From Isoetes taiwanensis (taxonomy: Eukaryota > Streptophyta > Lycopodiopsida > Isoetales > Isoetaceae): a DNA stretch of 64,000 bases. The DNA is taken from positions 1,704,338 through 1,768,337 of the forward strand of contig JAJEKV010000110.1 of the NCBI GenBank assembly GCA_021234155.1. The letters are read 5' to 3'. The notes below the pieces were generated by a model, which saw only the letters and a list, made by a program, of their open reading frames with translations, made no database searches and had not been told where the DNA came from. Shown one piece after another: positions 1-64,000 of this stretch. Each line of letters begins with the position of its first letter. Within the stretch, counting starts at the first letter, position 1. A program made the position numbers and the translations under genes.

Positions 1-1399
1 CTCAGGACACCTTGGTGATTGTGTCCAATAGGCATTTGAGGCGGTGGTAACATCAGAGCGGAGCTTCCTTCCAACAATAAGCACGAGCCAGCGTTGCCTT
101 CCTACTGCCTCTACCAACATTGCTAACCTGGTTAAAGCCATGTGAAATTTAACTCATATTTTTAAGATTATGCTAATAGGCTAAGAATCTAAGAATAATT
201 TAGGAAATAAGGCACAGGGAACATTACAAATATCCCTAGCTTGCGTTTAAGTTCAACTATACTATATCTTTGTATTCCTAGTAGCAAGATGCATTCCTCA
301 AAATAGATTTTTCAATTGCTTTTATTTATAAATCCTCAATGCATTCACAAAGTGGCACTTAAAAATGCGTTCGTAAGAATATTGGATGTCATAGGTATAG
401 TATATATCTTAGGTGGATACCTACTCACACAACTGCAAACAGTTGGCACCTATAACTATCTAACCCTTGTCAATATACAACATTATACTAGAAAACATTT
501 ATCCACTTAATCTTCTATCGTTACAAAACACATCACTAGCATTAAAAGATCTTGAGTGGCTTCTTTATCTTCCTTTATAGCTTCATGAACAAAGTATACC
601 TAGCTTATGGCTTAGTAGCTGTTGCATTTTACTTCTCAGAACTCCAATTGGTGTCAATAAGGCCATTTTGGAGATACAAGTCCTGGAACTGCAAGGTGGT
701 GAATAAAAGAGTGGATTTAAGTGCCCATGGGGTTTTTCTAGTAAGGTGGGTTTCTTTGACTATTTTAGAGTGGATGTGTGCAATACAGAAACTAAATCCG
801 GTACTTCTTATAGGCAATCAATATAGAGCATCATGCCAGTGGAAATTACCATATGCTCAAGGTATTATATTTTCTACTGCTAAGTTCTTGCCTAGCTATT
901 ATTGAAATTGAAAGGTTGACCAGAGAAGCATTTGGAAAGAGAGGACCTGCAAGTAATGGCAATATAATCCCAAGTTTTTCTTTAATAATTGAACATCTCA
1001 ACTATAGAAACATGAGGATGACTAGAACTTATAGCCTTTTCTTTTGTTTGAATAGGCTATGCATTTGGTGGCAATGGTTAGTTGTTCGATGACTTGCTTG
1101 AGATTGAGGGCATAAACAATACAGAAAAAAAAGTTTAAGATGAGGTAGCTCGTTGTTGATAGAATGCATGGGTAGCCTGTTGTTGTTATTGTGCTATATA
1201 TTTTAAATAAGGTGCACCCTGGACTACCATAGTCGTCGGGTTTGTTGATTCTACGGCCCAGACCATATCTTGGAGCCTCTGGGCACCTCTCGTTTCGCTT
1301 ACAGTCATTTATGATTGGGGGCCTATTATTTTGAAATGTCAAATACGAGTTTGGCTAAGGTTTTGATGGAATATCGAGCCTCTATATGGCTTCGCTTAA
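1..1399. other. Non-coding stretch, no gene seen
   Basis: I find no ORF here with recognisable motifs, no matching splice sites and no repeat shared with the rest of the window. Short open frames on both strands look random in composition. Confidence 0.5.
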
Positions 1400-1404
1400 G
1401 GTTT

Positions 1405-1500
1405 TAGATACGGGGGCTCGAACCTCTACCACAATAACTCAATGTCCTAATAAGACTAATTTAATCAATCTAATCAGTAAGCTAACGTGATTCTTTCTTA
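1405..1500 (-). repeat. Possible tRNA-derived SINE head
   Basis: Read on the minus strand, 1411-1430 contains a match to the RNA polymerase III B box (GGTTCGAGCCCC). About 60 bases upstream of it is a weak A-box-like stretch. This spacing is typical of tRNA-derived SINEs. No tRNA cloverleaf can be folded, so it is not a tRNA gene. The 3' end of the putative SINE is not defined. Confidence 0.3.
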
Positions 1501-1512
1501 TCTTAAATCTAT

Positions 1513-1513
<1 letters not shown>

Positions 1514-1549
<36 letters not shown>
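1514..1549. repeat. Poly(T) tract, 36 bases
   Basis: An uninterrupted run of 36 T on the plus strand. It could be the poly(A) tail of a minus-strand retro-insertion or a simple repeat. No flanking target duplication was found. Confidence 0.9.
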
Positions 1550-1556
<7 letters not shown>

Positions 1557-2151
1557 AACCCATTCAATTATTTTAAGGATATGGGCTATGGTTTCAAGAA
1601 TTATATCCATATCAAATCCCCCTAGAATCCCCTGTTATTGTGCTATATATTCGTAGATTAAAACTACCTATTTCAGCAATGCACAATATACAAACTTGCC
1701 TAGAAAGAGAATCTAGGATGGGGTAGATGCTCAATTTCATTCTCTACGCATAAAAAACCTGCATTTGTAAGTTGGCATCCGTGGACAATATTTGAAGTAT
1801 TCACTACATGCCAAGAACAATATTTTAGATGCCATGACATGAGAATATGTCTGAAATGTATCTTTATGGACCTTCTTTCTATGCAATGTAAGTTATTGGG
1901 AAATGGATTTTAAAGAACTAATACCCAAAAGAAACTTTGGCAATGTCAAGGTCAACACGCCCCAATCAAAGGTACCAAATTGTTCTAGATCATTACTGTT
2001 ATTATGGAATGTAATATACAAGCTACCCAACGTAACTGCTATCATGGCAAGGATTTGGTTGCTTGAACTTTGAAAGATCAGCTTCTTGTTCCACCATCTT
2101 CTTAAGTGTGTATTTCTTGCCCAACCTCCCATAAAACAATTGCTTAACTAA
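1550..2151. other. Non-coding stretch, no gene seen
   Basis: AT-rich sequence between the T tract and the MITE. No coding or RNA feature is supported. Confidence 0.5.
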
Positions 2152-2617
2152 GGGCACATTCGCACCCGCGGTTAGATTAAGTTAAGTTAAATTAATGTTT
2201 TTAACAAAATTTATATTCACACTACTAGTTAAATTAGCATATAGTTGAGAAATTTAGTTAACTTTTTAAACCAAAAACACTAACTAAAGATGTCTTCGCA
2301 CCTTGTTCGGTTAAGTTATCAAAATTAACTAAAAGTTAAGTAAATTAGAATATAGCACTTGAAGTTAAGTCACCCCATAGAGGTCACTTTATATTTAGTT
2401 AAATGTGCTTATAATTTTTTATGCCTTTGGCTAACGTAACTTGACATGTTCGAAAGCATTTAGTTAACTAGTTAAGTTATTTGTTAACCAAATTTTTTAA
2501 CTAAACAAGCGCGAAATGGTTTTCCGTTAAGTTAGAGCAACTAAGTTTTTTAACTAGCTTTGGTGTGAAGGGAATCATCCAGTTATTGTCAACTTAGCCA
2601 TGGGTGCGAATAGACCC
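2152..2617. mobile_element. Tourist-like (PIF/Harbinger) MITE
   Basis: The left end GGGCACATTCGCACC and the inverted right end ending GGTGCGAATAGACCC form terminal inverted repeats of about 28 bp with a few mismatches. The element is 466 bp and has no coding capacity. It is preceded by TAA and followed by TGA, an imperfect version of the TAA/TTA duplication made by PIF/Harbinger transposases. The inside is rich in GTTAAGTTA/TTAACTAA-like words that can pair with each other, so the whole unit folds back. The superfamily call rests on the GGG ends and 3-bp flank and is tentative. Confidence 0.6.
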
Positions 2618-3045
2618 TGAAGGCGAAATCACACGTGCCCAAATCCAATAGTTTTTTGGCTTGGGTAACGAGGACCCACGATGTGGATTAGACTGGCACC
2701 TAATGTATCATCCCATGTTGCATATGCCATGTGGGCAATAAACAATCAATTCCATCATGCTTTTTCTTTGGGCATGGCTCTGGTCAAATATGTGGTCTCC
2801 AATGCATGCGCTTCCAATTTTTTTTCCGGCAAAAGTGTGATTTCATCCAAATTCTTTTATGTGTAGCAAAGGTGTGGCGAGGCATAACCCTATATATGCA
2901 GACCCCGTCTCCAGGTTTTGGGCAGTCAAGCACAAAACTAAAAAACAAGAACATAGTTGAAGCCAAAATTGGATATAAATAAGTTCTTGTACAAGTTGAG
3001 GTCATTCCGTTTCACATAAACCCTAAATTGTGTGCTACCTATACG
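2618..3045. other. Non-coding stretch, no gene seen
   Basis: Sequence between two inverted-repeat elements. Overlapping short ORFs occur on both strands but none shows a domain. Confidence 0.5.
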
Positions 3046-3506
3046 TAAACGTCCACAGGGAGGAAATTTCTGGTTTTTTATGCTTTTGTTCAAAACAAGA
3101 AACCAGCATGGATCGGAGCTCAGGCGGCGCCGCCAATGCTCTGCCAAGAAACCTCCAGAAGGTTTTTTTATTTTCGAGTTAAACTTGAAAGCCATAGCCG
3201 GAAAGCCATAGCCATAGCTCGAAACCCGTTGAAAGCCATAGCCATAGCTCTGAAACCTGTTAAAAGCCATAGCCGGAAAGCCATAGCCATAGCTCGGAAG
3301 CTTTGAAGCTCGGAAGTCCCCTTAGCCAGAAGCTCTGACACCGGATCTTCTATCTATTCAGAAGCCCGTTGATCTGTCTGGGCAGGTCTGGTGATTTGGA
3401 GGAGGAAAGAACCACCGATTTCGTGAGCCTTTAGGCTTTAGGCTATGCCGCAGAACAGATTTTTTTTTTTTTGACGTAGCAAAAATTTCCTCCCTGTGGA
3501 CATTTA
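3046..3506. mobile_element. Inverted-repeat unit with GCCATAGC repeats
   Basis: The 24-bp ends (TAAACGTCCACAGGGAGG... at 3046-3069 and its inverse at 3483-3506) match at 23 of 24 positions. Between them, 3187-3300 holds overlapping repeats built from GCCATAGC, GGAAAGCC and CTCGAAACC words, with two similar units of about 40 bp and a shorter one between them. No ORF with a domain is present. I could not find a convincing target-site duplication, so this is either an old MITE or a foldback whose flanks have decayed. Confidence 0.5.
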
Positions 3507-3527
3507 TTGGCATAATCAAGATTGGTT

Positions 3528-3593
3528 GGGGTTTCTGAAATAAACCCCGGCGGCCGCTTCATGGGCGCCGGGGGGTTTATTTCAGGAAACCCC
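3528..3593. repeat. Long GC-rich hairpin
   Basis: Left arm 3528-3552 and right arm 3566-3593 pair over about 24 bases (core CTGAAATAAACCCC against GGGGTTTATTTCAG), with extra G residues bulged in the right arm. The GC content is far above the flanks. It could be a tiny foldback element or an RNA hairpin. Confidence 0.7.
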
Positions 3594-4453
3594 CTCCCCA
3601 ATGCGGTTTCCTCCATCAAAATTACAATACGGATAGAAGGGTGTTAGATGACCCCCTTTGTGGTATAAGTGTTCCGTCTATCATGCAGTGATCTTATTCC
3701 TGTGCATTTGGAGTGATTATGAGGAGATTACAAACATGTGGCATCGTACAAAAAGCCGTGAAAGTTAGCTTTTCAATGAGGGTGCGACCCCATTATATAA
3801 AAACTTGGTTTGCCATGTCATGGGCTTTTACAACTGTTAGGGTGCGTACTATTTCCATTATCGTGGCTGAACTTCTAGTTTTTTGCCTGATTGCATGGAG
3901 CTATGCATGGAGCTAAGCACAAACTGGAATTGGGAGACAAGATAAAGATCAACTGCTACAGGACAAATCAAGCTCGCTAGAATACAAACCCAAGGTGAGA
4001 CTTGGGCTTTTCTTAAGTCATTGAGGACTTTTGAATAAAGGGAAGGTGTCTTGCACACGTCACCAGAACTCCGGTGCTTTCAAGCTAATAAGAGGGTTTT
4101 CTTCCTAAATAGGTTTGCCATGTGGCAAAGTCAGCCTGAATAACGACATAACGGGGATGTGCCCTTGAAACAATTTACGTGTCAAATAGAGATGTGGGAG
4201 AAAAGGGATTCTTGTTTTGTTTTCCGGTGCACTTTTGCCCTTCTTCTACCCTTCTTCTACTGCACATATGTAGCCCCAAACGTGCCCGTCATTTTGATCT
4301 CGATGGTCTACAACAATACGGTAAGTTAGTGGGGCATAGTGTGGGGGGAATAGAATAGAATAGAGGGGCAACCACAATAGCGAGCCTCACTAGCGAGAGG
4401 AAGAGCTAATCCATTGCTAAATATAGAATAGGAGAATAAAGTAGTGCAGTTAC
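3594..4453. other. Non-coding stretch, no gene seen
   Basis: No feature with sequence support. A short (GAATA)n run lies at about 4350-4366. Confidence 0.5.
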
Positions 4454-4807
4454 TTACTTGGCACAGAGGCACCATAGTTGGCGAGGTGTAGTCCAGCAGA
4501 GGAGAACGACGTCCAATCTTGTTTTGCCACCGTTAAATCCAGGAGCAAAAAGATACCAGCCACCATGGCGGAGTGCATCCGCGGCTGCATTGGCACGGTA
4601 AGCCGCAGCAATATAGGCGGCGCCAGACGTTACTGCGTTACTGGATTGCAGGCCGTTGCTTGATCTGACGCCTATCCCCACTGCTCCCCAAAATGCAACG
4701 ATCTGAGACGACCATGCCGCTGTTGCCGATACGGCTACCCCCTGTGCTTCCACTCTCCCTATGCTTGCTGCAAATGCCGCCCATTTGCCCCATTCTCTTG
4801 CTCTCAT
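4454..4807 (-). CDS. Small Ala-rich ORF, unknown, may not be a gene
   Basis: A 117-codon ORF in a locally GC-rich patch. The predicted protein is alanine- and glycine-rich with two moderately hydrophobic stretches (about residues 22-45 and 60-75) and a tryptophan-rich C-terminus. A TATA-like word lies about 55 bp upstream on the minus strand (4862-4868). I do not recognise the family, and overlapping frames are also open, so it could be a chance ORF in GC-rich DNA or the first exon of something longer. Confidence 0.3.
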   Translation of the reverse strand: MRAREWGKWAAFAASIGRVEAQGVAVSATAAWSSQIVAFWGAVGIGVRSSNGLQSSNAVTSGAAYIAAAYRANAAADALRHGGWYLFAPGFNGGKTRLDVVLLCWTTPRQLWCLCAK

Positions 4808-4869
4808 CTTCTTCCCATAACCAAAAATGCACTATCATACACCCAATTTAAATGTCCAGCCCTATAAAG

Positions 4870-5659
4870 TCAGCGTTGTCAGCTAAATCTGCAACTTCCT
4901 GGTCGGCGTCTTTGGACCATCCCCGCGGTCAACGAACGCGTTATGAAGACAATGCCGAAACAATGCTTTGCCCCATGCTTGGTTGGCCTGTTTTATAAGG
5001 CGTAATTTGTCCCGACATCTGCGGAGCGGCGCCGCTAGGTCAGCCTTTTATTTTTCCTTCCCTCCTCTGTTTCCCTGTTTCTCCAGACTCAGGACAAATC
5101 CGGTGGCACAAATTTAGCTGAGGCATATATAAAATTCATAACAGGTTTATAGAAGGAGGCCCAGTTGTTTTTGGGGCATATAGGCTTCTTTCTCTGCTGC
5201 TCGATTTGCTTGAGCCAAAGAAAGAGAAAAACCATAGCCAGAGAAAGAGATTTTGTTTCTACACGTGGGCCTTCAGTCACCATAGGCAGGAAAAGACCAT
5301 GGCTTTCCTATAGAGAAATGTCATCGCTGACATTTTTGAACCCTGCTTCCTCCAACAAAGCTCTTCCTCAAACAAATTCAAGCTCTGTAGTTTTTTGCTT
5401 TATTATTTTGCATAACAGACTTTGCAGTTGCAGGTTTTTATCTCAGAACAGAAATAAAATATGGCCGGATATTTCTTCAACCAAGCTTCTGGCTGGAGAG
5501 CTCAGTGATTAAGAAAAAAGAAGGGCCTTTTTAGAACGGATCTCTACTGCAATGCCTTTGCCACGCCTTTGGCACGTTGCAATCTCCTACCAGGAATCCA
5601 CCATCGCCCTGAATTTCTGCCATCGGCAGTCTGCTTGCCGATGAAAACTCCGCCTTGCC
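4870..5659. other. Non-coding stretch, no gene seen
   Basis: Mixed-composition sequence leading to the direct repeats that flank the large MULE. Open frames on both strands near 5089-5512 overlap one another and show no domain. Confidence 0.45.
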
Positions 5660-5758
5660 GTAAAAGAAAGGTTAAGGAAAAGGAAGGAATAAAGTTAGGC
5701 ACATTAACATTATTTAACTAGCACTAAAACAACCTTGCGTAAAAGAAACAGGATAGTC
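5660..5758 (+). repeat. 99-bp direct repeat, copy 1
   Basis: This stretch is repeated at 5956-6054 with an offset of 296 bp, and I saw no clear mismatch. Both copies end in GAAACAGGATAGTC. After copy 1 the sequence runs into GCCACGTG; after copy 2 it runs into the terminal inverted repeat of the large MULE. The 200 bp between them is purine-rich with several GTAAAA...ACAGA words. Confidence 0.85.
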
Positions 5759-5955
5759 GCCACGTGTACCTGCATCAGGCAAAAAAAACAGAATGACAAG
5801 TAAAAAAAACAGAAGAGGGAGTAAAAGCGACAGAACGTCGCGTAAAGAAAACAGAAACGAGAGTAAAAATTTTGGACCTTTCTGTGTTTGAAAAAAGGAC
5901 ACGTGTCACACATCTATTGGATAAAAAAACTGAATGTGGGACAACCGTCCTTTAC

Positions 5956-6054
5956 GTAAAAGAAAGGTTAAGGAAAAGGAAGGAATAAAGTTAGGCACAT
6001 TAACATTATTTAACTAGCACTAAAACAACCTTGCGTAAAAGAAACAGGATAGTC
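5956..6054 (+). repeat. 99-bp direct repeat, copy 2, abuts MULE left end
   Basis: Second copy of the 5660-5758 unit. Its last bases (CAGGATAGTC) coincide with the outer end of the MULE inverted repeat, so the repeat may be part of the insertion site or an extended subterminal region. Confidence 0.85.
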
Positions 6055-6480
6055 TTACCCTGGTTTCGGGGATCCCGGAGGTAAAAATACTGGCCTCTGG
6101 CATCCCTGCCATCTCTCGACGGAATCCGTTTCAGGCCCCCCCGTTTCACCATGCTGACACACGTGAGGGGGCCTGCAGAAATCTGGGCCGTCCGCCCACG
6201 CGACACATCCGGGCCGTCTGTGGTGTTCCCCGGCTCCGATATCACCAAAAAAACTACACGGCGATCCCGCCCTCCGGAATCACCAATATGTGATCCCGGC
6301 CTCCGGGATCACCATTCCCTGGTCGATAACGGTGTCGGAATATATCGTGGAGATCCCCCGGGATCAAAAACCGCCGTCGTGATTCCTTCCTCGGGATCAC
6401 CCCGCATTAGGGCCGATATCGGCGATCCGATATCGCGGCGTTCCCCGCCTCGGGATCACCACCGTGGGCGGTGGGACCTT
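6045..6480 (+). repeat. MULE left terminal inverted repeat
   Basis: Pairs with 23380-23757 on the opposite strand. It is studded with GATCCC/GGGATC words and has a higher GC content than the surroundings. The inner limit is approximate because the similarity fades through the GATCCCGG-rich part. Confidence 0.85.
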
Positions 6481-6949
6481 TTGCCCTCGGGTTCAATTTT
6501 TCGATGTGATTCCCTCCTGCAAAGGGATCACCACCGCCAAAGTATATCGGGCGTCCGTGGGCGATCATCCGAAACCCCTCGTTTGAGCGGCGGGAATCAA
6601 TACTTGGGGGATTAAAAGCATGCGCTATCCAATCATGGTGATATGTCTGGGAGGGCGGCCGGAACCTTTTCGTATGTCGGCGACTAGGAGACGCACACGT
6701 CGGCGGTGGAGATTAGGAGGAAGGGAATTCATTACGGCGATGGCTAAGTCGACATTTGTGCGCCAAGATCCTTTGCCCTTTCCGGAACGCTCGAGCGGAA
6801 AGGGCCATTTTGTTCGCCGAATCTCACAGTGTCGTCTTTTGCGCTTGACTCCGACGATTAGTTTAAGGTAATAAACAGAGCTAAGCGCCATCGGGAACTC
6901 GTTTTTTTTGTATTCAAAGCTTATTTTAAGCCTTTACGCTTTTTTAGAG

Positions 6950-7276
6950 ATGGAGGAGTCGATTAACCTCGAAATCAGCCTAAACACGTCTATTAACGAG
7001 AACTGGAATGGTGCATTAGAAGAGAACTCGGCCTGGAAGATGCCGGACTGCTTCAAAGACATCGCAGACCTTGGATCGACCAAGAGGTTCAATCCCCCAA
7101 AAAAAAAATTAAGGGGCGGAGGCCCGAGCCAAAGGGGTTTCGCCAAAGAAGGTTTCCCATGGGTTCGGAGGGTTCGGTCGGCGAGTCGGTGGGAGGAGGA
7201 GGCAAGGGAGAAAGAAAATGCAGAACTTGGTGCCACAAAGGGCAGCGGGGATGCAGAGGAGGGCTTGAAAATGTAG
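6950..7276 (+). CDS. Acidic/basic ORF at MULE 5' end, unknown
   Basis: An ORF of 108 codons from the ATG at 6950. It starts with an acidic stretch (MEESINLEISL...), has a lysine run near residue 50, and ends in an Arg/Glu-rich segment. It lies just inside the left inverted repeat and ahead of the 7359-8348 ORF on the same strand, and may be an upstream exon of the protease gene. No family is recognised. Confidence 0.35.
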   Translation: MEESINLEISLNTSINENWNGALEENSAWKMPDCFKDIADLGSTKRFNPPKKKLRGGGPSQRGFAKEGFPWVRRVRSASRWEEEAREKENAELGATKGSGDAEEGLKM

Positions 7277-7358
7277 AATGCTTCAATGTAAATCCAGCCA
7301 AGGAATTGGCAGGTTCCGACCCTTTGAAAGATTACATGTATGATCACATTCTTCGAAG

Positions 7359-8348
7359 ATGGCTTTGCCAAGTCGGTGGCTCACCAAAACCTATAGCAGG
7401 AAGGTTGAATTGGAGAATCACAAGTTCCGGGTGCATGCAATATATGAAAATTTCAGGGTTCCAGATGCACCAAGGGGCCGAATTCCCAAAAATAAAGCTG
7501 AGGTCAGGGTAAGAGACTATGGGAAGATCAGTTCTCTTGATCCAGATTTCAAATTCAGCCACAATCTCGCCAGGAAACTCCAAAGGGCAAGGGCAGCAGC
7601 TGAACGTGTGGCAGATGACCAAATCGAGCTCGGCCTTCTCGATGAAACGGGCCGGAGCGAGTTCATTAATCTGCAGGTGCGAAGAAAGGAGGCAGCAGAA
7701 CTTGAATTGCAGGAAGAGCGGATAAGGGAGATAAAAGAAAGGATCAGGGGGCGGTATGGCAATTTACTAGACAAGGAATTGTTTGTTGAACTGAGCTCTG
7801 AGCAGCGCCAATTGGATGATGACGATGTGAGCGAAGAGTTAGAGGCTGGAAGGACCCGTGATTTTACCTCCCCTCCTCCCAAAACTCCGAGTTCTATTAC
7901 CCCAGCCCGGCAGCGTGCCCCTAGGAAGCCGATGCAGTGTGGCCGTAAAAGGGATTTTGCTCAGATGGCCCCGAATCATATTATTCACCAAGAAGAGGAC
8001 AAGGAGCAAGAAAAGGAAGAAGAGCATGCATCTGAAAATGAATTGGCTCCCCTTCCCAGCAAGATCAAATTGTATTATTTGTATACGCTCGAACCCTTAT
8101 TCTTTGAGAATGTATTATCCTATGAGAGAGGGATCAGAAGGGATCTTTGGCAGTTCAAATTGTCTTTAAATTACCCAATTGTGGTCGAGAGTCCTCTCTT
8201 GAAGGTGGACAATCGGCAAATCGTAGAATTCCATATCTCAGAAGTCGAGGCCAAGGGTCAAATTCTCCACTATTGCGGGGTGCCCGGGTTCAGAGGATTC
8301 CGAGATCAATGCCATTTGCTTAGGGCGTATTTCTTTGTAAGTGTGTAG
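7359..8348 (+). CDS. Coiled-coil MULE protein, likely N-terminal part of the Ulp1 protease gene
   Basis: The longest ORF at the left of the MULE (329 codons from the ATG at 7359, open from about 7330). Residues 75-160 are rich in Glu, Arg, Leu and Lys in a pattern expected for a coiled coil. Residues 165-200 are Pro/Ser-rich, and an acidic Glu/Lys tract follows at about 208-230. A more globular C-terminal part (about 235-329) has no motif I know. A GTAAGT donor at 8337 suggests that the exon ends there and that the last few codons are intron. The Ulp1 catalytic exons follow within 200-500 bp on the same strand, so I infer a single protease gene with a long non-catalytic N-terminus, as Ulp1 proteins often have. 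Confidence 0.5.
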   Translation: MALPSRWLTKTYSRKVELENHKFRVHAIYENFRVPDAPRGRIPKNKAEVRVRDYGKISSLDPDFKFSHNLARKLQRARAAAERVADDQIELGLLDETGRSEFINLQVRRKEAAELELQEERIREIKERIRGRYGNLLDKELFVELSSEQRQLDDDDVSEELEAGRTRDFTSPPPKTPSSITPARQRAPRKPMQCGRKRDFAQMAPNHIIHQEEDKEQEKEEEHASENELAPLPSKIKLYYLYTLEPLFFENVLSYERGIRRDLWQFKLSLNYPIVVESPLLKVDNRQIVEFHISEVEAKGQILHYCGVPGFRGFRDQCHLLRAYFFVSV

Positions 8349-8520
8349 CTCATGTAGGATCTATTTTTCCACTTTGTAAGCTAAATTCGGGCCGTTTTGG
8401 GGTGCTTGCACACTCAATTCCGCCCATAAACGATGTCACCATGTCCTCCTCCACCCCGCCGCTTTTGGCTGTTCCTAAATGGTACCAAACCAGTTCGTGT
8501 GGTGCCTACTCTGGCGGTTT

Positions 8521-9306
8521 GTGAAGCTAATTCCGGGATCCCCCTTCGGTAAGGCTGTGTGGAAAATCCAGTATGCGCAGTTCTACTACATACCGGTTAA
8601 TGCTAGATAAATTGGGTTTGGGAAGTAAAATTTTTATTGCATTTCTAGTTCTGGTTTGAATTGATTGCAGCTTGTCCTTTGCAGTGGCCATTAGAGCCTG
8701 TTCATTTTGGTGGCTGATCCTTTGGCATGTCAGAAACTCAATAAGCCTTGCCCTTGCATATTGCATTTCGATTCCTTTGATCCCCTCCATGCTCCAATAC
8801 GCGGGTTCATCACTTTGTGAGTGTAACATTTGCTAACTATACATTCATAGCCTGTCTTCTAATGCCTTGACTTGCAGGTTTTTAAGTGATGTATTTAAGA
8901 GGTGGAGGCACGAGGCATCAACATTGCATAATGCACCAGTGATCTTGATGGAAGCTCCACAGCAGCACAACAACCAGGATTGTGGCATCTATGTTATTGG
9001 TTGTGTGCAGAAATTCATCAGAGAAATCTACAACAAGGAGACAGATGTGAGTTATCATTGTCTTATCTTTTGTCTTTTTTGGTTAGCAAATTTATGTATT
9101 GTTCATTTATAATCAACTGTCTTCAGATGGCGGATCAACCGGGACTAGTTTGCCAAAGAAGACGTGGACAATTTGAGGACAGGCTTCAAGGTGATGCTGC
9201 AGAAGCTAAGTGACTGCGTAAATGCAGGAAAATCCACCATCTACTTGCTCGAGGGTAGCAACCAATTCGCACGGCCCGTGACCCGGTTGATGCTGAATGG
9301 TCCATA
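8521..9306 (+). pseudogene. Ulp1-type cysteine protease, split and mutated
   Basis: SUMO-processing peptidase domain (C48 family) read across exons. A short piece near 8560-8598 encodes an ...YYIPVN-like strand. The catalytic His is at 8689-8691, directly followed by an in-frame TAG where Trp is expected (H-W-S-L). The catalytic Asp is at 8770-8772 (HFDSF). After a GT-AG intron (8817-8877) comes the Gln/Cys motif APQQHNNQDCG, with Cys at 8981-8983. A second intron (9047-9126) leads to a C-terminal exon whose conserved frame has another TAG at 9146-9148, again where Trp is likely, and needs a 1-base shift. Ulp1 enzymes cleave SUMO precursors and conjugates. Some plant MULEs carry such genes, their role in transposition unclear. 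The triad residues are present, but the stops make this copy inactive unless they are read through. Confidence 0.75.
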
Positions 9307-9489
9307 ACAGAAAAAAAAGGTTGTTCCTTGTTCAACATGTAAATTGTCTGCTATGTTTGTAAATATGACAGTTTTTTAATGGTTAATTGAAGTGGGAACT
9401 TGCTTTCCTTTTTTCTTGTCTGGGTTCACTCTTGACTTGTCAATCTGCATCCCATGGTACTCATTGAAAATCACTGAAACCATTCAAGC

Positions 9490-10660
9490 ACTTCATAACA
9501 GATGAACTGGATTTGAACACCTCTGGGATCCCGAAACTTGAATAGCTCTGGGATCCCGAAATTTGAACACCTCCGGGATCCCCAGAGAGCCAAATAATAA
9601 AACAACCATTAAAAAAGACAAACCACCAAAAAAGACAAACCATTATTATGGTGATCCCGGAGGACGGGATCACCACAATAAGATTCTGTCCTCCGGGATC
9701 ACCAGACAGCCAAAAAAAAAAGAATAGCATTACTTAGCCATTATTAAAAAATCCCATCCACAAGTTAGTGATCCCGGAAGTGATCCCAGAGGACGGCATC
9801 AACTATGTGGTGATCCCGGAGGCCGGGATCACCACGAGTAGATTCCGTCCTCCGGGATCACCAGACAGCCCGAAAAAAAAAAATAGAATATTCAATACGG
9901 CAATTACTTAGCCATTTTTTAAAAAATCCCGTCCGCCAGTTGGTGATCCCGGAGGACGGGATCAACTGTTTGGTGATCCCGGAGGCCGGGATCACCACAA
10001 GTAGATTCCGTCCTCCGGGATCACCAGACAGCAAAAAAAAAGAATAGAATTACTTAGCCATTAAAAAAGGCTTTAAAAATTCCCGTCGCCCAATTTGCCA
10101 GCTTGGTGGGGCAGGGATCATCTATGTGGTGATCCCTCACCACATAGATGATCCCGCCCCTCCGGGATCACCGTAAAAACAAAAAAAGAATAGCATTACT
10201 CGGCCATTAAAAAAGGCTTTAAAAAATCTCGTCTGCAGTTGGTGATCCCGGAGGACGTGATCAACTGTGTGGTGATCCCGGAGGCCGGGATCACTACAAG
10301 TAGATTCCGTCCTCCGGGATCACCGGACAGCAAAAAAAAAAAGAATAGCATTACTTAGCCATTAAAAAAGGCTTTAAAAAATCCCGTCCGCCAGTTGGTG
10401 ATCCCGGAGGACGGGATCAACTATGTGGTGATCCCGCCCTCCGGGATCACCACAAAAAGATTCTGTCCTCCAGGATCACCATACAGCCAGAAAAAAAAGA
10501 ATAGCATTACTTAGCCATTAAAAAAAGCTTTAAAAAATCCCGTCCGCCAGTTGGTGATCCCGGAGGACGGGATCAACTGTGTGGTGATCCTGGGGGCCGG
10601 GATCACCACAAGGAGATTCCGTCCTCCGGGATCCCCAGACCGCCAAAAAAATAATAGAAT
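9490..10660 (+). repeat. Array of palindromic GATCCCGG units inside the MULE
   Basis: About six to seven tandem units with a period of 145-170 bp. The landmark TTACTTAGCCATT recurs near 9731, 9903, 10050, 10195, 10351, 10507 and 10660. Each unit carries an A-run, then GGTGATCCCGG-AGG-ACGGGATCAAC, then GGTGATCCCGG-AGG-CCGGGATCACC, which is a perfect 11-bp stem with a 3-base loop, and then a third inverted block. One unit (about 10110-10150) has a longer inverted repeat centred on the ATCTATGTGGTGATCCC word. The same words occur in the element's terminal repeats and in the small relative at 52324-52774. Confidence 0.9.
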
Positions 10661-10747
10661 TACCTAGCCATTGTAAAAGTCGACTTTACCACTTTACCCT
10701 TAGAAATTGAAATCATGGCTTAACCGTACAACGGTTGATTCATGAGT

Positions 10748-10757
10748 CTATATATAC
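10748..10757 (+). promoter_or_regulatory. TATA box of internal MULE gene
   Basis: CTATATATAC lies 96 bp upstream of the ATG at 10853 and directly after the GATCCCGG array. The spacing would put the transcription start near 10780 and give a 5' leader of about 75 bases. Confidence 0.55.
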
Positions 10758-10852
10758 CCTTGCCTTAGTTGTTCTTGGTAGAAAGTTAGTTGGTTTCAGT
10801 TGAGTTCAGTAGCAGTCGAGTTCATTTGCTTATTGTTCAAGCCAAGTGACAG

Positions 10853-11275
10853 ATGGTGAGGACCCGACAACAGCTTATTGAGAGCAGTGCCATCAATGCC
10901 CACAGTCTTGAGGATATTCTCGTCCACTTGAATGAAATTCAAGAGGATGTGGGGCTAGATCTCGCCCAACCTAACAGCATCAAAACGTTCAAAAGTAAGC
11001 ATGTTGTTGTCTTCCTTCATATTCATGTTCTACTTTCATATTAATCTTTTCATGATCCCCTCATGGTTCATGCAGAGACCGTGGAGAATGGGGAATTCGT
11101 AGAGATCCCTAGGCCTCTCGACTCTGACATTCGTAGGCCAAGCCATAGGGCATTGCTGGCTGAATTGAAGAGGTGTATTATCCAGGGCAAGGCTTTGAAG
11201 TATTTGCTAGCTACAGACGTTGTCTGGGAAGGCAACACCCTAAAAGCCCGCCGAGGAAATGTATCTGACTGAGGT
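10853..11275 (+). CDS. Spliced small MULE protein, unknown
   Basis: Two exons join in frame: 10853-10994 and 11076-11275. The intron (10995-11075) starts GTAAGC, ends ATGCAG, and splits a codon at phase 1. The product would be about 114 residues. Its N-terminal half (MVRTRQQLIESS...) looks helical. Its C-terminal half carries a basic stretch (RRPSHRALLAELKRC) and ends soon after KARRGNVSD. No domain is recognised. A further coherent reading frame continues at about 11306-11467, so the stop may be a mutation or an alternative exon end. The LINE nested at 11614 follows directly and may have cut the gene's 3' part. Confidence 0.5.
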
Positions 11276-11613
11276 GCGAAAAGAAGGTTCGATCGGGAAG
11301 TCCTAGACTCGGGGTCTGATCCATACCTATCGCGATATCTTCTTGATCACATGGTGTGGAGACTACCTATGGTGTGCCGATGTAAGCGTTGAGGACATCG
11401 GGCAGAAGGCATGGCAACAGTGCTTGATGTTGATTCAGAATGATTCCGAATTAGAATGTCAGTTTTAAGCCATTGTAACTTATGATCCATTTGACTTGAT
11501 ATATTAGTGCTCGTGCCAGCTATGCCATCAATCTTCTCAAGTCTAAAGTCGAGCTGCCTCATGAGAGAATCAGTTGCAACTAAAATGTTAGGATCTCTTG
11601 TCTATCTTTATTC

Positions 11614-14600
11614 ATGAAGATTATGACATGGAATCTCAGAGGCATTAAAGGGCCTGTCAAGAGAAGAAGGGCAATTTCTCAAATAAAGGAATACCAAGCT
11701 GATATTATTCTTTTACAAGAATTAAGGCTCCCTAATTTTGAATGTTTCAATCTTGCAAATTGGATTGGCCCTGACTTCTCTTCCCTCTGGATTGATGCCA
11801 CCTTGACCTCTGGAGGCCTTATTATGATATGGAGAAATATTTCTCAAAGTCTGATCTATAACAGTCCCTGCAAATGTTGGCAGGCTGTTATCTTTAACTT
11901 TAAAGGTTCTCAATTTGGAATTCTGAATATTTATGCATCAACTATCTCAAAAGAGAGAGAAAAATTATGGCTGGATATTAGATCTTGGCTTCTGAATCAT
12001 AATTCAATTTCTTGGATTCTAGCTGGAGATTTTAACAACACCCCTTCATGGGATCTTAAGCTTGGCAAAAATCTCAACATGTCAAACACAGAAAAAATAA
12101 ATTGGGACAATCTCCTAGACACATTTCTTTTCACTCATATTCCCTCTTCTACTGCAAGATTCACTTGGACCAATAAACAGAAGGGTAACTCTAGAGTTTG
12201 TTGTGCCTTGGATATGTTTTACATAAGCAACTCTAGCCATGAATTTTGGGATAATAGTTTTGTTTCAAGTGATGAGAGAACTTCTGTTTCAGACCATCAA
12301 CCTCAATTCCTTGAAACTAAACATCTTCTTTCCATTAAGAGATCGGGTAACATTCCTTATAAATTTAATTGTTCTCTACTCCAAAATGCAAACTTTTGTA
12401 GAGAATTTAAGATCTTTTATGCCAATCTTCCCAAAATTAGGGCAACCAACTCTATGAGAGATTTCTATGCTAAGATCAAATCTTCTAAATCATGGATTAA
12501 ACAATGGTCTAGGAATGATTGGGAGTCAAAAAAAGCTGAGAGAAATAATCTGTTGATACAAATGCAATCTATTAGAACCAAGCTCCAGGCTGAACCTTTA
12601 AATCTTGATCTTCATTTGCAAGAATCCAAGTTAGAACAGTCAATCAAAAGCATTGAAGAATATGAAGTCAAAGGGGCAGCAATCAGATCAAAAATTAAAT
12701 TTTCTTCCTCCATGGACAGTAGCAACTCTAAATTCTTCTTTAGAATTGCAAGAAATAGGCTGCTCAAGAGTCAGCTTACCACAATCAAGAATGACCTTGA
12801 TATTGCCTTCTCCCAAAGATATTGCTGATTTCTTCCATTCCAAATATTCTAATATCTTTGCAGCCAAATCTGATATCCCCTGGACTGACACTCCTGCCTC
12901 TGAATGCATTGATTTGCTAAATTCATTGCCTGACAATATTGTTGATCCCTTATCTCCCAATTTTGAATTGCCTCCTTCTGAGGAGGAGATTAAGTCCACT
13001 CTCTTAAGTCTTGCCAGTGGTAAGAGTCCTGGACCAGACGGTTTCCCTCCAGAATTCTATTCTCATTTTTGGGAGGTCTTAAAATCTGATATTGTCTCAA
13101 TGGTTCATGGATTTTGGCTCAATAATCACCTTCATCCTGCTATCTCGGCTGGATTAATCTCTCTTATTCCAAAGGTTAATAATCCTACTCTGTTTAGTGA
13201 TTGGAGACCTATCTCCCTCACCAACTCATCCTATAAGATCTGTGCAAAAATTCTGGCCAATAGGATAAAAGGGCATTTGCAAAAGTATATCAATTTGCAT
13301 CAGTCAGCTTTCCTCCCAAATAGGTTTATTTTAGACAATTATATTGCAGCTATGGAGGGCATGCACTGGGCCAGAGTAACAAATTAGAACTGTGTTCTGT
13401 TAAAGCTAGACTTCTCGAAAGCTTTTGATACTGTTAGGTGGGATTTTTTGACACTCTCTTTGAACAAAATTGGTATCCCAACTAAAATCATTGAGTTCAT
13501 CATGGGCCTCAACTCTAGATCCCAATCTGCTTTCCTTATTAATGGTTCTCCTGGTAATTTCTTCAGTTTGCATAAAGGTGTGAGACAAGGATGTCCTTTA
13601 GCTCCCTAACTTTTCATTATTGTGGCTGAGCAGCTTACCAAAATCATTTTGCACCATCAGAACAGTGGGAATCTTAAAGGCCTTAATATGCCTGGCAATG
13701 ACAGCCATCTCATTATGTTACAATATGCTGATGATTCTTTTAGCTTTCTTCATAATGATGTCAAAAACATTGAGTTTTTCATCAAGATTTTGAATGGATT
13801 TAGTGCTGCTTCTGGTATTTATCTGAACATGGCCAAATGTGTTTTAATTGGGGTAAATGATCGACCTGACATCTTAGGCATTAGGTGTATTCCTGTAAAT
13901 CAAACATCCTCTCTTTTGGGAATGCCTCTGGCCTTAGATATCTCCATTAAAAATATGTGGTCTCCAATTGTCTCAAAGATCAGAAAGAAGCTAAGCAATT
14001 ATGGTAGCTGTCTCTCCATTGCAGGTAGAACAATTATTGCCTCCTCTGTGCTAGCTAGTTCTCATATTTATTTTTCATCTGCTTTGCTAGCTCCCAAATG
14101 CATCTACCAGCAAATTGAAAAGATTGTCCGAAACTTCATCTGGGGCAAACATCACCTGGTCAATTGGAAATATGTAACTCAAAGCAAAAGAGAGGGGGGT
14201 CTTGGATGTAAAAACCTTTTATTGCAGGGATATGCCTTGGCAGGGAAATATATCTGGAAGTCTTTGCTGAGTCAAAGTAATCCAGCCAGCAAGTTTATCT
14301 ATTATTGGCTCAGTAAAAGCACAATTGTTGGTCATCCTTCCATTTCTCATTATCTTCCATTTTCTACTTTTAATTTGCTCAAACCAGCTAGCAATTCTTC
14401 TCCTCTCATGAGGAACCTTATTAATTCCTGGAATAAAGTCCACAAAGCTTTTTCTCACATTGGTATTAATCAGTTTCATAATGGTACCAGCATCTTTTAG
14501 AATCCATCTCTTGCCAAAGCTGACATGGTCCCTTTGGCTTTAAAACATCCAAAAATCTACAAAAAATGGACTTTCTTTGGATTTAATAAGCTTGAAGATA

Positions 14601-15499
14601 TTTGGTTTAACAGTACATGGATGACTTGGACTAAATTCAAATCACTTATTAATGGAACCTCTTCTGATAAGGTTTTATTTAAACATGTTGTTAGCAAAGT
14701 TTCCAACCTCAATCTTCATAATGATGTGTCAGCTAGAATTGATTGGCAGCATAAAGATAAGAACATTTATAAAGTTGCTAATATTTACAAGTCCTTGGCC
14801 AACATCAACCAAGCATCTAAAGCTTGCCTTTATTGGAATTTCTCTGTTGACACTGGAAATGCCCTTTTTAGAAATGTGTGGAATTCTCATTGTGCTCCAA
14901 AAATATCTTACTTTATTTGGTTGCTTGCTAACAAGAGCATTCCAAATATGGAGACTTTGTCTAGACATCATCAACCATCTAATGATCCAAATAATTCTGC
15001 TATAAGTTCTTTATGCCCCTTGCAGTGTAATGGCATTGAGGATATTGAGCATATTTTTAATTGTCCTAAGATCTCAAGCTTTTGGAATTGGTTTCAGTAG
15101 GTTTTCAACATCAGAAAGCAAGGGAGTATTGTTAATTTTATTATGTCTGATAACAAGTTTAAAAATTCAATCTCCTTTATTGCTTTATGGAATGTTTGGA
15201 AACATAGAAATAGATGCCTGCATGGTGGTCATAATCCTTCTCCTATTTGGATCAAATGGCAAGTTATTTTTGACATTGAGCTCACTGCCACTGCACATAA
15301 ATACAGAAATTCTGGACTACAAATAAACAACAGTTGGGTGAAAGTATGCTGGTGGGTATCAAATAAACGCGGTGCTGAACCCAGCACCAGCACCCTTCAT
15401 ACTATTTTTTCCACCCTTCACCAATTGAAGTCTAACCTATGCTATGCCCGAGGGCGTACCCGTTTCAATCATAACCTGCTTACCGCCCACCGTAACTAA
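11614..15499 (+). mobile_element. L1-type LINE nested in the MULE (EN-RT), decayed
   Basis: An apurinic endonuclease domain starts at the first codons (WNLRG, LLQE, AGDFNN, SDHQP motifs). A reverse transcriptase follows, with SPGPDGF, the LDFSKAFDTV motif carrying the first catalytic Asp, GCPLAP, and the YADD box near 13725. A zf-RVT tail comes last (NSHCAPKISYFIW... CPLQCNGIEDIEHIFNC, about 14880-15070). That order is typical of plant L1 LINEs. No gag-like ORF1 is present upstream, so the copy is 5'-truncated or lost it. There is one frameshift near 12800, then a single frame to 15499 interrupted only by stops at 13385, 13607, 14498 and 15098. No poly(A) tail is visible. Confidence 0.85.
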
Positions 15500-15639
15500 T
15501 GACTGTGACCCGAAGGGATTTTTGAATTTGTAATTTGCAACCGTGCTCCCCACCTTTTGCTACTCCGGCCAAATAGCCCGCGGAGAAGAAGCTCGAGAAT
15601 TTCCACATTCACTCTAGTATTCCAAAACTCGAACGCACT

Positions 15640-16548
15640 ATGGTGAAGATGGTTGTTAATCCGCCGGCTCAGCCAGCAATTCCAATGGATGCCATGCGCA
15701 GGGTAAGCAAAATGCAGTGCCAATTTTGATGGCTTACGATGCCCTGTTAATTTGTTTTCCTTACTTTCTTTCAGCCCAGAAGGAACGTGCCCCTAAGACC
15801 AGACCTGGCTGATTGCCAAACTGAGGAGGACTTACATGCTTATGCGGGTCTATCAAACGAGGGTGTGCATCCCTCTCAATTTCGAACGGATGTGATATCT
15901 GCAGCAGAGTATAATGAGGTTTGGGACACCAATGGTGTCATTCCCAACAAGACATCCATCGATAAAGTAAGGCCAGAGCATGAAGAAGCTCTAATTGAAC
16001 TGTTGAGCAAGATATACCCAGAAGGGTTGAAGAATAGAGAAGTAGGGAAGACGGTTTCCTTTTTATTTGCATTCAACAACTGCCAGAGGGCCAAGCAGGA
16101 TCCCGAAAATTTCAAGGTTAATTGGGCAGCAGTGGCAGCAAAAAGCAGAGCCTATTCGAGCAAGGTCAAGAGTGAACCCAGCACCAGCGGCCCGGTGGAA
16201 CACAAAGCAGAGCCCAACAAATCACGGCCAGACAACAAGACACACGAAAGCATAGCGTAAAGGCCAGCCTCAAAGCAGTAGCTGCCAGTAAAATTAGAAG
16301 GGAGGTTGTCATTCGTGAGTATTGCGAATGTGTCCAAAGCATTCTCGACTTATGGGGAAAAACATTTCCGTCTGGAAAGCATGATCCAAGATATGCGGGA
16401 AGCCCTAAAATGCAGCAGAGTGGCCTAGTGTCAAAGAAGGAACAGCCGCACAATCTCGTGCAAAGGGCACCTTCTTCTACCGCAGAGGGGAAGTTGAAGA
16501 CCATAAAGGATAATATTGCACGCCTTCAAGCAATCGCCGGATCCTAAT
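15640..16548 (+). pseudogene. Spliced MULE-internal gene, unknown, one frameshift
   Basis: Exon 1 (15640-15702) encodes 21 residues starting MVKMVVNPPAQP. A GT-AG intron (15703-15774) follows, then a phase-0 exon reading to a stop at 16258. The exon 2 product has a charged region with KVRPEHEEALIELLSKIYPEG and a Lys/Ser/Pro-rich tail. About 15 bases before that stop another frame takes over and reads on without a stop to 16546 (VVIREYCECVQSILDLWG..., KTIKDNIARLQAIAGS), so a 1-base indel probably broke a protein of about 280 residues. The family is unknown. The gene lies on the same strand as the other MULE genes, directly after the nested LINE, and might originally have been continuous with the 10853 gene. 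Confidence 0.5.
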
Positions 16549-18180
16549 GCAGTGTCTCGGCCGAGATTCATTCTTTGGAGAGGGAGAAAGATATGGCGTA
16601 ATATATCAAGTCCCTACTTGAAATGGGGGTGGGCCAATAGATCAAACCCGGTAGAAAAAGGTGGCTGCACTAATGCCGAGATTGCCAACAACGAGTCCCT
16701 CCTTGCAAAAGCCCAAAGAAAGACTTACGAATGTCACCGGCCGAGGGAGATGACCAAGAGAAATGATCACGGTGGTCAAAGATCACTCCAATACCATTCC
16801 GATTGCCAATTGGAGATGAGGAGAGATGCTCCACCCGTGGTCTTGCATTCCGGGATGATTACACCCTCACCTGCGGATGAAATGTGGACATCATTATCAC
16901 GTTAGTCGCATCGGTTTGCTCATGGAAAAAGGATCTTTGCCTCGAAAAGTGCGAGACCATTCCTACAGGGTTAGTGCGGGGAAATAGGTGTTTTAATACA
17001 AGTTAAAGCGAGGAAGTGTTGCATTTGGAACATCTCACAAAAACCGAGAAGAAGATAATTGATGTTGATGAGCATGTAGCCACAACTCCTGATAGCAGCA
17101 GGAAAAGGAAACAGGTCAACACACCAAAAAGTAAAAGGACCCCAGGATCAGCCAAGCACAAGTCCACAAGGGTTCACACTCCACAGCCAAGACATGGGAA
17201 AAAAGGTACATGCTTTTTCTGTGCTCGATTTTGAATTGGCGGCATTAGAAGGTGTCTTTGTAGACATTGGACAACAAACTACCGGCGATCTTGGCCTTTT
17301 CAAAGACACCACAACACCGGCAAAGACAGATCTTTGGAGACACCAAAGCATGCAGAATCCAAGGGAGATTCAAGTAGTACTGATGGTGCCAACAATTATA
17401 TTATAGTTCCAAATTCTGCATTTTGCCTCTACAAAGGCCTCCTCTAACACTATTCTTTGCGAGGGGAAGGAAAACGATGGCGAAGATGTCAACAATCGAT
17501 TCAACCCGGTCGTTAAGCGGTGAGCAAAGTTGACACGGTCAAGGGCCGGGAAGGTTGTGGAAGAAGAAAGTGAGGGTGAGTGTAAAAAATGATCTTGATG
17601 AGGACGTCCCTATAGAAGTATCATTTGAAAAAAAAAAAAACAAGGCTAATGTAATTTTGCCTTATGTATTTCAAAGAGCAGTGCAAACCTTGATTTTGCA
17701 AGACAATCCTAAACCATCAGCCAAAAGGTTTTTGTTCAAACAATTAATATATTTGATCCCTGTTTTATTCCACCTTTAATGTGCAAATTTTGGTTTGGAT
17801 TATTCATTCAACTTAGGCTTCTGTAAAAACTTGTTAAAAAGAAGGCAGACCAATGGTTATACTTAGTGAATCGATGAAGAAGACAATACTGAGAAAGAAG
17901 TGCCAAAGACAAACTCTAACATACAAAAGGTGCCTGTTATCCTGTTACATTTCAGAATGTGTATTCTCTACAAATTTCAGTTGTTAATTGGAGCTCATCC
18001 TTGCATGCAGGAGAACAAGATAGGTCGTGAATGAAGAAACTGAGGACAAAGGCCTGCAAGGGTTACTGATAGTCAGGAAACACCCATACATTGGGGGCAG
18101 GGAGATACTAATAAGGATGTATCTGACTATGGCTATCAGCACTCTCCATCATCGGTAGCAAAGATAAAGCGAGTCCAAAG
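16549..18180 (+). pseudogene. Decayed coding remnants in the MULE
   Basis: Short frames with protein-like composition but many stops. A charged helical piece lies near 16560-16640, a Lys/Arg/Thr-rich basic stretch (KRKQVNTPKSKRTPGSAKH) at 17100-17160, and a segment at 17600-17750 (DEDVPIEVSF, ANVILPYVFQRA). These may be exons of the protein ending in the phosphatase-like domain at 18230-19044, or a separate gene. I cannot join them confidently. Confidence 0.35.
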
Positions 18181-18229
18181 AAGTCGCAAAGAATGTCCAA
18201 AGACCTCCCAATAGCACTTCCCAGCAGAG

Positions 18230-19044
18230 TCCAGCACACATCGCAGCACAGACAAGCACGATGCAGCACACATCGACAATGGTTGAAAACGTCGAGGGAT
18301 GGACACCCAGACGGAAGTGCATGGTGCTTGACATAAATGGTGTCTTGCAACGCATTACACAACAGAGAGGAGAATGAGCGGAAAATCTTGCCTCCACCAC
18401 AAACGAAGCATGTTGTAAAAGAAACTGCAAGTAAGTCCTCATTTGCAGACCAGGGTATCATGAGTTTGTGGACTGGGCACTGCAGAGGTTTGATATTGTG
18501 ATTTGGAGTGCTTCTCTACTTCGGAATACAAAAGATATGGTGGCTGGATGCATTGTTCCCTGATTTGCAGACCAGATTCTTGAAGGTATATGGTCAAGAG
18601 CATTGCTATGCATGCGAGCATCCAACCAGCAAAGAAAAGCAACTTTTTTTCAAGGAGTTGAAGGTTGTACTTGAGGATTTTCCTCAATATCATGGTATGA
18701 TTTTTCTGGTTGATGACAGCCTACACAAAGGGTTTCTAAATCCTGCACACACAACCGTTCATGTTATGCCTTTCAAGGGGCAAGAAGAGGACAACTTTTT
18801 GCAGAAGTTTATGTGTCCAGCTTTGGAATACTTGTCTTCTCATACAGTACAGGAAACGATCTCACAAATTGACATCTCTGATGCATGGTTGGACAAGGAG
18901 ACAGTTGCAGTGCTGGATTACTGCCTCAACAACTATCTTGTCTCGGCCTACTATATCCTCAATGCTCCATTAGAAGTACAAAGGCAGCTGCTGGGCACCC
19001 TTCCTGGCGAGGAGCATGACTCTGAAGACTTCGATGGCTCATGA
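18230..19044 (+). pseudogene. HAD-family FCP1/NLI-interacting-factor-like phosphatase, broken
   Basis: Three blocks show the order of HAD motifs seen in plant NLI-interacting-factor-like phosphatases. Block 1 is MVLDINGVL with the nucleophile Asp codon at 18330-18332. Block 2 is RPGYHEFVDWALQRFDIVIWSAS (motif II Ser in WSAS) at about 18447-18520. Block 3 is a Lys-bearing FFKELKVVLEDF followed by FLVDDS with the acidic pair at 18712-18717, then FLNPAHT. Block 3 lies in the ORF ending at 19044. Blocks 1 and 2 share a frame with stops between them; block 3 is in another frame. A GTAAGT donor and a TTTGCAG acceptor are only 18 bases apart, as if an intron had collapsed. FCP1-like enzymes remove phosphate from proteins such as the RNA polymerase II tail. 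Here it sits inside a transposon, so it is probably a captured host gene. Confidence 0.6.
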
Positions 19045-19347
19045 AGTAACCATTGTACACTACTTTTTTGTAATATATATGTATGATTACTTTATCTTAT
19101 CTTGAGTATTGAGTGATCTTGAGTGATGTCTCTAACCTTGAATGTACAATTTTCTGTAATATATATCAAGCTTACTCTCCAATACTACAAGCATTGTTTC
19201 CAATACTAAAATACTCCAATACAGCAGTCCAATACTACAAACATTGTCTCACAAGCATTGTCTCCAATACAATGATCAAAATTTGAGACAAGTACATAAG
19301 TAACTACAGACCTGTTACAATGATAAAACAACTAGGTCAAAGCATAT

Positions 19348-19995
19348 TCAACCTTCATATGGCAGACTGTCAAGGATCATCTGGTGAGTAGCCTGTTCAA
19401 GGGAAAATCTGTTGGTGCCAGGAATCTGATTCATCTCAAACTTGATAGCTGATACGTGATGACTGTACTGGAAAGTCAGGCCTTTGTCTTCAAGTAGCTC
19501 CCAACCACCATCTGGCTGGACAACATAGTACAAACCAGCCAACACATGTTCATCCACATTGAAGGTCTGACCCCAGCAATCCTTGACAATTCTGTCAAGG
19601 ATATGCCTCGGCTTAACACATTTGACCATATAGAAATCTGTATTCTCCTTATTTCCCTCCTCGGCTACAACAGCAAAGTTATCACCTTCCTCTACGTTTC
19701 CACTAAGCCATTCTCCATCACCTTCAAAAAATGCCTCATCGATTTCGTCTTCAGTACCTTCACCAGTAGACTTATATGACTTTAGTGTAACATATTTCCA
19801 ATTCTTCAACCTGTGCTTGTTCACACAAGATGACCAGTTTCCTTTCAAACAGTTACCACAGAAACAACTTAAACCTCTATGAGCCACCCTTGTGCTTGAT
19901 TTGGCCAAGTATGTCCGGATGCTGTGTATTTGCTTGGTCCCTTCCACCTCGGCGCGATCCCAAATGGTCTGTCCTATCAACATCATCCTTTCCAA
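19348..19995 (-). CDS. Minus-strand 215-aa MULE ORF, unknown
   Basis: An uninterrupted frame of 215 codons, with further open sequence upstream. A cysteine cluster near residues 44-56 (CFCGNC...SSC) could bind zinc. An acidic stretch (about 75-105) is followed by hydrophobic/aromatic segments (FAVVAEEGN, YMVKCVKPRHILD, LAGLYYVVQ, WELLEDKGLTFQY). I do not recognise a family. Its conservation as an open frame, while neighbours on the other strand have decayed, suggests it mattered to the element. It lies downstream of the transposase on the same strand and might be the 3' part of that transcription unit. Confidence 0.55.
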   Translation of the reverse strand: MERMMLIGQTIWDRAEVEGTKQIHSIRTYLAKSSTRVAHRGLSCFCGNCLKGNWSSCVNKHRLKNWKYVTLKSYKSTGEGTEDEIDEAFFEGDGEWLSGNVEEGDNFAVVAEEGNKENTDFYMVKCVKPRHILDRIVKDCWGQTFNVDEHVLAGLYYVVQPDGGWELLEDKGLTFQYSHHVSAIKFEMNQIPGTNRFSLEQATHQMILDSLPYEG

Positions 19996-20462
19996 TTACC
20001 CGTAAGTACATGCAAGGAGACAACAAGTATTGCAGCTCACAGACAAAGATAATACAAAGACTACTCATCACGTTCTGGCCAGTTCACGACAAAGACTTAA
20101 AGCGGATGAAAGCACTACTCAAAGACATTACTGGCTAGCTTTACAAAGACTACTCAACGAATCACAAGCAGATGAAAGCATAATACCTTTTGATGTCCCC
20201 GTTGTTGGTACCTTCATTCCAACGAGTTGCGAATTCACAGGCATCAGCAGCACCCCTAAAGCTCACCCCATCTGTCAGAGATATTATATATTTTTTAACC
20301 TGTCTATACATTGTGTATTTAGAACTTAAACTATTGACAATTTGCTACTACTGGATTGAGTTTTTCTAAGCTCAATTCCACATTTTGATGATCACTATCT
20401 ATGATCACATCTTTATGTTTCTTTATTTTCCATAATTAATGATTAAAAAGCTTCACTCCTTC

Positions 20463-20482
20463 AAAAAAAAAAAAAAAAAAAA
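20463..20482 (+). repeat. Poly(A) tract of a retro-insertion
   Basis: Twenty A residues follow CTTCACTCCTTC, the kind of end seen on LINE transcripts (compare CTTTGTCCTTC plus A-run at 57890-57914). It falls at the 3' end of the transposase reading frame and appears to have cut off its tail. The 5' limit of the insertion, somewhere in 20060-20460, is not clear. That stretch also contains a short direct repeat (CAAAGACTACTCA at about 20055 and 20140). Confidence 0.6.
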
Positions 20483-20483
20483 T

Positions 20484-22997
20484 GTTAGGATCTTTTCGAG
20501 CCTTAGACATCACTCTAGCAATTACCGCCTCCAAGGAGGCCTGAGTCTTCTTCAAGTCCACTTGACTGCTTGTTTGCAAGGGAGACTCTTCCCCTAGGCG
20601 TACTACCTCAAGCACCTCGGATCCCTGGTCTCCACAACTCTCTTGCACGGCTTCGTATGGCTTCAGGTGGTCCATGCCCCCACCTATTGTCCCATATTGG
20701 GAACCCAACACCTGTAAGAGATCTTGATCCCTGTAATTGCCAAGCATTTGCATAACTTTTACCTGATGCTTACATAGATTACCCTTGGCTCCCCAAGGGC
20801 AATCACAACATGCCCAATTCTTGTGTGCTCCAGCAACAAAATACGGGCCCTGTCCAAGAGTGCGCTCGTTTTGCACTTCAGCCTCGCCCTCCTCGAAGTT
20901 GGTAAATGTGACTTGTTCGTCGGCAATATTCCGAGCGCCTCTAATTGCGCACTCTACTATTTGAGGTGTTTACTACAAATCCATGTTCCTTCATAGACCT
21001 AGAACATAGCTATATATCAATCATTTGCAAGGTAAATTAGACTAGGTAGTGGTATATAAATGTTACCTCATGTAAGCCATGTGTGTCTCCACATTGTTAG
21101 TGAGAATGTAGAGCAACCAGTCAATTCTCCTGCCTCGAAGTGCACGTTTACATATGCCTAGGCGCAACTTAAGGGCAGCATGCCATGCCTCTATGGCAGC
21201 ATTGGTCTTCTCTTGATTGGAGTGCATGTACATTCTTGTAGCCAATACCCATTCACAGATGTTCTTAGTCCACTCCTTACTCATGTAGGCCGACAATTTA
21301 GGGTATTGAGGATACTTCCTCACCAACTCTTCCAACCTCTTGATAGCCTCTTTCCTAATAGCTTCCCTGTACTCATGACCATACTCATTGTCCCCTACAG
21401 GACCCTCTATCTTGTACATTATATTCCCTAGCTCCTTGAACATTTCATTTCTATGGACCTTACTCCTTACATTTTTACTTAGCCACTTAATCCAGGCTCT
21501 TCTCACATGTGCATATTTGCACAGGCACGTTTGAGAAAACCTACAAGTGCACAATGTCAGTCCATAGTGTTAGAAAGTATGCAAGAAAGTATAAGAAGGG
21601 GGAAGGGTGACAAATTGCCAGACATTACCTACTTTTTTTACGGCCTTGATTTCAGCATCAGCATCGTCAGTAATGATGCAAGAAGGGTACCAATCCGGAT
21701 CATCCAGGCATAGTGAATCCTTTAGTGCTTTCAACCACTTAGTTATAGCCCTAGTTTTTTGAGAATTGGTTATGACATATGCCAATGGCAAGGCATTGCA
21801 ATGGTCATCGAAGGCAATGAGTGTAAAAAGATAGTACCTGCATAATAGAAACCAATAGCTCTCATTGGATCTAGAATTGAAATGCTATAGCCATTTTAAA
21901 TGGACTATGGAAAAGATCTAGAATGGAAATGAACCCAAAGTAGTGTACCTCTTGTCATTAGTTTTGAAGGTTGCATCCATGTAAATGGCCCTATTCTTTC
22001 CAAACTTCAGCATTGCCTCTCTTTGGATTGGAGTCATCACTCCCAATTGGAACGTGTCACCATGTTCATACAAGAACACGGACTCTAGATGTTGTTGCAC
22101 CCACATGTAGCTAGTGGGAAGGTCTTCATGTAGCTTCCAAGTGTTTCTAACAACACTCTTCTCAATGTTGTAAACATCCCGGATCTTCAGCATGTCATCC
22201 CTACACATACTATCCTTGCCATGCACATCTAGTTTAAATCTCCACCTCTCCTCGTGCATGTTCATAACACTTCGTGGGGTGTGCCAATGCACGAGCTTTT
22301 CTCTAACCCATTCCCTCAATTCCTGAGAGATCCACGGTGCTAGCTTGAATCTGATACCTTTCTCTACGTCAACAAATTTACCATGGGAAGCCTCACCTTG
22401 GAGATTTCTATGCTCAAACCCATAATAAGTAACTTGCGAGCATTTTGGGAGAAGGTAGAGTTGCCTAATGGTAAAATGGCATTGGCAGCCCCTACGCACA
22501 CTCTCACCCCTCTCAACTCTTTTCCTGCGTGTGCAGGGTCGACGTGGTCCATCAGCAACCACGTGAGTGTTCAAAGTCTTGTCCTGGGAACCATATGTGC
22601 ACCAATACCTATTTTGAGTGTTCAAAATTAGTGCATGAAAGTAGTGCATGTACATCTAAGAATTAAATATACTTCTGCTACAATGTTTTCTACTACAGAA
22701 ACAACAGCAGTAAACTAGAGGATAGGGTTTTAAAAATACATACCTCTTCATAGTCAAATAAGAATCTCTTGTTGGCCTCTTTAGCACCCTCTCGGGATTG
22801 GAACTCCTTAAGTAGAAGCTGCACGGTGCCACACAATTTCTTTGCTCTCCAAGAATGAAGTCTTCAACCCGGTTTGTTGGGAAGTAGCAGGTCCAGACAA
22901 GCATTTCTCCACCTCCCTGTACAGAAGGAACTTGGTGCTCTTCGGGAAAGCAGTGTAGGTTGTTGTGGTCGAAAATGCCATTAGGAGGTGACTCCAC
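20484..22997 (-). CDS. MULE transposase (FAR1-like DDE, SWIM zinc finger)
   Basis: Multi-exon gene read downwards. Exon 1 runs about 22997-22744 and ends at an AGAG|GTATGT donor. Exon 2 runs about 22617-21960 and holds a FAR1-like basic/Cys region, then the start of the DDE core IYMDATFKTN (Asp at 21975-21977). Exon 3 (about 21845-21633) holds IITDDADAEIK (second Asp near 21666). Exon 4 (about 21550-21062) has a helical insert and TNAAIEAWH (Glu near 21189-21191). Exon 5 (about 20963-20484) carries the SWIM finger CDC-x8-CKH (20807-20766). This is the full domain order of a Mutator-type transposase, which cuts and joins the element ends. I saw no internal stop in the exons. The exon 3/4 junction is one base out of phase near a run of seven A, and the C-terminus runs into the poly(A) insertion. 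Confidence 0.85.
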
Positions 22998-23379
22998 ATG
23001 TATTTCAGCACGCAGCTGGGAATGGCGAGAAAGGGCTAAGATATACGTTTCTTACCTCCTAAAAATAATCTTAAGCAGATAAATACCTGTGCTATCATCT
23101 CCTCCAGCCCCCAAACGTCCATAGCTGCCAGGCCGCTTCAAACATCCGTCTGTGCATATGCAGCAGCGCAGAGAAATTCTGGAAGACAAATGTGGGATCC
23201 CGGAGGGTGGTTTCTGACATCCCAGGTGTCCAGATCTCATTGGTTGGTCCGTGCATGGGCTGGCATATTCAAAACCGGTCGCACGATCAGTCCACGGCCG
23301 CTGGCCACCGTCGATTTTCATGCATAAAGTACGTGGGGATCCCAGAGGCGGGGATCGCCCCCGCTCTTGGCTAGCAAGG

Positions 23380-23757
23380 TCCCACGGCCCACGGTGGTGA
23401 TCCCGGAGGCGGGCACGACCGGCGGTTTCGGTGATCCCAGAGGCCGGGATCTCCACGGCTGATTCCAGCACCGTTATCGGCCAGGGAATGGTGATCCCGG
23501 AGACCGGGATCACATATTGGTGATTCCGGAGGGCGGGATCGCCGTGTAGTTTTTTTGGTGATACCGGAGCCGGGGAACACCACGGACGGCCCAGATGTGT
23601 CGCGTGGGCGGACGGCCCAGATTTCTGCAGGCCCCCTCACGTGTGTCAGTACGGTTAAACGGGGGGGCCTGAAATGGATTCCGTCGAGAGAGGGCGGGGA
23701 TCCGGAGGCCAGTATTTTTACCTCCGGGATCCCCGAAACCAGGGTAAGACTATCCTG
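23380..23757 (-). repeat. MULE right terminal inverted repeat
   Basis: Inverse of 6045-6480, ending at 23757. Translated in the same relative frame, both ends give almost the same peptide over about 70 residues, a direct sign of high identity rather than of coding. GATCCC words continue inward to about 23190. Confidence 0.85.
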
Positions 23758-23887
23758 AGCCTGATAGAAATAAAGATTAAGTCCAAAAAATTCCCATCGG
23801 GCCATCGGACGGGAACAGACCAAAAGGGCACAAGCCCCAACAGAACTTGGGGGCTATGTCCTATATAAAATCTTAACAATAGCAATA

Positions 23888-24715
23888 ACGCAAAGAATAA
23901 AACAAAACAAAATGGGAAAGCACCGGGCTATGCAAAAACTGTTCATTGGTGATTCTCCTCTATATTTAGTCCACTTTCGTTGCAGGCAGCTTAGCGCACC
24001 CGATATAATTCTTCTTTTCGTCGATCTGGGTGTCTTGTGGTGGCCTTCTGATGTCCAAAAAAAATCATATGAACTACTAAACTGAAGCCTATGCTAGTTG
24101 GTCTGCCATGGTGATGCCAATCCATTCTCCCCTGCCATGCCCGATCCCTCTTGTCATGTCCGGTGCTTGGTGCTGGTGTTGCTGCCTAGGCGGTGGTGCT
24201 CGGCAAGAGGGTCCTTCCAAAGTCCTCTTGCAGCTCATGTTGTAGAACACAACATGTTTGATATATGTCGGGCCTAATGTTATAGGTGTAGGTTTAGTGT
24301 TGTTAAGGAAAAATCCCTCTTAGATTGCCTTGGCTAATGTAGCACACATTAGTCTAGAAGCATATAACTCTACCCATGTTATCCATATAAGTCATTAGTG
24401 CATGAGCTATCTTATAATTTAATTACTACTAAACCAAATAGATGAGTCATTGATCATGATTAAAGTAAAGGAGGTTATGGCACTATGATTAACATAGTGA
24501 TTCCTAAAGATGTTTTTCTAAGGACACAAGTTGAACACTATTCAACTCAATGCTTCAATGTAGTTTTCACACAAAGATCGTGCATATAAAATAATTGGCA
24601 TTGACAACTATGCATTTAAATCTATCTTCATCGATCTTCTAGGCATCAAATTCCATGCTTAAATCATATTACTATTTACAATCATCATGCACAATGTAAC
24701 ATAAAACTCTCAATA
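23888..24715 (+). repeat. Dispersed repeat of about 830 bp, copy 1
   Basis: Matches 40285-41125 in the same orientation, from ACAAAACAAAATG near the start to ATAAAACTCTCAATA at the end, with scattered substitutions and small indels. No ORF is conserved. It begins 130 bp outside the MULE right end. Confidence 0.85.
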
Positions 24716-25290
24716 GTGAAAGCTTTCTTTATGCTTTTCAAACCATATATAATCATACATCCAATTTTGAATTTTGTTTTTTTCCCTTGCTAATTTTTCT
24801 GTGTTCTGCCTCACGCAAAGCCGACACCTGTGGATATTTTGGTTTTCAATTTCTTCGGCTGTAAGCAAGCCGCCAGCAGCCAACAGCGCCGATGGAGTGA
24901 CCTTGACCGGATCGAGCTTCCGAACTTCTGCTTCTAGGCTATATCGGCTTCTGCTTCTATGGAGTTTCTGAGCAAGAAGACGTGAGGTCTGCTTTGGCAC
25001 TCTGACGCCATAGCCAAGCTGAGGTGAGATGTAGGCACTTGGTCTGTGGTTCTAGATATTGGCGATTCCATTTCGCTCGTACTCAGCTTCCTGTTTATGG
25101 CCTGCATCAGTCTCCTCTGCAATATCTCGTCATAAATCTGATCCACTTATGGCAAAAGCAAAGTATTTTATGCATCACATGTAAGGTAAACTGCCGATGC
25201 AGAGGCGGATCTGCATCAAATCTGAGATGGATGGTTTGGTAAAAGGCCCCAACCCAAAAAAGGTCTGTAGCAGGATTGGTGCAGATCATT
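24716..25290 (-). pseudogene. Gene fragment, unknown
   Basis: A minus-strand frame of 96 codons (24710-25000) has protein-like composition, including EVRKLDPVKVTPSALLAAGG and a C-x2-C pair. The adjoining overlapping frame to 25146 also looks coding, which suggests a frameshifted exon. No family is recognised. The plus strand is also open in places. Confidence 0.25.
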
Positions 25291-25440
25291 TTTCTGGGCT
25301 CTCTGGCTAATCAAGTGCTTAGCTATGGCAGAAGTAGGATGATTCAATTCAATTTGCATTTTTTCCTATTATCTCCCTTGATTGAAAGCTTTGGCCTTCG
25401 ATTTGTCTGGGAATTCAAAGATTTCTGCTTCGATTGGGAA

Positions 25441-26648
25441 ATGGTGGTGCAACAATTAAACCTTACTCAGGTTGTTGAAGCTGCTTTGGAGCGTGCCAAT
25501 CAGGGCTTTGCTCTGCGGGTCAACCAAGCGGTTGTTGGAGCCTGCAAATCAGGTGCATCGGCCTCGCAAATCGTAGCAGCCAAATTCCATCTACAAACAT
25601 CTGGGCCAAACAAAAAAGGAAATACAAGTTCCTTACAATAAAAATTCAATTCAACTTAGTGCGAAGAAGTTTCAACCACAATATAAACTGCATCCTCTGT
25701 CCCTGTTCTTTGCGAATTTGCCACAGAATGCCATGAATGAGAAAGCTTCACGTTATAGATTGGGTCCTATCCAGCTTGCAGAGCTCAAATTCAGGTAAAT
25801 CGGTCCTCTAAACCTCCTCTGGATGCGCAAATTAAGGAATAAAACTTCAAATACAAAACTGCATTTTCTGAGCAAGGCCACCGATTAGTGATGGAATTGC
25901 CTGCCACGAATCGCCTTGTTGTTCCTTTTTAACGCTTAATGGTTATTAGAGTCATTAAAATTCCTTATTCAATTAAATTTAAGATCTTTGATTTTGTAGA
26001 AATGGTGCATTTTTTTGTTGTTTCCTAGATGAAAAATCAACTAGGGCCTGGGACCGCTCAGAAAAAAATTGGGAAAAAGAAAGATTCAAGACTAAAGCAT
26101 CTAGCCATATTGATGATGAATGGAGCAAACAGAGTATTTTGAATCCGAAGGATTCCCACTCCAAAGGCTATCACACTCTTTGTAACCAAGACAATGCTTA
26201 CAAATGTGATGAACTATATGTGCAAGACAAGAACTCTTAGGAATTTGAGAACGCTTGCAGCCCAAAATGAGAAATCCAGAAAATTTGAGACCCAGAATAT
26301 GGACGCCCTTGCTACTGTGGCATGTGAAAAATTACTTGAGCTTTCGCAGCTTCTCTACAGGCCATGTTTTGTCTACCATGCAGCAGAAGCTTTGAGACCA
26401 AGGCAAATCCATCTTTGTTTTTGGAAAAAATTGCATCTAAATTTGATTTTTTAAAGGATACCAAAGCTCTTATTACTGCTTTCTGAAATAAGATTATAGA
26501 GGCAAAAGTTTTAAAGGCAAAAACAAAATGCATTGATCCAGCATTGCCTCTGGTCAAATCTCTATGGGTGCATTTAAAATGGAACATATTTGACGCACTC
26601 CGTAACCAAGGAGTCTGTATAGTTCTTTGCACCTGCACGAATTGATAG
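25441..26648 (+). pseudogene. Decayed multi-exon gene, unknown
   Basis: Starting at the ATG at 25441 a frame reads VVEAALERANQGFALRV... and shifts by one base near 25630. It then continues to a splice donor (AGG|GTAAAT) near 25795. An acceptor TTTCCTAG near 26029 opens a frame with several TAG/TGA stops that still reads coherently (ALPLVKSLWVHLKW near the end). Stops, a frameshift and consistent composition indicate a dead gene. I cannot name its family. Confidence 0.35.
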
Positions 26649-26649
26649 G

Positions 26650-28420
26650 ACCTATCTTTTGCCAATTCCTTTACATCCATTGTTACCCTAGAGAACTTTT
26701 AGGAACATGATATTTTGCCACAAAATATATGCCAAGCCATTTGCCAACATTGGGTTTTCTACCATAGCTGCCTATGCTGACATATTTTGCCTTGAAATTT
26801 GGCTTGTGGGATCACCTGCAACTCTACCTCATGGTACCCATTATCTACAGAATAACCCACCCCTAGGATACAATAATGCTTAGACCCTAAAAGGTTTTTC
26901 ATGTTGCTAAATAATTAGCTGTTTATAATCCATATACAAAATTTGTATGCCCTAATGTACTGGGATGGATGGTAATTGAATACCCATCAAAGTGCTTCTC
27001 CTGCAACGAATGCGCACGACTAGTTGCTCGTCTCCCCAATGTTCGTATTGCAGGAAAGAGAAATGTTCGCGGTGGCCTTGGCCGCCGCGATAAATTTCTT
27101 GTATACATAAATACAACCTTGCGATTACTAGAAGCTCCTTGGAACTTCAACCTTATGCAACTAATGAACGTTGAAAGGAGTCAAAAGTTATATCTATCTT
27201 TCTTTAGACCGTGTTAGTCCTATTGAGGATGTTGTCTAATGTAAAAAATGGAAGACAACTCCTCACAAGGCAAGGCAAGAATCTCCCATTCAAGAGTGTT
27301 ATAATGCAACATAAAATCAATGGGTAGAAGCGACAACCACATGTGCAATGAGCAATGAGTTTTATGCACGTCAACGATGGCCTATTAATGTGTAGAACAT
27401 TATTATTACTACTACCAATTTTAAGTTTGTTGTAGACACTTGCCTTGTAAGACGTAGAATTGGTTTCTATGAGTTAAAAATCTTACATTTCTACAGTATG
27501 AATCCATCTATATACAAAGGAATACATTGAAACATAATAAAGACGAGAATCTTGATCTGTTGCTTCATGTGATTCTTCCGTAAAAGTGTGTTTCTATAAG
27601 ATTCTGCAAAGCACAATAGAAGATGAGATTGCAACAGCTATATTGTGGTTTAGGCTATTTCAAGGTCATCTATAGATCAACATCAACAAGCACTACTACA
27701 TAGTTGCTTTAGGCAATACCAGCATTATCATAAAAAAACTACACCATCACTCATCTATCAAATCAATCTATGTTTTGTCTCAAGTTTATACGATTAACCA
27801 AAAATATACATTGTATTGCAATGAGAATAGAACCAAATATGGGTACCTTATTGTAAGACATGGGCACAGTGCTTGTTATGAGCAACTTGAATAACAGAAT
27901 ATTACATAAATTATGATTTGATTACAACTCCAAGTCTATGAATTTCACCCACAAATAAACTAAACTTCCCAAGAAACTATGGCTTATGATATAGAAATTG
28001 CATGCATTTACAAATTGTAAGTTGTAAATGTTGCCTACCCCATTTTCTGACCTCTAAGCCAATCACGTTTTGCCACGTGTCTTACATTTTTTTTTGGAAT
28101 GCTGATCTTTGTACTTACATTCTAATTTTAGTCTACATTCTATTGCCAATTTTGTTCTAAGTGTACTCATTCATACTTACACAATAATTTCATCACAATT
28201 TAACATCAAAATTCATACACTAAATAACACTAATTTAACACCATAATTGCATCACAATTTACAGCAAAATTACTCAAAAAATCAAATCACTATTGATTTA
28301 GATTCAAAAAAGCCTGTTCGTTTCAAGAAACATTGATTCATATCAGAATTTATAGCATTCAAACAGCCTGTTGATTTGAAAACTCTACAAGAGCACAAAA
28401 ACAATACACAAGTCTATATT
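26650..28420. other. Non-coding stretch with one palindromic repeat
   Basis: Apart from the GC palindrome at 27053-27104 and a short stretch (about 27150-27235) resembling 41170-41240, I see only AT-rich sequence with no supported gene. Confidence 0.5.
27053..27104 (-). repeat. GC-palindrome repeat, copy 1
   Basis: The core 27067-27090 is a near-perfect palindrome (TCGCGGTGGCC, two bases, GGCCGCCGCGA). The surrounding 45-50 bp recur inverted at 42236-42285 with about 90 percent identity by eye. The GC-rich core stands out in AT-rich DNA. Confidence 0.75.
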
Positions 28421-28421
28421 T

Positions 28422-28462
28422 GCATTCCTAGGATGGGTCCTATGACACAAACAAGTGGCCGA
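28422..28462 (+). repeat. 41-bp direct repeat, copy 1
   Basis: GCATTCCTAGGATGGGTCC and the following bases to GTGGCCGA are identical to 29480-29520, 1058 bp downstream. The two copies bracket the tandem array and may mark an element's subterminal repeats. Confidence 0.8.
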
Positions 28463-28937
28463 GTGAAGTGGTGTTCTCATTGAGCTTTTGTAAAATCTTT
28501 GAGTACATATTGATCCCCTTTCTAGGGGATAGAAAATCTGAAACGCTAGAAAAACTGAACATGCTCCGAAACTAGACAATTTATCGAGAGCATGATAAAA
28601 CCTGAAGAGTGCTAGATAAAAGACAATTGTTCCGCTATGGGTATATGCCAATGTGAGAAAACCAACTATTGCTCCTCATCGAGATGAGAAACCCTGCTCG
28701 TTCGGGCTTTCGAGGAAACCCCTAATGAAGAACTGTCGCCAATGCTCTCATTGAATGCCACCAGCATACGTCGGCCAAGAAGTGGGTTGCTGCAAACATG
28801 ATGGCGCTGACAACCGAGAGAACTGCAAAAAAGATCTGCACTAGAAAGTTTGAAAACGAGAATGACCCATTAGAAAGTTAGGAGCTTTAAGCCAAGGCCT
28901 GTGCCAAACTGGAATTGTATAAAATAGAATATAATAG

Positions 28938-29215
28938 CACTCGGAGGCTCTAAGGCCACGCCGAGGAAGAAACAACAGCCGACCAACCAGGAAACCGTCC
29001 ACGGAATGACCATCGCAGACAAACATCTGATCAGTGCTGCCTCGGAGGCTACATTGCCACGCCGAGAGTAAATGAAAAAGAAGAAAACCTTGGAGGCTAC
29101 AGTGCCACGCCAAGAAAGAACAAAATAAATATGCTTCGAAGGCTACAGTGCCACGTCGAGAAAGAAAAATAATAATAATAAGTATGCATCGGAGGCTACA
29201 GTGCCACGCCGAGCA
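28938..29215. repeat. Tandem array, GGAGGCTACAGTGCCACG units
   Basis: Five degenerate units of about 45-70 bp. Each carries a GGAGGCTACAGTGCCACGCC core followed by a spacer rich in A and G, mostly AAGAAA. On the minus strand the cores give a recurring peptide (AWHCSL), but frames differ and I do not take it as coding. Confidence 0.8.
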
Positions 29216-29330
29216 AATTGAAGCATCAAAATCTCTACCCTTACAAAAAACATAGAAACGACACATGGAGGATGTCAGAAGCTGCGAGCAACCTCAGAGG
29301 TGTAGAAAGATAGGGAGGGAGGGTGAGGAA

Positions 29331-29487
29331 AACTGGTAGGACAAAGAAGGAGGAGAATACTAGCTCAAGAGAACGCCGATGAATGAACATGGAAGAAGAG
29401 GCAGAATAAATAGGAGATGTGTAGTGAGGCGTCCCCATCCAAGGAATGTCGGTTCTATTGCTAAAGCAATAGAACCGTGGCATTCCT
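29331..29487 (+). repeat. 157-bp dispersed repeat with terminal hairpin, copy 1
   Basis: Almost identical to 39026-39182. It ends in GGTTCTATTGCT-AA-AGCAATAGAACC, a perfect 12-bp stem, flanked by AGGAATG...CATTCCT which extends the stem after a short asymmetric bulge. Confidence 0.85.
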
Positions 29488-29520
29488 AGGATGGGTCCTA
29501 TGACACAAACAAGTGGCCGA
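29480..29520 (+). repeat. 41-bp direct repeat, copy 2
   Basis: Second copy of 28422-28462. It overlaps the right arm of the hairpin at the end of the 157-bp repeat. Confidence 0.8.
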
Positions 29521-29996
29521 TAGAAGAGGAATCTACCCAAACAAGAACAAAGCAAACTGAGCTGACGGGAGTAAAAGAAGATGAAAAAATGAAGGGAAAA
29601 AATGGTAAATATGTCGGCTAGACTATAACACATCAATGGAATAGGAGAGATAACAGAGATACCAAACAAATAATGAGACAAACCCATAGTAAAGCAATGG
29701 GACAAACGAGGCAGAACGGGCAAGCAACGAGTCTCAGAGAACCAGAGAAGATGGCTCATCGAGGCAAATGAGACCCAAAGCAACCAGAGTAAATGGGGGA
29801 AGAGGAGACCAAGAAGAATTGGAGCAAAAAAGGAATAAAGGAGAAGACAGAGACAATGAAGCAAGAAAGAAGTAGGAGCAAGGAAGCCAGAAGCCGAATG
29901 ATGGGATGTATGAAAATGAAAGAGACGATGTAACAATGAAGAGAAAGATGGAAAACAGAACATAAAAATGAAGGACACACAGTCTCTCCCCCCAAT

Positions 29997-30024
29997 GAAG
30001 AAGAAGAAGAAGAAGAAGAAGAAT
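29997..30024 (+). repeat. (GAA)n microsatellite
   Basis: About nine GAA triplets in a purine-rich region. Confidence 0.85.
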
Positions 30025-32690
30025 ATTCTTCGAATTTTCATGATCTATACATAATCTATACATGGTTATGATATTTGGAAGGGGCATATTGCCTTAAAAG
30101 ATGTTGCTATGTGGTCATATGTATCTTGTTGGCAAGTGGGTTTATGCATATCTTTTGTAAATGGAAAAATTGATCTTTCCAAATGGTTTGAAGCTATAAC
30201 TGTCTAAAGGTTGAAAGCTATTATTTTGAAATGGTTGAAATCAAAGCTAGTACTATTGTTCTACACAATGTACGTTGGAAATGTTGGAAGTCTAAATTTA
30301 TTTACTCAGGACTATTATTTTCCCTTAAGGTGGTAGACTCTATGCTAATGGGTCTTAAATGGTCCATCCAAAAATGCTAAAAGGCAAGCTCGATGATTAT
30401 TTTAGATGTACACAAGAACTTCTAGCACAATAAATAATATCTGATGGTTTCAAAAATAATGTGCAATGATGGTGACTTTTAGGATCAATGGTCCAATGAG
30501 TTGGTTTTGAAAGACTTAAGATATTTTAAAAGTGGCCTCCTTGATGTGAAAGTTGTGGAAAATTTTAAGGCAAAACAACGAAAATAATTTCCTTAAGGAT
30601 TTTTTCGTATGGATTTTGGGCTTGGAAATGCCGATAGTGGCATGCAAGCACATACATATTTGTTTCTCACTCTTAAGGCCACATACGATGATGGCATACT
30701 ACCTTTTTAACAAAAAGAATTTATGTTCCATACGTTTTAACATTTGGTACTTTCCTAAAGCAGGGTTTTGGCGCTTAAACGACCGCCTTGGTGACCTGTT
30801 TGATCTCACATGTAGTGATCCGATATGGCATTTGCTGATGCCAAATACTGCCGAATACAGAGCCATGGCCTGATATAGCAGTACCACGTTTTGGCTCTGC
30901 CAGGATCGATGTAGCATGTCAGGTAAAATCCATGCTGTTGAAAAATCCTTGTTTTACAAAAACGAAATTTATGGGATGATCATTCTGTAGTTATGGTTGA
31001 GGATACTGGCATAGTCCATCACAGCCATATCATGGAAATAAGCTGCCAGATTTGCTGCCGAATACATAGTTTATGGGATGATATGGCTCTGAAATAGTGT
31101 TATAAGGAGTCGCCTACTACCAAATATGGCAATGCCATATTTCGTTTTGCCATAAATGGCTGTGTCAAGCTCTTACGTGCATTTTTTGGATCTAAAACAA
31201 AGGTATGATCTTTGCCCAAATAGGTTATGTGAAATATCCTGATATGATTTTTGTGGGCATTCTCTGAAAATATTGTGGGCATTCTTGCTTGTTAAGCATA
31301 CTCTTTTATGATGTAATAGTGGCCAAAGGCATGTTTGATCAGATTATCTATGCTTAAACTAGTCATCTGCTTTGCCTGCAAATAGCTTATACAAGTGCAA
31401 TTGTACAAAGACTATGGCGATTGACGCCATAACGGCTGGGTTTTGGGCTGCAATTCAGCTGGGCCAGTTCTATAACATTGGAAATGCCATATTTGATGTT
31501 GGATATCTGGTATTCTCATACAGTAAGAGTGTATTTTCAATATGTTCTTGATCTTATATACATAAAGCTTGGATTCGAAATGGGAAATGGTGTAGGCTTT
31601 GTGATAAAACTAGCATTGGATTTCATACACATTTGCTGGGTGCAGGTTATGCGTGGCACTCAGTGCCTACTAAGTTGAAAGAAAATCTTGGCATCAACAC
31701 TTTATGAAAAGAATAAACGAAGATCTCTAAATCAGGTTTGGTTAGAGCCTTGTCTTATTTTGGCTTTGAAACATTTCTGTGCTTTGTTGGCTTAACAGAG
31801 TAACTATTTTGGACATATTTGATATTTCATTTGAAAATCTATATGTTTGAGAAACTATATTTGAGAATCTATATGTTCAAGAATCTATATGAGAGTTTAA
31901 ATCATATATTATAAATATTATGTTAGAGATTGACATGAGGTAGAAGATGGATATGGATTTAATGCTGAAATAATATGTTGAGATCAAATTGAGCAAATTC
32001 AGATGTCAAATTGAGGAAGTTTAAAATGTCAAAGACTTGATAATTAAAGCTATAAGGTGCTAAAACACAAATTATCAACATGACCAGCTAGATTTGGGAC
32101 TAAGAAATTAGTTCTCGTCTAATGGGAATGCTTGAGATTTGTTGAGAAATTATAATGCTAGATATGCTACTATTCCAGGCCTTTTTAGTTAATGTCACCT
32201 CAGGGCAAAAGGATACAATTGGTGATCAGTGATAAACTGAGAGACCCAATGTACCTTTTGGCCCTTGCACATTTACCGTTTTCACGCTAATTGTGTATTG
32301 ATTGGCTGCAGGTACGGGTTCTCTCCTCTAATTGTCTCCATTTTGCTGCTAGAGTTGGCGTTAACGCGGAAGAGGATGGAATATGCTACATCAAGATTCA
32401 AAGTTTACTTCACACTTTATGCTTTCAAATTCAAACCTTCATAGTTGTAAGATTTAAGTTTATAGTTGTAAGATTGATTACCTTATACTTTCAAATTCAA
32501 AAACGTTATGTACAAATTGGATATGCTAATATGGAAATGATGATATGAATTATTTTACTCAGATTTTTATTTTTGGATATTTTTCAATATAGTAAGTTAT
32601 ATGGGCTAAGGTTTGTAGAGTGCCTGATGTGGCCTGGCCTAAAAAACCAGGGTGGATATTGGGATAAGTGATCTTGCCTTGAACAAGGTT
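30025..32690. other. Non-coding stretch, no gene seen
   Basis: AT-rich sequence. The words ATATGGC/GCCATAT recur between 30820 and 31160, including the palindrome AAATATGGCAATGCCATATTT-like site at 31122-31142. No ORF has a domain. Confidence 0.5.
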
Positions 32691-34280
32691 CTTTTAATGT
32701 AATTGTTTACATAACTGTGACTGTAGTCTTGGCAAGAACATGTACGAAGAAAAAATGGCAACGACAAGAAAGAACGAATGAAAGAAATGGCATAAGAAAA
32801 TTAAGGGAAATAACAAAAAAGGACAATCCATAACAAATAAGATGGGACAAGTAGCACTAGAGGTTGTCAAGACACAAATAAAAAAGACACCAAATGTAGA
32901 AACAATATTAAAGAAGCATGCCAAAGTGCGACAATGGAATGAAAAAGGAGACAAAGGAACAAAATAGAGCCATAAAATACCAAAAGAAGTAATGGAAATA
33001 ATGATGTAACTTGAACGGAAGGAATAGTACCAAAAATTACGAGATTCATGAAAAGACTAGATGTACAAGGGGGTGTCAAGTCTAGGAGGGATGAGGCAAA
33101 CAAGATACTTAGAACAAAATGGGTGAATCTAATAACGAGTGCAAACAAGCCAAGGAGCACGAAAAATGACGAGAGGTGCAACAAGAGCAAAACACACATA
33201 AATGCCCAATAAGCAATCTCGACAGAGTGCAAATGAGAACATAACCAGCATGAACAAGAAATTACTCCAAATTGGGTCGAAGTGAAAACTATAGAAACGT
33301 AGAAAACGGAGTAAGACAGACAAAAAAGATCTCAAGAGACAATCATGTAAAAAACAAATAGAAACATAAAAACTGCTTAGAGTGGAACAGGTAGAGCATG
33401 GAGGCTCATGAAACTAATGACCAAACAGATGAAATATGGACAAACATGACTAAAGCAGCTGAAAAAGAATGTCAAGTAGAACGAGATCCGTGCAGTAAAC
33501 AGGACAATACTAGAGACTAATATATTAGCGATGACAACACCAAAGGGAGCATGAACACTGGAGCACATCGAACCAGACCCAAAGCAATGCAAAGTCAATG
33601 AAACAGCAGGGGAAATAATGCAAAGTAAATGAAGCAGTAGGAGAAACACGGCAAACGAATAACGACAAAGACAAATAGAACGAACAGGACAAAAGGGAAC
33701 AAAGAACAAAAGAACAAGAATCAACATGACCGTGTGCTGTGAATGATCCCAGAGGCAAGTAGTTTAAAAAAGGATCCAAATGTGTGTACCAAACCAACAA
33801 AGCAATGTCAAAAACGACCACAGCTTGCAATGCTCTAGACAGTCTCCAACACCTATTCCCCTACATGGAAAAAAGCAACCATGTAATGCACTAGAGGGAG
33901 AAGTAAGTATGACGACCAGATGAGACTATGTAGTATATGCCATCCAAACCATGACAAGAAAGACGTGATATTGAGCCCCCAAAGAAAACTAGTCTAGAAA
34001 TAAAATCATGATATGATAACTACCATCGATCTACTAGCCATGGGAAACTAAACTGCCGAGATCAACCAACATACAAACTTTGTAAGTGCCAGCAAAACAA
34101 TGTGAAACTTCAATGTGACTTCAACGAAGGGATGATAGGTAACTTCAGATGAACATAAAGACATACGAAGGTTGAAAAAAGAAAGGCCACGAACGATATA
34201 CCAAGCGCGGATCCAAAGATCAAATGCAACAAATGAGCTATAAAAGAAACCACTACTAAAACGGATTTAATGCTCATTTA
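32690..34280. other. Purine-rich plus strand, no gene
   Basis: The plus strand is strongly A/G-biased, so long frames open on the minus strand encoding Phe/Leu/Ser/Cys-rich peptides. These overlap in several frames and have no domains. I treat them as compositional artefacts. A similar bias runs from 28650 to 30010. Confidence 0.5.
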
Positions 34281-34425
34281 TATATGGAGAAGCAGAAACC
34301 ATCTAGGCATATGTAAAAGCTTAAGGCCCAACGGATGAAACCATATACGCACATGTAAAAGCTTAAAGCATGAAGCTCATGCATTAGATGAAGCCATCTC
34401 GGCACATGTAAAGGCTTAAGCCACA
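34280..34425 (+). repeat. Short tandem repeat, CACATGTAAAAGCTTAA units
   Basis: Three units of about 45 bp, each with AACCAT..., a GGCATATG/CGCACATG word and GTAAAAGCTTAAGG-like sequence. Confidence 0.7.
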
Positions 34426-36360
34426 ATAAAAGCTATGCAGTACAAGCATTATACTAAAAGACAAATATGCATCAAAGATACTGTGTAGAGTGTTGAAAAC
34501 CACAGAAACTAAATGAAAGAAACTTTGTAAAAATCTCAAGAATTGATGAAATGAGAATATCTACAGTGAATATCACCTACCAAATATACGTAAAACATCA
34601 CCTGAATAATAAGCATGTTCCGAGTATGTTGTTGACCCATGCCCCAATTAAATGTATGAAGAACACCAGAATGTGAAAACACCCTAGGGCACCCTTCGTG
34701 AAACTACCCTGGAACCATGTACAAGACATACATTGGCATTGTTAGGACGAATTAAATGGAGTATGAAGTGCCGCTTCTCTAGTAGAATCTCATGGAAAGA
34801 ACAAAAAATAACTATCGAACTTCCCTGTGCAAAACGACGTTAGTGTTAGGATTTATATCACAAACTCGCAGAGAGATTATAGAAACATCACAGTGGGGAT
34901 ATAAAGTTTGGTGGGTGCACAAAGCTTATAATGACCTACAACAGGTTGTAGTGCACAAAAAACTCACTAATTTACATCGGATACAAACCTTGGTCTCCAA
35001 GACAATAGAGAAGCACTCTCACCAAACAATTCGTTCAAAAACTGTCGTAGATATCAGTATCGAGACGAACACACTCTCCTTAGTGCAAAGCAGATGATCC
35101 AGAGCCCAAAAAATTGATGTCTACTAAGCAAGCTACTAGATGATGTAACCAAAAAACCATTAGAATCAACAAAATAAATAGGGGGAAGTGGGAACTGGTA
35201 TCCCCCAGCCAGGTAACCCTTCCCTAAAGAACCTGCGATGGCGCAAAAGCGGAACAGAGGCGGAGGCGCTACCAGATACGCAACAAAGGGAAAATTGAGG
35301 CCAAGTTAGAGATTGAGGATCAGGGACTAATGACGAGATACAGAAGCTGAGGCTATAAGGAGCGAAATCCATCCAACAAACCCAATCGATTTGGCTAAAG
35401 GAGGTCGATTCGAAACCCAAAACAACAGACTAACACAACCAGGATGATTGCAAGACTAGAAGTTTGAGCAATCGAGCATAACTGATTCAAATAAGAACTG
35501 GAAGTTTGAGAAATCATGCAAAAATCATCACACAGGGAAAATGATCGCAAAACCAATTCAGGAAAGCCCAGGAAGGTAAAAAAAGAAACTTCTGAGTGGA
35601 GCCCTACCGCCAATCGATCTGACAGAAGGCAAATCGAAATACTCATCTTGCACAAAACCAGGTTGCAAGATTGGAAGCTTGAGAGATCAACCAGCCAAAA
35701 CCGTCAAAAGCAAATCCAAAAACAGACGAAAGCAAGGCCTAACTCAAGAGATTTGGCGAGACCATGGCAAGAGCCCCATCAAAGACAGAGGGCAGATCCG
35801 ATACCAAAAGGGAAAGAAAAAGGAAAGACCAGAAGCAGAAAGGGGCAAGGGCAACAGTCCAGTTCGAGAAACCAGAGAGATCTCTGCTAGCAAACCCAAA
35901 AAAGCCTAGAGGGGTAAAAAGCAAGCTGTCCAAAAATTTCAGAGCTCTAACACAGCCATACCAAGCAGACCAAAACGAATTGGAACCAAAGAAATAGACT
36001 TATCTGGAAGAGGTCGCTCCCGATTTGAAGCTCATGATTGCAGATCCATGGTCTTGCATACAACAGATCGTCGCCTGGAACCGATGCAACCCTTGCATAG
36101 ATAAGTGTCTTGGCTTAACAGCCGTCCTGCACCAGCTATATCCCTCGGGATCATAATCGACCACATCCGACCAAGAAAACGCTCTTGAACTCTCCCTATT
36201 CAAGCTATGCAGAGAGAAACAGCCATGAATATGTAGCATAATAACAGGGGGTTTCTTTTGTATTTTTATACTGTTTTTTCCTATGGTTTTGCTATGATTT
36301 GGTGAATGTATCTGATGGAGTGTACTAATAAGTATTTCTAGAGTGCGCATACATGCTTGA
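34426..36360. other. Non-coding stretch, no supported gene
   Basis: Continuing purine-rich DNA. Overlapping Lys/Arg/Gln-rich frames at 35516-35997 (plus) reflect composition. A more GC-balanced patch at 35170-35420 has no recognised domain. Confidence 0.45.
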
Positions 36361-36870
36361 ATGAATTTTTGCTCTTTTTTAATGGTTAGCACCCATGTAT
36401 TTGTCGAGATGTACAAGAAAAATATATGTACAACCCTCCCTTTGCATGCAGGAGTCGAAAGGGCATATTTTAGGGTTCGAGGCAAGGCCGACCCCTTCGT
36501 GGCTTTTACGAAAGAGGGCCTCAGCACGTTTCTTCTATTCGGACATGGAAGACGAAGAACAGCAGGAACAGGGGATGTTTCAAGAGAACAGAGCAACGGT
36601 GATTTTTTATGGGTATTTGTTCTGGTTCCAGAAAGGGCGGTGAAGGAATCGTCATGCCCAACTCCGGTATTGCTGCTGTCGGGGAGCCCCTCCTCACCAA
36701 AAAACAAGAAGATGAAGAGACCCGAAGGCTCTGTGAGAATCTTTTATAGAAATGCCAATGGCAAGTGTAGAGCTTTGGATGCTGTTAGTTGGGTGTTCGG
36801 TAAAATGCAGTGTAAAGAATGTGTATTCACAGCCTATGCCAATTGTCAAAACCCTGTTGTACACAGCTGA
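36361..36870 (+). CDS. Possible exon, unknown, weak
   Basis: A plus-strand frame of 169 codons in a patch with higher GC. A TGCATGCAG acceptor-like site at about 36450 precedes protein-like sequence (ADPFVAFTKEGLSTFLLFG). Competing frames are open on both strands: one beginning MEDEEQQEQG at 36546 and a minus-strand frame 36000-36707. I therefore cannot tell which, if any, is translated. Confidence 0.2.
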   Translation: MNFCSFLMVSTHVFVEMYKKNICTTLPLHAGVERAYFRVRGKADPFVAFTKEGLSTFLLFGHGRRRTAGTGDVSREQSNGDFLWVFVLVPERAVKESSCPTPVLLLSGSPSSPKNKKMKRPEGSVRIFYRNANGKCRALDAVSWVFGKMQCKECVFTAYANCQNPVVHS

Positions 36871-37303
36871 TATTTGATGCGATGCCATGCTGAGATGTTA
36901 ATCCCATGGACAACACACATCAGGTTAGAAATTATGTTTGCAAGTTATGTTCATAGGGATGAAGACAGTTATTTAGAGAAATCGAATTGGAAGTTGTGAG
37001 GCCAGATAAGTTCATATTTTTTACAGTGTTTGTTCCAGCCAGCCTATGGCAGTTCGTTTTGGTAGGCACACAGATGATATTTGATGTACACAGCTGATAT
37101 TTGATGCGATGCCATGCCGAGATGCTAATCCCATGGACAACACACATCAGGTTAGAAATTATTTTTATCAAATCCATGTTTGCAGGTTATGTTCATAAGG
37201 ACGAAGACAGTTATTTAGAGAAATCGAATTGGAAGTTGTGAGGCCAGATAAGTTGATATTTTTTACAGTGTTTGTTCCAGCCAGCTTATGGCAGTTCGTT
37301 TTA
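36861..37303 (+). repeat. Tandem duplication, 227-bp unit
   Basis: Unit 1 (36861-37087) and unit 2 (37088-37303) share long identical blocks starting ACACAGCTGATATTTGATG. A small insertion (TTTTATCAAATCC) is present in unit 2. Confidence 0.9.
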
Positions 37304-38612
37304 ATAGTCTGAGCCTCCTTTTTGGTAACGTGTTTTGCCTTGTTTGTGTACTAGCCATTTTAAGTAGATTATCTCTGTAAGAAGAAGGGCTTAAAGAATG
37401 CAAATTAGAAGCAGCCATATTGTTCATCTAGTTTTCCATTTCAGAAACCTGGTAAACAGTCAACGGCCCAGCATTTAGATGGCAGTTTAACCAACAAAAA
37501 TTCTACTTATATGACTTTTAAAACTTGCACTAGAACTTGAAAGGACGATTCTTGCTTGGCTGTGCTCGAATTTTTGCAGCAAAAAGGATTGGATTTTCCA
37601 GAAGATTGAAGGTATTATTCTGAGTTTTTTTTTGTTGTTGTTATGAACAGGGAATGGGTTCAAGATGGAGGGAATGGGGAGTATCGTCGCAGTGCAACCC
37701 GACCAGAGCAGTTAGCTGACTGCTTCAAGTCTGTTTCAATAACAGTTGCTTTCATGAAAAAATCTGGAGAGAGTGATTTCTCTTTGGAGCTTATAGCTTT
37801 CCAAATTCAAAGCTTTGTCATTAGCCTTCCTTGAAGACCCATGAACTCGATATCCTTTCTGACTGTTATGAATTCACACCTTCAAGACCCATGATAACTC
37901 AGCTACAAGCTTTGCAGCTCAAGTTTGGTTTCCCTCATAAGAGCATTTGTATGGTGAGTTTCTTACAAGGAGTTTGAGCAACTTCAGTTGGCTTGGTTTT
38001 CGTCATTGCCATTACTATTTGAGCTTTGATGTGTGCTCCATTGGTCTTGTACGACTACGTCCTTCTGAGTAGTCCTTCTGGTTCATAACGTTTAAACATG
38101 CAGGCTATTTATTGTTCACAGATAAGATAATGTGACAAAAAAACTCATTTATATATATCTATCATTACATGTTTGTGTATTGCTGGATAATATTATTATA
38201 GGCACGCTAGAGGCAACATGCACCATAGGCATGCATACTTCTTTCCTTTAGAGTAACCCCGGTTCGAGGCAACATCTTTGTAGGCATGCATATTTCTTTA
38301 ATGGGCCTTGGAGTAACCTGGGTTCAATTCAAGGAGGCCTTGACCTTTAAATAAACATTATATATCATAATAATTTTTATAATTCATTATTATTTTTTTT
38401 TTTTTTTTTTTTTTATATTGCTACATAATTAGATATATGTTTTACATCCGACATATTATTATTTACAAAATATAACATCAACTCATCCAAGTGTGAAGTC
38501 ACGTTGTTTGTTCTTAGCCCGAAGGGCAAAAAATTTTTAACCTATAACATAAACCATTACATTAAATTAAATTAAACCATTACATTACCTTTAAATTAAA
38601 TCCCCCTTCAAA
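37304..38612. other. Non-coding stretch with T tract
   Basis: No supported gene. There is a 22-base T run at 38393-38414, and ATTAAATTAAA repeats lie directly before the MITE. Confidence 0.5.
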
Positions 38613-38903
38613 CCCCCTTTGGTTTGGGTGCATATTCACACGGGGGGTGACGTAGGGCAGCAAGAGCCCCTATAATTATGTTTTGCACGTACAAAATCAA
38701 CACCATATAGTATATTACCTCAAATCTTATAGTATTTTGCAAATCTTGTTATACAGTATAGCAAATTCCATACTTCCATACCCCACAAACGAGGAACTTT
38801 GTGTACGGTGTAGATTAAGGAATAAGGGGTGAATATGCCTATCCAACAGCTCTCGTTGCCCGGAGTCACCCCCCGTGTGAATATGCACCCAAACCAAAGG
38901 GGG
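38613..38903. mobile_element. MITE with 38-bp inverted ends
   Basis: The left end CCCCCTTTGGTTTGGGTGCA (38613 on) and its inverse ending at 38903 are identical or nearly so for about 38 bp, through CATATTCACACGGGGGGTGAC. The 291-bp unit has no coding capacity. Ends rich in C/G followed by TTTGGTTTGGGTG recall Tourist/Harbinger MITEs, but no clear TAA/TTA duplication is seen, so the superfamily is uncertain. Confidence 0.7.
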
Positions 38904-39025
38904 AACGGTTAAACACTGACGTAAGATCGTGCAAACAAAACAAATGGAATTAGCCTTTCTGAAAACATAATCTAATCGATATGAAGCTAGAAAAGATAGA
39001 CTAGAAGAGATAGACTAGAATAAAG

Positions 39026-39182
39026 AAACTGGTAGGACAAAGAAGGAGGAGAATACTAGCTCAAGAGAACGCCGATGAATGAACATGGAAGAAGAGGCAG
39101 AATAAATAGGAGATGTGAGGTGAGGCGTCCCCATCCAAGGAATGTCGGTTCTATTGCTAAAGCAATAGAACCGTGGCATTCC
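39026..39182 (+). repeat. 157-bp dispersed repeat with terminal hairpin, copy 2
   Basis: Near-identical copy of 29331-29487 including the 12-bp perfect stem. The similarity to copy 1 stops just after GGCATTCCT. Confidence 0.85.
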
Positions 39183-39270
39183 TTTCAGATCACTTCTTCA
39201 TGATCTTTTCATCAGCACATTGAAATCTTGTGTTGAAATGCTTGACATCATGATATTGCAATGCTAAAAG

Positions 39271-40290
39271 CTACCATCCTAAGATTCCAACCTGCAACTG
39301 CATACCTAAAGCATGCCTAACAATCGGAGATGTTTTTGCAAGCACATCTGAATCAATGAGTTGTGCTAAATCCCTATCCATCTCATATGATTCCACTGCT
39401 GCTAAAAGAGGAGACAGCCCCACAACAGGAGATACTGAACTATGCTCATGAACACACAGATCTGATACTAGATTGACAGAAGCTTGACAATTGCCAATCT
39501 TCTTCAACTCATCCTGCAGCAAAGAATCATATGTCCTCCTAGTTCCATTATCATCGAATGTTTCTACACCAATGACATTGCACACTTAGCTTGCAATTCA
39601 ACTATCTTATCATACATGTATCAATCTTATTTTTAAAAATAGATAACAGAAATAAATTAATATAAGAATCGAGAATAGAAAAATACATGTTGTAGGCTTC
39701 ATCTGTACGCTATCCCGTCACTTTTTTCCCTACATACCTTGCCCTAGACATTGAGTAATGACAATAGAGTGGTCGAATTTACCAGAATATTTACCTTCTA
39801 TGCCAGCAACAGCCATCATATACTTTGTACATTCAACAAGTTTTCTAGCACTGACCCTGTTCACAGAATTGTACCATTGATTGGTTTTAGGATTCTGAAT
39901 TGGCTGCATGAAAAAAAAAAGAAAAGAAATCTCATCCTTATCGATTTTTGGATCAGCCAAATGCCTGTCAAGCTATCTATAAGCGAATACGACATTTGCT
40001 TGGTGACATTTGAAAGGCATCCTGAACTATTCTTCCTGATAATGACCCATATCAACATCATAATTCTTGCTTAGCCTCTTGCTGGACTCAAGATATTCTG
40101 ATCTGTTCTCTGAACCAACAACAAAATCCGAAATAACCAGCTTGTGAAGTTCACTCATTCTGCGAATGGCAAATCTGGCGACATAGTAATACATAAACCA
40201 TCTTTGCAGACCTTGGAGATGATGAATCTGATGATCAATGTCTGCATTTGCAATCCTGATCTCCTTCTGCCTTTGAATGAAACAAAACAA
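39271..40290 (-). pseudogene. Crypton-like tyrosine recombinase (DUF3504-like) remnant
   Basis: Read downwards from 40290. One segment (FAIRRMSELHKLVISDF, RSEYLESSKRLSKN) matches the 'E-H-R-L...DF...YLEY...R.SK' pattern of Crypton/KIAA1958-type recombinases. A second (39960-39730) gives FFMQPIQNPKTNQWYNSVNRVSARKL, then MMAVAGIEGK and DHSIVIT. The last three align with the NP-x-WY, AG(I/L)-x-GK and (N)HS-x-R-x-T motifs. The catalytic Arg of the HxxR box appears replaced by Val. A further piece reads VTG-stop-RTDEAYNMY, resembling the GHR...Y end of such enzymes. A downstream 104-codon frame (39585-39271) may be a C-terminal exon of unknown function. Stops and frame changes show it is dead. These enzymes recombine DNA through a tyrosine intermediate. 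Confidence 0.5.
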
Positions 40291-41125
40291 AACAAAATGA
40301 AATTGGAAAGCACCGACCTACGCAGAAACTGTCCATTGGTTAGATGGCCATCTGATCTCCTCTATATTCAGTCCACTTCTGTTGCAGGCGACCCTAACGC
40401 ACCCGACATAATTCTTCTTTTCGTCTATCTGGGTGTCTTGTGATGGCCTTTTGATGTCTAAAAAAATCCTCATATGAACCGCTAAACTGAAGCCTATGCT
40501 AGTTGGTCTGCCATGGTGATGCCAATCCATTCTCCCCTGCCATGCCCGATCCCGCTTGTCCTGCCCGGTGCTTGGTGCTAGTGCTGCTGCCTAGGCGATG
40601 GCGCTAGGCAGGAGGGTCCTTCCAAAGTCCTCTTGCAGCTCATGTTGTAGAACACAACATGTTTGATGTAAAAGGCTTAATGTTGTAGGTGTAGGTTAAG
40701 CAGTGTTGTTAAGGAAAAATCCCCCTTAGATTGCCTTGGCTAATGTAGTACACATTAGTCTAGAAGCATATAACTCTATCTACTTTATCGATATATAAGT
40801 CATTAGTGCATGAGCTATCTCATAATTCAATTATCACTGAACCAAAATAGGTGAGTCATTGATCATGATTAAAGTAAAGGAGGCTATGGCACTATGATTA
40901 ACATAGTGATTCCTAAAGATTTTTTTCTAAGGACACAACACCATTCAACCCAATGCTTCAATATAGTTTTCACACAAAGGTCGTCATGTGAACATATAAA
41001 ATAATTGGCATTGACAACTATGCATTTGAATCTATCTTCATCGATCTTCTAAACATCAAACTCTATGCTTAAATCATATTACTAGTTAGAATCGTCATGC
41101 AAAATGTAAGATAAAACTCTCAATA
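40285..41125 (+). repeat. Dispersed repeat of about 840 bp, copy 2
   Basis: Second copy of 23888-24715, starting directly at the beginning of the recombinase-like frame. Copy 1 instead abuts the MULE. Confidence 0.85.
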
Positions 41126-43200
41126 TATGCAACATCATGCAACATACGAAGTTACGAACATACTTCAACATTATGCAACTAACGAATGTTGAAAGGAGTT
41201 ATCTTTCTTCAGACCATGTTAGTCTTATTGAGGACCAGTTATGGTGCCCGGCATCGCCGAGCTTTACTACAATTTTTGTATTTGCCATGATGCTGAAATA
41301 GAAGGAAGGTGCGAATGTGATGTGTTGATTTGACGTGTAATATAAATGCCAAAGAAGATACCTCTAGCTACACAATGAAATGCATCATGATATAAAATAG
41401 ATAGAAAAGTGAAGAAGACACTCCTAGCACACTCTATCCCTTGATTGAGGCCCTGAGTATGAATCCGTCATTATAAGAATAAAGAATGATGTCCTAGTCA
41501 CTGCGAGTTGGAAATATCAATGGTGAGTCTATTAGTTAGCATACATACATGTAGTTCCTTTTTACATTAATGATAAAGCTCTCATTCTACATTGCTTTTT
41601 GTTGATGCATTAGATTTTTCAATATAGCAAAGTTGTAGAGATGTCCTAGATTATTATTATTAGCTAGGAATAGTTTGAGATGGGACTTAGAATAGTCTTA
41701 TTTGTTGGATCACAAACCATTCTCTTTGCTCTGCCTTATATCTTGAATACAATGTCACAAACCATTTTCATTCTCTTGCTAACATCTCAGAACTATTGCT
41801 TGTCATAAATACCTTGTTCATTTCAATAATTATAGCCAATGTTTTAAAGGTCTAAGATGATTTTCGTGTAGCACAAGTATAAAAGCGCCTGTCGGCAATA
41901 TGCTTTGGTCGGTCCTATTCATACATGTTCATGCATCACGATGTAATATAATGACCAAAAGACACGTTTAGTAGAAAAAAGGAAATCTAATGACTTCCAA
42001 GTGTCTTTCTCTAGTAATATAATGGACATCTTAAATTTTGACATCTAGTGACGGGTGCCCGACATTGCTGGACAAAAGTCAAAATATAAGTTAATGTGAG
42101 GCATTTGGTTCGATTGAATAGATGATGATAAACGGAATGAAATCAATTAGATTGTAGCTGGATGGGTTTGGATGTTTCAAATCTTCTGGGAATGTATTTT
42201 TGTACACGTCCATGCCCTCTACTTTTCTCTTATATTTTACAAGAAATTTATCGCGGTGGCCATGGCCGCCACGAACATTTCTTTTGCCCTACTCGTGGCA
42301 ACGGAGGGCTTGTATTAAGTCAAAAAGAACTCAGCTATGGACTTGTGAAATTGAGCTAAATGTGTCTAACTTGGAGAACTCTAACCTCCATATTGAAAGC
42401 AGTGCAAAAAAATGACAAATGTGGTTTTAGGCACGAGTTTGTTTTGTATGCATGTTTAATGTCTTTTATATATGTCAAATGTGAGTTGAATTATTTCAAT
42501 TTTTGTTTTTCTAGACGAGCACATGTTTGCTAGTAATTTAGGAAATTTTAAGTTCAAATATCACATGGCCTAGGCTAGGTGTCATGGATAATTGTTTTAT
42601 TCATTTAGTTGTTTGAACGATTTGTGGATTAAGTTTTGAAAATGGGAAATGCGGCAAGTACTTGGCAACCCAACAATCAAGGAAGCCAATATGATTCAAG
42701 AGGCCTTTGGTATCAAGAGGCTAATTCAAACAAACTCTTATAGAAAGTTGTTATTAGTGACGCTACAGCTGGCACAAAGTAGATAACCCATGGTTTGCAT
42801 GCCCACAATGTTCATTAAAAAAGGCAGCATTAATTTACATCAATACTTTTTCTCACTATCGCAATAGCAACCAAGCTGCTTGGTTGTGTATCTCTGGCTT
42901 AATATGTATACCTGGTGTTTACCATTTCACCATTCAGCAAGCCATCGCAAAATATGAATTGCAATAACTCAATAAATTTATTATGGAATTAAAAATGGCA
43001 GTAGCAAAAGTTGACGCTGCCGGACAGACCATGTCACTGAAGAGCCACAACTGATCAACAAATCAGTAATAGATGACATTATACAGCAAGTACTTGTTAC
43101 AAAAAGGTATACAATACATGTAAAATTCATCTGTTCCTCCAGTCATATGTATAGACCTGTTCAGCATAGCATTAGCTTACGTATCAGGAAAATAACAATG
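41126..43200. other. Non-coding stretch with one palindromic repeat
   Basis: AT-rich. It includes a short block (41170-41240) similar to 27150-27235 and the GC palindrome at 42236-42285. No gene is supported. Confidence 0.5.
42236..42285 (+). repeat. GC-palindrome repeat, copy 2
   Basis: Inverse of 27053-27104. The core 42251-42274 reads TCGCGGTGGC-CATGG-CCGCCACGA, self-complementary except for one mismatch. Confidence 0.75.
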
Positions 43201-43212
43201 CAAACTCCTTAC

Positions 43213-43553
43213 CCTTAAATGATTGTCCCAGCTTCTTGCACAGATGGCAGTCCCATCAGAAGAAACCCGCACACAACTAATCTGGTTTTGACGCTCATTA
43301 GAATTGGTCACTTTATAAATCTCCTGTGAAACAACAAACAAATTAGAGACATACAATATGAGAAAATTATCGCCTATAGAGATCTTTAGGTCATTTCTAA
43401 GATTAATGCAACAATATGTTTTGCAGAAAAAAGAAATACTGCACTGGAAATTATCAAGTAAGTAAGGTCAGAGGCATACTTGTCCACGCAGAGAATCCCA
43501 TAATATAAAACCATCATGAAGATAATTGGCTATAAGTATGCGCCCCAATCATC
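43213..43553 (-). pseudogene. G-protein beta subunit-like WD40 fragment
   Basis: Two exons in the same phase. The upper exon (about 43553-43480) encodes RILIANYLHDGFILWDSLRGQ-like sequence (aligns with LLFAGYDDFNCNVWD of G-beta). It ends at a GT donor (43479). The next exon (43323-43213, 37 codons, after a TTTCACAG acceptor) reads QISCVRVSSDGTAICARSWD and matches the final WD repeat (RVSCLGVSxDGxALCTGSWD). It ends at an AGG|GTAAGG donor. The intron is 156 bp. The five earlier WD repeats and the last few residues are not found nearby, and a TGA lies just upstream. This is probably a captured or decayed gene fragment rather than a working G-beta. Confidence 0.55.
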
Positions 43554-43559
43554 GCCCCT

Positions 43560-44312
43560 TTGCTTTCTGCCGTGGGCTGACCAGAATCTGCCATAGCCAG
43601 AGATTGAAGAAAAACTTCTGACCGAAGTAGGAGCTGTGGGCTTTGAATGCATTCATGTGGTATGGAGCCATATGCCTCTCATCTAGCTCCCTGCTCCCTG
43701 CTCCCTGCATGCCGAGTTCAAACAATTTCAGTCAGTTCATTGTACTTGTTGCTAATAAAAAACCTACCAAACTGATGATCCCACAAGAAGAGAAGGCAAG
43801 GGATGTAGGGCCTGCCTACCTGTACGGTTTTTTAAACAGAAGAATATCTCAGATGGCATAGCCATAGTTCTGCCCTTGCCCACGGGTTCTCTAGGTTAGC
43901 AAACAACCTAACTTCTTCAGCTTATGATTTCAGAAATAACTTAAACTTAAAAAATGCACGTAGTTTAATCTACTATTGAAGACCAAAATCAGAGAGCTTA
44001 CTGAAATAAGACGAATCTGTTTAGAAATCTCTTGCTATAGGCGATCCGAAGCAGCCCGATTTGAGAGTAGGAGCAACTATAGAAGATCTGGACTCTTAAA
44101 TATGCATGCATTCAAGAACACATGGCACAGCTATAGCCAGCATGTGGCGTAGCTGTCTCCAGGCGAATGCCGACAGCAAAAAACAGCCAGAATGCTTCGG
44201 CAATGTGGCAAGAGATTGGAGCGACCGACCGCCATATGTTTGAACGGATTCCTAAAAAAAAAAAAAAAACGTGGCAACAAAATGGAAACCTGGATTGCGG
44301 CGCAGAACCACG

Positions 44313-44349
<37 letters not shown>

Positions 44350-44821
44350 GTGAAACATAATTACATATGTTGTGATAGGCCCAATTTTTTTCTCCTGTAT
44401 TGTAAAGGCAAAAAAGGTTGATTCAATGTTTAAGTAGAATTGTACTTCAAATGAGAAGGCATCAACATGTGGCACAAATAGCATATATATTTCATCATCA
44501 TTGTCAATGCTAAGTCTCTATCTACCAAGGGCACACATATATTAGCTCATAAGTCTTTTGAGTTGAATTATATAATGGTTCATCATGGTCAATTGCTAAA
44601 GAACAATCTCATGTACAAAAAGATGTATTGAGTCTTCACACAACTACTATGGCATACATATAGCTAGTAAGGATTTCATTAAATTGTTTAAACAGTTGTA
44701 CAATGAGCAAAGCTAGTGTTAGCACAGTCTCTCCCCCCAAATGCTATACTGCTATAAATATTACATGTTGAGAACATGCATTTGTGATTAAATGCAAACG
44801 TAGTCACAGAAGGAAGTGTCA
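43560..44821. other. Non-coding stretch with two A tracts
   Basis: A runs of 16 (44254-44269) and 36 (44313-44348) bases occur in plus orientation. These may be tails of degraded retro-insertions. No gene is supported. Confidence 0.5.
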
Positions 44822-45030
44822 TGCAAACAAAGCATGTTAAGACTCATTAACATTTCATAAGACAACAGGTCAATGAAAAAATATTAGAACTCAAGTTTGT
44901 GAGAACAGATGAGATGGTAGCTGATATATTTACTAAAGCACTAGCCCGAGACAAATTTGAGAAGCATAGAAGTTCTCTACGATTGGTTGAGATAACTTCT
45001 GAAGGCTTTGGAAAACTATGTCTGAGTGAG
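44822..45030 (+). mobile_element. Ty1/copia RNase H tail
   Basis: The frame gives TKHVKTH, a stop, HFIRQQVNEK, then FVRTDEMVADIFTKALARDKFEKH, the well-known C-terminal end of copia RNase H, and closes at about 45010. Directly after it, TGTTGGAGAGACG near 45031 looks like the start of a copia LTR. The rest of pol is missing. A CACAGTCTCTCCCCCCA block at about 44723 also occurs at about 29978. Confidence 0.75.
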
Positions 45031-45754
45031 AGTGTTGGAGAGACGTCGGGTTGTGGCAGTTCAACTCAGCAGCCATGTTCTTCAGGAGATATGTCATCTC
45101 TTGATGATGTGGATAGAGGCCAAAGAGGCATAATGAAAAGGCATGATCCTCCTTAATGTAGCGATCACATGGTTGTGATTTTTTGCGGGGGCTGAAGTCC
45201 GGCTGCCCTGCGCTGATATCCAGATCCCCGCAGCCGTTCACATGCGCCTGATCCGAAAATCCCCACAGCAGAATTTAGAAAAATAGCCACGAAAAGTGGC
45301 CCAGCGCTGATATCATGAAGACTCTCTATGTTTCGGAGCTCTGCCAAATCTGATCATTTTTGGTCGAGTTTCATGTGATTTGGATTCCTCTGTTGGAATC
45401 GATCAGTATCGGTTCCTCTTTTCTTTGGCCGAGTTTTGGGTGATTCGGCTTCCTCTGTTGGAATCGATCAGTAGCGATCCTATGTTGTTTACTGAAATCC
45501 ATACCTTTGCTTTTATTGAATTCTATACCTTTTCGGAAGCTTTTCGGCCAGATTCAAGAGGAATGGAAGGAGCGGAAACCAGGGCAATAGAAAATCGATT
45601 TGCCGGACTACAAGAACAGGGGCGGGCGGATAAGTTATGTACAAGCAGTCGATCTATTGCTCTATTTCCCTGATCATGCCCGGACTACCAAAAACAGGGC
45701 AAATACAAGAACATGAACAAGGAACAGGGACGGAGTCTGTAAGAAAAAGCACAA
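45031..45754. other. Possible copia LTR and tandem duplication
   Basis: 45366-45480 is a tandem duplication with a 65-bp period, sharing TTCCTCTGTTGGAATCGATC. The rest may be LTR sequence, but no second LTR copy is in the window to prove it. Confidence 0.4.
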
Positions 45755-46025
45755 AAAAAAAACCCTTTTACAATCTGTTTCCAGACTCTCAACCTTAATA
45801 TTTCTTTCAGAAATACCAAGCTTGCAATTAGCAGCCCTAGAAACCTTACAGGATTCGATTTCTAAGCCAAAGACAAAGTTAAGTTTAAACATATCAATAT
45901 CCAAATACAAATGCCATATAACAAAATAAATTGTAATTCCATTTCAAATACCAATTACACATATCCAGTATTTGGTCATAAATGTTATCATTCCCACTTC
46001 ATATAAATATCTGAGAATAACTGTT
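45755..46025 (-). repeat. 271-bp direct repeat, copy at the RT 3' side
   Basis: Matches 49013-49283 at a constant offset of 3258 bp with only two differences seen (CCAGACTCTC against CCAAACTTTC). It lies directly downstream of the RT frame. The RT frame runs across its edge after the motif DITKCYENIPL. Confidence 0.95.
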
Positions 46026-48917
46026 ATCATTCCCACTTCATCTCCGTATAACGGTATATTTTCATAACATTTTGTTATGTCAGCAGAGAATACACTGCTA
46101 ATTCTGCATGGCAAATTCAGGATAACATCATAGGACGAGCTAACGATCCATGATGCATTGATGTTACATTTGTTGAACATGCTATAAGGAGCAGTAAGTC
46201 TGTGGCAAAGTAGTGGCCAGATTTCCAAAAAGTTATTGAGGATTGCAGTAATCCACTGTGCCATTTCAGAAAAGATGGATTCAAAGGCATTTGTGAGCCA
46301 TCTATATTCAGCCTTATGAGCTTTGTAGCTTGCCATCAGGTATGGAAGTTTCTTGTAGCAACATTTCTCACTGCCCAGCTTACTTTGAATATAATCCATA
46401 CATTGAGTTAAGATTGTATCAGGGTCATTTGTTACCTTTTCAAAGTCATCTCCACCCAACCTCATCCTGGCCATCTCCAAGATGTGTTTCTGGCATATAA
46501 AAGCAGGATTGTTGCTGGCCTTGTCCAAGCCCGAAATATACAGATTGTGTATCAGCCATTCTAAGTTTTTGCAAACAAGGGGATCATTCCATAAGAATCT
46601 CCTACTAGGTAAATACCTTCTGATTTCAACCACTTCCATACGCGCATATTGTATTAACAACTCGGTAATTTTCTCCTTGTCCCAATCATTGATGTCCATT
46701 GTATCATACTTATGTACTTCCCAAAACTGCTGACATAATTTGGTAAAATCTTCAATAAAGTTTTGAAACATTAAAGCTGCAATCAGGGATATGGTTAAGT
46801 CCTTTGGCAAACGCCGTCCTTAGTTTAGAACTGTGGATAATTCCCAAGTCTGTAGTTCTTACATGCCCAATACTAGGGTCAATGTATTTAGCCAGGCAAG
46901 GGTTATTGCATGGGCATTTAGTCGCCTTGCCTTCAGCAAACATATAATATGGTTTATATACCTTATCCTTTATCTGTTCAACATATTTCCATGCAAATGT
47001 GGTTTTGTCAACCATCTCTAAGCCTCTATCCTGTAATGCTTCCCCTATAACAATATAGAAAATCTGTCTGATGTCCATTTTTTCCATGGCTTTCGACATA
47101 AAGGTAAGGTGTACAATTCTCTTGTCATTTGTTTCCTTATTGCTCTTCAAGTGCCTTTTTCTGTTAATGTCCCTAATGATAACTCTGGTTTGAGTGCTGT
47201 CCTCCTATATGATCCAACCATATTAGTAAGAAATTAAATTACAATAACCCAAACAAACAAAGTGGCTTTAGACAAAATATAAGATGTTTTTTATAAAAAA
47301 AGCTTGAAACATTATATATTTTTTTGTATGAGCATATAAGCTCAGATATGTAAAAACAAATGCTGTAAATGACAAATGTCAAGCAACTGCTGCATCCTTA
47401 TTGAGTCTGCTCTACTCGTTCAATATCAGAAGGAGTAGTCTCTTCCAAGGATATGACTTTGTTTCCATTTTTACTGATGGTCTCATTACATTGGTAATTG
47501 TTGTTGGCAGCGTTTTGCACTTCCGTATTCTGCATATTGTTGTTGCACTTAGTTAAAGCCATATCAACAGTGATCCTAGGTGCCATCTTTATATTAGCCT
47601 TTGCCACAGGCTTTATATTTCTTCCTTTGACACTTGCCCTTCTGAATTTAGCATTTCTATTACTCTGGACAGCATTTTCCAGCAGAAAGGATAGAGGTTT
47701 TGCTGTTTTTTCAACGATATCTGCCATCCTAGAATTACCATAAAGTGCCTTAAGATTTGTTTCAGAATTATCTGCATAGCACATGGTCATCTCAATCATT
47801 GTCTTTCTCACCTCCAGATACGATAAGTATGCAATGACAGCAGGTTTCAGCACATTGTTAAGTAGCTTTGAAATAATCACCATTTTTTCAATTGGGGAGG
47901 TCCCATCATAAACTGCATCCATATGGTTGAGTAAGTACCAAATCCCCTGGTCAAACCAGATAATCCCACATCTGCAAGAAGATTTTTTGTTCTTAAAGCA
48001 CTTGCACTTGAAATATGGGCAATGAGTGCGCCACATCCTTTTAAGGTAAAAGTCATCTCTTGTCTCAGTTGGAAAGGCCATGTGCCCCTTTTGACATACT
48101 TGGATAGTCGGGTCCTTGGTACATACCTCATCAAAAAAAGTCATATCGAACGGCAGACCTGGATTAATGTAACTAAAGACTTTTTCCAATCTTCCTGCTG
48201 TGGCCTTAACTTTGGTAATTTCATCCTTTGTAATCCCTGCTAATGCAATCCAAGATTCAATGTTAATTGGGGCCAAAGCGCCAAAGTTTTGGCTTTTCCA
48301 TATCGCATGATCATAAGTTGCAGCCAGACATTCAACTGATTGTTCGATGATAATGGGAAAGCATGAGGAGTTTCCCAATGTGAGGTTTGGAACCTCATCT
48401 AAACTGTTCAGGCCATCCTGCAGTTGAGTTTCAGGTGTATACAAAACCTGGTCAGTCATAATTAGGTCTTTCTCTGAAAATAGGCATTCAGACACCTCTA
48501 TTTCTGCAGAATCATCATCAGCAGTATTAAACGAATTGGGAATTTCATTACCCTCTTCCAGGGCTGATAGGCCTTTCATGAAATTTCGTGCCATGTCATC
48601 CTCGAGGCAAGTTCTCTGGTACAAGATATTGTTGATGTCATTGTACACCTCCAGGATAGCCCCCTTGCATTTATTGTACTCAAAATTGGCCTTCTTTAGA
48701 AAATAGAATAATTTCAGCCAACTATTGAATCCCAACCACGTAACTGGAGGCCTCTTTGAAAGTAATATATTCATGAATTTCTTTGGTCCTGATACAAGCT
48801 AAAATGGTCTGCACAGCAATGTTAGGGCTCTCAATCCCACACTCATGATATTTGAAAAGGATGAGTTCCTTTATCCATTGGTCATTGGCATCAGCTTCCA
48901 ACACTTTAGATGGTTCC
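46026..48917 (-). pseudogene. Penelope-like reverse transcriptase, truncated
   Basis: Read downwards. The exon near 48917 follows a TATATAG acceptor. A long frame (48774-47398) has a Cys cluster (CPYFKCKCFKNKKSSCRCG, about residues 252-270) and a Lys/Asn-rich tail. A second acceptor of the same TATATAG type near 47206 opens EDSTQTRV... and reaches CPCNNPC, GHVRTTDLGII, KLRTAFAKGLNHIP. The frame after 46810 gives LPYLMASYKAHKAEYRWLTNA and the RT motif FSADITKCYENIP with its catalytic Asp. The 'KGLN-x-IP' box and this RT type resemble Penelope-like elements and related rvt genes. Frameshifts lie near 48735 and 46775, and everything after the first catalytic Asp, including the second Asp pair, is missing. 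It is therefore dead. Confidence 0.55.
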
Positions 48918-49012
48918 TATATAATCCAATCAGTAATTTAGTATGCCTTTATTCCTGAAATATCATAACTTTATCTTGGTTTCTAGTAAAACTAGAAAAC
49001 CGAATCTAAGAT

Positions 49013-49283
49013 AAAAAAAACCCTTTTACAATCTGTTTCCAAACTTTCAACCTTAATATTTCTTTCAGAAATACCAAGCTTGCAATTAGCAGCCCTAGAA
49101 ACCTTACAGGATTCGATTTCTAAGCCAAAGACAAAGTTAAGTTTAAACATATCAATATCCAAATACAAATGCCATATAACAAAATAAATTGTAATTCCAT
49201 TTCAAATACCAATTACACATATCCAGTATTTGGTCATAAATGTTATCATTCCCACTTCATATAAATATCTGAGAATAACTGTT
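49013..49283 (-). repeat. 271-bp direct repeat, copy at the RT 5' side
   Basis: Near-identical partner of 45755-46025. The pair brackets the RT frames in direct orientation with no TG...CA ends. This fits the 'pseudo-LTR' arrangement of Penelope-like elements better than true LTRs. Confidence 0.95.
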
Positions 49284-50249
49284 TAACATTAAACTATTCT
49301 TCCAACAGGGTTTACAGAAATGAAGAATTCCCAATGGAACATGCTTACTTGACATTATCGAACCATAGCTTAAAAACATCAAAGCATGGAGCAAGAAAAC
49401 CTGGTTACCTGCAGTTAAACAACCAAATATTATCCAGGGTAGGGTAATTAAGGCAGAACTGACAGGTAAGCTATAGGTTTTCTTGGGTTTATCCCCTTCA
49501 CCAAGCTTCAATGAAGACATAAATGTACATGTTAAATTTCAAGATTCGGTCAGTTCATCCTGTCTTCCTTTACTGGGTTTAATTTGGGTCAATTACATAG
49601 ATCCTTACATATCTAAGATGAACTCCCTTACCATGAAGTCATCATGCTTTCAATCTTTATGTTTTCAACCATATGTTGTCAGTAAACCAGTCAGCACCTT
49701 GGCCTTTAATCAAATTCAGCTCTCACTACTGGTAATGAATAGATATATCTGCATAAACCTCGTAAATCTATCTATTATTCTGCCCTGGGGTGTGAAGATC
49801 CTGAGAATCTCACTTCATGCATATGTTATTTAAGTAGTTTCACAAATTCTCTCATTCCTTTAATCCTGCACCAGATCAGTGAACCACCATTCATTTTACT
49901 CACTGACAGATTTTTTCCGGTGTTTTGGATCACGAATTTTCATGCTTAATCTTGCCCATTAACTGGTGTACAACAAGGCCTTCCATAAGTTTTGTAGATC
50001 TCATGAAGTTATTCATGCAGTATCTCAGATATTACCCTTTTAATTCTTCCTAAGATCCACATGTATTTACACAGATTTATTCATATTTGTTCTCAAATCC
50101 TTTATCAGATCCATCAAACTTGCAATTATTAAGTCATATATCTATCCTGGACTTTAATCATGCATAATGCATCCTTACATATTATTCCAATGCAAGATCT
50201 ATTTCTTTTGTTTCAAAATTATTATATCAGCTATTTCTCTTTAGATCAT
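49284..50249. other. Non-coding stretch, possible intron
   Basis: AT-rich. If the basic exon at 50280-50591 belongs to the RT gene, this is intron sequence. Otherwise I see nothing in it. Confidence 0.4.
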
Positions 50250-50279
50250 TCATAAAATATGTAAATATGCAACAAGAAC

Positions 50280-50591
50280 CTGAATGTGTTTCGAATTTTG
50301 CAGATCTCCCATATGTGAAGTTACAGTTGTAGGTATGTTCAAAGCATCAGCCTCCTTAAGAGTTGTGATATGATCTGCATCCCTAGCTTTCTGCTTCACC
50401 ATTTCCTCAACTTTTCCATCCTTAGCAGCAACATTAATCTCTCCATGGGACTGATTTCTGCTATTCTCACCAGCATGACCTTTTGCAGCTCTTCTGAAAT
50501 CAAATAGCTTCTTACTCTTGGGTCCTTCTGATTTCTCAAACTCCAGCCTCTTTCTGGTGGCCATGTTGAGGTCACCTTTCTTCCTACCCAT
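50280..50591 (-). CDS. Basic N-terminal exon, perhaps of the RT gene
   Basis: From the ATG at 50591 the frame encodes MGRKKGDLNMATRKRLEFE... with several Lys/Arg clusters (KSKKLFDFRRAAKG) that could serve as nuclear localisation signals. It closes near 50250. It is on the same strand as, and upstream of, the Penelope-like RT, so it may be its first coding exon. No domain is recognised. Confidence 0.35.
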
Positions 50592-50649
50592 CAATGAAAT
50601 GCTATACACAATATAGCATTCTTCAGGCGCACAGTAGAAGCCGAGGCTC

Positions 50650-51341
50650 TCATTTCAAGTGGGATTTTCGCTGTCCATTATTTATGCAGTGGTTTGGTAT
50701 GTCCCTAAACAGTTCTGTTCCAATTTGGCTGTGTCCTTAGACATCCGACACCCTGGATATAACTAATCTTGAAAAAGGACAAGTACCTTATCCAGGTTGT
50801 AGACGGAGTGCTTGCTCACGCTGATCTGCCACCGTCCCTTGCCAAACGGCCATGGTCGATGATGGCTCACTGCAGTTAGAAGCCCTAAAGCATATATTGC
50901 ATTGCAAGCAAACAAAGTAAAATAATAAGTAGTAATATTTCCTCATTTCGATATCCCCTATGTTATATAAGATGTACCATGATCTCTCCATTGCACATGT
51001 CCATTTGTGCAATGGACAAAAAAAAAAAAAAAAAAAAAGTGCACGAATTTCACAAGAACAGGGCAAGATTGTGTCTGTATTTGTAGTGTAGGTTCCCAAA
51101 TTTCTTTGAGATATTCAAACAGCTGCCTCGATTGTGTTAGTTGACCAGATTTTGTAGTTTTAGGGAGGGTTCCTGTGAACCTATTTCTTTATCTGCTGAA
51201 TAATCCCAGCTGATTAAGTGCTGAATCAGCCAAGCACAAATTTTAGGCTCAGCTCAGCAGCTTAATTTAAGTCCCGCGCGTTTCAGCGTTGGCTGAAAAT
51301 ACCTTCATGTGAACGACCCATAAGGGATGTGCCCTTTTGCC
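50650..51341. other. Non-coding stretch with A tract
   Basis: There is a 21-base A run at 51018-51038. Sequence 51167-51319 begins GGGTTCCTGTGAAC and ends in a loose inverse (GTTCACATGAAG...), perhaps an old MITE. Nothing else is supported. Confidence 0.4.
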
Positions 51342-51352
51342 CTATATATAAG
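51342..51352 (+). promoter_or_regulatory. TATA-box-like site
   Basis: CCTATATATAAG lies in a context resembling a plant core promoter. The frame at 51470-51709 (79 codons, no domain) is the only downstream candidate, so I cannot confirm a gene. Confidence 0.3.
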
Positions 51353-51709
51353 CATCTATAAGCCACGGTTGGGGCTATTCCAACTAGCATAATTCCATGC
51401 TTTGTTTTTGTTCTTCTTCAATTGCTTGCTTTTGTGATAGGACAAACCTTCGTTTTGAAAAATAACTAATTGACAGGAATAAAGGAGATAGATTCTGCAT
51501 CAGATGCTCTTGCAGAGGTCAAATTCATATTTAGCTTCCATTTTGCTCTTGTGCGCATGAAACATGGCTTATTGACGAATTTTTTTTCAAGGGTTGAAAG
51601 GGTAAAGAAAGGCCATACTGGTAATATAAAGCCATGCCAAACAGAGCAATGTTCCTACATGCCAATAGGTCCGACAGATTATTTGTCCTGGAAAAGAAGC
51701 AACGTCTAG

Positions 51710-52323
51710 GAAGTGCTCAACTGGTTTTCCTCCCACCCTTTCACAATAGCCTGCACTAATTACTAGCGTCTATAGCTTATTAGCCATGTACTTAGAATGC
51801 ATCGATTTATCCAACCCCTGATTATCGGGATTCTCCAGCTAAATCGGCCTATACCACCTGGATCGGCGATGCATCCTGCTACCAGGATCCTCATCGTAAA
51901 GGTTCTTCAGATTCTGCTGCCATCGATTCGATGAATAAAAAAAGTTCTCTCTCTTAGTTTTGGCCCACCCAACCGAAGCCAGCCAAGTGGACCCGTGAGT
52001 TCAGTGGTTCTTGCTTTCTTACTAACCTTAACGTTCTAATTAAAGTTCTAGATGACATACATTAGCCATGAATGAAAAAAGCATCCCCTATTGCACTTTC
52101 ATAGTGTAGGTACTCGGGATTTTCTAATTTTGTTACAAAAGCTACTATTTAGTGCATGTTATTAAGCTGAAATGCATGCAATACTGCCATGCATAATCCT
52201 AATTTGTAATTGAGTCGGTATAGGGAAATGTGTTCTTGCACCCCCGTGCCCAAATGCAAAGGAGTCGGGAAAGAGAAATGTCTGCGGCGCAACATGCTTT
52301 AAGGTTGTTAGAGATTATTTTTC
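51710..52323. other. Non-coding stretch, no gene seen
   Basis: No coding or RNA feature is supported. It ends at the target duplication of the small MULE. Confidence 0.5.
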
Positions 52324-52774
52324 GGCGTAGGATAGTCTTACCCTGGATTGGGGATCAGGAGGTGTGATCGGGAGGGCGGATCGGGAGGACGTGTGATCGG
52401 GAGGAGGGGATCCCATTGCTAATCAGCAAGCAGTTAAAAGGGTGATGCTTGCAGTTTAGGGCCATTTTTTGGCCGAATTTTTGCTTGCTGATAGCAGTGG
52501 CGCTACCCTCTCTTCCTCCTTGGCATCAAACTACAGCTCTTCTCAAGCCCATTCCGACCAACCTCGCACAAACCCCAGCCGATTCCGTGGAGGATCGGCC
52601 AAGAAAAATGCATAAGAAAACTTGGCTGATTTTCGCTATAAGGGGCCTTTTTTTTCCGCAGTTACTGTGCAGTAAGGGGATCCCGCCCTCCGGGATTACA
52701 CGCCCTCTGGGGATCCCGTCCTCCGGGATCACACCTCCGGGATCCCCCAATCCAGGGTAAGACTATCCTACGCC
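52324..52774. mobile_element. Small non-autonomous MULE with 9-bp target duplication
   Basis: A 451-bp unit with inverted ends GGCGTAGGATAGTCTTACC..., which match at 23 consecutive positions. It is flanked by the perfect duplication TTATTTTTC at 52315-52323 and 52775-52783. A 9-bp duplication is the hallmark of Mutator-like transposition. The ends share GGATAGTCTTACCCTGG with the giant MULE at 6045-23757, and the inside is full of GATCCCGTCCTCCGGGATC-like words. It has no transposase of its own, so it was presumably moved by a relative of the giant element. It lies about 200 bp beyond the 3' end of the glycine-rich protein gene. Confidence 0.9.
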
Positions 52775-52972
52775 TTATTTTTCTTCTAATTTTTACGCCA
52801 TGGCATTTGGCAGCATCCATAGGAAAGAAATATTATAAAAAGGTAGATCATCATAGAAAGATAGATTTATATATGAGTGATATTAATGAAATATTACAGA
52901 GAGTAGGCCTCGTATATTAGACAACAAGTTTTTCCACATTGTTGTAATCATATGTATATGCTATAAAGTGTT

Positions 52973-53611
52973 TTAATTGCGGCCATCACGTCCATGGGGA
53001 CGATCAAAGCCAGGACCATATCCAGGTCCGAAGCCAGGCACAAAGCCAGGCCCAAAGCCAGGGCCATATCCTGGCCCTCGTGGACCACCAAGTACTTTGC
53101 GGCCTTCAATGCGATGGTCTCCACTATAACCTCCACCGTGACCACCACCATAGCCACCACCATGACCTCCACCATAGCCACCGCCATAACCCCCAGCATG
53201 ACCATAACCACCTCCACCCATATAGTTAGGCTCGTGATTCTCTGGCTGCACATCCAACTTAGCTTCATTTTCTCCAACATGGCTACCACCATGACCACCA
53301 CCATGGCCACCACCATAGCCACCACCATAACCTCCACCATGACCACCATAACTGCCTCCACCCATATAGGTAGGCTCATGATTCTTTGTCTCAAAATCCA
53401 ACTTAGCTTCATTTTCTTCAACACGGCTACCACCATGACCTCCACCATGGCCACCACCATGACCACCGTAACCACCTCTATGGTCATATGGCTCATGGTT
53501 CTGCACCTGCACATTCGACTTCACTTCATGTTCTTCATGAGTAGCCGCCGAAGCAATAGCCAGTGCCAACACCAAGGTGGAAAAGAGCAGTATAGACCAA
53601 ATGCGCCCCAT
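52973..53611 (-). CDS. Secreted glycine-rich protein
   Basis: An intronless 212-codon ORF from the ATG at 53611. Residues 1-23 form a signal peptide (short basic start, then a hydrophobic core LLFSTLVLALAIA). The mature part has three repeats, each with an acidic/amphipathic stretch, NHEP-x-Y, and then a run of GGYGGGHGG. It ends in a PGFGPGYGPGF-type tail and HGRDGRN. Such proteins are structural parts of plant cell walls or the extracellular matrix; the His and Glu residues may also bind metals. I chose this start because it gives a clean signal peptide and lies about 35-42 bp after a TATA box. The opposite strand is also open, a shadow of the low-complexity code. This is the best-preserved host-like gene in the window. 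Confidence 0.8.
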   Translation of the reverse strand: MGRIWSILLFSTLVLALAIASAATHEEHEVKSNVQVQNHEPYDHRGGYGGHGGGHGGGHGGSRVEENEAKLDFETKNHEPTYMGGGSYGGHGGGYGGGYGGGHGGGHGGSHVGENEAKLDVQPENHEPNYMGGGGYGHAGGYGGGYGGGHGGGYGGGHGGGYSGDHRIEGRKVLGGPRGPGYGPGFGPGFVPGFGPGYGPGFDRPHGRDGRN

Positions 53612-53645
53612 CTCGGCTTTACAATGGTACAAATATTGTCCTCCA

Positions 53646-53653
53646 ATTTATAG
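53646..53653 (-). promoter_or_regulatory. TATA box of the glycine-rich protein gene
   Basis: On the minus strand CTATAAAT lies about 35-42 bp before the ATG at 53611. This implies a very short 5' leader. Confidence 0.6.
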
Positions 53654-53699
53654 GCCACATTGTTGGGTGGTGGGTTTCCAAAACGAGTGGGGAATGCGT

Positions 53700-56600
53700 C
53701 ATCACGAATCTCATACTCCAAAAGATATTTTTGACGCTCAAAAAAGGGGCTTTAGTCCAAAACACGAGTTTTAGGGTTTGATCCAGCATCTTTGCTGTAA
53801 AATCATGTGCAGTTCTACGGCAGTAGTGGAGGTAAGCTTTACTGCGCATGGATTGTCTCTCCGACAGTTTTATGATTACTCATTAACTATGCTTAGCTAG
53901 TGCTTAGGAATATCGGATTCTCGTATCATGATAGATAAACATGAAAAGGTGGACCCGAGCTTGTTTTTGCCTTCCAGAATATATATTCAATGCTCAAGGT
54001 AGCTCCTCTTTTATTTCAATTTCTTTTCATTTATAGTACAGAACTAGTCACAAAAATGACAGGCAAGTTATTTTCAAAAGGATGAAACAAAAGTACTATA
54101 CATTCCTTCCAATGGAAATCTGTATTATCCTGAATCTACGAATGGCACCATATTTTTGATGTAAATTGTGGGGAGAGTTTTCCAACGATATGAATGGTTT
54201 AGATAACAGGTAATAAATTGAATACTAGGTTGCGTGCATGCTTACATTTGTAAAAAATATTCCTTTTCGCATTAACACAGCATTCGCATTTCAGGCAAGA
54301 AGAAGTGGATGTGGAATCAGATACTTCTAAAATGGAGTAAGATTCTCATTTTTCTATCCTCGTTGATTTAAAAATATGTCGATGCATGTAGACATGTTTT
54401 GAAAAAGAATACATGCCACGTGCATCAAACATCTGTTCTCATTTGATCATTTTGCTGGTTCAGCAAACCTTTTGCTCCTGACATGTGTATATTTTCTATT
54501 GCTTACAAATCTAACCCTATTGATTAAAAATTAAACCAGCTATCTTAAAGACAAACAGCTTTTTCCTTGGTTTGCGAATCCAACTTGCTCTAGGTGAGGC
54601 ATTATTATACAAGGAAACATGGGGAAATGGTTTGCCTGAAGCATTCAGAGATCACCCATCTATATTATACCGCAGGAACTACTGAGCTAAGTTTGGTGAT
54701 CTCTAAGGATCACCCAGAATTTATGGAACCATGGGTTAAGTTGCAAAGTGGATCATGGCCATTCAATGTTACCATCTTATGCATGTCTTGATCAGCCGTT
54801 GAATGGACCACTACGTGTCATTCAATAGACCTTTAGTGTCCCACTTGCTGAGATAACAACATTCTTCTACAATTTTGCAGAATATGCACTCTAGAAAAAT
54901 CATAACAACATTTTAAAGTAACATAAGGGATTTGAACCCTCAATAACATTTGCTGTTGTTCCAACGCTCATCAGAATAGAAATCATACCTGAAATTAGGT
55001 TCTGCAAATGCTCCACTTCTAATTGACGAGCATCTTCATCCAGCAGTTTGCAATTGCAATCGACTAACAAATGTAAACGTTTAATTCTACAATTATTCAG
55101 TGCACTGTTACCAGGTATCAGGGATAACTCTTGTTCCTAATGAAGAGTGGAATTATAACTTAGCAGTCTAGATATTAGGTTATGTTAGACTATAACTGAT
55201 TATAATAAAGAGGTTTGAACAAACCTGTTTAATTTTTACAGATAGAACTGAACAAACCTACTATTCATATGCTAATGCCAAAGCTTTGAGATCAAATCTG
55301 CTCAGTATGGAAGCGCAACTGCTTGTTTCAGCTGCCTGGGGTTCATACCTGCAATATGTGCATCAGCTTTCATAATCTGTAATATGTTGTACCCTTTTTT
55401 GTGCATTCTTAACAAGTATAGTGTATCTATACAGCTAGGTTGCTGAAAAGTGTAGTATGATATGCATAAATATAACCTAACAGTAGGATCCTTATAGTCG
55501 TTGCTCATTCATTTACACATGGACATGGATATAAGACTAATCTGTAACATGTGCATCAACTACAAAAGTCCTCTCTAAGTGAAGCCAATTTCATTATTAT
55601 GTGTTTTGTTCGATGGTCTTTAATGAAATATTATTGTTGTTGATGAATCTTGATTTCTTTTGCCCTCTGTATATTTTAATGTTTTTAGTATGATGATACT
55701 GATCATCAAATTGAGACAATTTTTACCATAATAGTTCGAGAATTTGCACTAAGACCATTCATCAAAAGTCTTGTTAGCTTATTATCAAAACAAAAGGTAC
55801 TGACCATATGACAATCAACAATAAGTGTCGTGTCACAATTTAGATCGAACTTAAAAAAGAAGTGAAAATTGCATTTACCTATTAGAATAAGAGACATAAG
55901 CGATTCCTTGTTTCTGCTGCTTTCTAAGAGCCTATGGAAACAAATCAAAAAGCATAGTAAACATATTACTGTCAGCATTAAAACAACCCGCTCTGAAGGA
56001 TTTTCGAGGGATAAACCTTTGCAGTAATAAGTATGCTGATAAACTGTACTTACATTTCAATGCATGTTTAAGGACATAAATGAGTGCACTTATCCATGAC
56101 CTCCTCAAGATACGATCCCGGTAACCCTATTGAAGCCATGTCCATCAACACATGGAGCAGCTAGTTCGGCGGGACCAACTCAATATAGCGTGTCAGGATG
56201 TAGTGTCGGACAATTCTGAAAAGTGTGACATTTGTTCTCAATGACTTCCGTTGGCAACACTAACAAAGCATGTCTAGAAATCACCTGCCTGTCTCAATTC
56301 AGAGGCGATGTGCACTTATACGAATTAAAGCTATCAATCTACGTTTCTTCATGGGCAAATGTATACGCAGGTAGTGCTATGGACCCCTTGTAAGCATGGT
56401 CTTGTTCTGGCATTGGTAGTGTGCCTTCTTGACCTCCTATCCAAACCACTAGCATTTCAAAGCTTGTTGAGGAAGGACGCATCAAGATATTGTAATAAGT
56501 GATGGTGATTTTCTTCAGTTTGTACATGTATGCAATTCACATAGTTTTAATGGTACAATCTAGATGATTGACCCAAAGGGGTTTTTTTTTTCTTTAACCA

Positions 56601-56796
56601 TACATATACTCATACCTAGGCGGTTTTATCAGGTAACTTTGGACAATACGTGGTAAAATGGGGGTTTTGGGAATATTTTTAAGGTGTACACAAAGGGTTT
56701 TTGGCAACCCCTTGCACGCACATGACATACCTTTTATATCATAAGTGCACCCTAAAGATTCCATTGGGAGAATCATTGGGCTCGTTTTCTCTTACA
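53700..56796. other. Long non-coding stretch, no gene seen
   Basis: AT-rich sequence with only short frames and no shared repeats or motifs that I can recognise. Confidence 0.5.
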
Positions 56797-57346
56797 TTAG
56801 GCCTTGAGGCACTGTGAAGCAATTGCTACAGTATAAGCAAGGTTGGGGAGACGATTATTGCCCATATTACCTTTTGAAGTAGAAAATATGGCGGTCGAGT
56901 TCAACCCTCTAAATGGGCAAGAAACTTGTCTTCTGTAGAAGAATCTGATATGAACTGTGGATTTTACCCCAAGTGCCCAAGCTAGGAAGCCTTTTTGCAC
57001 CTGCTCCAGGTCATTCCAGGTGGCAAGGGACACCACTGGGCCCCAAACCCCGTATAACGAGCTCCATTAAGACCGCGAAGAAGTGTGATTGATGGGCGCG
57101 GTCGTGAATCTCTACTTATAATTGTTTTTCTGCATTGCATACTATGTTGCAGCCCGCTATCATTCGTACAAAGTGTCCTAGTATGTGGTAGAAGGAAAAA
57201 TCTTCCCAAATACTTGTAGGTGGGTGCCATCTCCAGAATTTATTCTTGATAATTGAAGGAGAGAGGCTTTGGATGGCATGAGGAAAAAATGAACAGTACT
57301 TTAGTCTTGTCCGAATTAGGATGGGCACTATTAGTGGCATGCCCAT
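56797..57346 (-). pseudogene. LINE reverse transcriptase C-terminal fragment
   Basis: Three overlapping frames on the minus strand together carry KTKVL/YKYLGxF-type sequence (57346-57180), then PVVSLATWNDLEQVQKGFLAWALGVKS (57036 on). This is typical of the region after the RT fingers in non-LTR retrotransposons. Frameshifts separate the pieces. No YADD box is found, so it is a short dead fragment. Confidence 0.6.
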
Positions 57347-57899
57347 TTGAGCAATTCTGCCTTCATGTCGTTATTGGAGAGACACTGCAAGCCCTAAGAG
57401 ACTTGCCTCTGTGATTACTAGCATCGGGCACATCTGTGGGGTATTGCTGCTCGCACTACAAGAGGATCATAGAGTTGCTGTAAGTATTGTACCCATTGCT
57501 CGAAAGTGATGTTTCTCATAGGATATGTGACGTTCCCCTAAAACAGCTAAACAAAGGGCATTCCATCTTGGTTCTGGTTGGCTTCTACGGTCGATATGGG
57601 AGCGTCGCAGACACCATATCTTTCAGGGCATTAATTCATCTGCATGCGGTGTTATTACGGTGGCCCAGAAAAAAATATTGATAGCCTACGAGTGTTCCTC
57701 CCTTAAACCAGAAATGATGGAACGCATCTGGATTCAGTATCTTCGAATTCATTCTTATCGTTAGTCTCCTATTTTGGAGTGAGTACATTGTGCTCCAGGC
57801 TCGTGCTCCCGTGGCATCTTTTTGCGCTTACACAGTTAAATGAGACATGTAAATTTTGTACTTGTTATCTGATTAATAAATTTTTGGCCTTTGTCCTTC

Positions 57900-57914
57900 A
57901 AAAAAAAAAAAAAC
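57900..57914 (+). repeat. Poly(A) tail of a retro-insertion next to copia B
   Basis: Fifteen A after GATTAATAAATTTTTGGCC and CTTTGTCCTTC, an L1-like 3' end. The insertion starts upstream somewhere in 57350-57890 and marks the point where the copia B coding sequence is cut. Confidence 0.65.
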
Positions 57915-58569
57915 TTCCATTTAATATGCCATTCCCATTGCAAATACCATACAAATTACCAAGACGTCTTCCAAGAAATTTGATTCCATTATTGTCATAA
58001 AATCTTACAATAACGTTGTTCAAAAACAACTTTAAATCCATGATCAACAAGCTGACTTACTGAAATTAGATTTCTCACTAAGTTTGGTACACCGAGTACA
58101 TCCTTTAATTCTACAGATTTTCCTTCTAGATCAAATATTTTAAGTATGTCCGATTCTTCAACTCTTTGCAAGTCTCTGTCACCCATTTGCACATAGCTAG
58201 AATCTCTCTTTCTCCTGTTTTTGAGAGCATCAGTAGTTCTTACTACTGATCTCTCAGTTATAAATGTATCATCATTTGTTAGTCTTAATCTCAGTAATAG
58301 AGCAATAGTTATAGAGTTTTACCTCAGCCTCTGTGTCTTTTTCTTCTATATTGACACCTTGTGCCAGATTCATACTAGTTTATCTATCATTTCTTCTCTT
58401 AATATTGTTGCCTCTGCCTCTTCATCCCCTACTATTGTGTGCAAACTCTCTGCCTTTTCCTCGTCCAAAGTCCTTAGGACTAGAGCAGTTGGAAGCAATA
58501 TGCCCATACCCATAACAATTAAAACACCTGTTATCCTTCAGTTTTGGACAAGTACTGTTCAACAGCGAA

Positions 58570-59295
58570 AATCTTAGTGGCCCCGGCGGGCCATTTGGCC
58601 ACAAATTACAAGTTCAAGCAAAATGCGATGGCCGGCGTGAGTAGGATGCCTTACCTACGGACTACTTGCAGATTCGCCATTTTGTGGCACTTTATTGCCT
58701 ATTACGACATTAGAATGGCCAATTAGATGTTTGCTAATTGGAGTGGTATCGACTTTGGGGCCAATTTTTAGTCCCAAGTGAGAACTAGATATGCTTATGG
58801 AATGGCCATTTAGGCCACTTGGCCAAATCCTGTAATGCCTTAAGTTCGCCAAATGTTAACTCATTAAGAGGCCCCCTCATAAATTCGTCACTTATGGGGG
58901 GGCCAACATTATTAGAAATTTTCATTTCTAAATATATCTACCAACTAAGAATAATCCCGCTCTTTTGGAAAATCAAGTGTCAAGGCACTTTTCAATCCTC
59001 TTTATGAAGACTTTGGCATCCGATTTACGATTCTCCCTACCAGCAATCTGTGCATTATTGAAATACATGGGGTATGAATTCAAATTCATACAACATGAAA
59101 GTTAACACATTTATATAGGGTAGTGACTTCTTTATGTTTGGGCAACTAGTTCTATATTTAATAAGAATCTAGCCAAAAATTGCCATTTGAGCTACACATT
59201 ATTAGGTATTTGGTTCAAAAATCGCCAATTACGTTGCAGCCACATTAGGCAAAAATAGGAAAAATAGCCAGTTCAAGCTACACTTTTGGGGGCAT
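58570..59295. other. Insertion of about 725 bp between copia zinc knuckles
   Basis: Non-coding sequence rich in TGGCCA words separates gag pieces that should be continuous. Its ends carry short C/G runs (GTGGCCCC and TTGGGGGC) that could be weak inverted ends. I could not define a target duplication. Confidence 0.4.
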
Positions 59296-59442
59296 ATTTT
59301 ACAAGGAATGGCCAAACTTATACAAAATTATAGGTCCCTTAAAATTTTCCCTGCTGTTCAAATGGCCATATTCTTTACACTCAAAACAAGGCCCAATTTT
59401 CCGTGACTGTATCTTGTTTTTTCTATCAGCAAACAGTATTTC

Positions 59443-59956
59443 TTTTTTTTTTTTTTTGAGGGCAAGGTGGTTTTCTATTAATATAAAAGATGTTACAACA
59501 TTTGATCTCCGAAAGATCAGATAGGAAGAATAAGCACAGTAAAGCCCTGTTGGCCTGATAAATAATATGCTCAAGAAGCCTCCTACATCAGCAACTGATG
59601 AGAAAGTACAATTAACAGATAACAAATCCTTTTCTCGAAAACTTATGCCACCATTTTAGAACCTGTAAGCAAAGGATAACAGCCAGCATGCTGAAGTATA
59701 GCAGTCCTCTAGCTGCCCTCAAGCTTATTAGTACTTGAGTTTGACACAAGCATCAGAACCTGGCCTAAAGTGCTTCAAGCATATCAGTACTTGAGCATAT
59801 GATTGGGTATCAGCACCCATCTAAAAAATGTTCAAGCATAGCAGTACTTGAAACATTTTAAATCCCTAGCTAACATAAACTGTAGAGAACTGACATACCA
59901 AAGAGTCCCATACCTCCCAGTGTATCATGCTGATGCCTCCTGCTAGCAAGGAAAGA
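59443..59956 (-). mobile_element. Retro-insertion with 15-bp target duplication
   Basis: The T run at 59443-59457 is a poly(A) tail on the minus strand. The inserted 514 bp are flanked by perfect copies of AGCAAACAGTATTTC at 59428-59442 and 59957-59971. Removing the insert restores the copia gag frame (...EILFA|DRKNK...), which proves the boundaries. No ORF with a domain is inside, so it is a 5'-truncated LINE or a SINE. Confidence 0.85.
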
Positions 59957-60469
59957 AGCAAACAGTATTTCAGTGCTCTCATCATCTTCTTCCTTCAGCA
60001 TTCTTTTTTGTTTCAATTTCGTCCTTATCATTGCCTCAGCTTTTTCTCTATTTTTGGCCACATTCCTTACTAGTGTTGATAACTGTTCAAAGTTAGAGAA
60101 GGCTCGTGAGAGAGAAAGAACATGAAACTCTTTGGAGATAGGTATACCAACTGCCTCCATATCTGCAACTATATTATCATATGTTTGAAAAAATTTTGTC
60201 AGATTATCATCCTCCTTAAATTTCAGTCTCCTTAGCTCTCTGTCCAATAATTAAATTTGTGAAGAACTTTTAAGTTGCATAAGCTTTGACCAGATAGTCC
60301 CACATTTCCTTTAGAGATCTATTCTTCAACTTCAGCATAATGTTAGAGCTCAGTTTACTTGAAATAATGCATCTAGCCTCATGAAGCTTACCTCTCTTCT
60401 GCTCACTTCCTTCATGCACACATAAATCCCACCTTGGCACCAGGGCCCCAAGCTTATTTGCTTGCTTCA

Positions 60470-60962
60470 TTGTCCAGGAACAAGCTTGTAGCTATTGCAT
60501 CAATTCGCACGGGGTCCCACAGGCTACGGATTGAGACAGGTAGATGGGAGCGGCCGCAATTGCCGCGAGAAGCGAGACTATGTGCCTATTGCCAGCTACA
60601 GATTATTGAAGATGAAAGCCATACTCTTCTGAGTTGCCCTGCTTTTGAGATAGTCCGAAATCATTTTTTGACCTTAGCATTCCATTCCACGCTTCCACAA
60701 CTTCTCAGAGCACCATCTATGCATGACTTGGCATTATATATACTTGAGGTTCTAGATAAACGTCTGCAATTACTGAGCCCTCAGTAGTCATTATCTCCGC
60801 TTGTCTAGTATCATCATTACTGCAAAGGTTTTTCCCTTGAAAACCTTTCGAGGCAGGGGTTTTTTAATCCTAGTAGTAATGATTGTACTAGCCCATTGTA
60901 TGGGTCCCATGACCTATTGGTCTCCGTGGACGTTAAAAAATCTATTCTATTCTATTCTATTC
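60470..60962 (+). mobile_element. 5'-truncated LINE with (ATTCT)n tail, in copia B gag
   Basis: The plus-strand frame reads IRTGSHRLRIETGRWERPQ, then a zinc-binding tail CAYCQLQIIEDESHTLLSC and closes at 60787. This is the C-terminal region of a non-LTR RT. The 3' end is GACGTTAAAAAATCTATTCTATTC..., a pentanucleotide tail instead of poly(A). The second copy at 63300-63866 has the same protein segment and tail. It lies within the gag of copia B in the opposite orientation. Confidence 0.7.
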
Positions 60963-61178
60963 TTCAGCTGCACCACTATGAAATCTTTCATTAACATTCC
61001 TTGCAGTAGAATATACTGTACTGCTCTCAGCTTCTTCATTCACATCTCCAGCTATAAGGTACCATAGACCTTCTGCTTCAAGAACATCTTTCATTCTTTC
61101 TTTCCATGCTTGGAAACCAGCCTCCCCTTTAAATACATTAACTCCACTCAATAGTGAAGAACCTAATCTGCTTGCCAT

Positions 61179-61679
61179 AGCTCTAGTACCAATGATAATA
61201 ATTGCAAATTCAAGCTTGATTCGAATAATTTAGCAATTCACATCTAACCATTGGCAATGAGAACATGTTAAGAAATAATGTTAACCATTATAATCCTGAA
61301 ATATAGCCGATTCAAACATATAGGTTCCATCGACCTATAATTCAAAAGAATATCAAGACTTCACCTTATCCAATACTTCTCGTATTACTCAGAGGATCGA
61401 TTTGATCAGTGCAGAAACCGATGAGGATCAATCCTAAGTTTACATACTTATACACGAATCCATCCAGCTTAGATGCAGTCGATTTAGGGGTTTTCAGTCT
61501 CGTAGATACACAGGTTTCACTACTATTTGTCCAGATAGGTCTATCTATATTAGGGCATCGATATAATGCCTTAGGCCAACCATTGACAATATCTGCAATA
61601 TTGTGCCTCAGATCTAGGCACCAAATATGCTATAATCTATTCTCAAATATTTGCATCAACAATTAAATCTCACATAAAC
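61179..61679. other. Spacer between the two copia elements
   Basis: No coding motif. It may hold LTR or leader sequence of copia B and the cut end of copia A, but no LTR pair can be matched. Confidence 0.4.
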
Positions 61680-61974
61680 TTATTGAAATCTGGCTTTTTA
61701 TGAGTTAGAAAATACCATTTTGATTTGCCTTATGTAATCATCAATAAACGATACAAAATATTACTTCTCACTTGCACTTCTAACTCTCATAGGCTCACGG
61801 ACATCGGAGTGTACTATGGCTGATTTTCCTCTTACCCGTGCACTTTACTTAAGAAAAAACTTTCTACTTTGTTTGCCTAATATACAACCATGACATGGAG
61901 AGTCCAAGCTTTTTTTCATATCATCAGTAACATCTAAATCATCCAAAAACTTATGCTTCTTCATAAGAAAAATA

Positions 61975-62130
61975 TATTTTTCATTTGTATGATCCTAACC
62001 TTTAATGCCATAATTCTATTGATATTATCATTTTCAACTTCATAAAAAATTATATTTTTCATTTGTATGATCCTAACCTTCGATGCCATAATTCTATTGA
62101 TATTATTATTTGCAACTTCACTGCTTAATA
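61975..62130 (-). repeat. 78-bp tandem duplication within copia A
   Basis: Two units at an offset of exactly 78 bp (26 codons), both containing TTTCATTTGTATGATCC and CCATAATTCTATTGATATTA. They differ at a few positions. Confidence 0.85.
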
Positions 62131-62573
62131 ACATGTCTACAACACAAGTCAAAACGATTTCCAACTCTTGTTGCATATAATACAAACTTTCCATTATTAT
62201 GTACTATGCACATGTGCTTGTTAAACTACACTTTGTTATCTTTATCTACTAGATCTGCCACTAAGATTTTTTCACCACTCCAGGAACACACAAAACATTG
62301 TCAACAGAGATCACATTTCCATGTTCTCCTATGGGTTCTATATGGTAGGATCATATATGAACCCAAATCAACTAGCATGTGTTCCTGGGGTAGACGACAT
62401 ATCCTATGGCTAGCATACCACAGTCTTCTACTTTTTGTTCTTCTCCATTAACCATATGTACACACCTGAGATTACTAGTTTGCATATTTCTTAATATTTA
62501 TGAGCTTTCATCACAAGTGTTTTAGCTTCAGAATCTATAACCACACAATTAACAAAGTTTACATCACAAGAAC

Positions 62574-62925
62574 TTTTTTTTTTTAAGGGACTTGAGCCTT
62601 TATTATCCAGAGAAAGTTACAATGTACAATGGGGACTAAAAACTTAGTGAAGAGAATGTCCACCAGAGCAAATCCACCCCACTCAAATACAACATCTAAA
62701 TAGTATGAAGAGCAAGGAAAATCTCATGAGTAAGTGTGAATCTGAAGATAGTGCTCCCAAATACGGCTCTTTATATCATTAGCAATTGATGAGCACTTGA
62801 ATGCTTTGACAATTCATTGTTGAACATCGAGAAGGACCTGTGCATCGGAACAAGCAAGACCTTTAAATATGAGAAGAACTCGATAAAGCAAAAGAACCTG
62901 ATAAAACAAAGAATTTACCTCTTCT
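62574..62925 (-). mobile_element. Probable retro-insertion in copia A
   Basis: The T run at 62574-62584, preceded by ACATCACAAGAAC, looks like a minus-strand poly(A) tail. The sequence up to about 62925 has no copia motif. The far boundary and target duplication are not clear. Confidence 0.45.
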
Positions 62926-63299
62926 TTAGGAACTTCTTCTATTGATACACGGCCCATGGTTGGTTTTAAAAATGTCACACTTCTTGTAGAAGTTCCTCTA
63001 CTAAAAGATCCTCATAAGCTTCCACGTCCTCTTCCTCTTCTTGTATACATATTTGCAAGATGACCTCCTTCCCCACGAGCATAACATGTACAAATTCTAA
63101 TCCGAGAGCAATTTGGTTTGATATGACCTCTCTTTCCACATTCATAGTATATCACATCCTTACTTCTCTCTCTCCCTCTTTCAACATATAAAATATTATC
63201 TCCCCTTTTATTATAATCCCTTCTTGCTTCTCCTTGTGTGACTTCAGTTCTTGTTGTACTTATTGCCTCTTCCTTATATATAGACAGCAACCAATGTAA

Positions 63300-63866
63300 G
63301 TCAAGAAGAATAACTCTGTGCAGATTCAAGAATCACAAGTTGTGGATAGAAAGAGGAAGATGGCAAAGGCCAATGATTTTGAGAGAGGCTATATTGTGCC
63401 GACTCTGTGATATCAGAGAAGCAAACAACAAGAGGCATGTATGGAATTGAAACAAGATAGATTGAAATGGAACGAGATGGATTGGAAAGCATCACTAGTA
63501 AAGGGAACAAGAGACACCGGGCAAGCAAAATGGACAGCATTAGCAATAAGAGAGATTCTATATGAACATGATCGCAGATATAGAGAATTCACTACTACAC
63601 CATCTAGGACCAATGGCGCATGCACAGAGCAGTCGCCATAAGGATCAACAGAGGATATACAGAGGAAAGGAGGTGATTTTTTTCCATCCACACTGAGAGG
63701 AGGAGGTTTTCTTCATCGGCTGTTCTTGACTCCGTGACTAAGTTTCAATCGCTCTTGTAAAATATATAATGTGAAATTTCGTAAAAGCTGTGCTTACACC
63801 ATGTACCATAAGTCACGGGGCTCTATTGAGTCATGATGACGTTAAAATACATTCTATTCTATTCTT
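63300..63866 (+). mobile_element. Second 5'-truncated LINE with (ATTCT)n tail
   Basis: The frame at 63300-63450 reads ITLCRFKNHKLWIERGRWQRP and CRLCDI, aligning with the 60470-60787 LINE. A second frame ends at 63641. The 3' end GACGTTAAAATACATTCTATTC repeats the tail of the other copy. It lies next to the gag of copia A. Confidence 0.65.
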
Positions 63867-64000
63867 TAATTTCTAACAATGGTGCGTATTGATGAAGCAA
63901 CATTTTCATCATATTCAGAGAAGCACCTTCCAAATTCATGAATATAGACACCTTCTAAATCCATGAATATATCTTCCATTTTGTCAAACAATTCCATTAA

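What the first reader, a model, noticed from the sequence alone, without database searches (positions are those of the whole stretch)
6045..23757. A 17.7-kb Ulp1-bearing MULE with several extra genes
Inverted ends of about 400 bp bracket a transposase, a Ulp1 protease, a phosphatase-like gene, at least three unidentified ORFs and a long palindrome array. MULEs carrying Ulp1 are known in plants, but this size and gene set are unusual and could represent an undescribed subfamily. The boundaries and domains are seen in the sequence; that all the ORFs belong to one element is inference.
Basis: partly seen in the sequence, partly recalled or inferred. Interest (0 to 1): 0.85.

Follow-up and report, generated by a model that had tools for sequence, protein, structure and literature searches.

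The report
Ulp1-carrying MULE with nested retrotransposon
The apparent giant jumping gene is an ordinary-sized one (about 9 kb, encoding its own transposase and a SUMO-protease-like protein) into which a retrotransposon carrying yet another transposon has landed, so the extra genes are hitch-hikers, while the core family, with short-motif arrays between its genes, looks like a lycophyte parallel to anti-silencing transposons known from Arabidopsis.

Summary
The inverted ends are real (6045-6480 / 23376-23761, 93-98% complementary over the outer 310 bp) and belong to a Mutator-like element whose siblings carry 9-bp target duplications. The 17.7-kb size and most "extra genes" are not part of it. 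A LINE (11597-20478, duplication AAAATGTTAGGATCT, poly-A) sits inside the last transposase exon, and the LINE holds a truncated transposon "X" (15336-20272, relatives with 4-bp duplications) that carries the phosphatase. A 9.7-kb sibling shows the empty site; none of seven other TIR-paired copies examined has the insert.

The core family (about 9-10 kb) has convergent transposase and Ulp1-protease genes with motif arrays between them. Both genes show purifying selection among up to 15 copies. The motif GATCCCGGAGG occurs 433 times in 58.8 kb of element non-coding DNA and once in 58.5 kb of coding DNA. This resembles Arabidopsis VANC/KIU anti-silencing elements, but with long TIRs and a C2H2-like finger, in a genome whose assembly totals match the lycophyte Isoetes taiwanensis. 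The anti-silencing role is inference. The window copy is dead.

The parts
6045..6480 (+). left terminal inverted repeat (the terminal GGCT seen in siblings is missing here)
6036..6044 (.). possible decayed 9-bp target duplication, left (TAAAAGAAA; 7 of 9 match the right one)
   Evidence: read; siblings have 9 of 9
6950..8330 (+). Ulp1 gene, N-terminal and middle part, with C2H2-finger region (about 7365-7437; damaged in this copy) and frameshifts/stops
   Evidence: zf-C2H2 in a sibling copy (0.0027, below cut-off); ligands
8677..9304 (+). Ulp1 catalytic exons (H, D, then PQQHNNQDCG); stop codon directly after the H in this copy
9513..10679 (.). non-coding tandem/palindrome array with motif GATCCCGGAGG in both orientations
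10853..11247 (+). possible third gene, two exons (10853-10996; 11078-11247), matched in part of the copies only
11494..11598 (-). 3' end of the last transposase exon, cut off by the LINE
11582..11596 (.). LINE target duplication, left copy AAAATGTTAGGATCT
11597..20478 (+). nested LINE insertion, including element X; absent from siblings examined
11614..14500 (+). LINE endonuclease and reverse transcriptase (broken)
   Evidence: PF03372 3.9e-12; PF00078 0.0078, below cut-off
15336..20272 (.). element X nested in the LINE, right end lost (full-length relatives 7.7 kb, TIR GGGTGAAAGTATGCTGGTGGGTA, 4-bp TSD)
18508..19044 (+). NIF/FCP1-like phosphatase gene of element X
19348..19995 (-). C-terminal part of the putative transposase gene of element X
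   Evidence: assignment is inference, no Pfam hit above cut-off
20479..20493 (.). LINE target duplication, right copy, joined to the poly-A run 20463-20482
20481..23045 (-). MULE transposase pieces (N-term, DDE with MDATFKTND and ITDDADAEIKAV, SWIM); one stop in the aligned DDE stretch
23376..23761 (-). right terminal inverted repeat, ending CTATCCTGAGCC
23762..23770 (.). possible target duplication, right (TGATAGAAA)

Best explanation
A dead copy of a multicopy Mutator-like (MULE) family of about 9-10 kb. The family moves by cut-and-paste: a MULE/SWIM transposase acts on long TIRs and makes 9-bp duplications. The element also carries a convergently oriented Ulp1-protease gene that selection has kept, and arrays of a short palindromic motif in its non-coding DNA. 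In this copy a LINE has inserted into the last transposase exon, and the LINE carries a truncated second transposon X that supplies the phosphatase and other extra ORFs. Shown: ends, nesting, empty site, gene order, signs of selection, motif placement. From established knowledge: the cut-and-paste mechanism. Inferred (about 0.35): the Ulp1/C2H2 protein recognises the motif arrays and counteracts silencing of the family, as VANC proteins do for VANDALs.
For: TIRs. Target duplication 9 of 9 in 6 of 8 copies examined (C1032, C1037, C112, C1076, C1045, C1030); the other two are the window (7 of 9) and C1099, whose left TIR end is truncated. Colinear 9.7-kb sibling with empty LINE site. Seven of 7 siblings lack 11.6-20.48 kb. 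Transposase SWIM exon split by the LINE. X is a separate repeat with its own TIR and a 4-bp TSD in 11 of 11 copies read. Convergent Ulp1/transposase in 15 of 15 pairs found, from 15 of 40 listed Ulp1 hits, window included. Selection: median dN/dS Ulp1 0.49, Ulp1 catalytic 0.25, transposase 0.37, against 0.75-1.02 in shifted frames. Motif: 433 in 58.8 kb element non-coding, 1 in 58.5 kb coding, 7 in 58.5 kb unmatched nested/flank DNA; 2,424 exact 14-mers in the genome against 4 for the reversed control.
Against: The window copy has no perfect 9-bp duplication. The MULE domain hit is below the curated cut-off. For the anti-silencing part: no methylation, binding or expression data; no homology to VANC was found (no DUF1985 among Pfam hits); the motif is also in the TIRs, where transposase sites are expected; the C2H2 ligands are intact in only 8 of 14 copies covered, although many copies are decayed. 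An earlier, cruder dN/dS (tblastn-based) gave higher medians (Ulp1 0.61, catalytic 0.60, transposase 0.54). Pairs of copies are not independent, and codons with stops were skipped in the true frame but not in the shifted frames.
Confidence: 0.9

Rival explanations
1. A true 17.7-kb composite MULE that captured the phosphatase and other genes and moves them.
For: All lie between the same pair of TIRs.
Against: LINE with own TSD and poly-A, empty site in the C1032 sibling, 7 of 7 siblings examined without it, X repeated elsewhere in the genome with its own TIR/TSD and differing flanks.
Confidence: 0.02
2. The palindromic motif arrays are transposase-binding sites (repeated TIR modules), unrelated to the Ulp1 protein; Ulp1 has a different role, for example removing SUMO from transposase or host factors.
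For: The motif is dense in both TIRs and in small relatives (19 in the 1.4-kb C1045 copy; three sites with at most one mismatch in the 451-bp MITE at 52324-52774). MULEs with several TIR modules are reported (PMC3310237, passages).
Against: Most motifs in the window lie in the internal array between the two genes (20 of 31 within the element), far from the ends; array period and copy number differ between copies.
Confidence: 0.35
3. The arrays act as RNA hairpins between the two convergent genes, as transcription terminators or as a source of small RNAs that silence the family.
For: The array lies between the convergent 3' ends and folds far better than shuffles (231 nt, z -12.4).
Against: The motif is also in TIR and subterminal DNA, there mostly in one orientation per end (rows).
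Confidence: 0.2
4. Ulp1 is a decaying captured gene fragment without function in the element.
For: Stops and frameshifts in the window copy and in many siblings.
Against: Low dN/dS in the catalytic exons (0.25 against 0.75 and 1.02 in shifted frames); H and D kept in 14 of 14, Cys in 15 of 15 copies covered (rows).
Confidence: 0.08

Closest known systems
KAONASHI (KI-MULE / KIU) elements, Arabidopsis
   Same: MULE with Ulp1 gene in reverse orientation to the transposase; Ulp1 gene one of three genes (PMC2528002 and PMC13317346, passages)
   Different: KI-MULEs are non-TIR; this family has TIRs of 400-550 bp, a C2H2-like finger, no VANC-type domain hit, and sits in a genome that appears to be a lycophyte's
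VANDAL elements with VANC anti-silencing proteins
   Same: Short motif in non-coding DNA forming tandem repeats that vary between copies, plus an accessory gene (PMC5735166, PMC10398659, passages)
   Different: Different motif (palindromic pairs rather than same-orientation arrays), TIRs present, no detected protein homology, no methylation data
TIR-MULEs with ULP1 domains of melon (as told in PMC2528002, passage; original paper not seen)
   Same: TIRs plus Ulp1
   Different: Host lineage; motif arrays not mentioned in the passage seen
Sola2 transposons (for element X)
   Same: 4-bp target duplications, short TIRs, passenger genes reported (PMC3627910, passages)
   Different: Transposase homology not shown; the passenger in the passages seen is Fanzor1, not a phosphatase; the TSDs there are AT-rich, those of X are mixed

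Membership tests
Mutator-like element (MULE) | long terminal inverted repeats | tested here: met
   about 550 bp in C1032
Mutator-like element (MULE) | 8-10-bp target duplication | tested here: met
   9 of 9 bases in 6 of 8 copies; window copy 7 of 9, C1099 left end truncated
Mutator-like element (MULE) | MULE transposase with DDE-type motifs and SWIM finger | tested here: met
   PF10551 1.7e-5 (25.6 bits, cut-off 27.6), PF04434 above cut-off; D of MDATFKTND in 13 of 13 and of ITDDADAEIKAV in 12 of 13 copies covered there (rows); the E was not located
KAONASHI / KIU | Ulp1 domain opposite in orientation to the transposase | tested here: met
   15 of 15 pairs found
KAONASHI / KIU | non-TIR ends | tested here: not met
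VANDAL / VANC | motif tandem repeats in non-coding DNA | tested here: met
VANDAL / VANC | VANC protein homology | tested here: not met
   no DUF1985 or related Pfam hit in the Ulp1-gene ORFs scanned (window and C1076); that VANC proteins bear DUF1985 is recalled
VANDAL / VANC | sequence-specific loss of DNA methylation | not testable with these tools
   no methylation data
LINE (11597-20478) | endonuclease and RT, poly-A tail, target duplication | tested here: met
   RT hit below cut-off
Sola2 (element X) | 4-bp target duplication | tested here: met
   11 of 11 copies, read with the TIR starting at GGGTG
Sola2 (element X) | Sola2 transposase homology | tested here: inconclusive
   no Pfam hit; model failed, pLDDT 32

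The most novel reading that the evidence does not exclude
A lycophyte TIR-MULE family encodes its own sequence-specific anti-silencing system: a C2H2-Ulp1 protein that binds GATCCCGGAGG palindrome arrays throughout the element's non-coding DNA and lifts silencing, evolved independently of, or long before, the angiosperm VANC/KIU system.
Probability: 0.25. Interest if true: 0.78.

Novelty: new variant of a known kind. Interest (0 to 1): 0.42.

Why it matters
It corrects a tempting over-reading (a giant gene-capturing MULE) to a three-layer nest. It also leaves a family worth testing: Ulp1 has repeatedly joined plant transposons, and a recent review places its capture in non-TIR MULEs at the monocot-eudicot separation (PMC13317346, passage). 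A Ulp1-MULE with motif arrays in a lycophyte would mean an older or independent association and gives a second system in which to ask what Ulp1 does for a transposon.

Tried and rejected
Gene capture of the phosphatase by the MULE: rejected, since it belongs to X. LINE 3' transduction of 15.5-20.3 kb: rejected, since X has its own TIR and 4-bp TSD elsewhere. Structure prediction of the X transposase: pLDDT 32, so no fold search was made. PDB sequence search of the Ulp1 exon: best hit yeast Ulp1 at E 0.097, weak. Third gene: exon 1 matched in 8 of 15 copies and exon 2 in 7 of 15, partial matches and the window itself included; dN/dS in the reading frame 0.59 and 0.48 against 0.71-1.17 in other frames, on 17-20 pairs; inconclusive. 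The tblastn-based dN/dS was replaced by a nucleotide-aligned one with shifted-frame controls; both are reported. In one search the marked index for the catalytic D pointed to the neighbouring F, and the marked Q was one residue off; statements on D and Q here are read from the printed rows. Phage search with a transposase exon: no match. Not done: trees of Ulp1 against host or angiosperm Ulp1 genes (no plant protein collection at hand); the 54-kb TIR pair on C1044 and the unpaired TIR hits were not fetched; 4 of the 15 Ulp1/transposase pairs (C962, C1053, C778, C1088) were not fetched. Statements on what is not in print rest, over open-licence PMC papers only.
Full report
Observation. The inverted arms are real: 6045-6100/23702-23757 at 98% and 6102-6357/23446-23701 at 93%, with weaker continuation to 6480/23376. 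In sibling copies the terminus is GGCTCAGGATAGTCTTACCCTGG (small variations), flanked by 9-bp duplications. They agree in 9 of 9 bases in 6 of 8 copies read (C1032 TATTTTTGA, C1037 AAAAACTAA, C112 ATCACTTAT, C1076 AAAAACTCC, C1045 CATCTATAC, C1030 ATCCACGTG). C1099's left TIR is truncated (its hit starts at base 68 of the query). The window copy lacks GGCT on the left and its flanks agree in 7 of 9 bases.

Genome. The window lies in a 1,658,258,908-base assembly of 1110 contigs. The Isoetes taiwanensis paper reports 1658.30 Mb in 204 scaffolds plus 909 contigs (PMC8566536, passages). That the host is this lycophyte is an inference from these totals.

Nesting. Blast of the window region against seven other copies, taken because TIR hits paired up (C1032, C1037, C112, C1076, C1099, C1045, C1030; a 54-kb pair on C1044 was not fetched), lists no match to about 11.6-20.48 kb in any of the seven (E 1e-10, pieces of 150 bp or more listed). 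C1032 (9.7 kb) is colinear with 6046-11494 plus 20479-23762 and shows the unbroken target TTGCAACTAAAATGTTAGGATCTTTTTGAGCC. The window has AAAATGTTAGGATCT at 11582-11596, then the insert, then a poly-A run and the same word again at 20479-20493. The insert begins with an endonuclease/RT of LINE type (PF03372 3.9e-12; RVT_1 0.0078, below cut-off), and its last 190 bp recur elsewhere, in the one copy read followed by poly-A (L029). Translated comparison shows that the insertion cut the last transposase exon: residues 175-209 of the SWIM piece lie at 11598-11494, residues 19-179 at 20963-20481. The eight further copies (6.6-8.6 kb each, with both genes) have between 11 and 981 bp that match neither the coding pieces nor the C1032 element, so they cannot hold the 8.9-kb insert either.

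Element X. Inside the LINE, 15336-20272 is a separate repeat: 18 other places cover 4.0 kb or more of the searched 4.5 kb at 87-92% (36 candidates scored of 745). Three copies followed to both ends are 7.7-7.8 kb long and end in GGGTGAAAGTATGCTGGTGGGTA-type repeats on both sides. Target duplications of 4 bp can be read in 11 of 11 copies; in one of them (C1020) the terminal base is changed, and some are low-complexity (TTTT in C941). X carries the NIF/FCP1-like phosphatase (PF03031 8.2e-18 in C1053) and, on the other strand, a putative transposase (IDFAENY...SDGCSSQFK...HGKGEHDG) without Pfam hit. The 4-bp duplication fits Sola2 (PMC3627910, passages), but homology is not shown. In the window X has lost its right end, and a comparison LINE copy has about 0.7 kb that the window lacks there.

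Other long copies. The 15-21-kb lengths of C1037, C112, C1076 and C1099 are explained by gaps of 5.6-16.6 kb relative to the window, each at a different point.

Core family. Searches scored 40 of 559 candidates for a transposase stretch (others 92-97% identical to the window) and 40 of 231 for Ulp1 (83-95%). Fifteen of the 40 Ulp1 hits, window included, have a listed transposase hit within 20 kb, and all 15 are convergent. Peptidase_C48, zf-C2H2 (weak), SWIM and MULE domains were found in sibling ORFs. The window's Ulp1 has several frameshifts/stops, one directly after the active-site H.

Selection. Fifteen copies were used: the window, six of the seven TIR-paired copies (the 1.4-kb C1045 left out), and eight of the pairs, so not a random sample; C112 lacks most of both genes. 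Nucleotide-aligned pairwise dN/dS has medians: Ulp1 0.49 (91 pairs), Ulp1 catalytic 0.25 (87), transposase 0.37 (101). Shifted frames give 0.88/0.88, 0.75/1.02 and 0.89/0.84. Third codon positions are the most divergent in both genes. Pairs are not independent, and codons with stops were skipped in the true frame only. The cruder one search gave 0.61, 0.60 and 0.54. Active-site H and D are present in 14 of 14 and Cys in 15 of 15 copies covered; Gln six residues before Cys in 14 of 15 (rows; the H-D-Q-C assignment is recalled). The C2H2 ligands are intact in 8 of 14.

Motif arrays. GATCCCGGAGG (up to one mismatch) was chosen by eye from the array, so its excess over shuffles in the MULE part of the window (31 against 0.08) is partly by construction. 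Its placement is not: over the 15 copies, 433 in 58.8 kb of element non-coding DNA, 1 in 58.5 kb of coding DNA, 7 in 58.5 kb of unmatched nested or flanking DNA. The 14-mer GGTGATCCCGGAGG occurs 2,424 times in the genome against 4 for the reversed pattern, and the places listed are clustered, several clusters (C30, C57, C68, C29) near Ulp1 or transposase hits. Array period and copy number differ among copies. The array folds as strong hairpins.

Mechanism. Cut-and-paste by the MULE transposase on the TIRs is established biology of the superfamily. That selection has kept Ulp1 is shown here within the limits above. Its role is not. Placement of a short motif in changing non-coding tandem arrays, next to an accessory gene, is what VANC-type anti-silencing looks like (PMC5735166, PMC10398659, passages), and KIU, the Ulp1-bearing version, is said to act so too (PMC13317346, passage). 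I give this 0.35 as explanation of the Ulp1/array part; transposase binding and hairpin RNA are the rivals.

Verdict. Ordinary nested insertion explains the title claim. What remains is a variant of Ulp1-bearing MULEs in what appears to be a lycophyte. The listings showed no paper on such elements in lycophytes, with the limit that most subscription papers are not held.

Noticed in passing
window 52324-52774: A 451-bp MITE-like element with 30-bp perfect TIRs (GGCGTAGGATAGTCTTACCCTGG...) close to those of the MULE family and a perfect 9-bp duplication TTATTTTTC (52315-52323 / 52775-52783).
   Followed up: partly
G000 C1053:6094716-6102419 (L016, L025, L038): Element X: a 7.7-kb transposon family with 23-bp TIRs and 4-bp target duplications that carries a NIF/FCP1-like phosphatase gene opposite its putative transposase; the phosphatase motif reads LDVNGVL (that the usual second Asp is replaced by Asn is recalled).
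   Followed up: partly
L012 (G000 C1045:6463302-6464721): A 1.4-kb internal-deletion derivative of the MULE with both TIRs, 9-bp duplication and 19 motif sites.
   Followed up: yes
window 53005-53468: Repetitive 12/24/36-bp array that may be a glycine-rich (or similar low-complexity) protein gene.
   Followed up: no
G000 C112:460211-481668: The MULE copy there has a gap of about 16.6 kb relative to the window, with 9 bases of overlap (22929-22937) at its edges, as if a further MULE-like element had inserted into the MULE.
   Followed up: no
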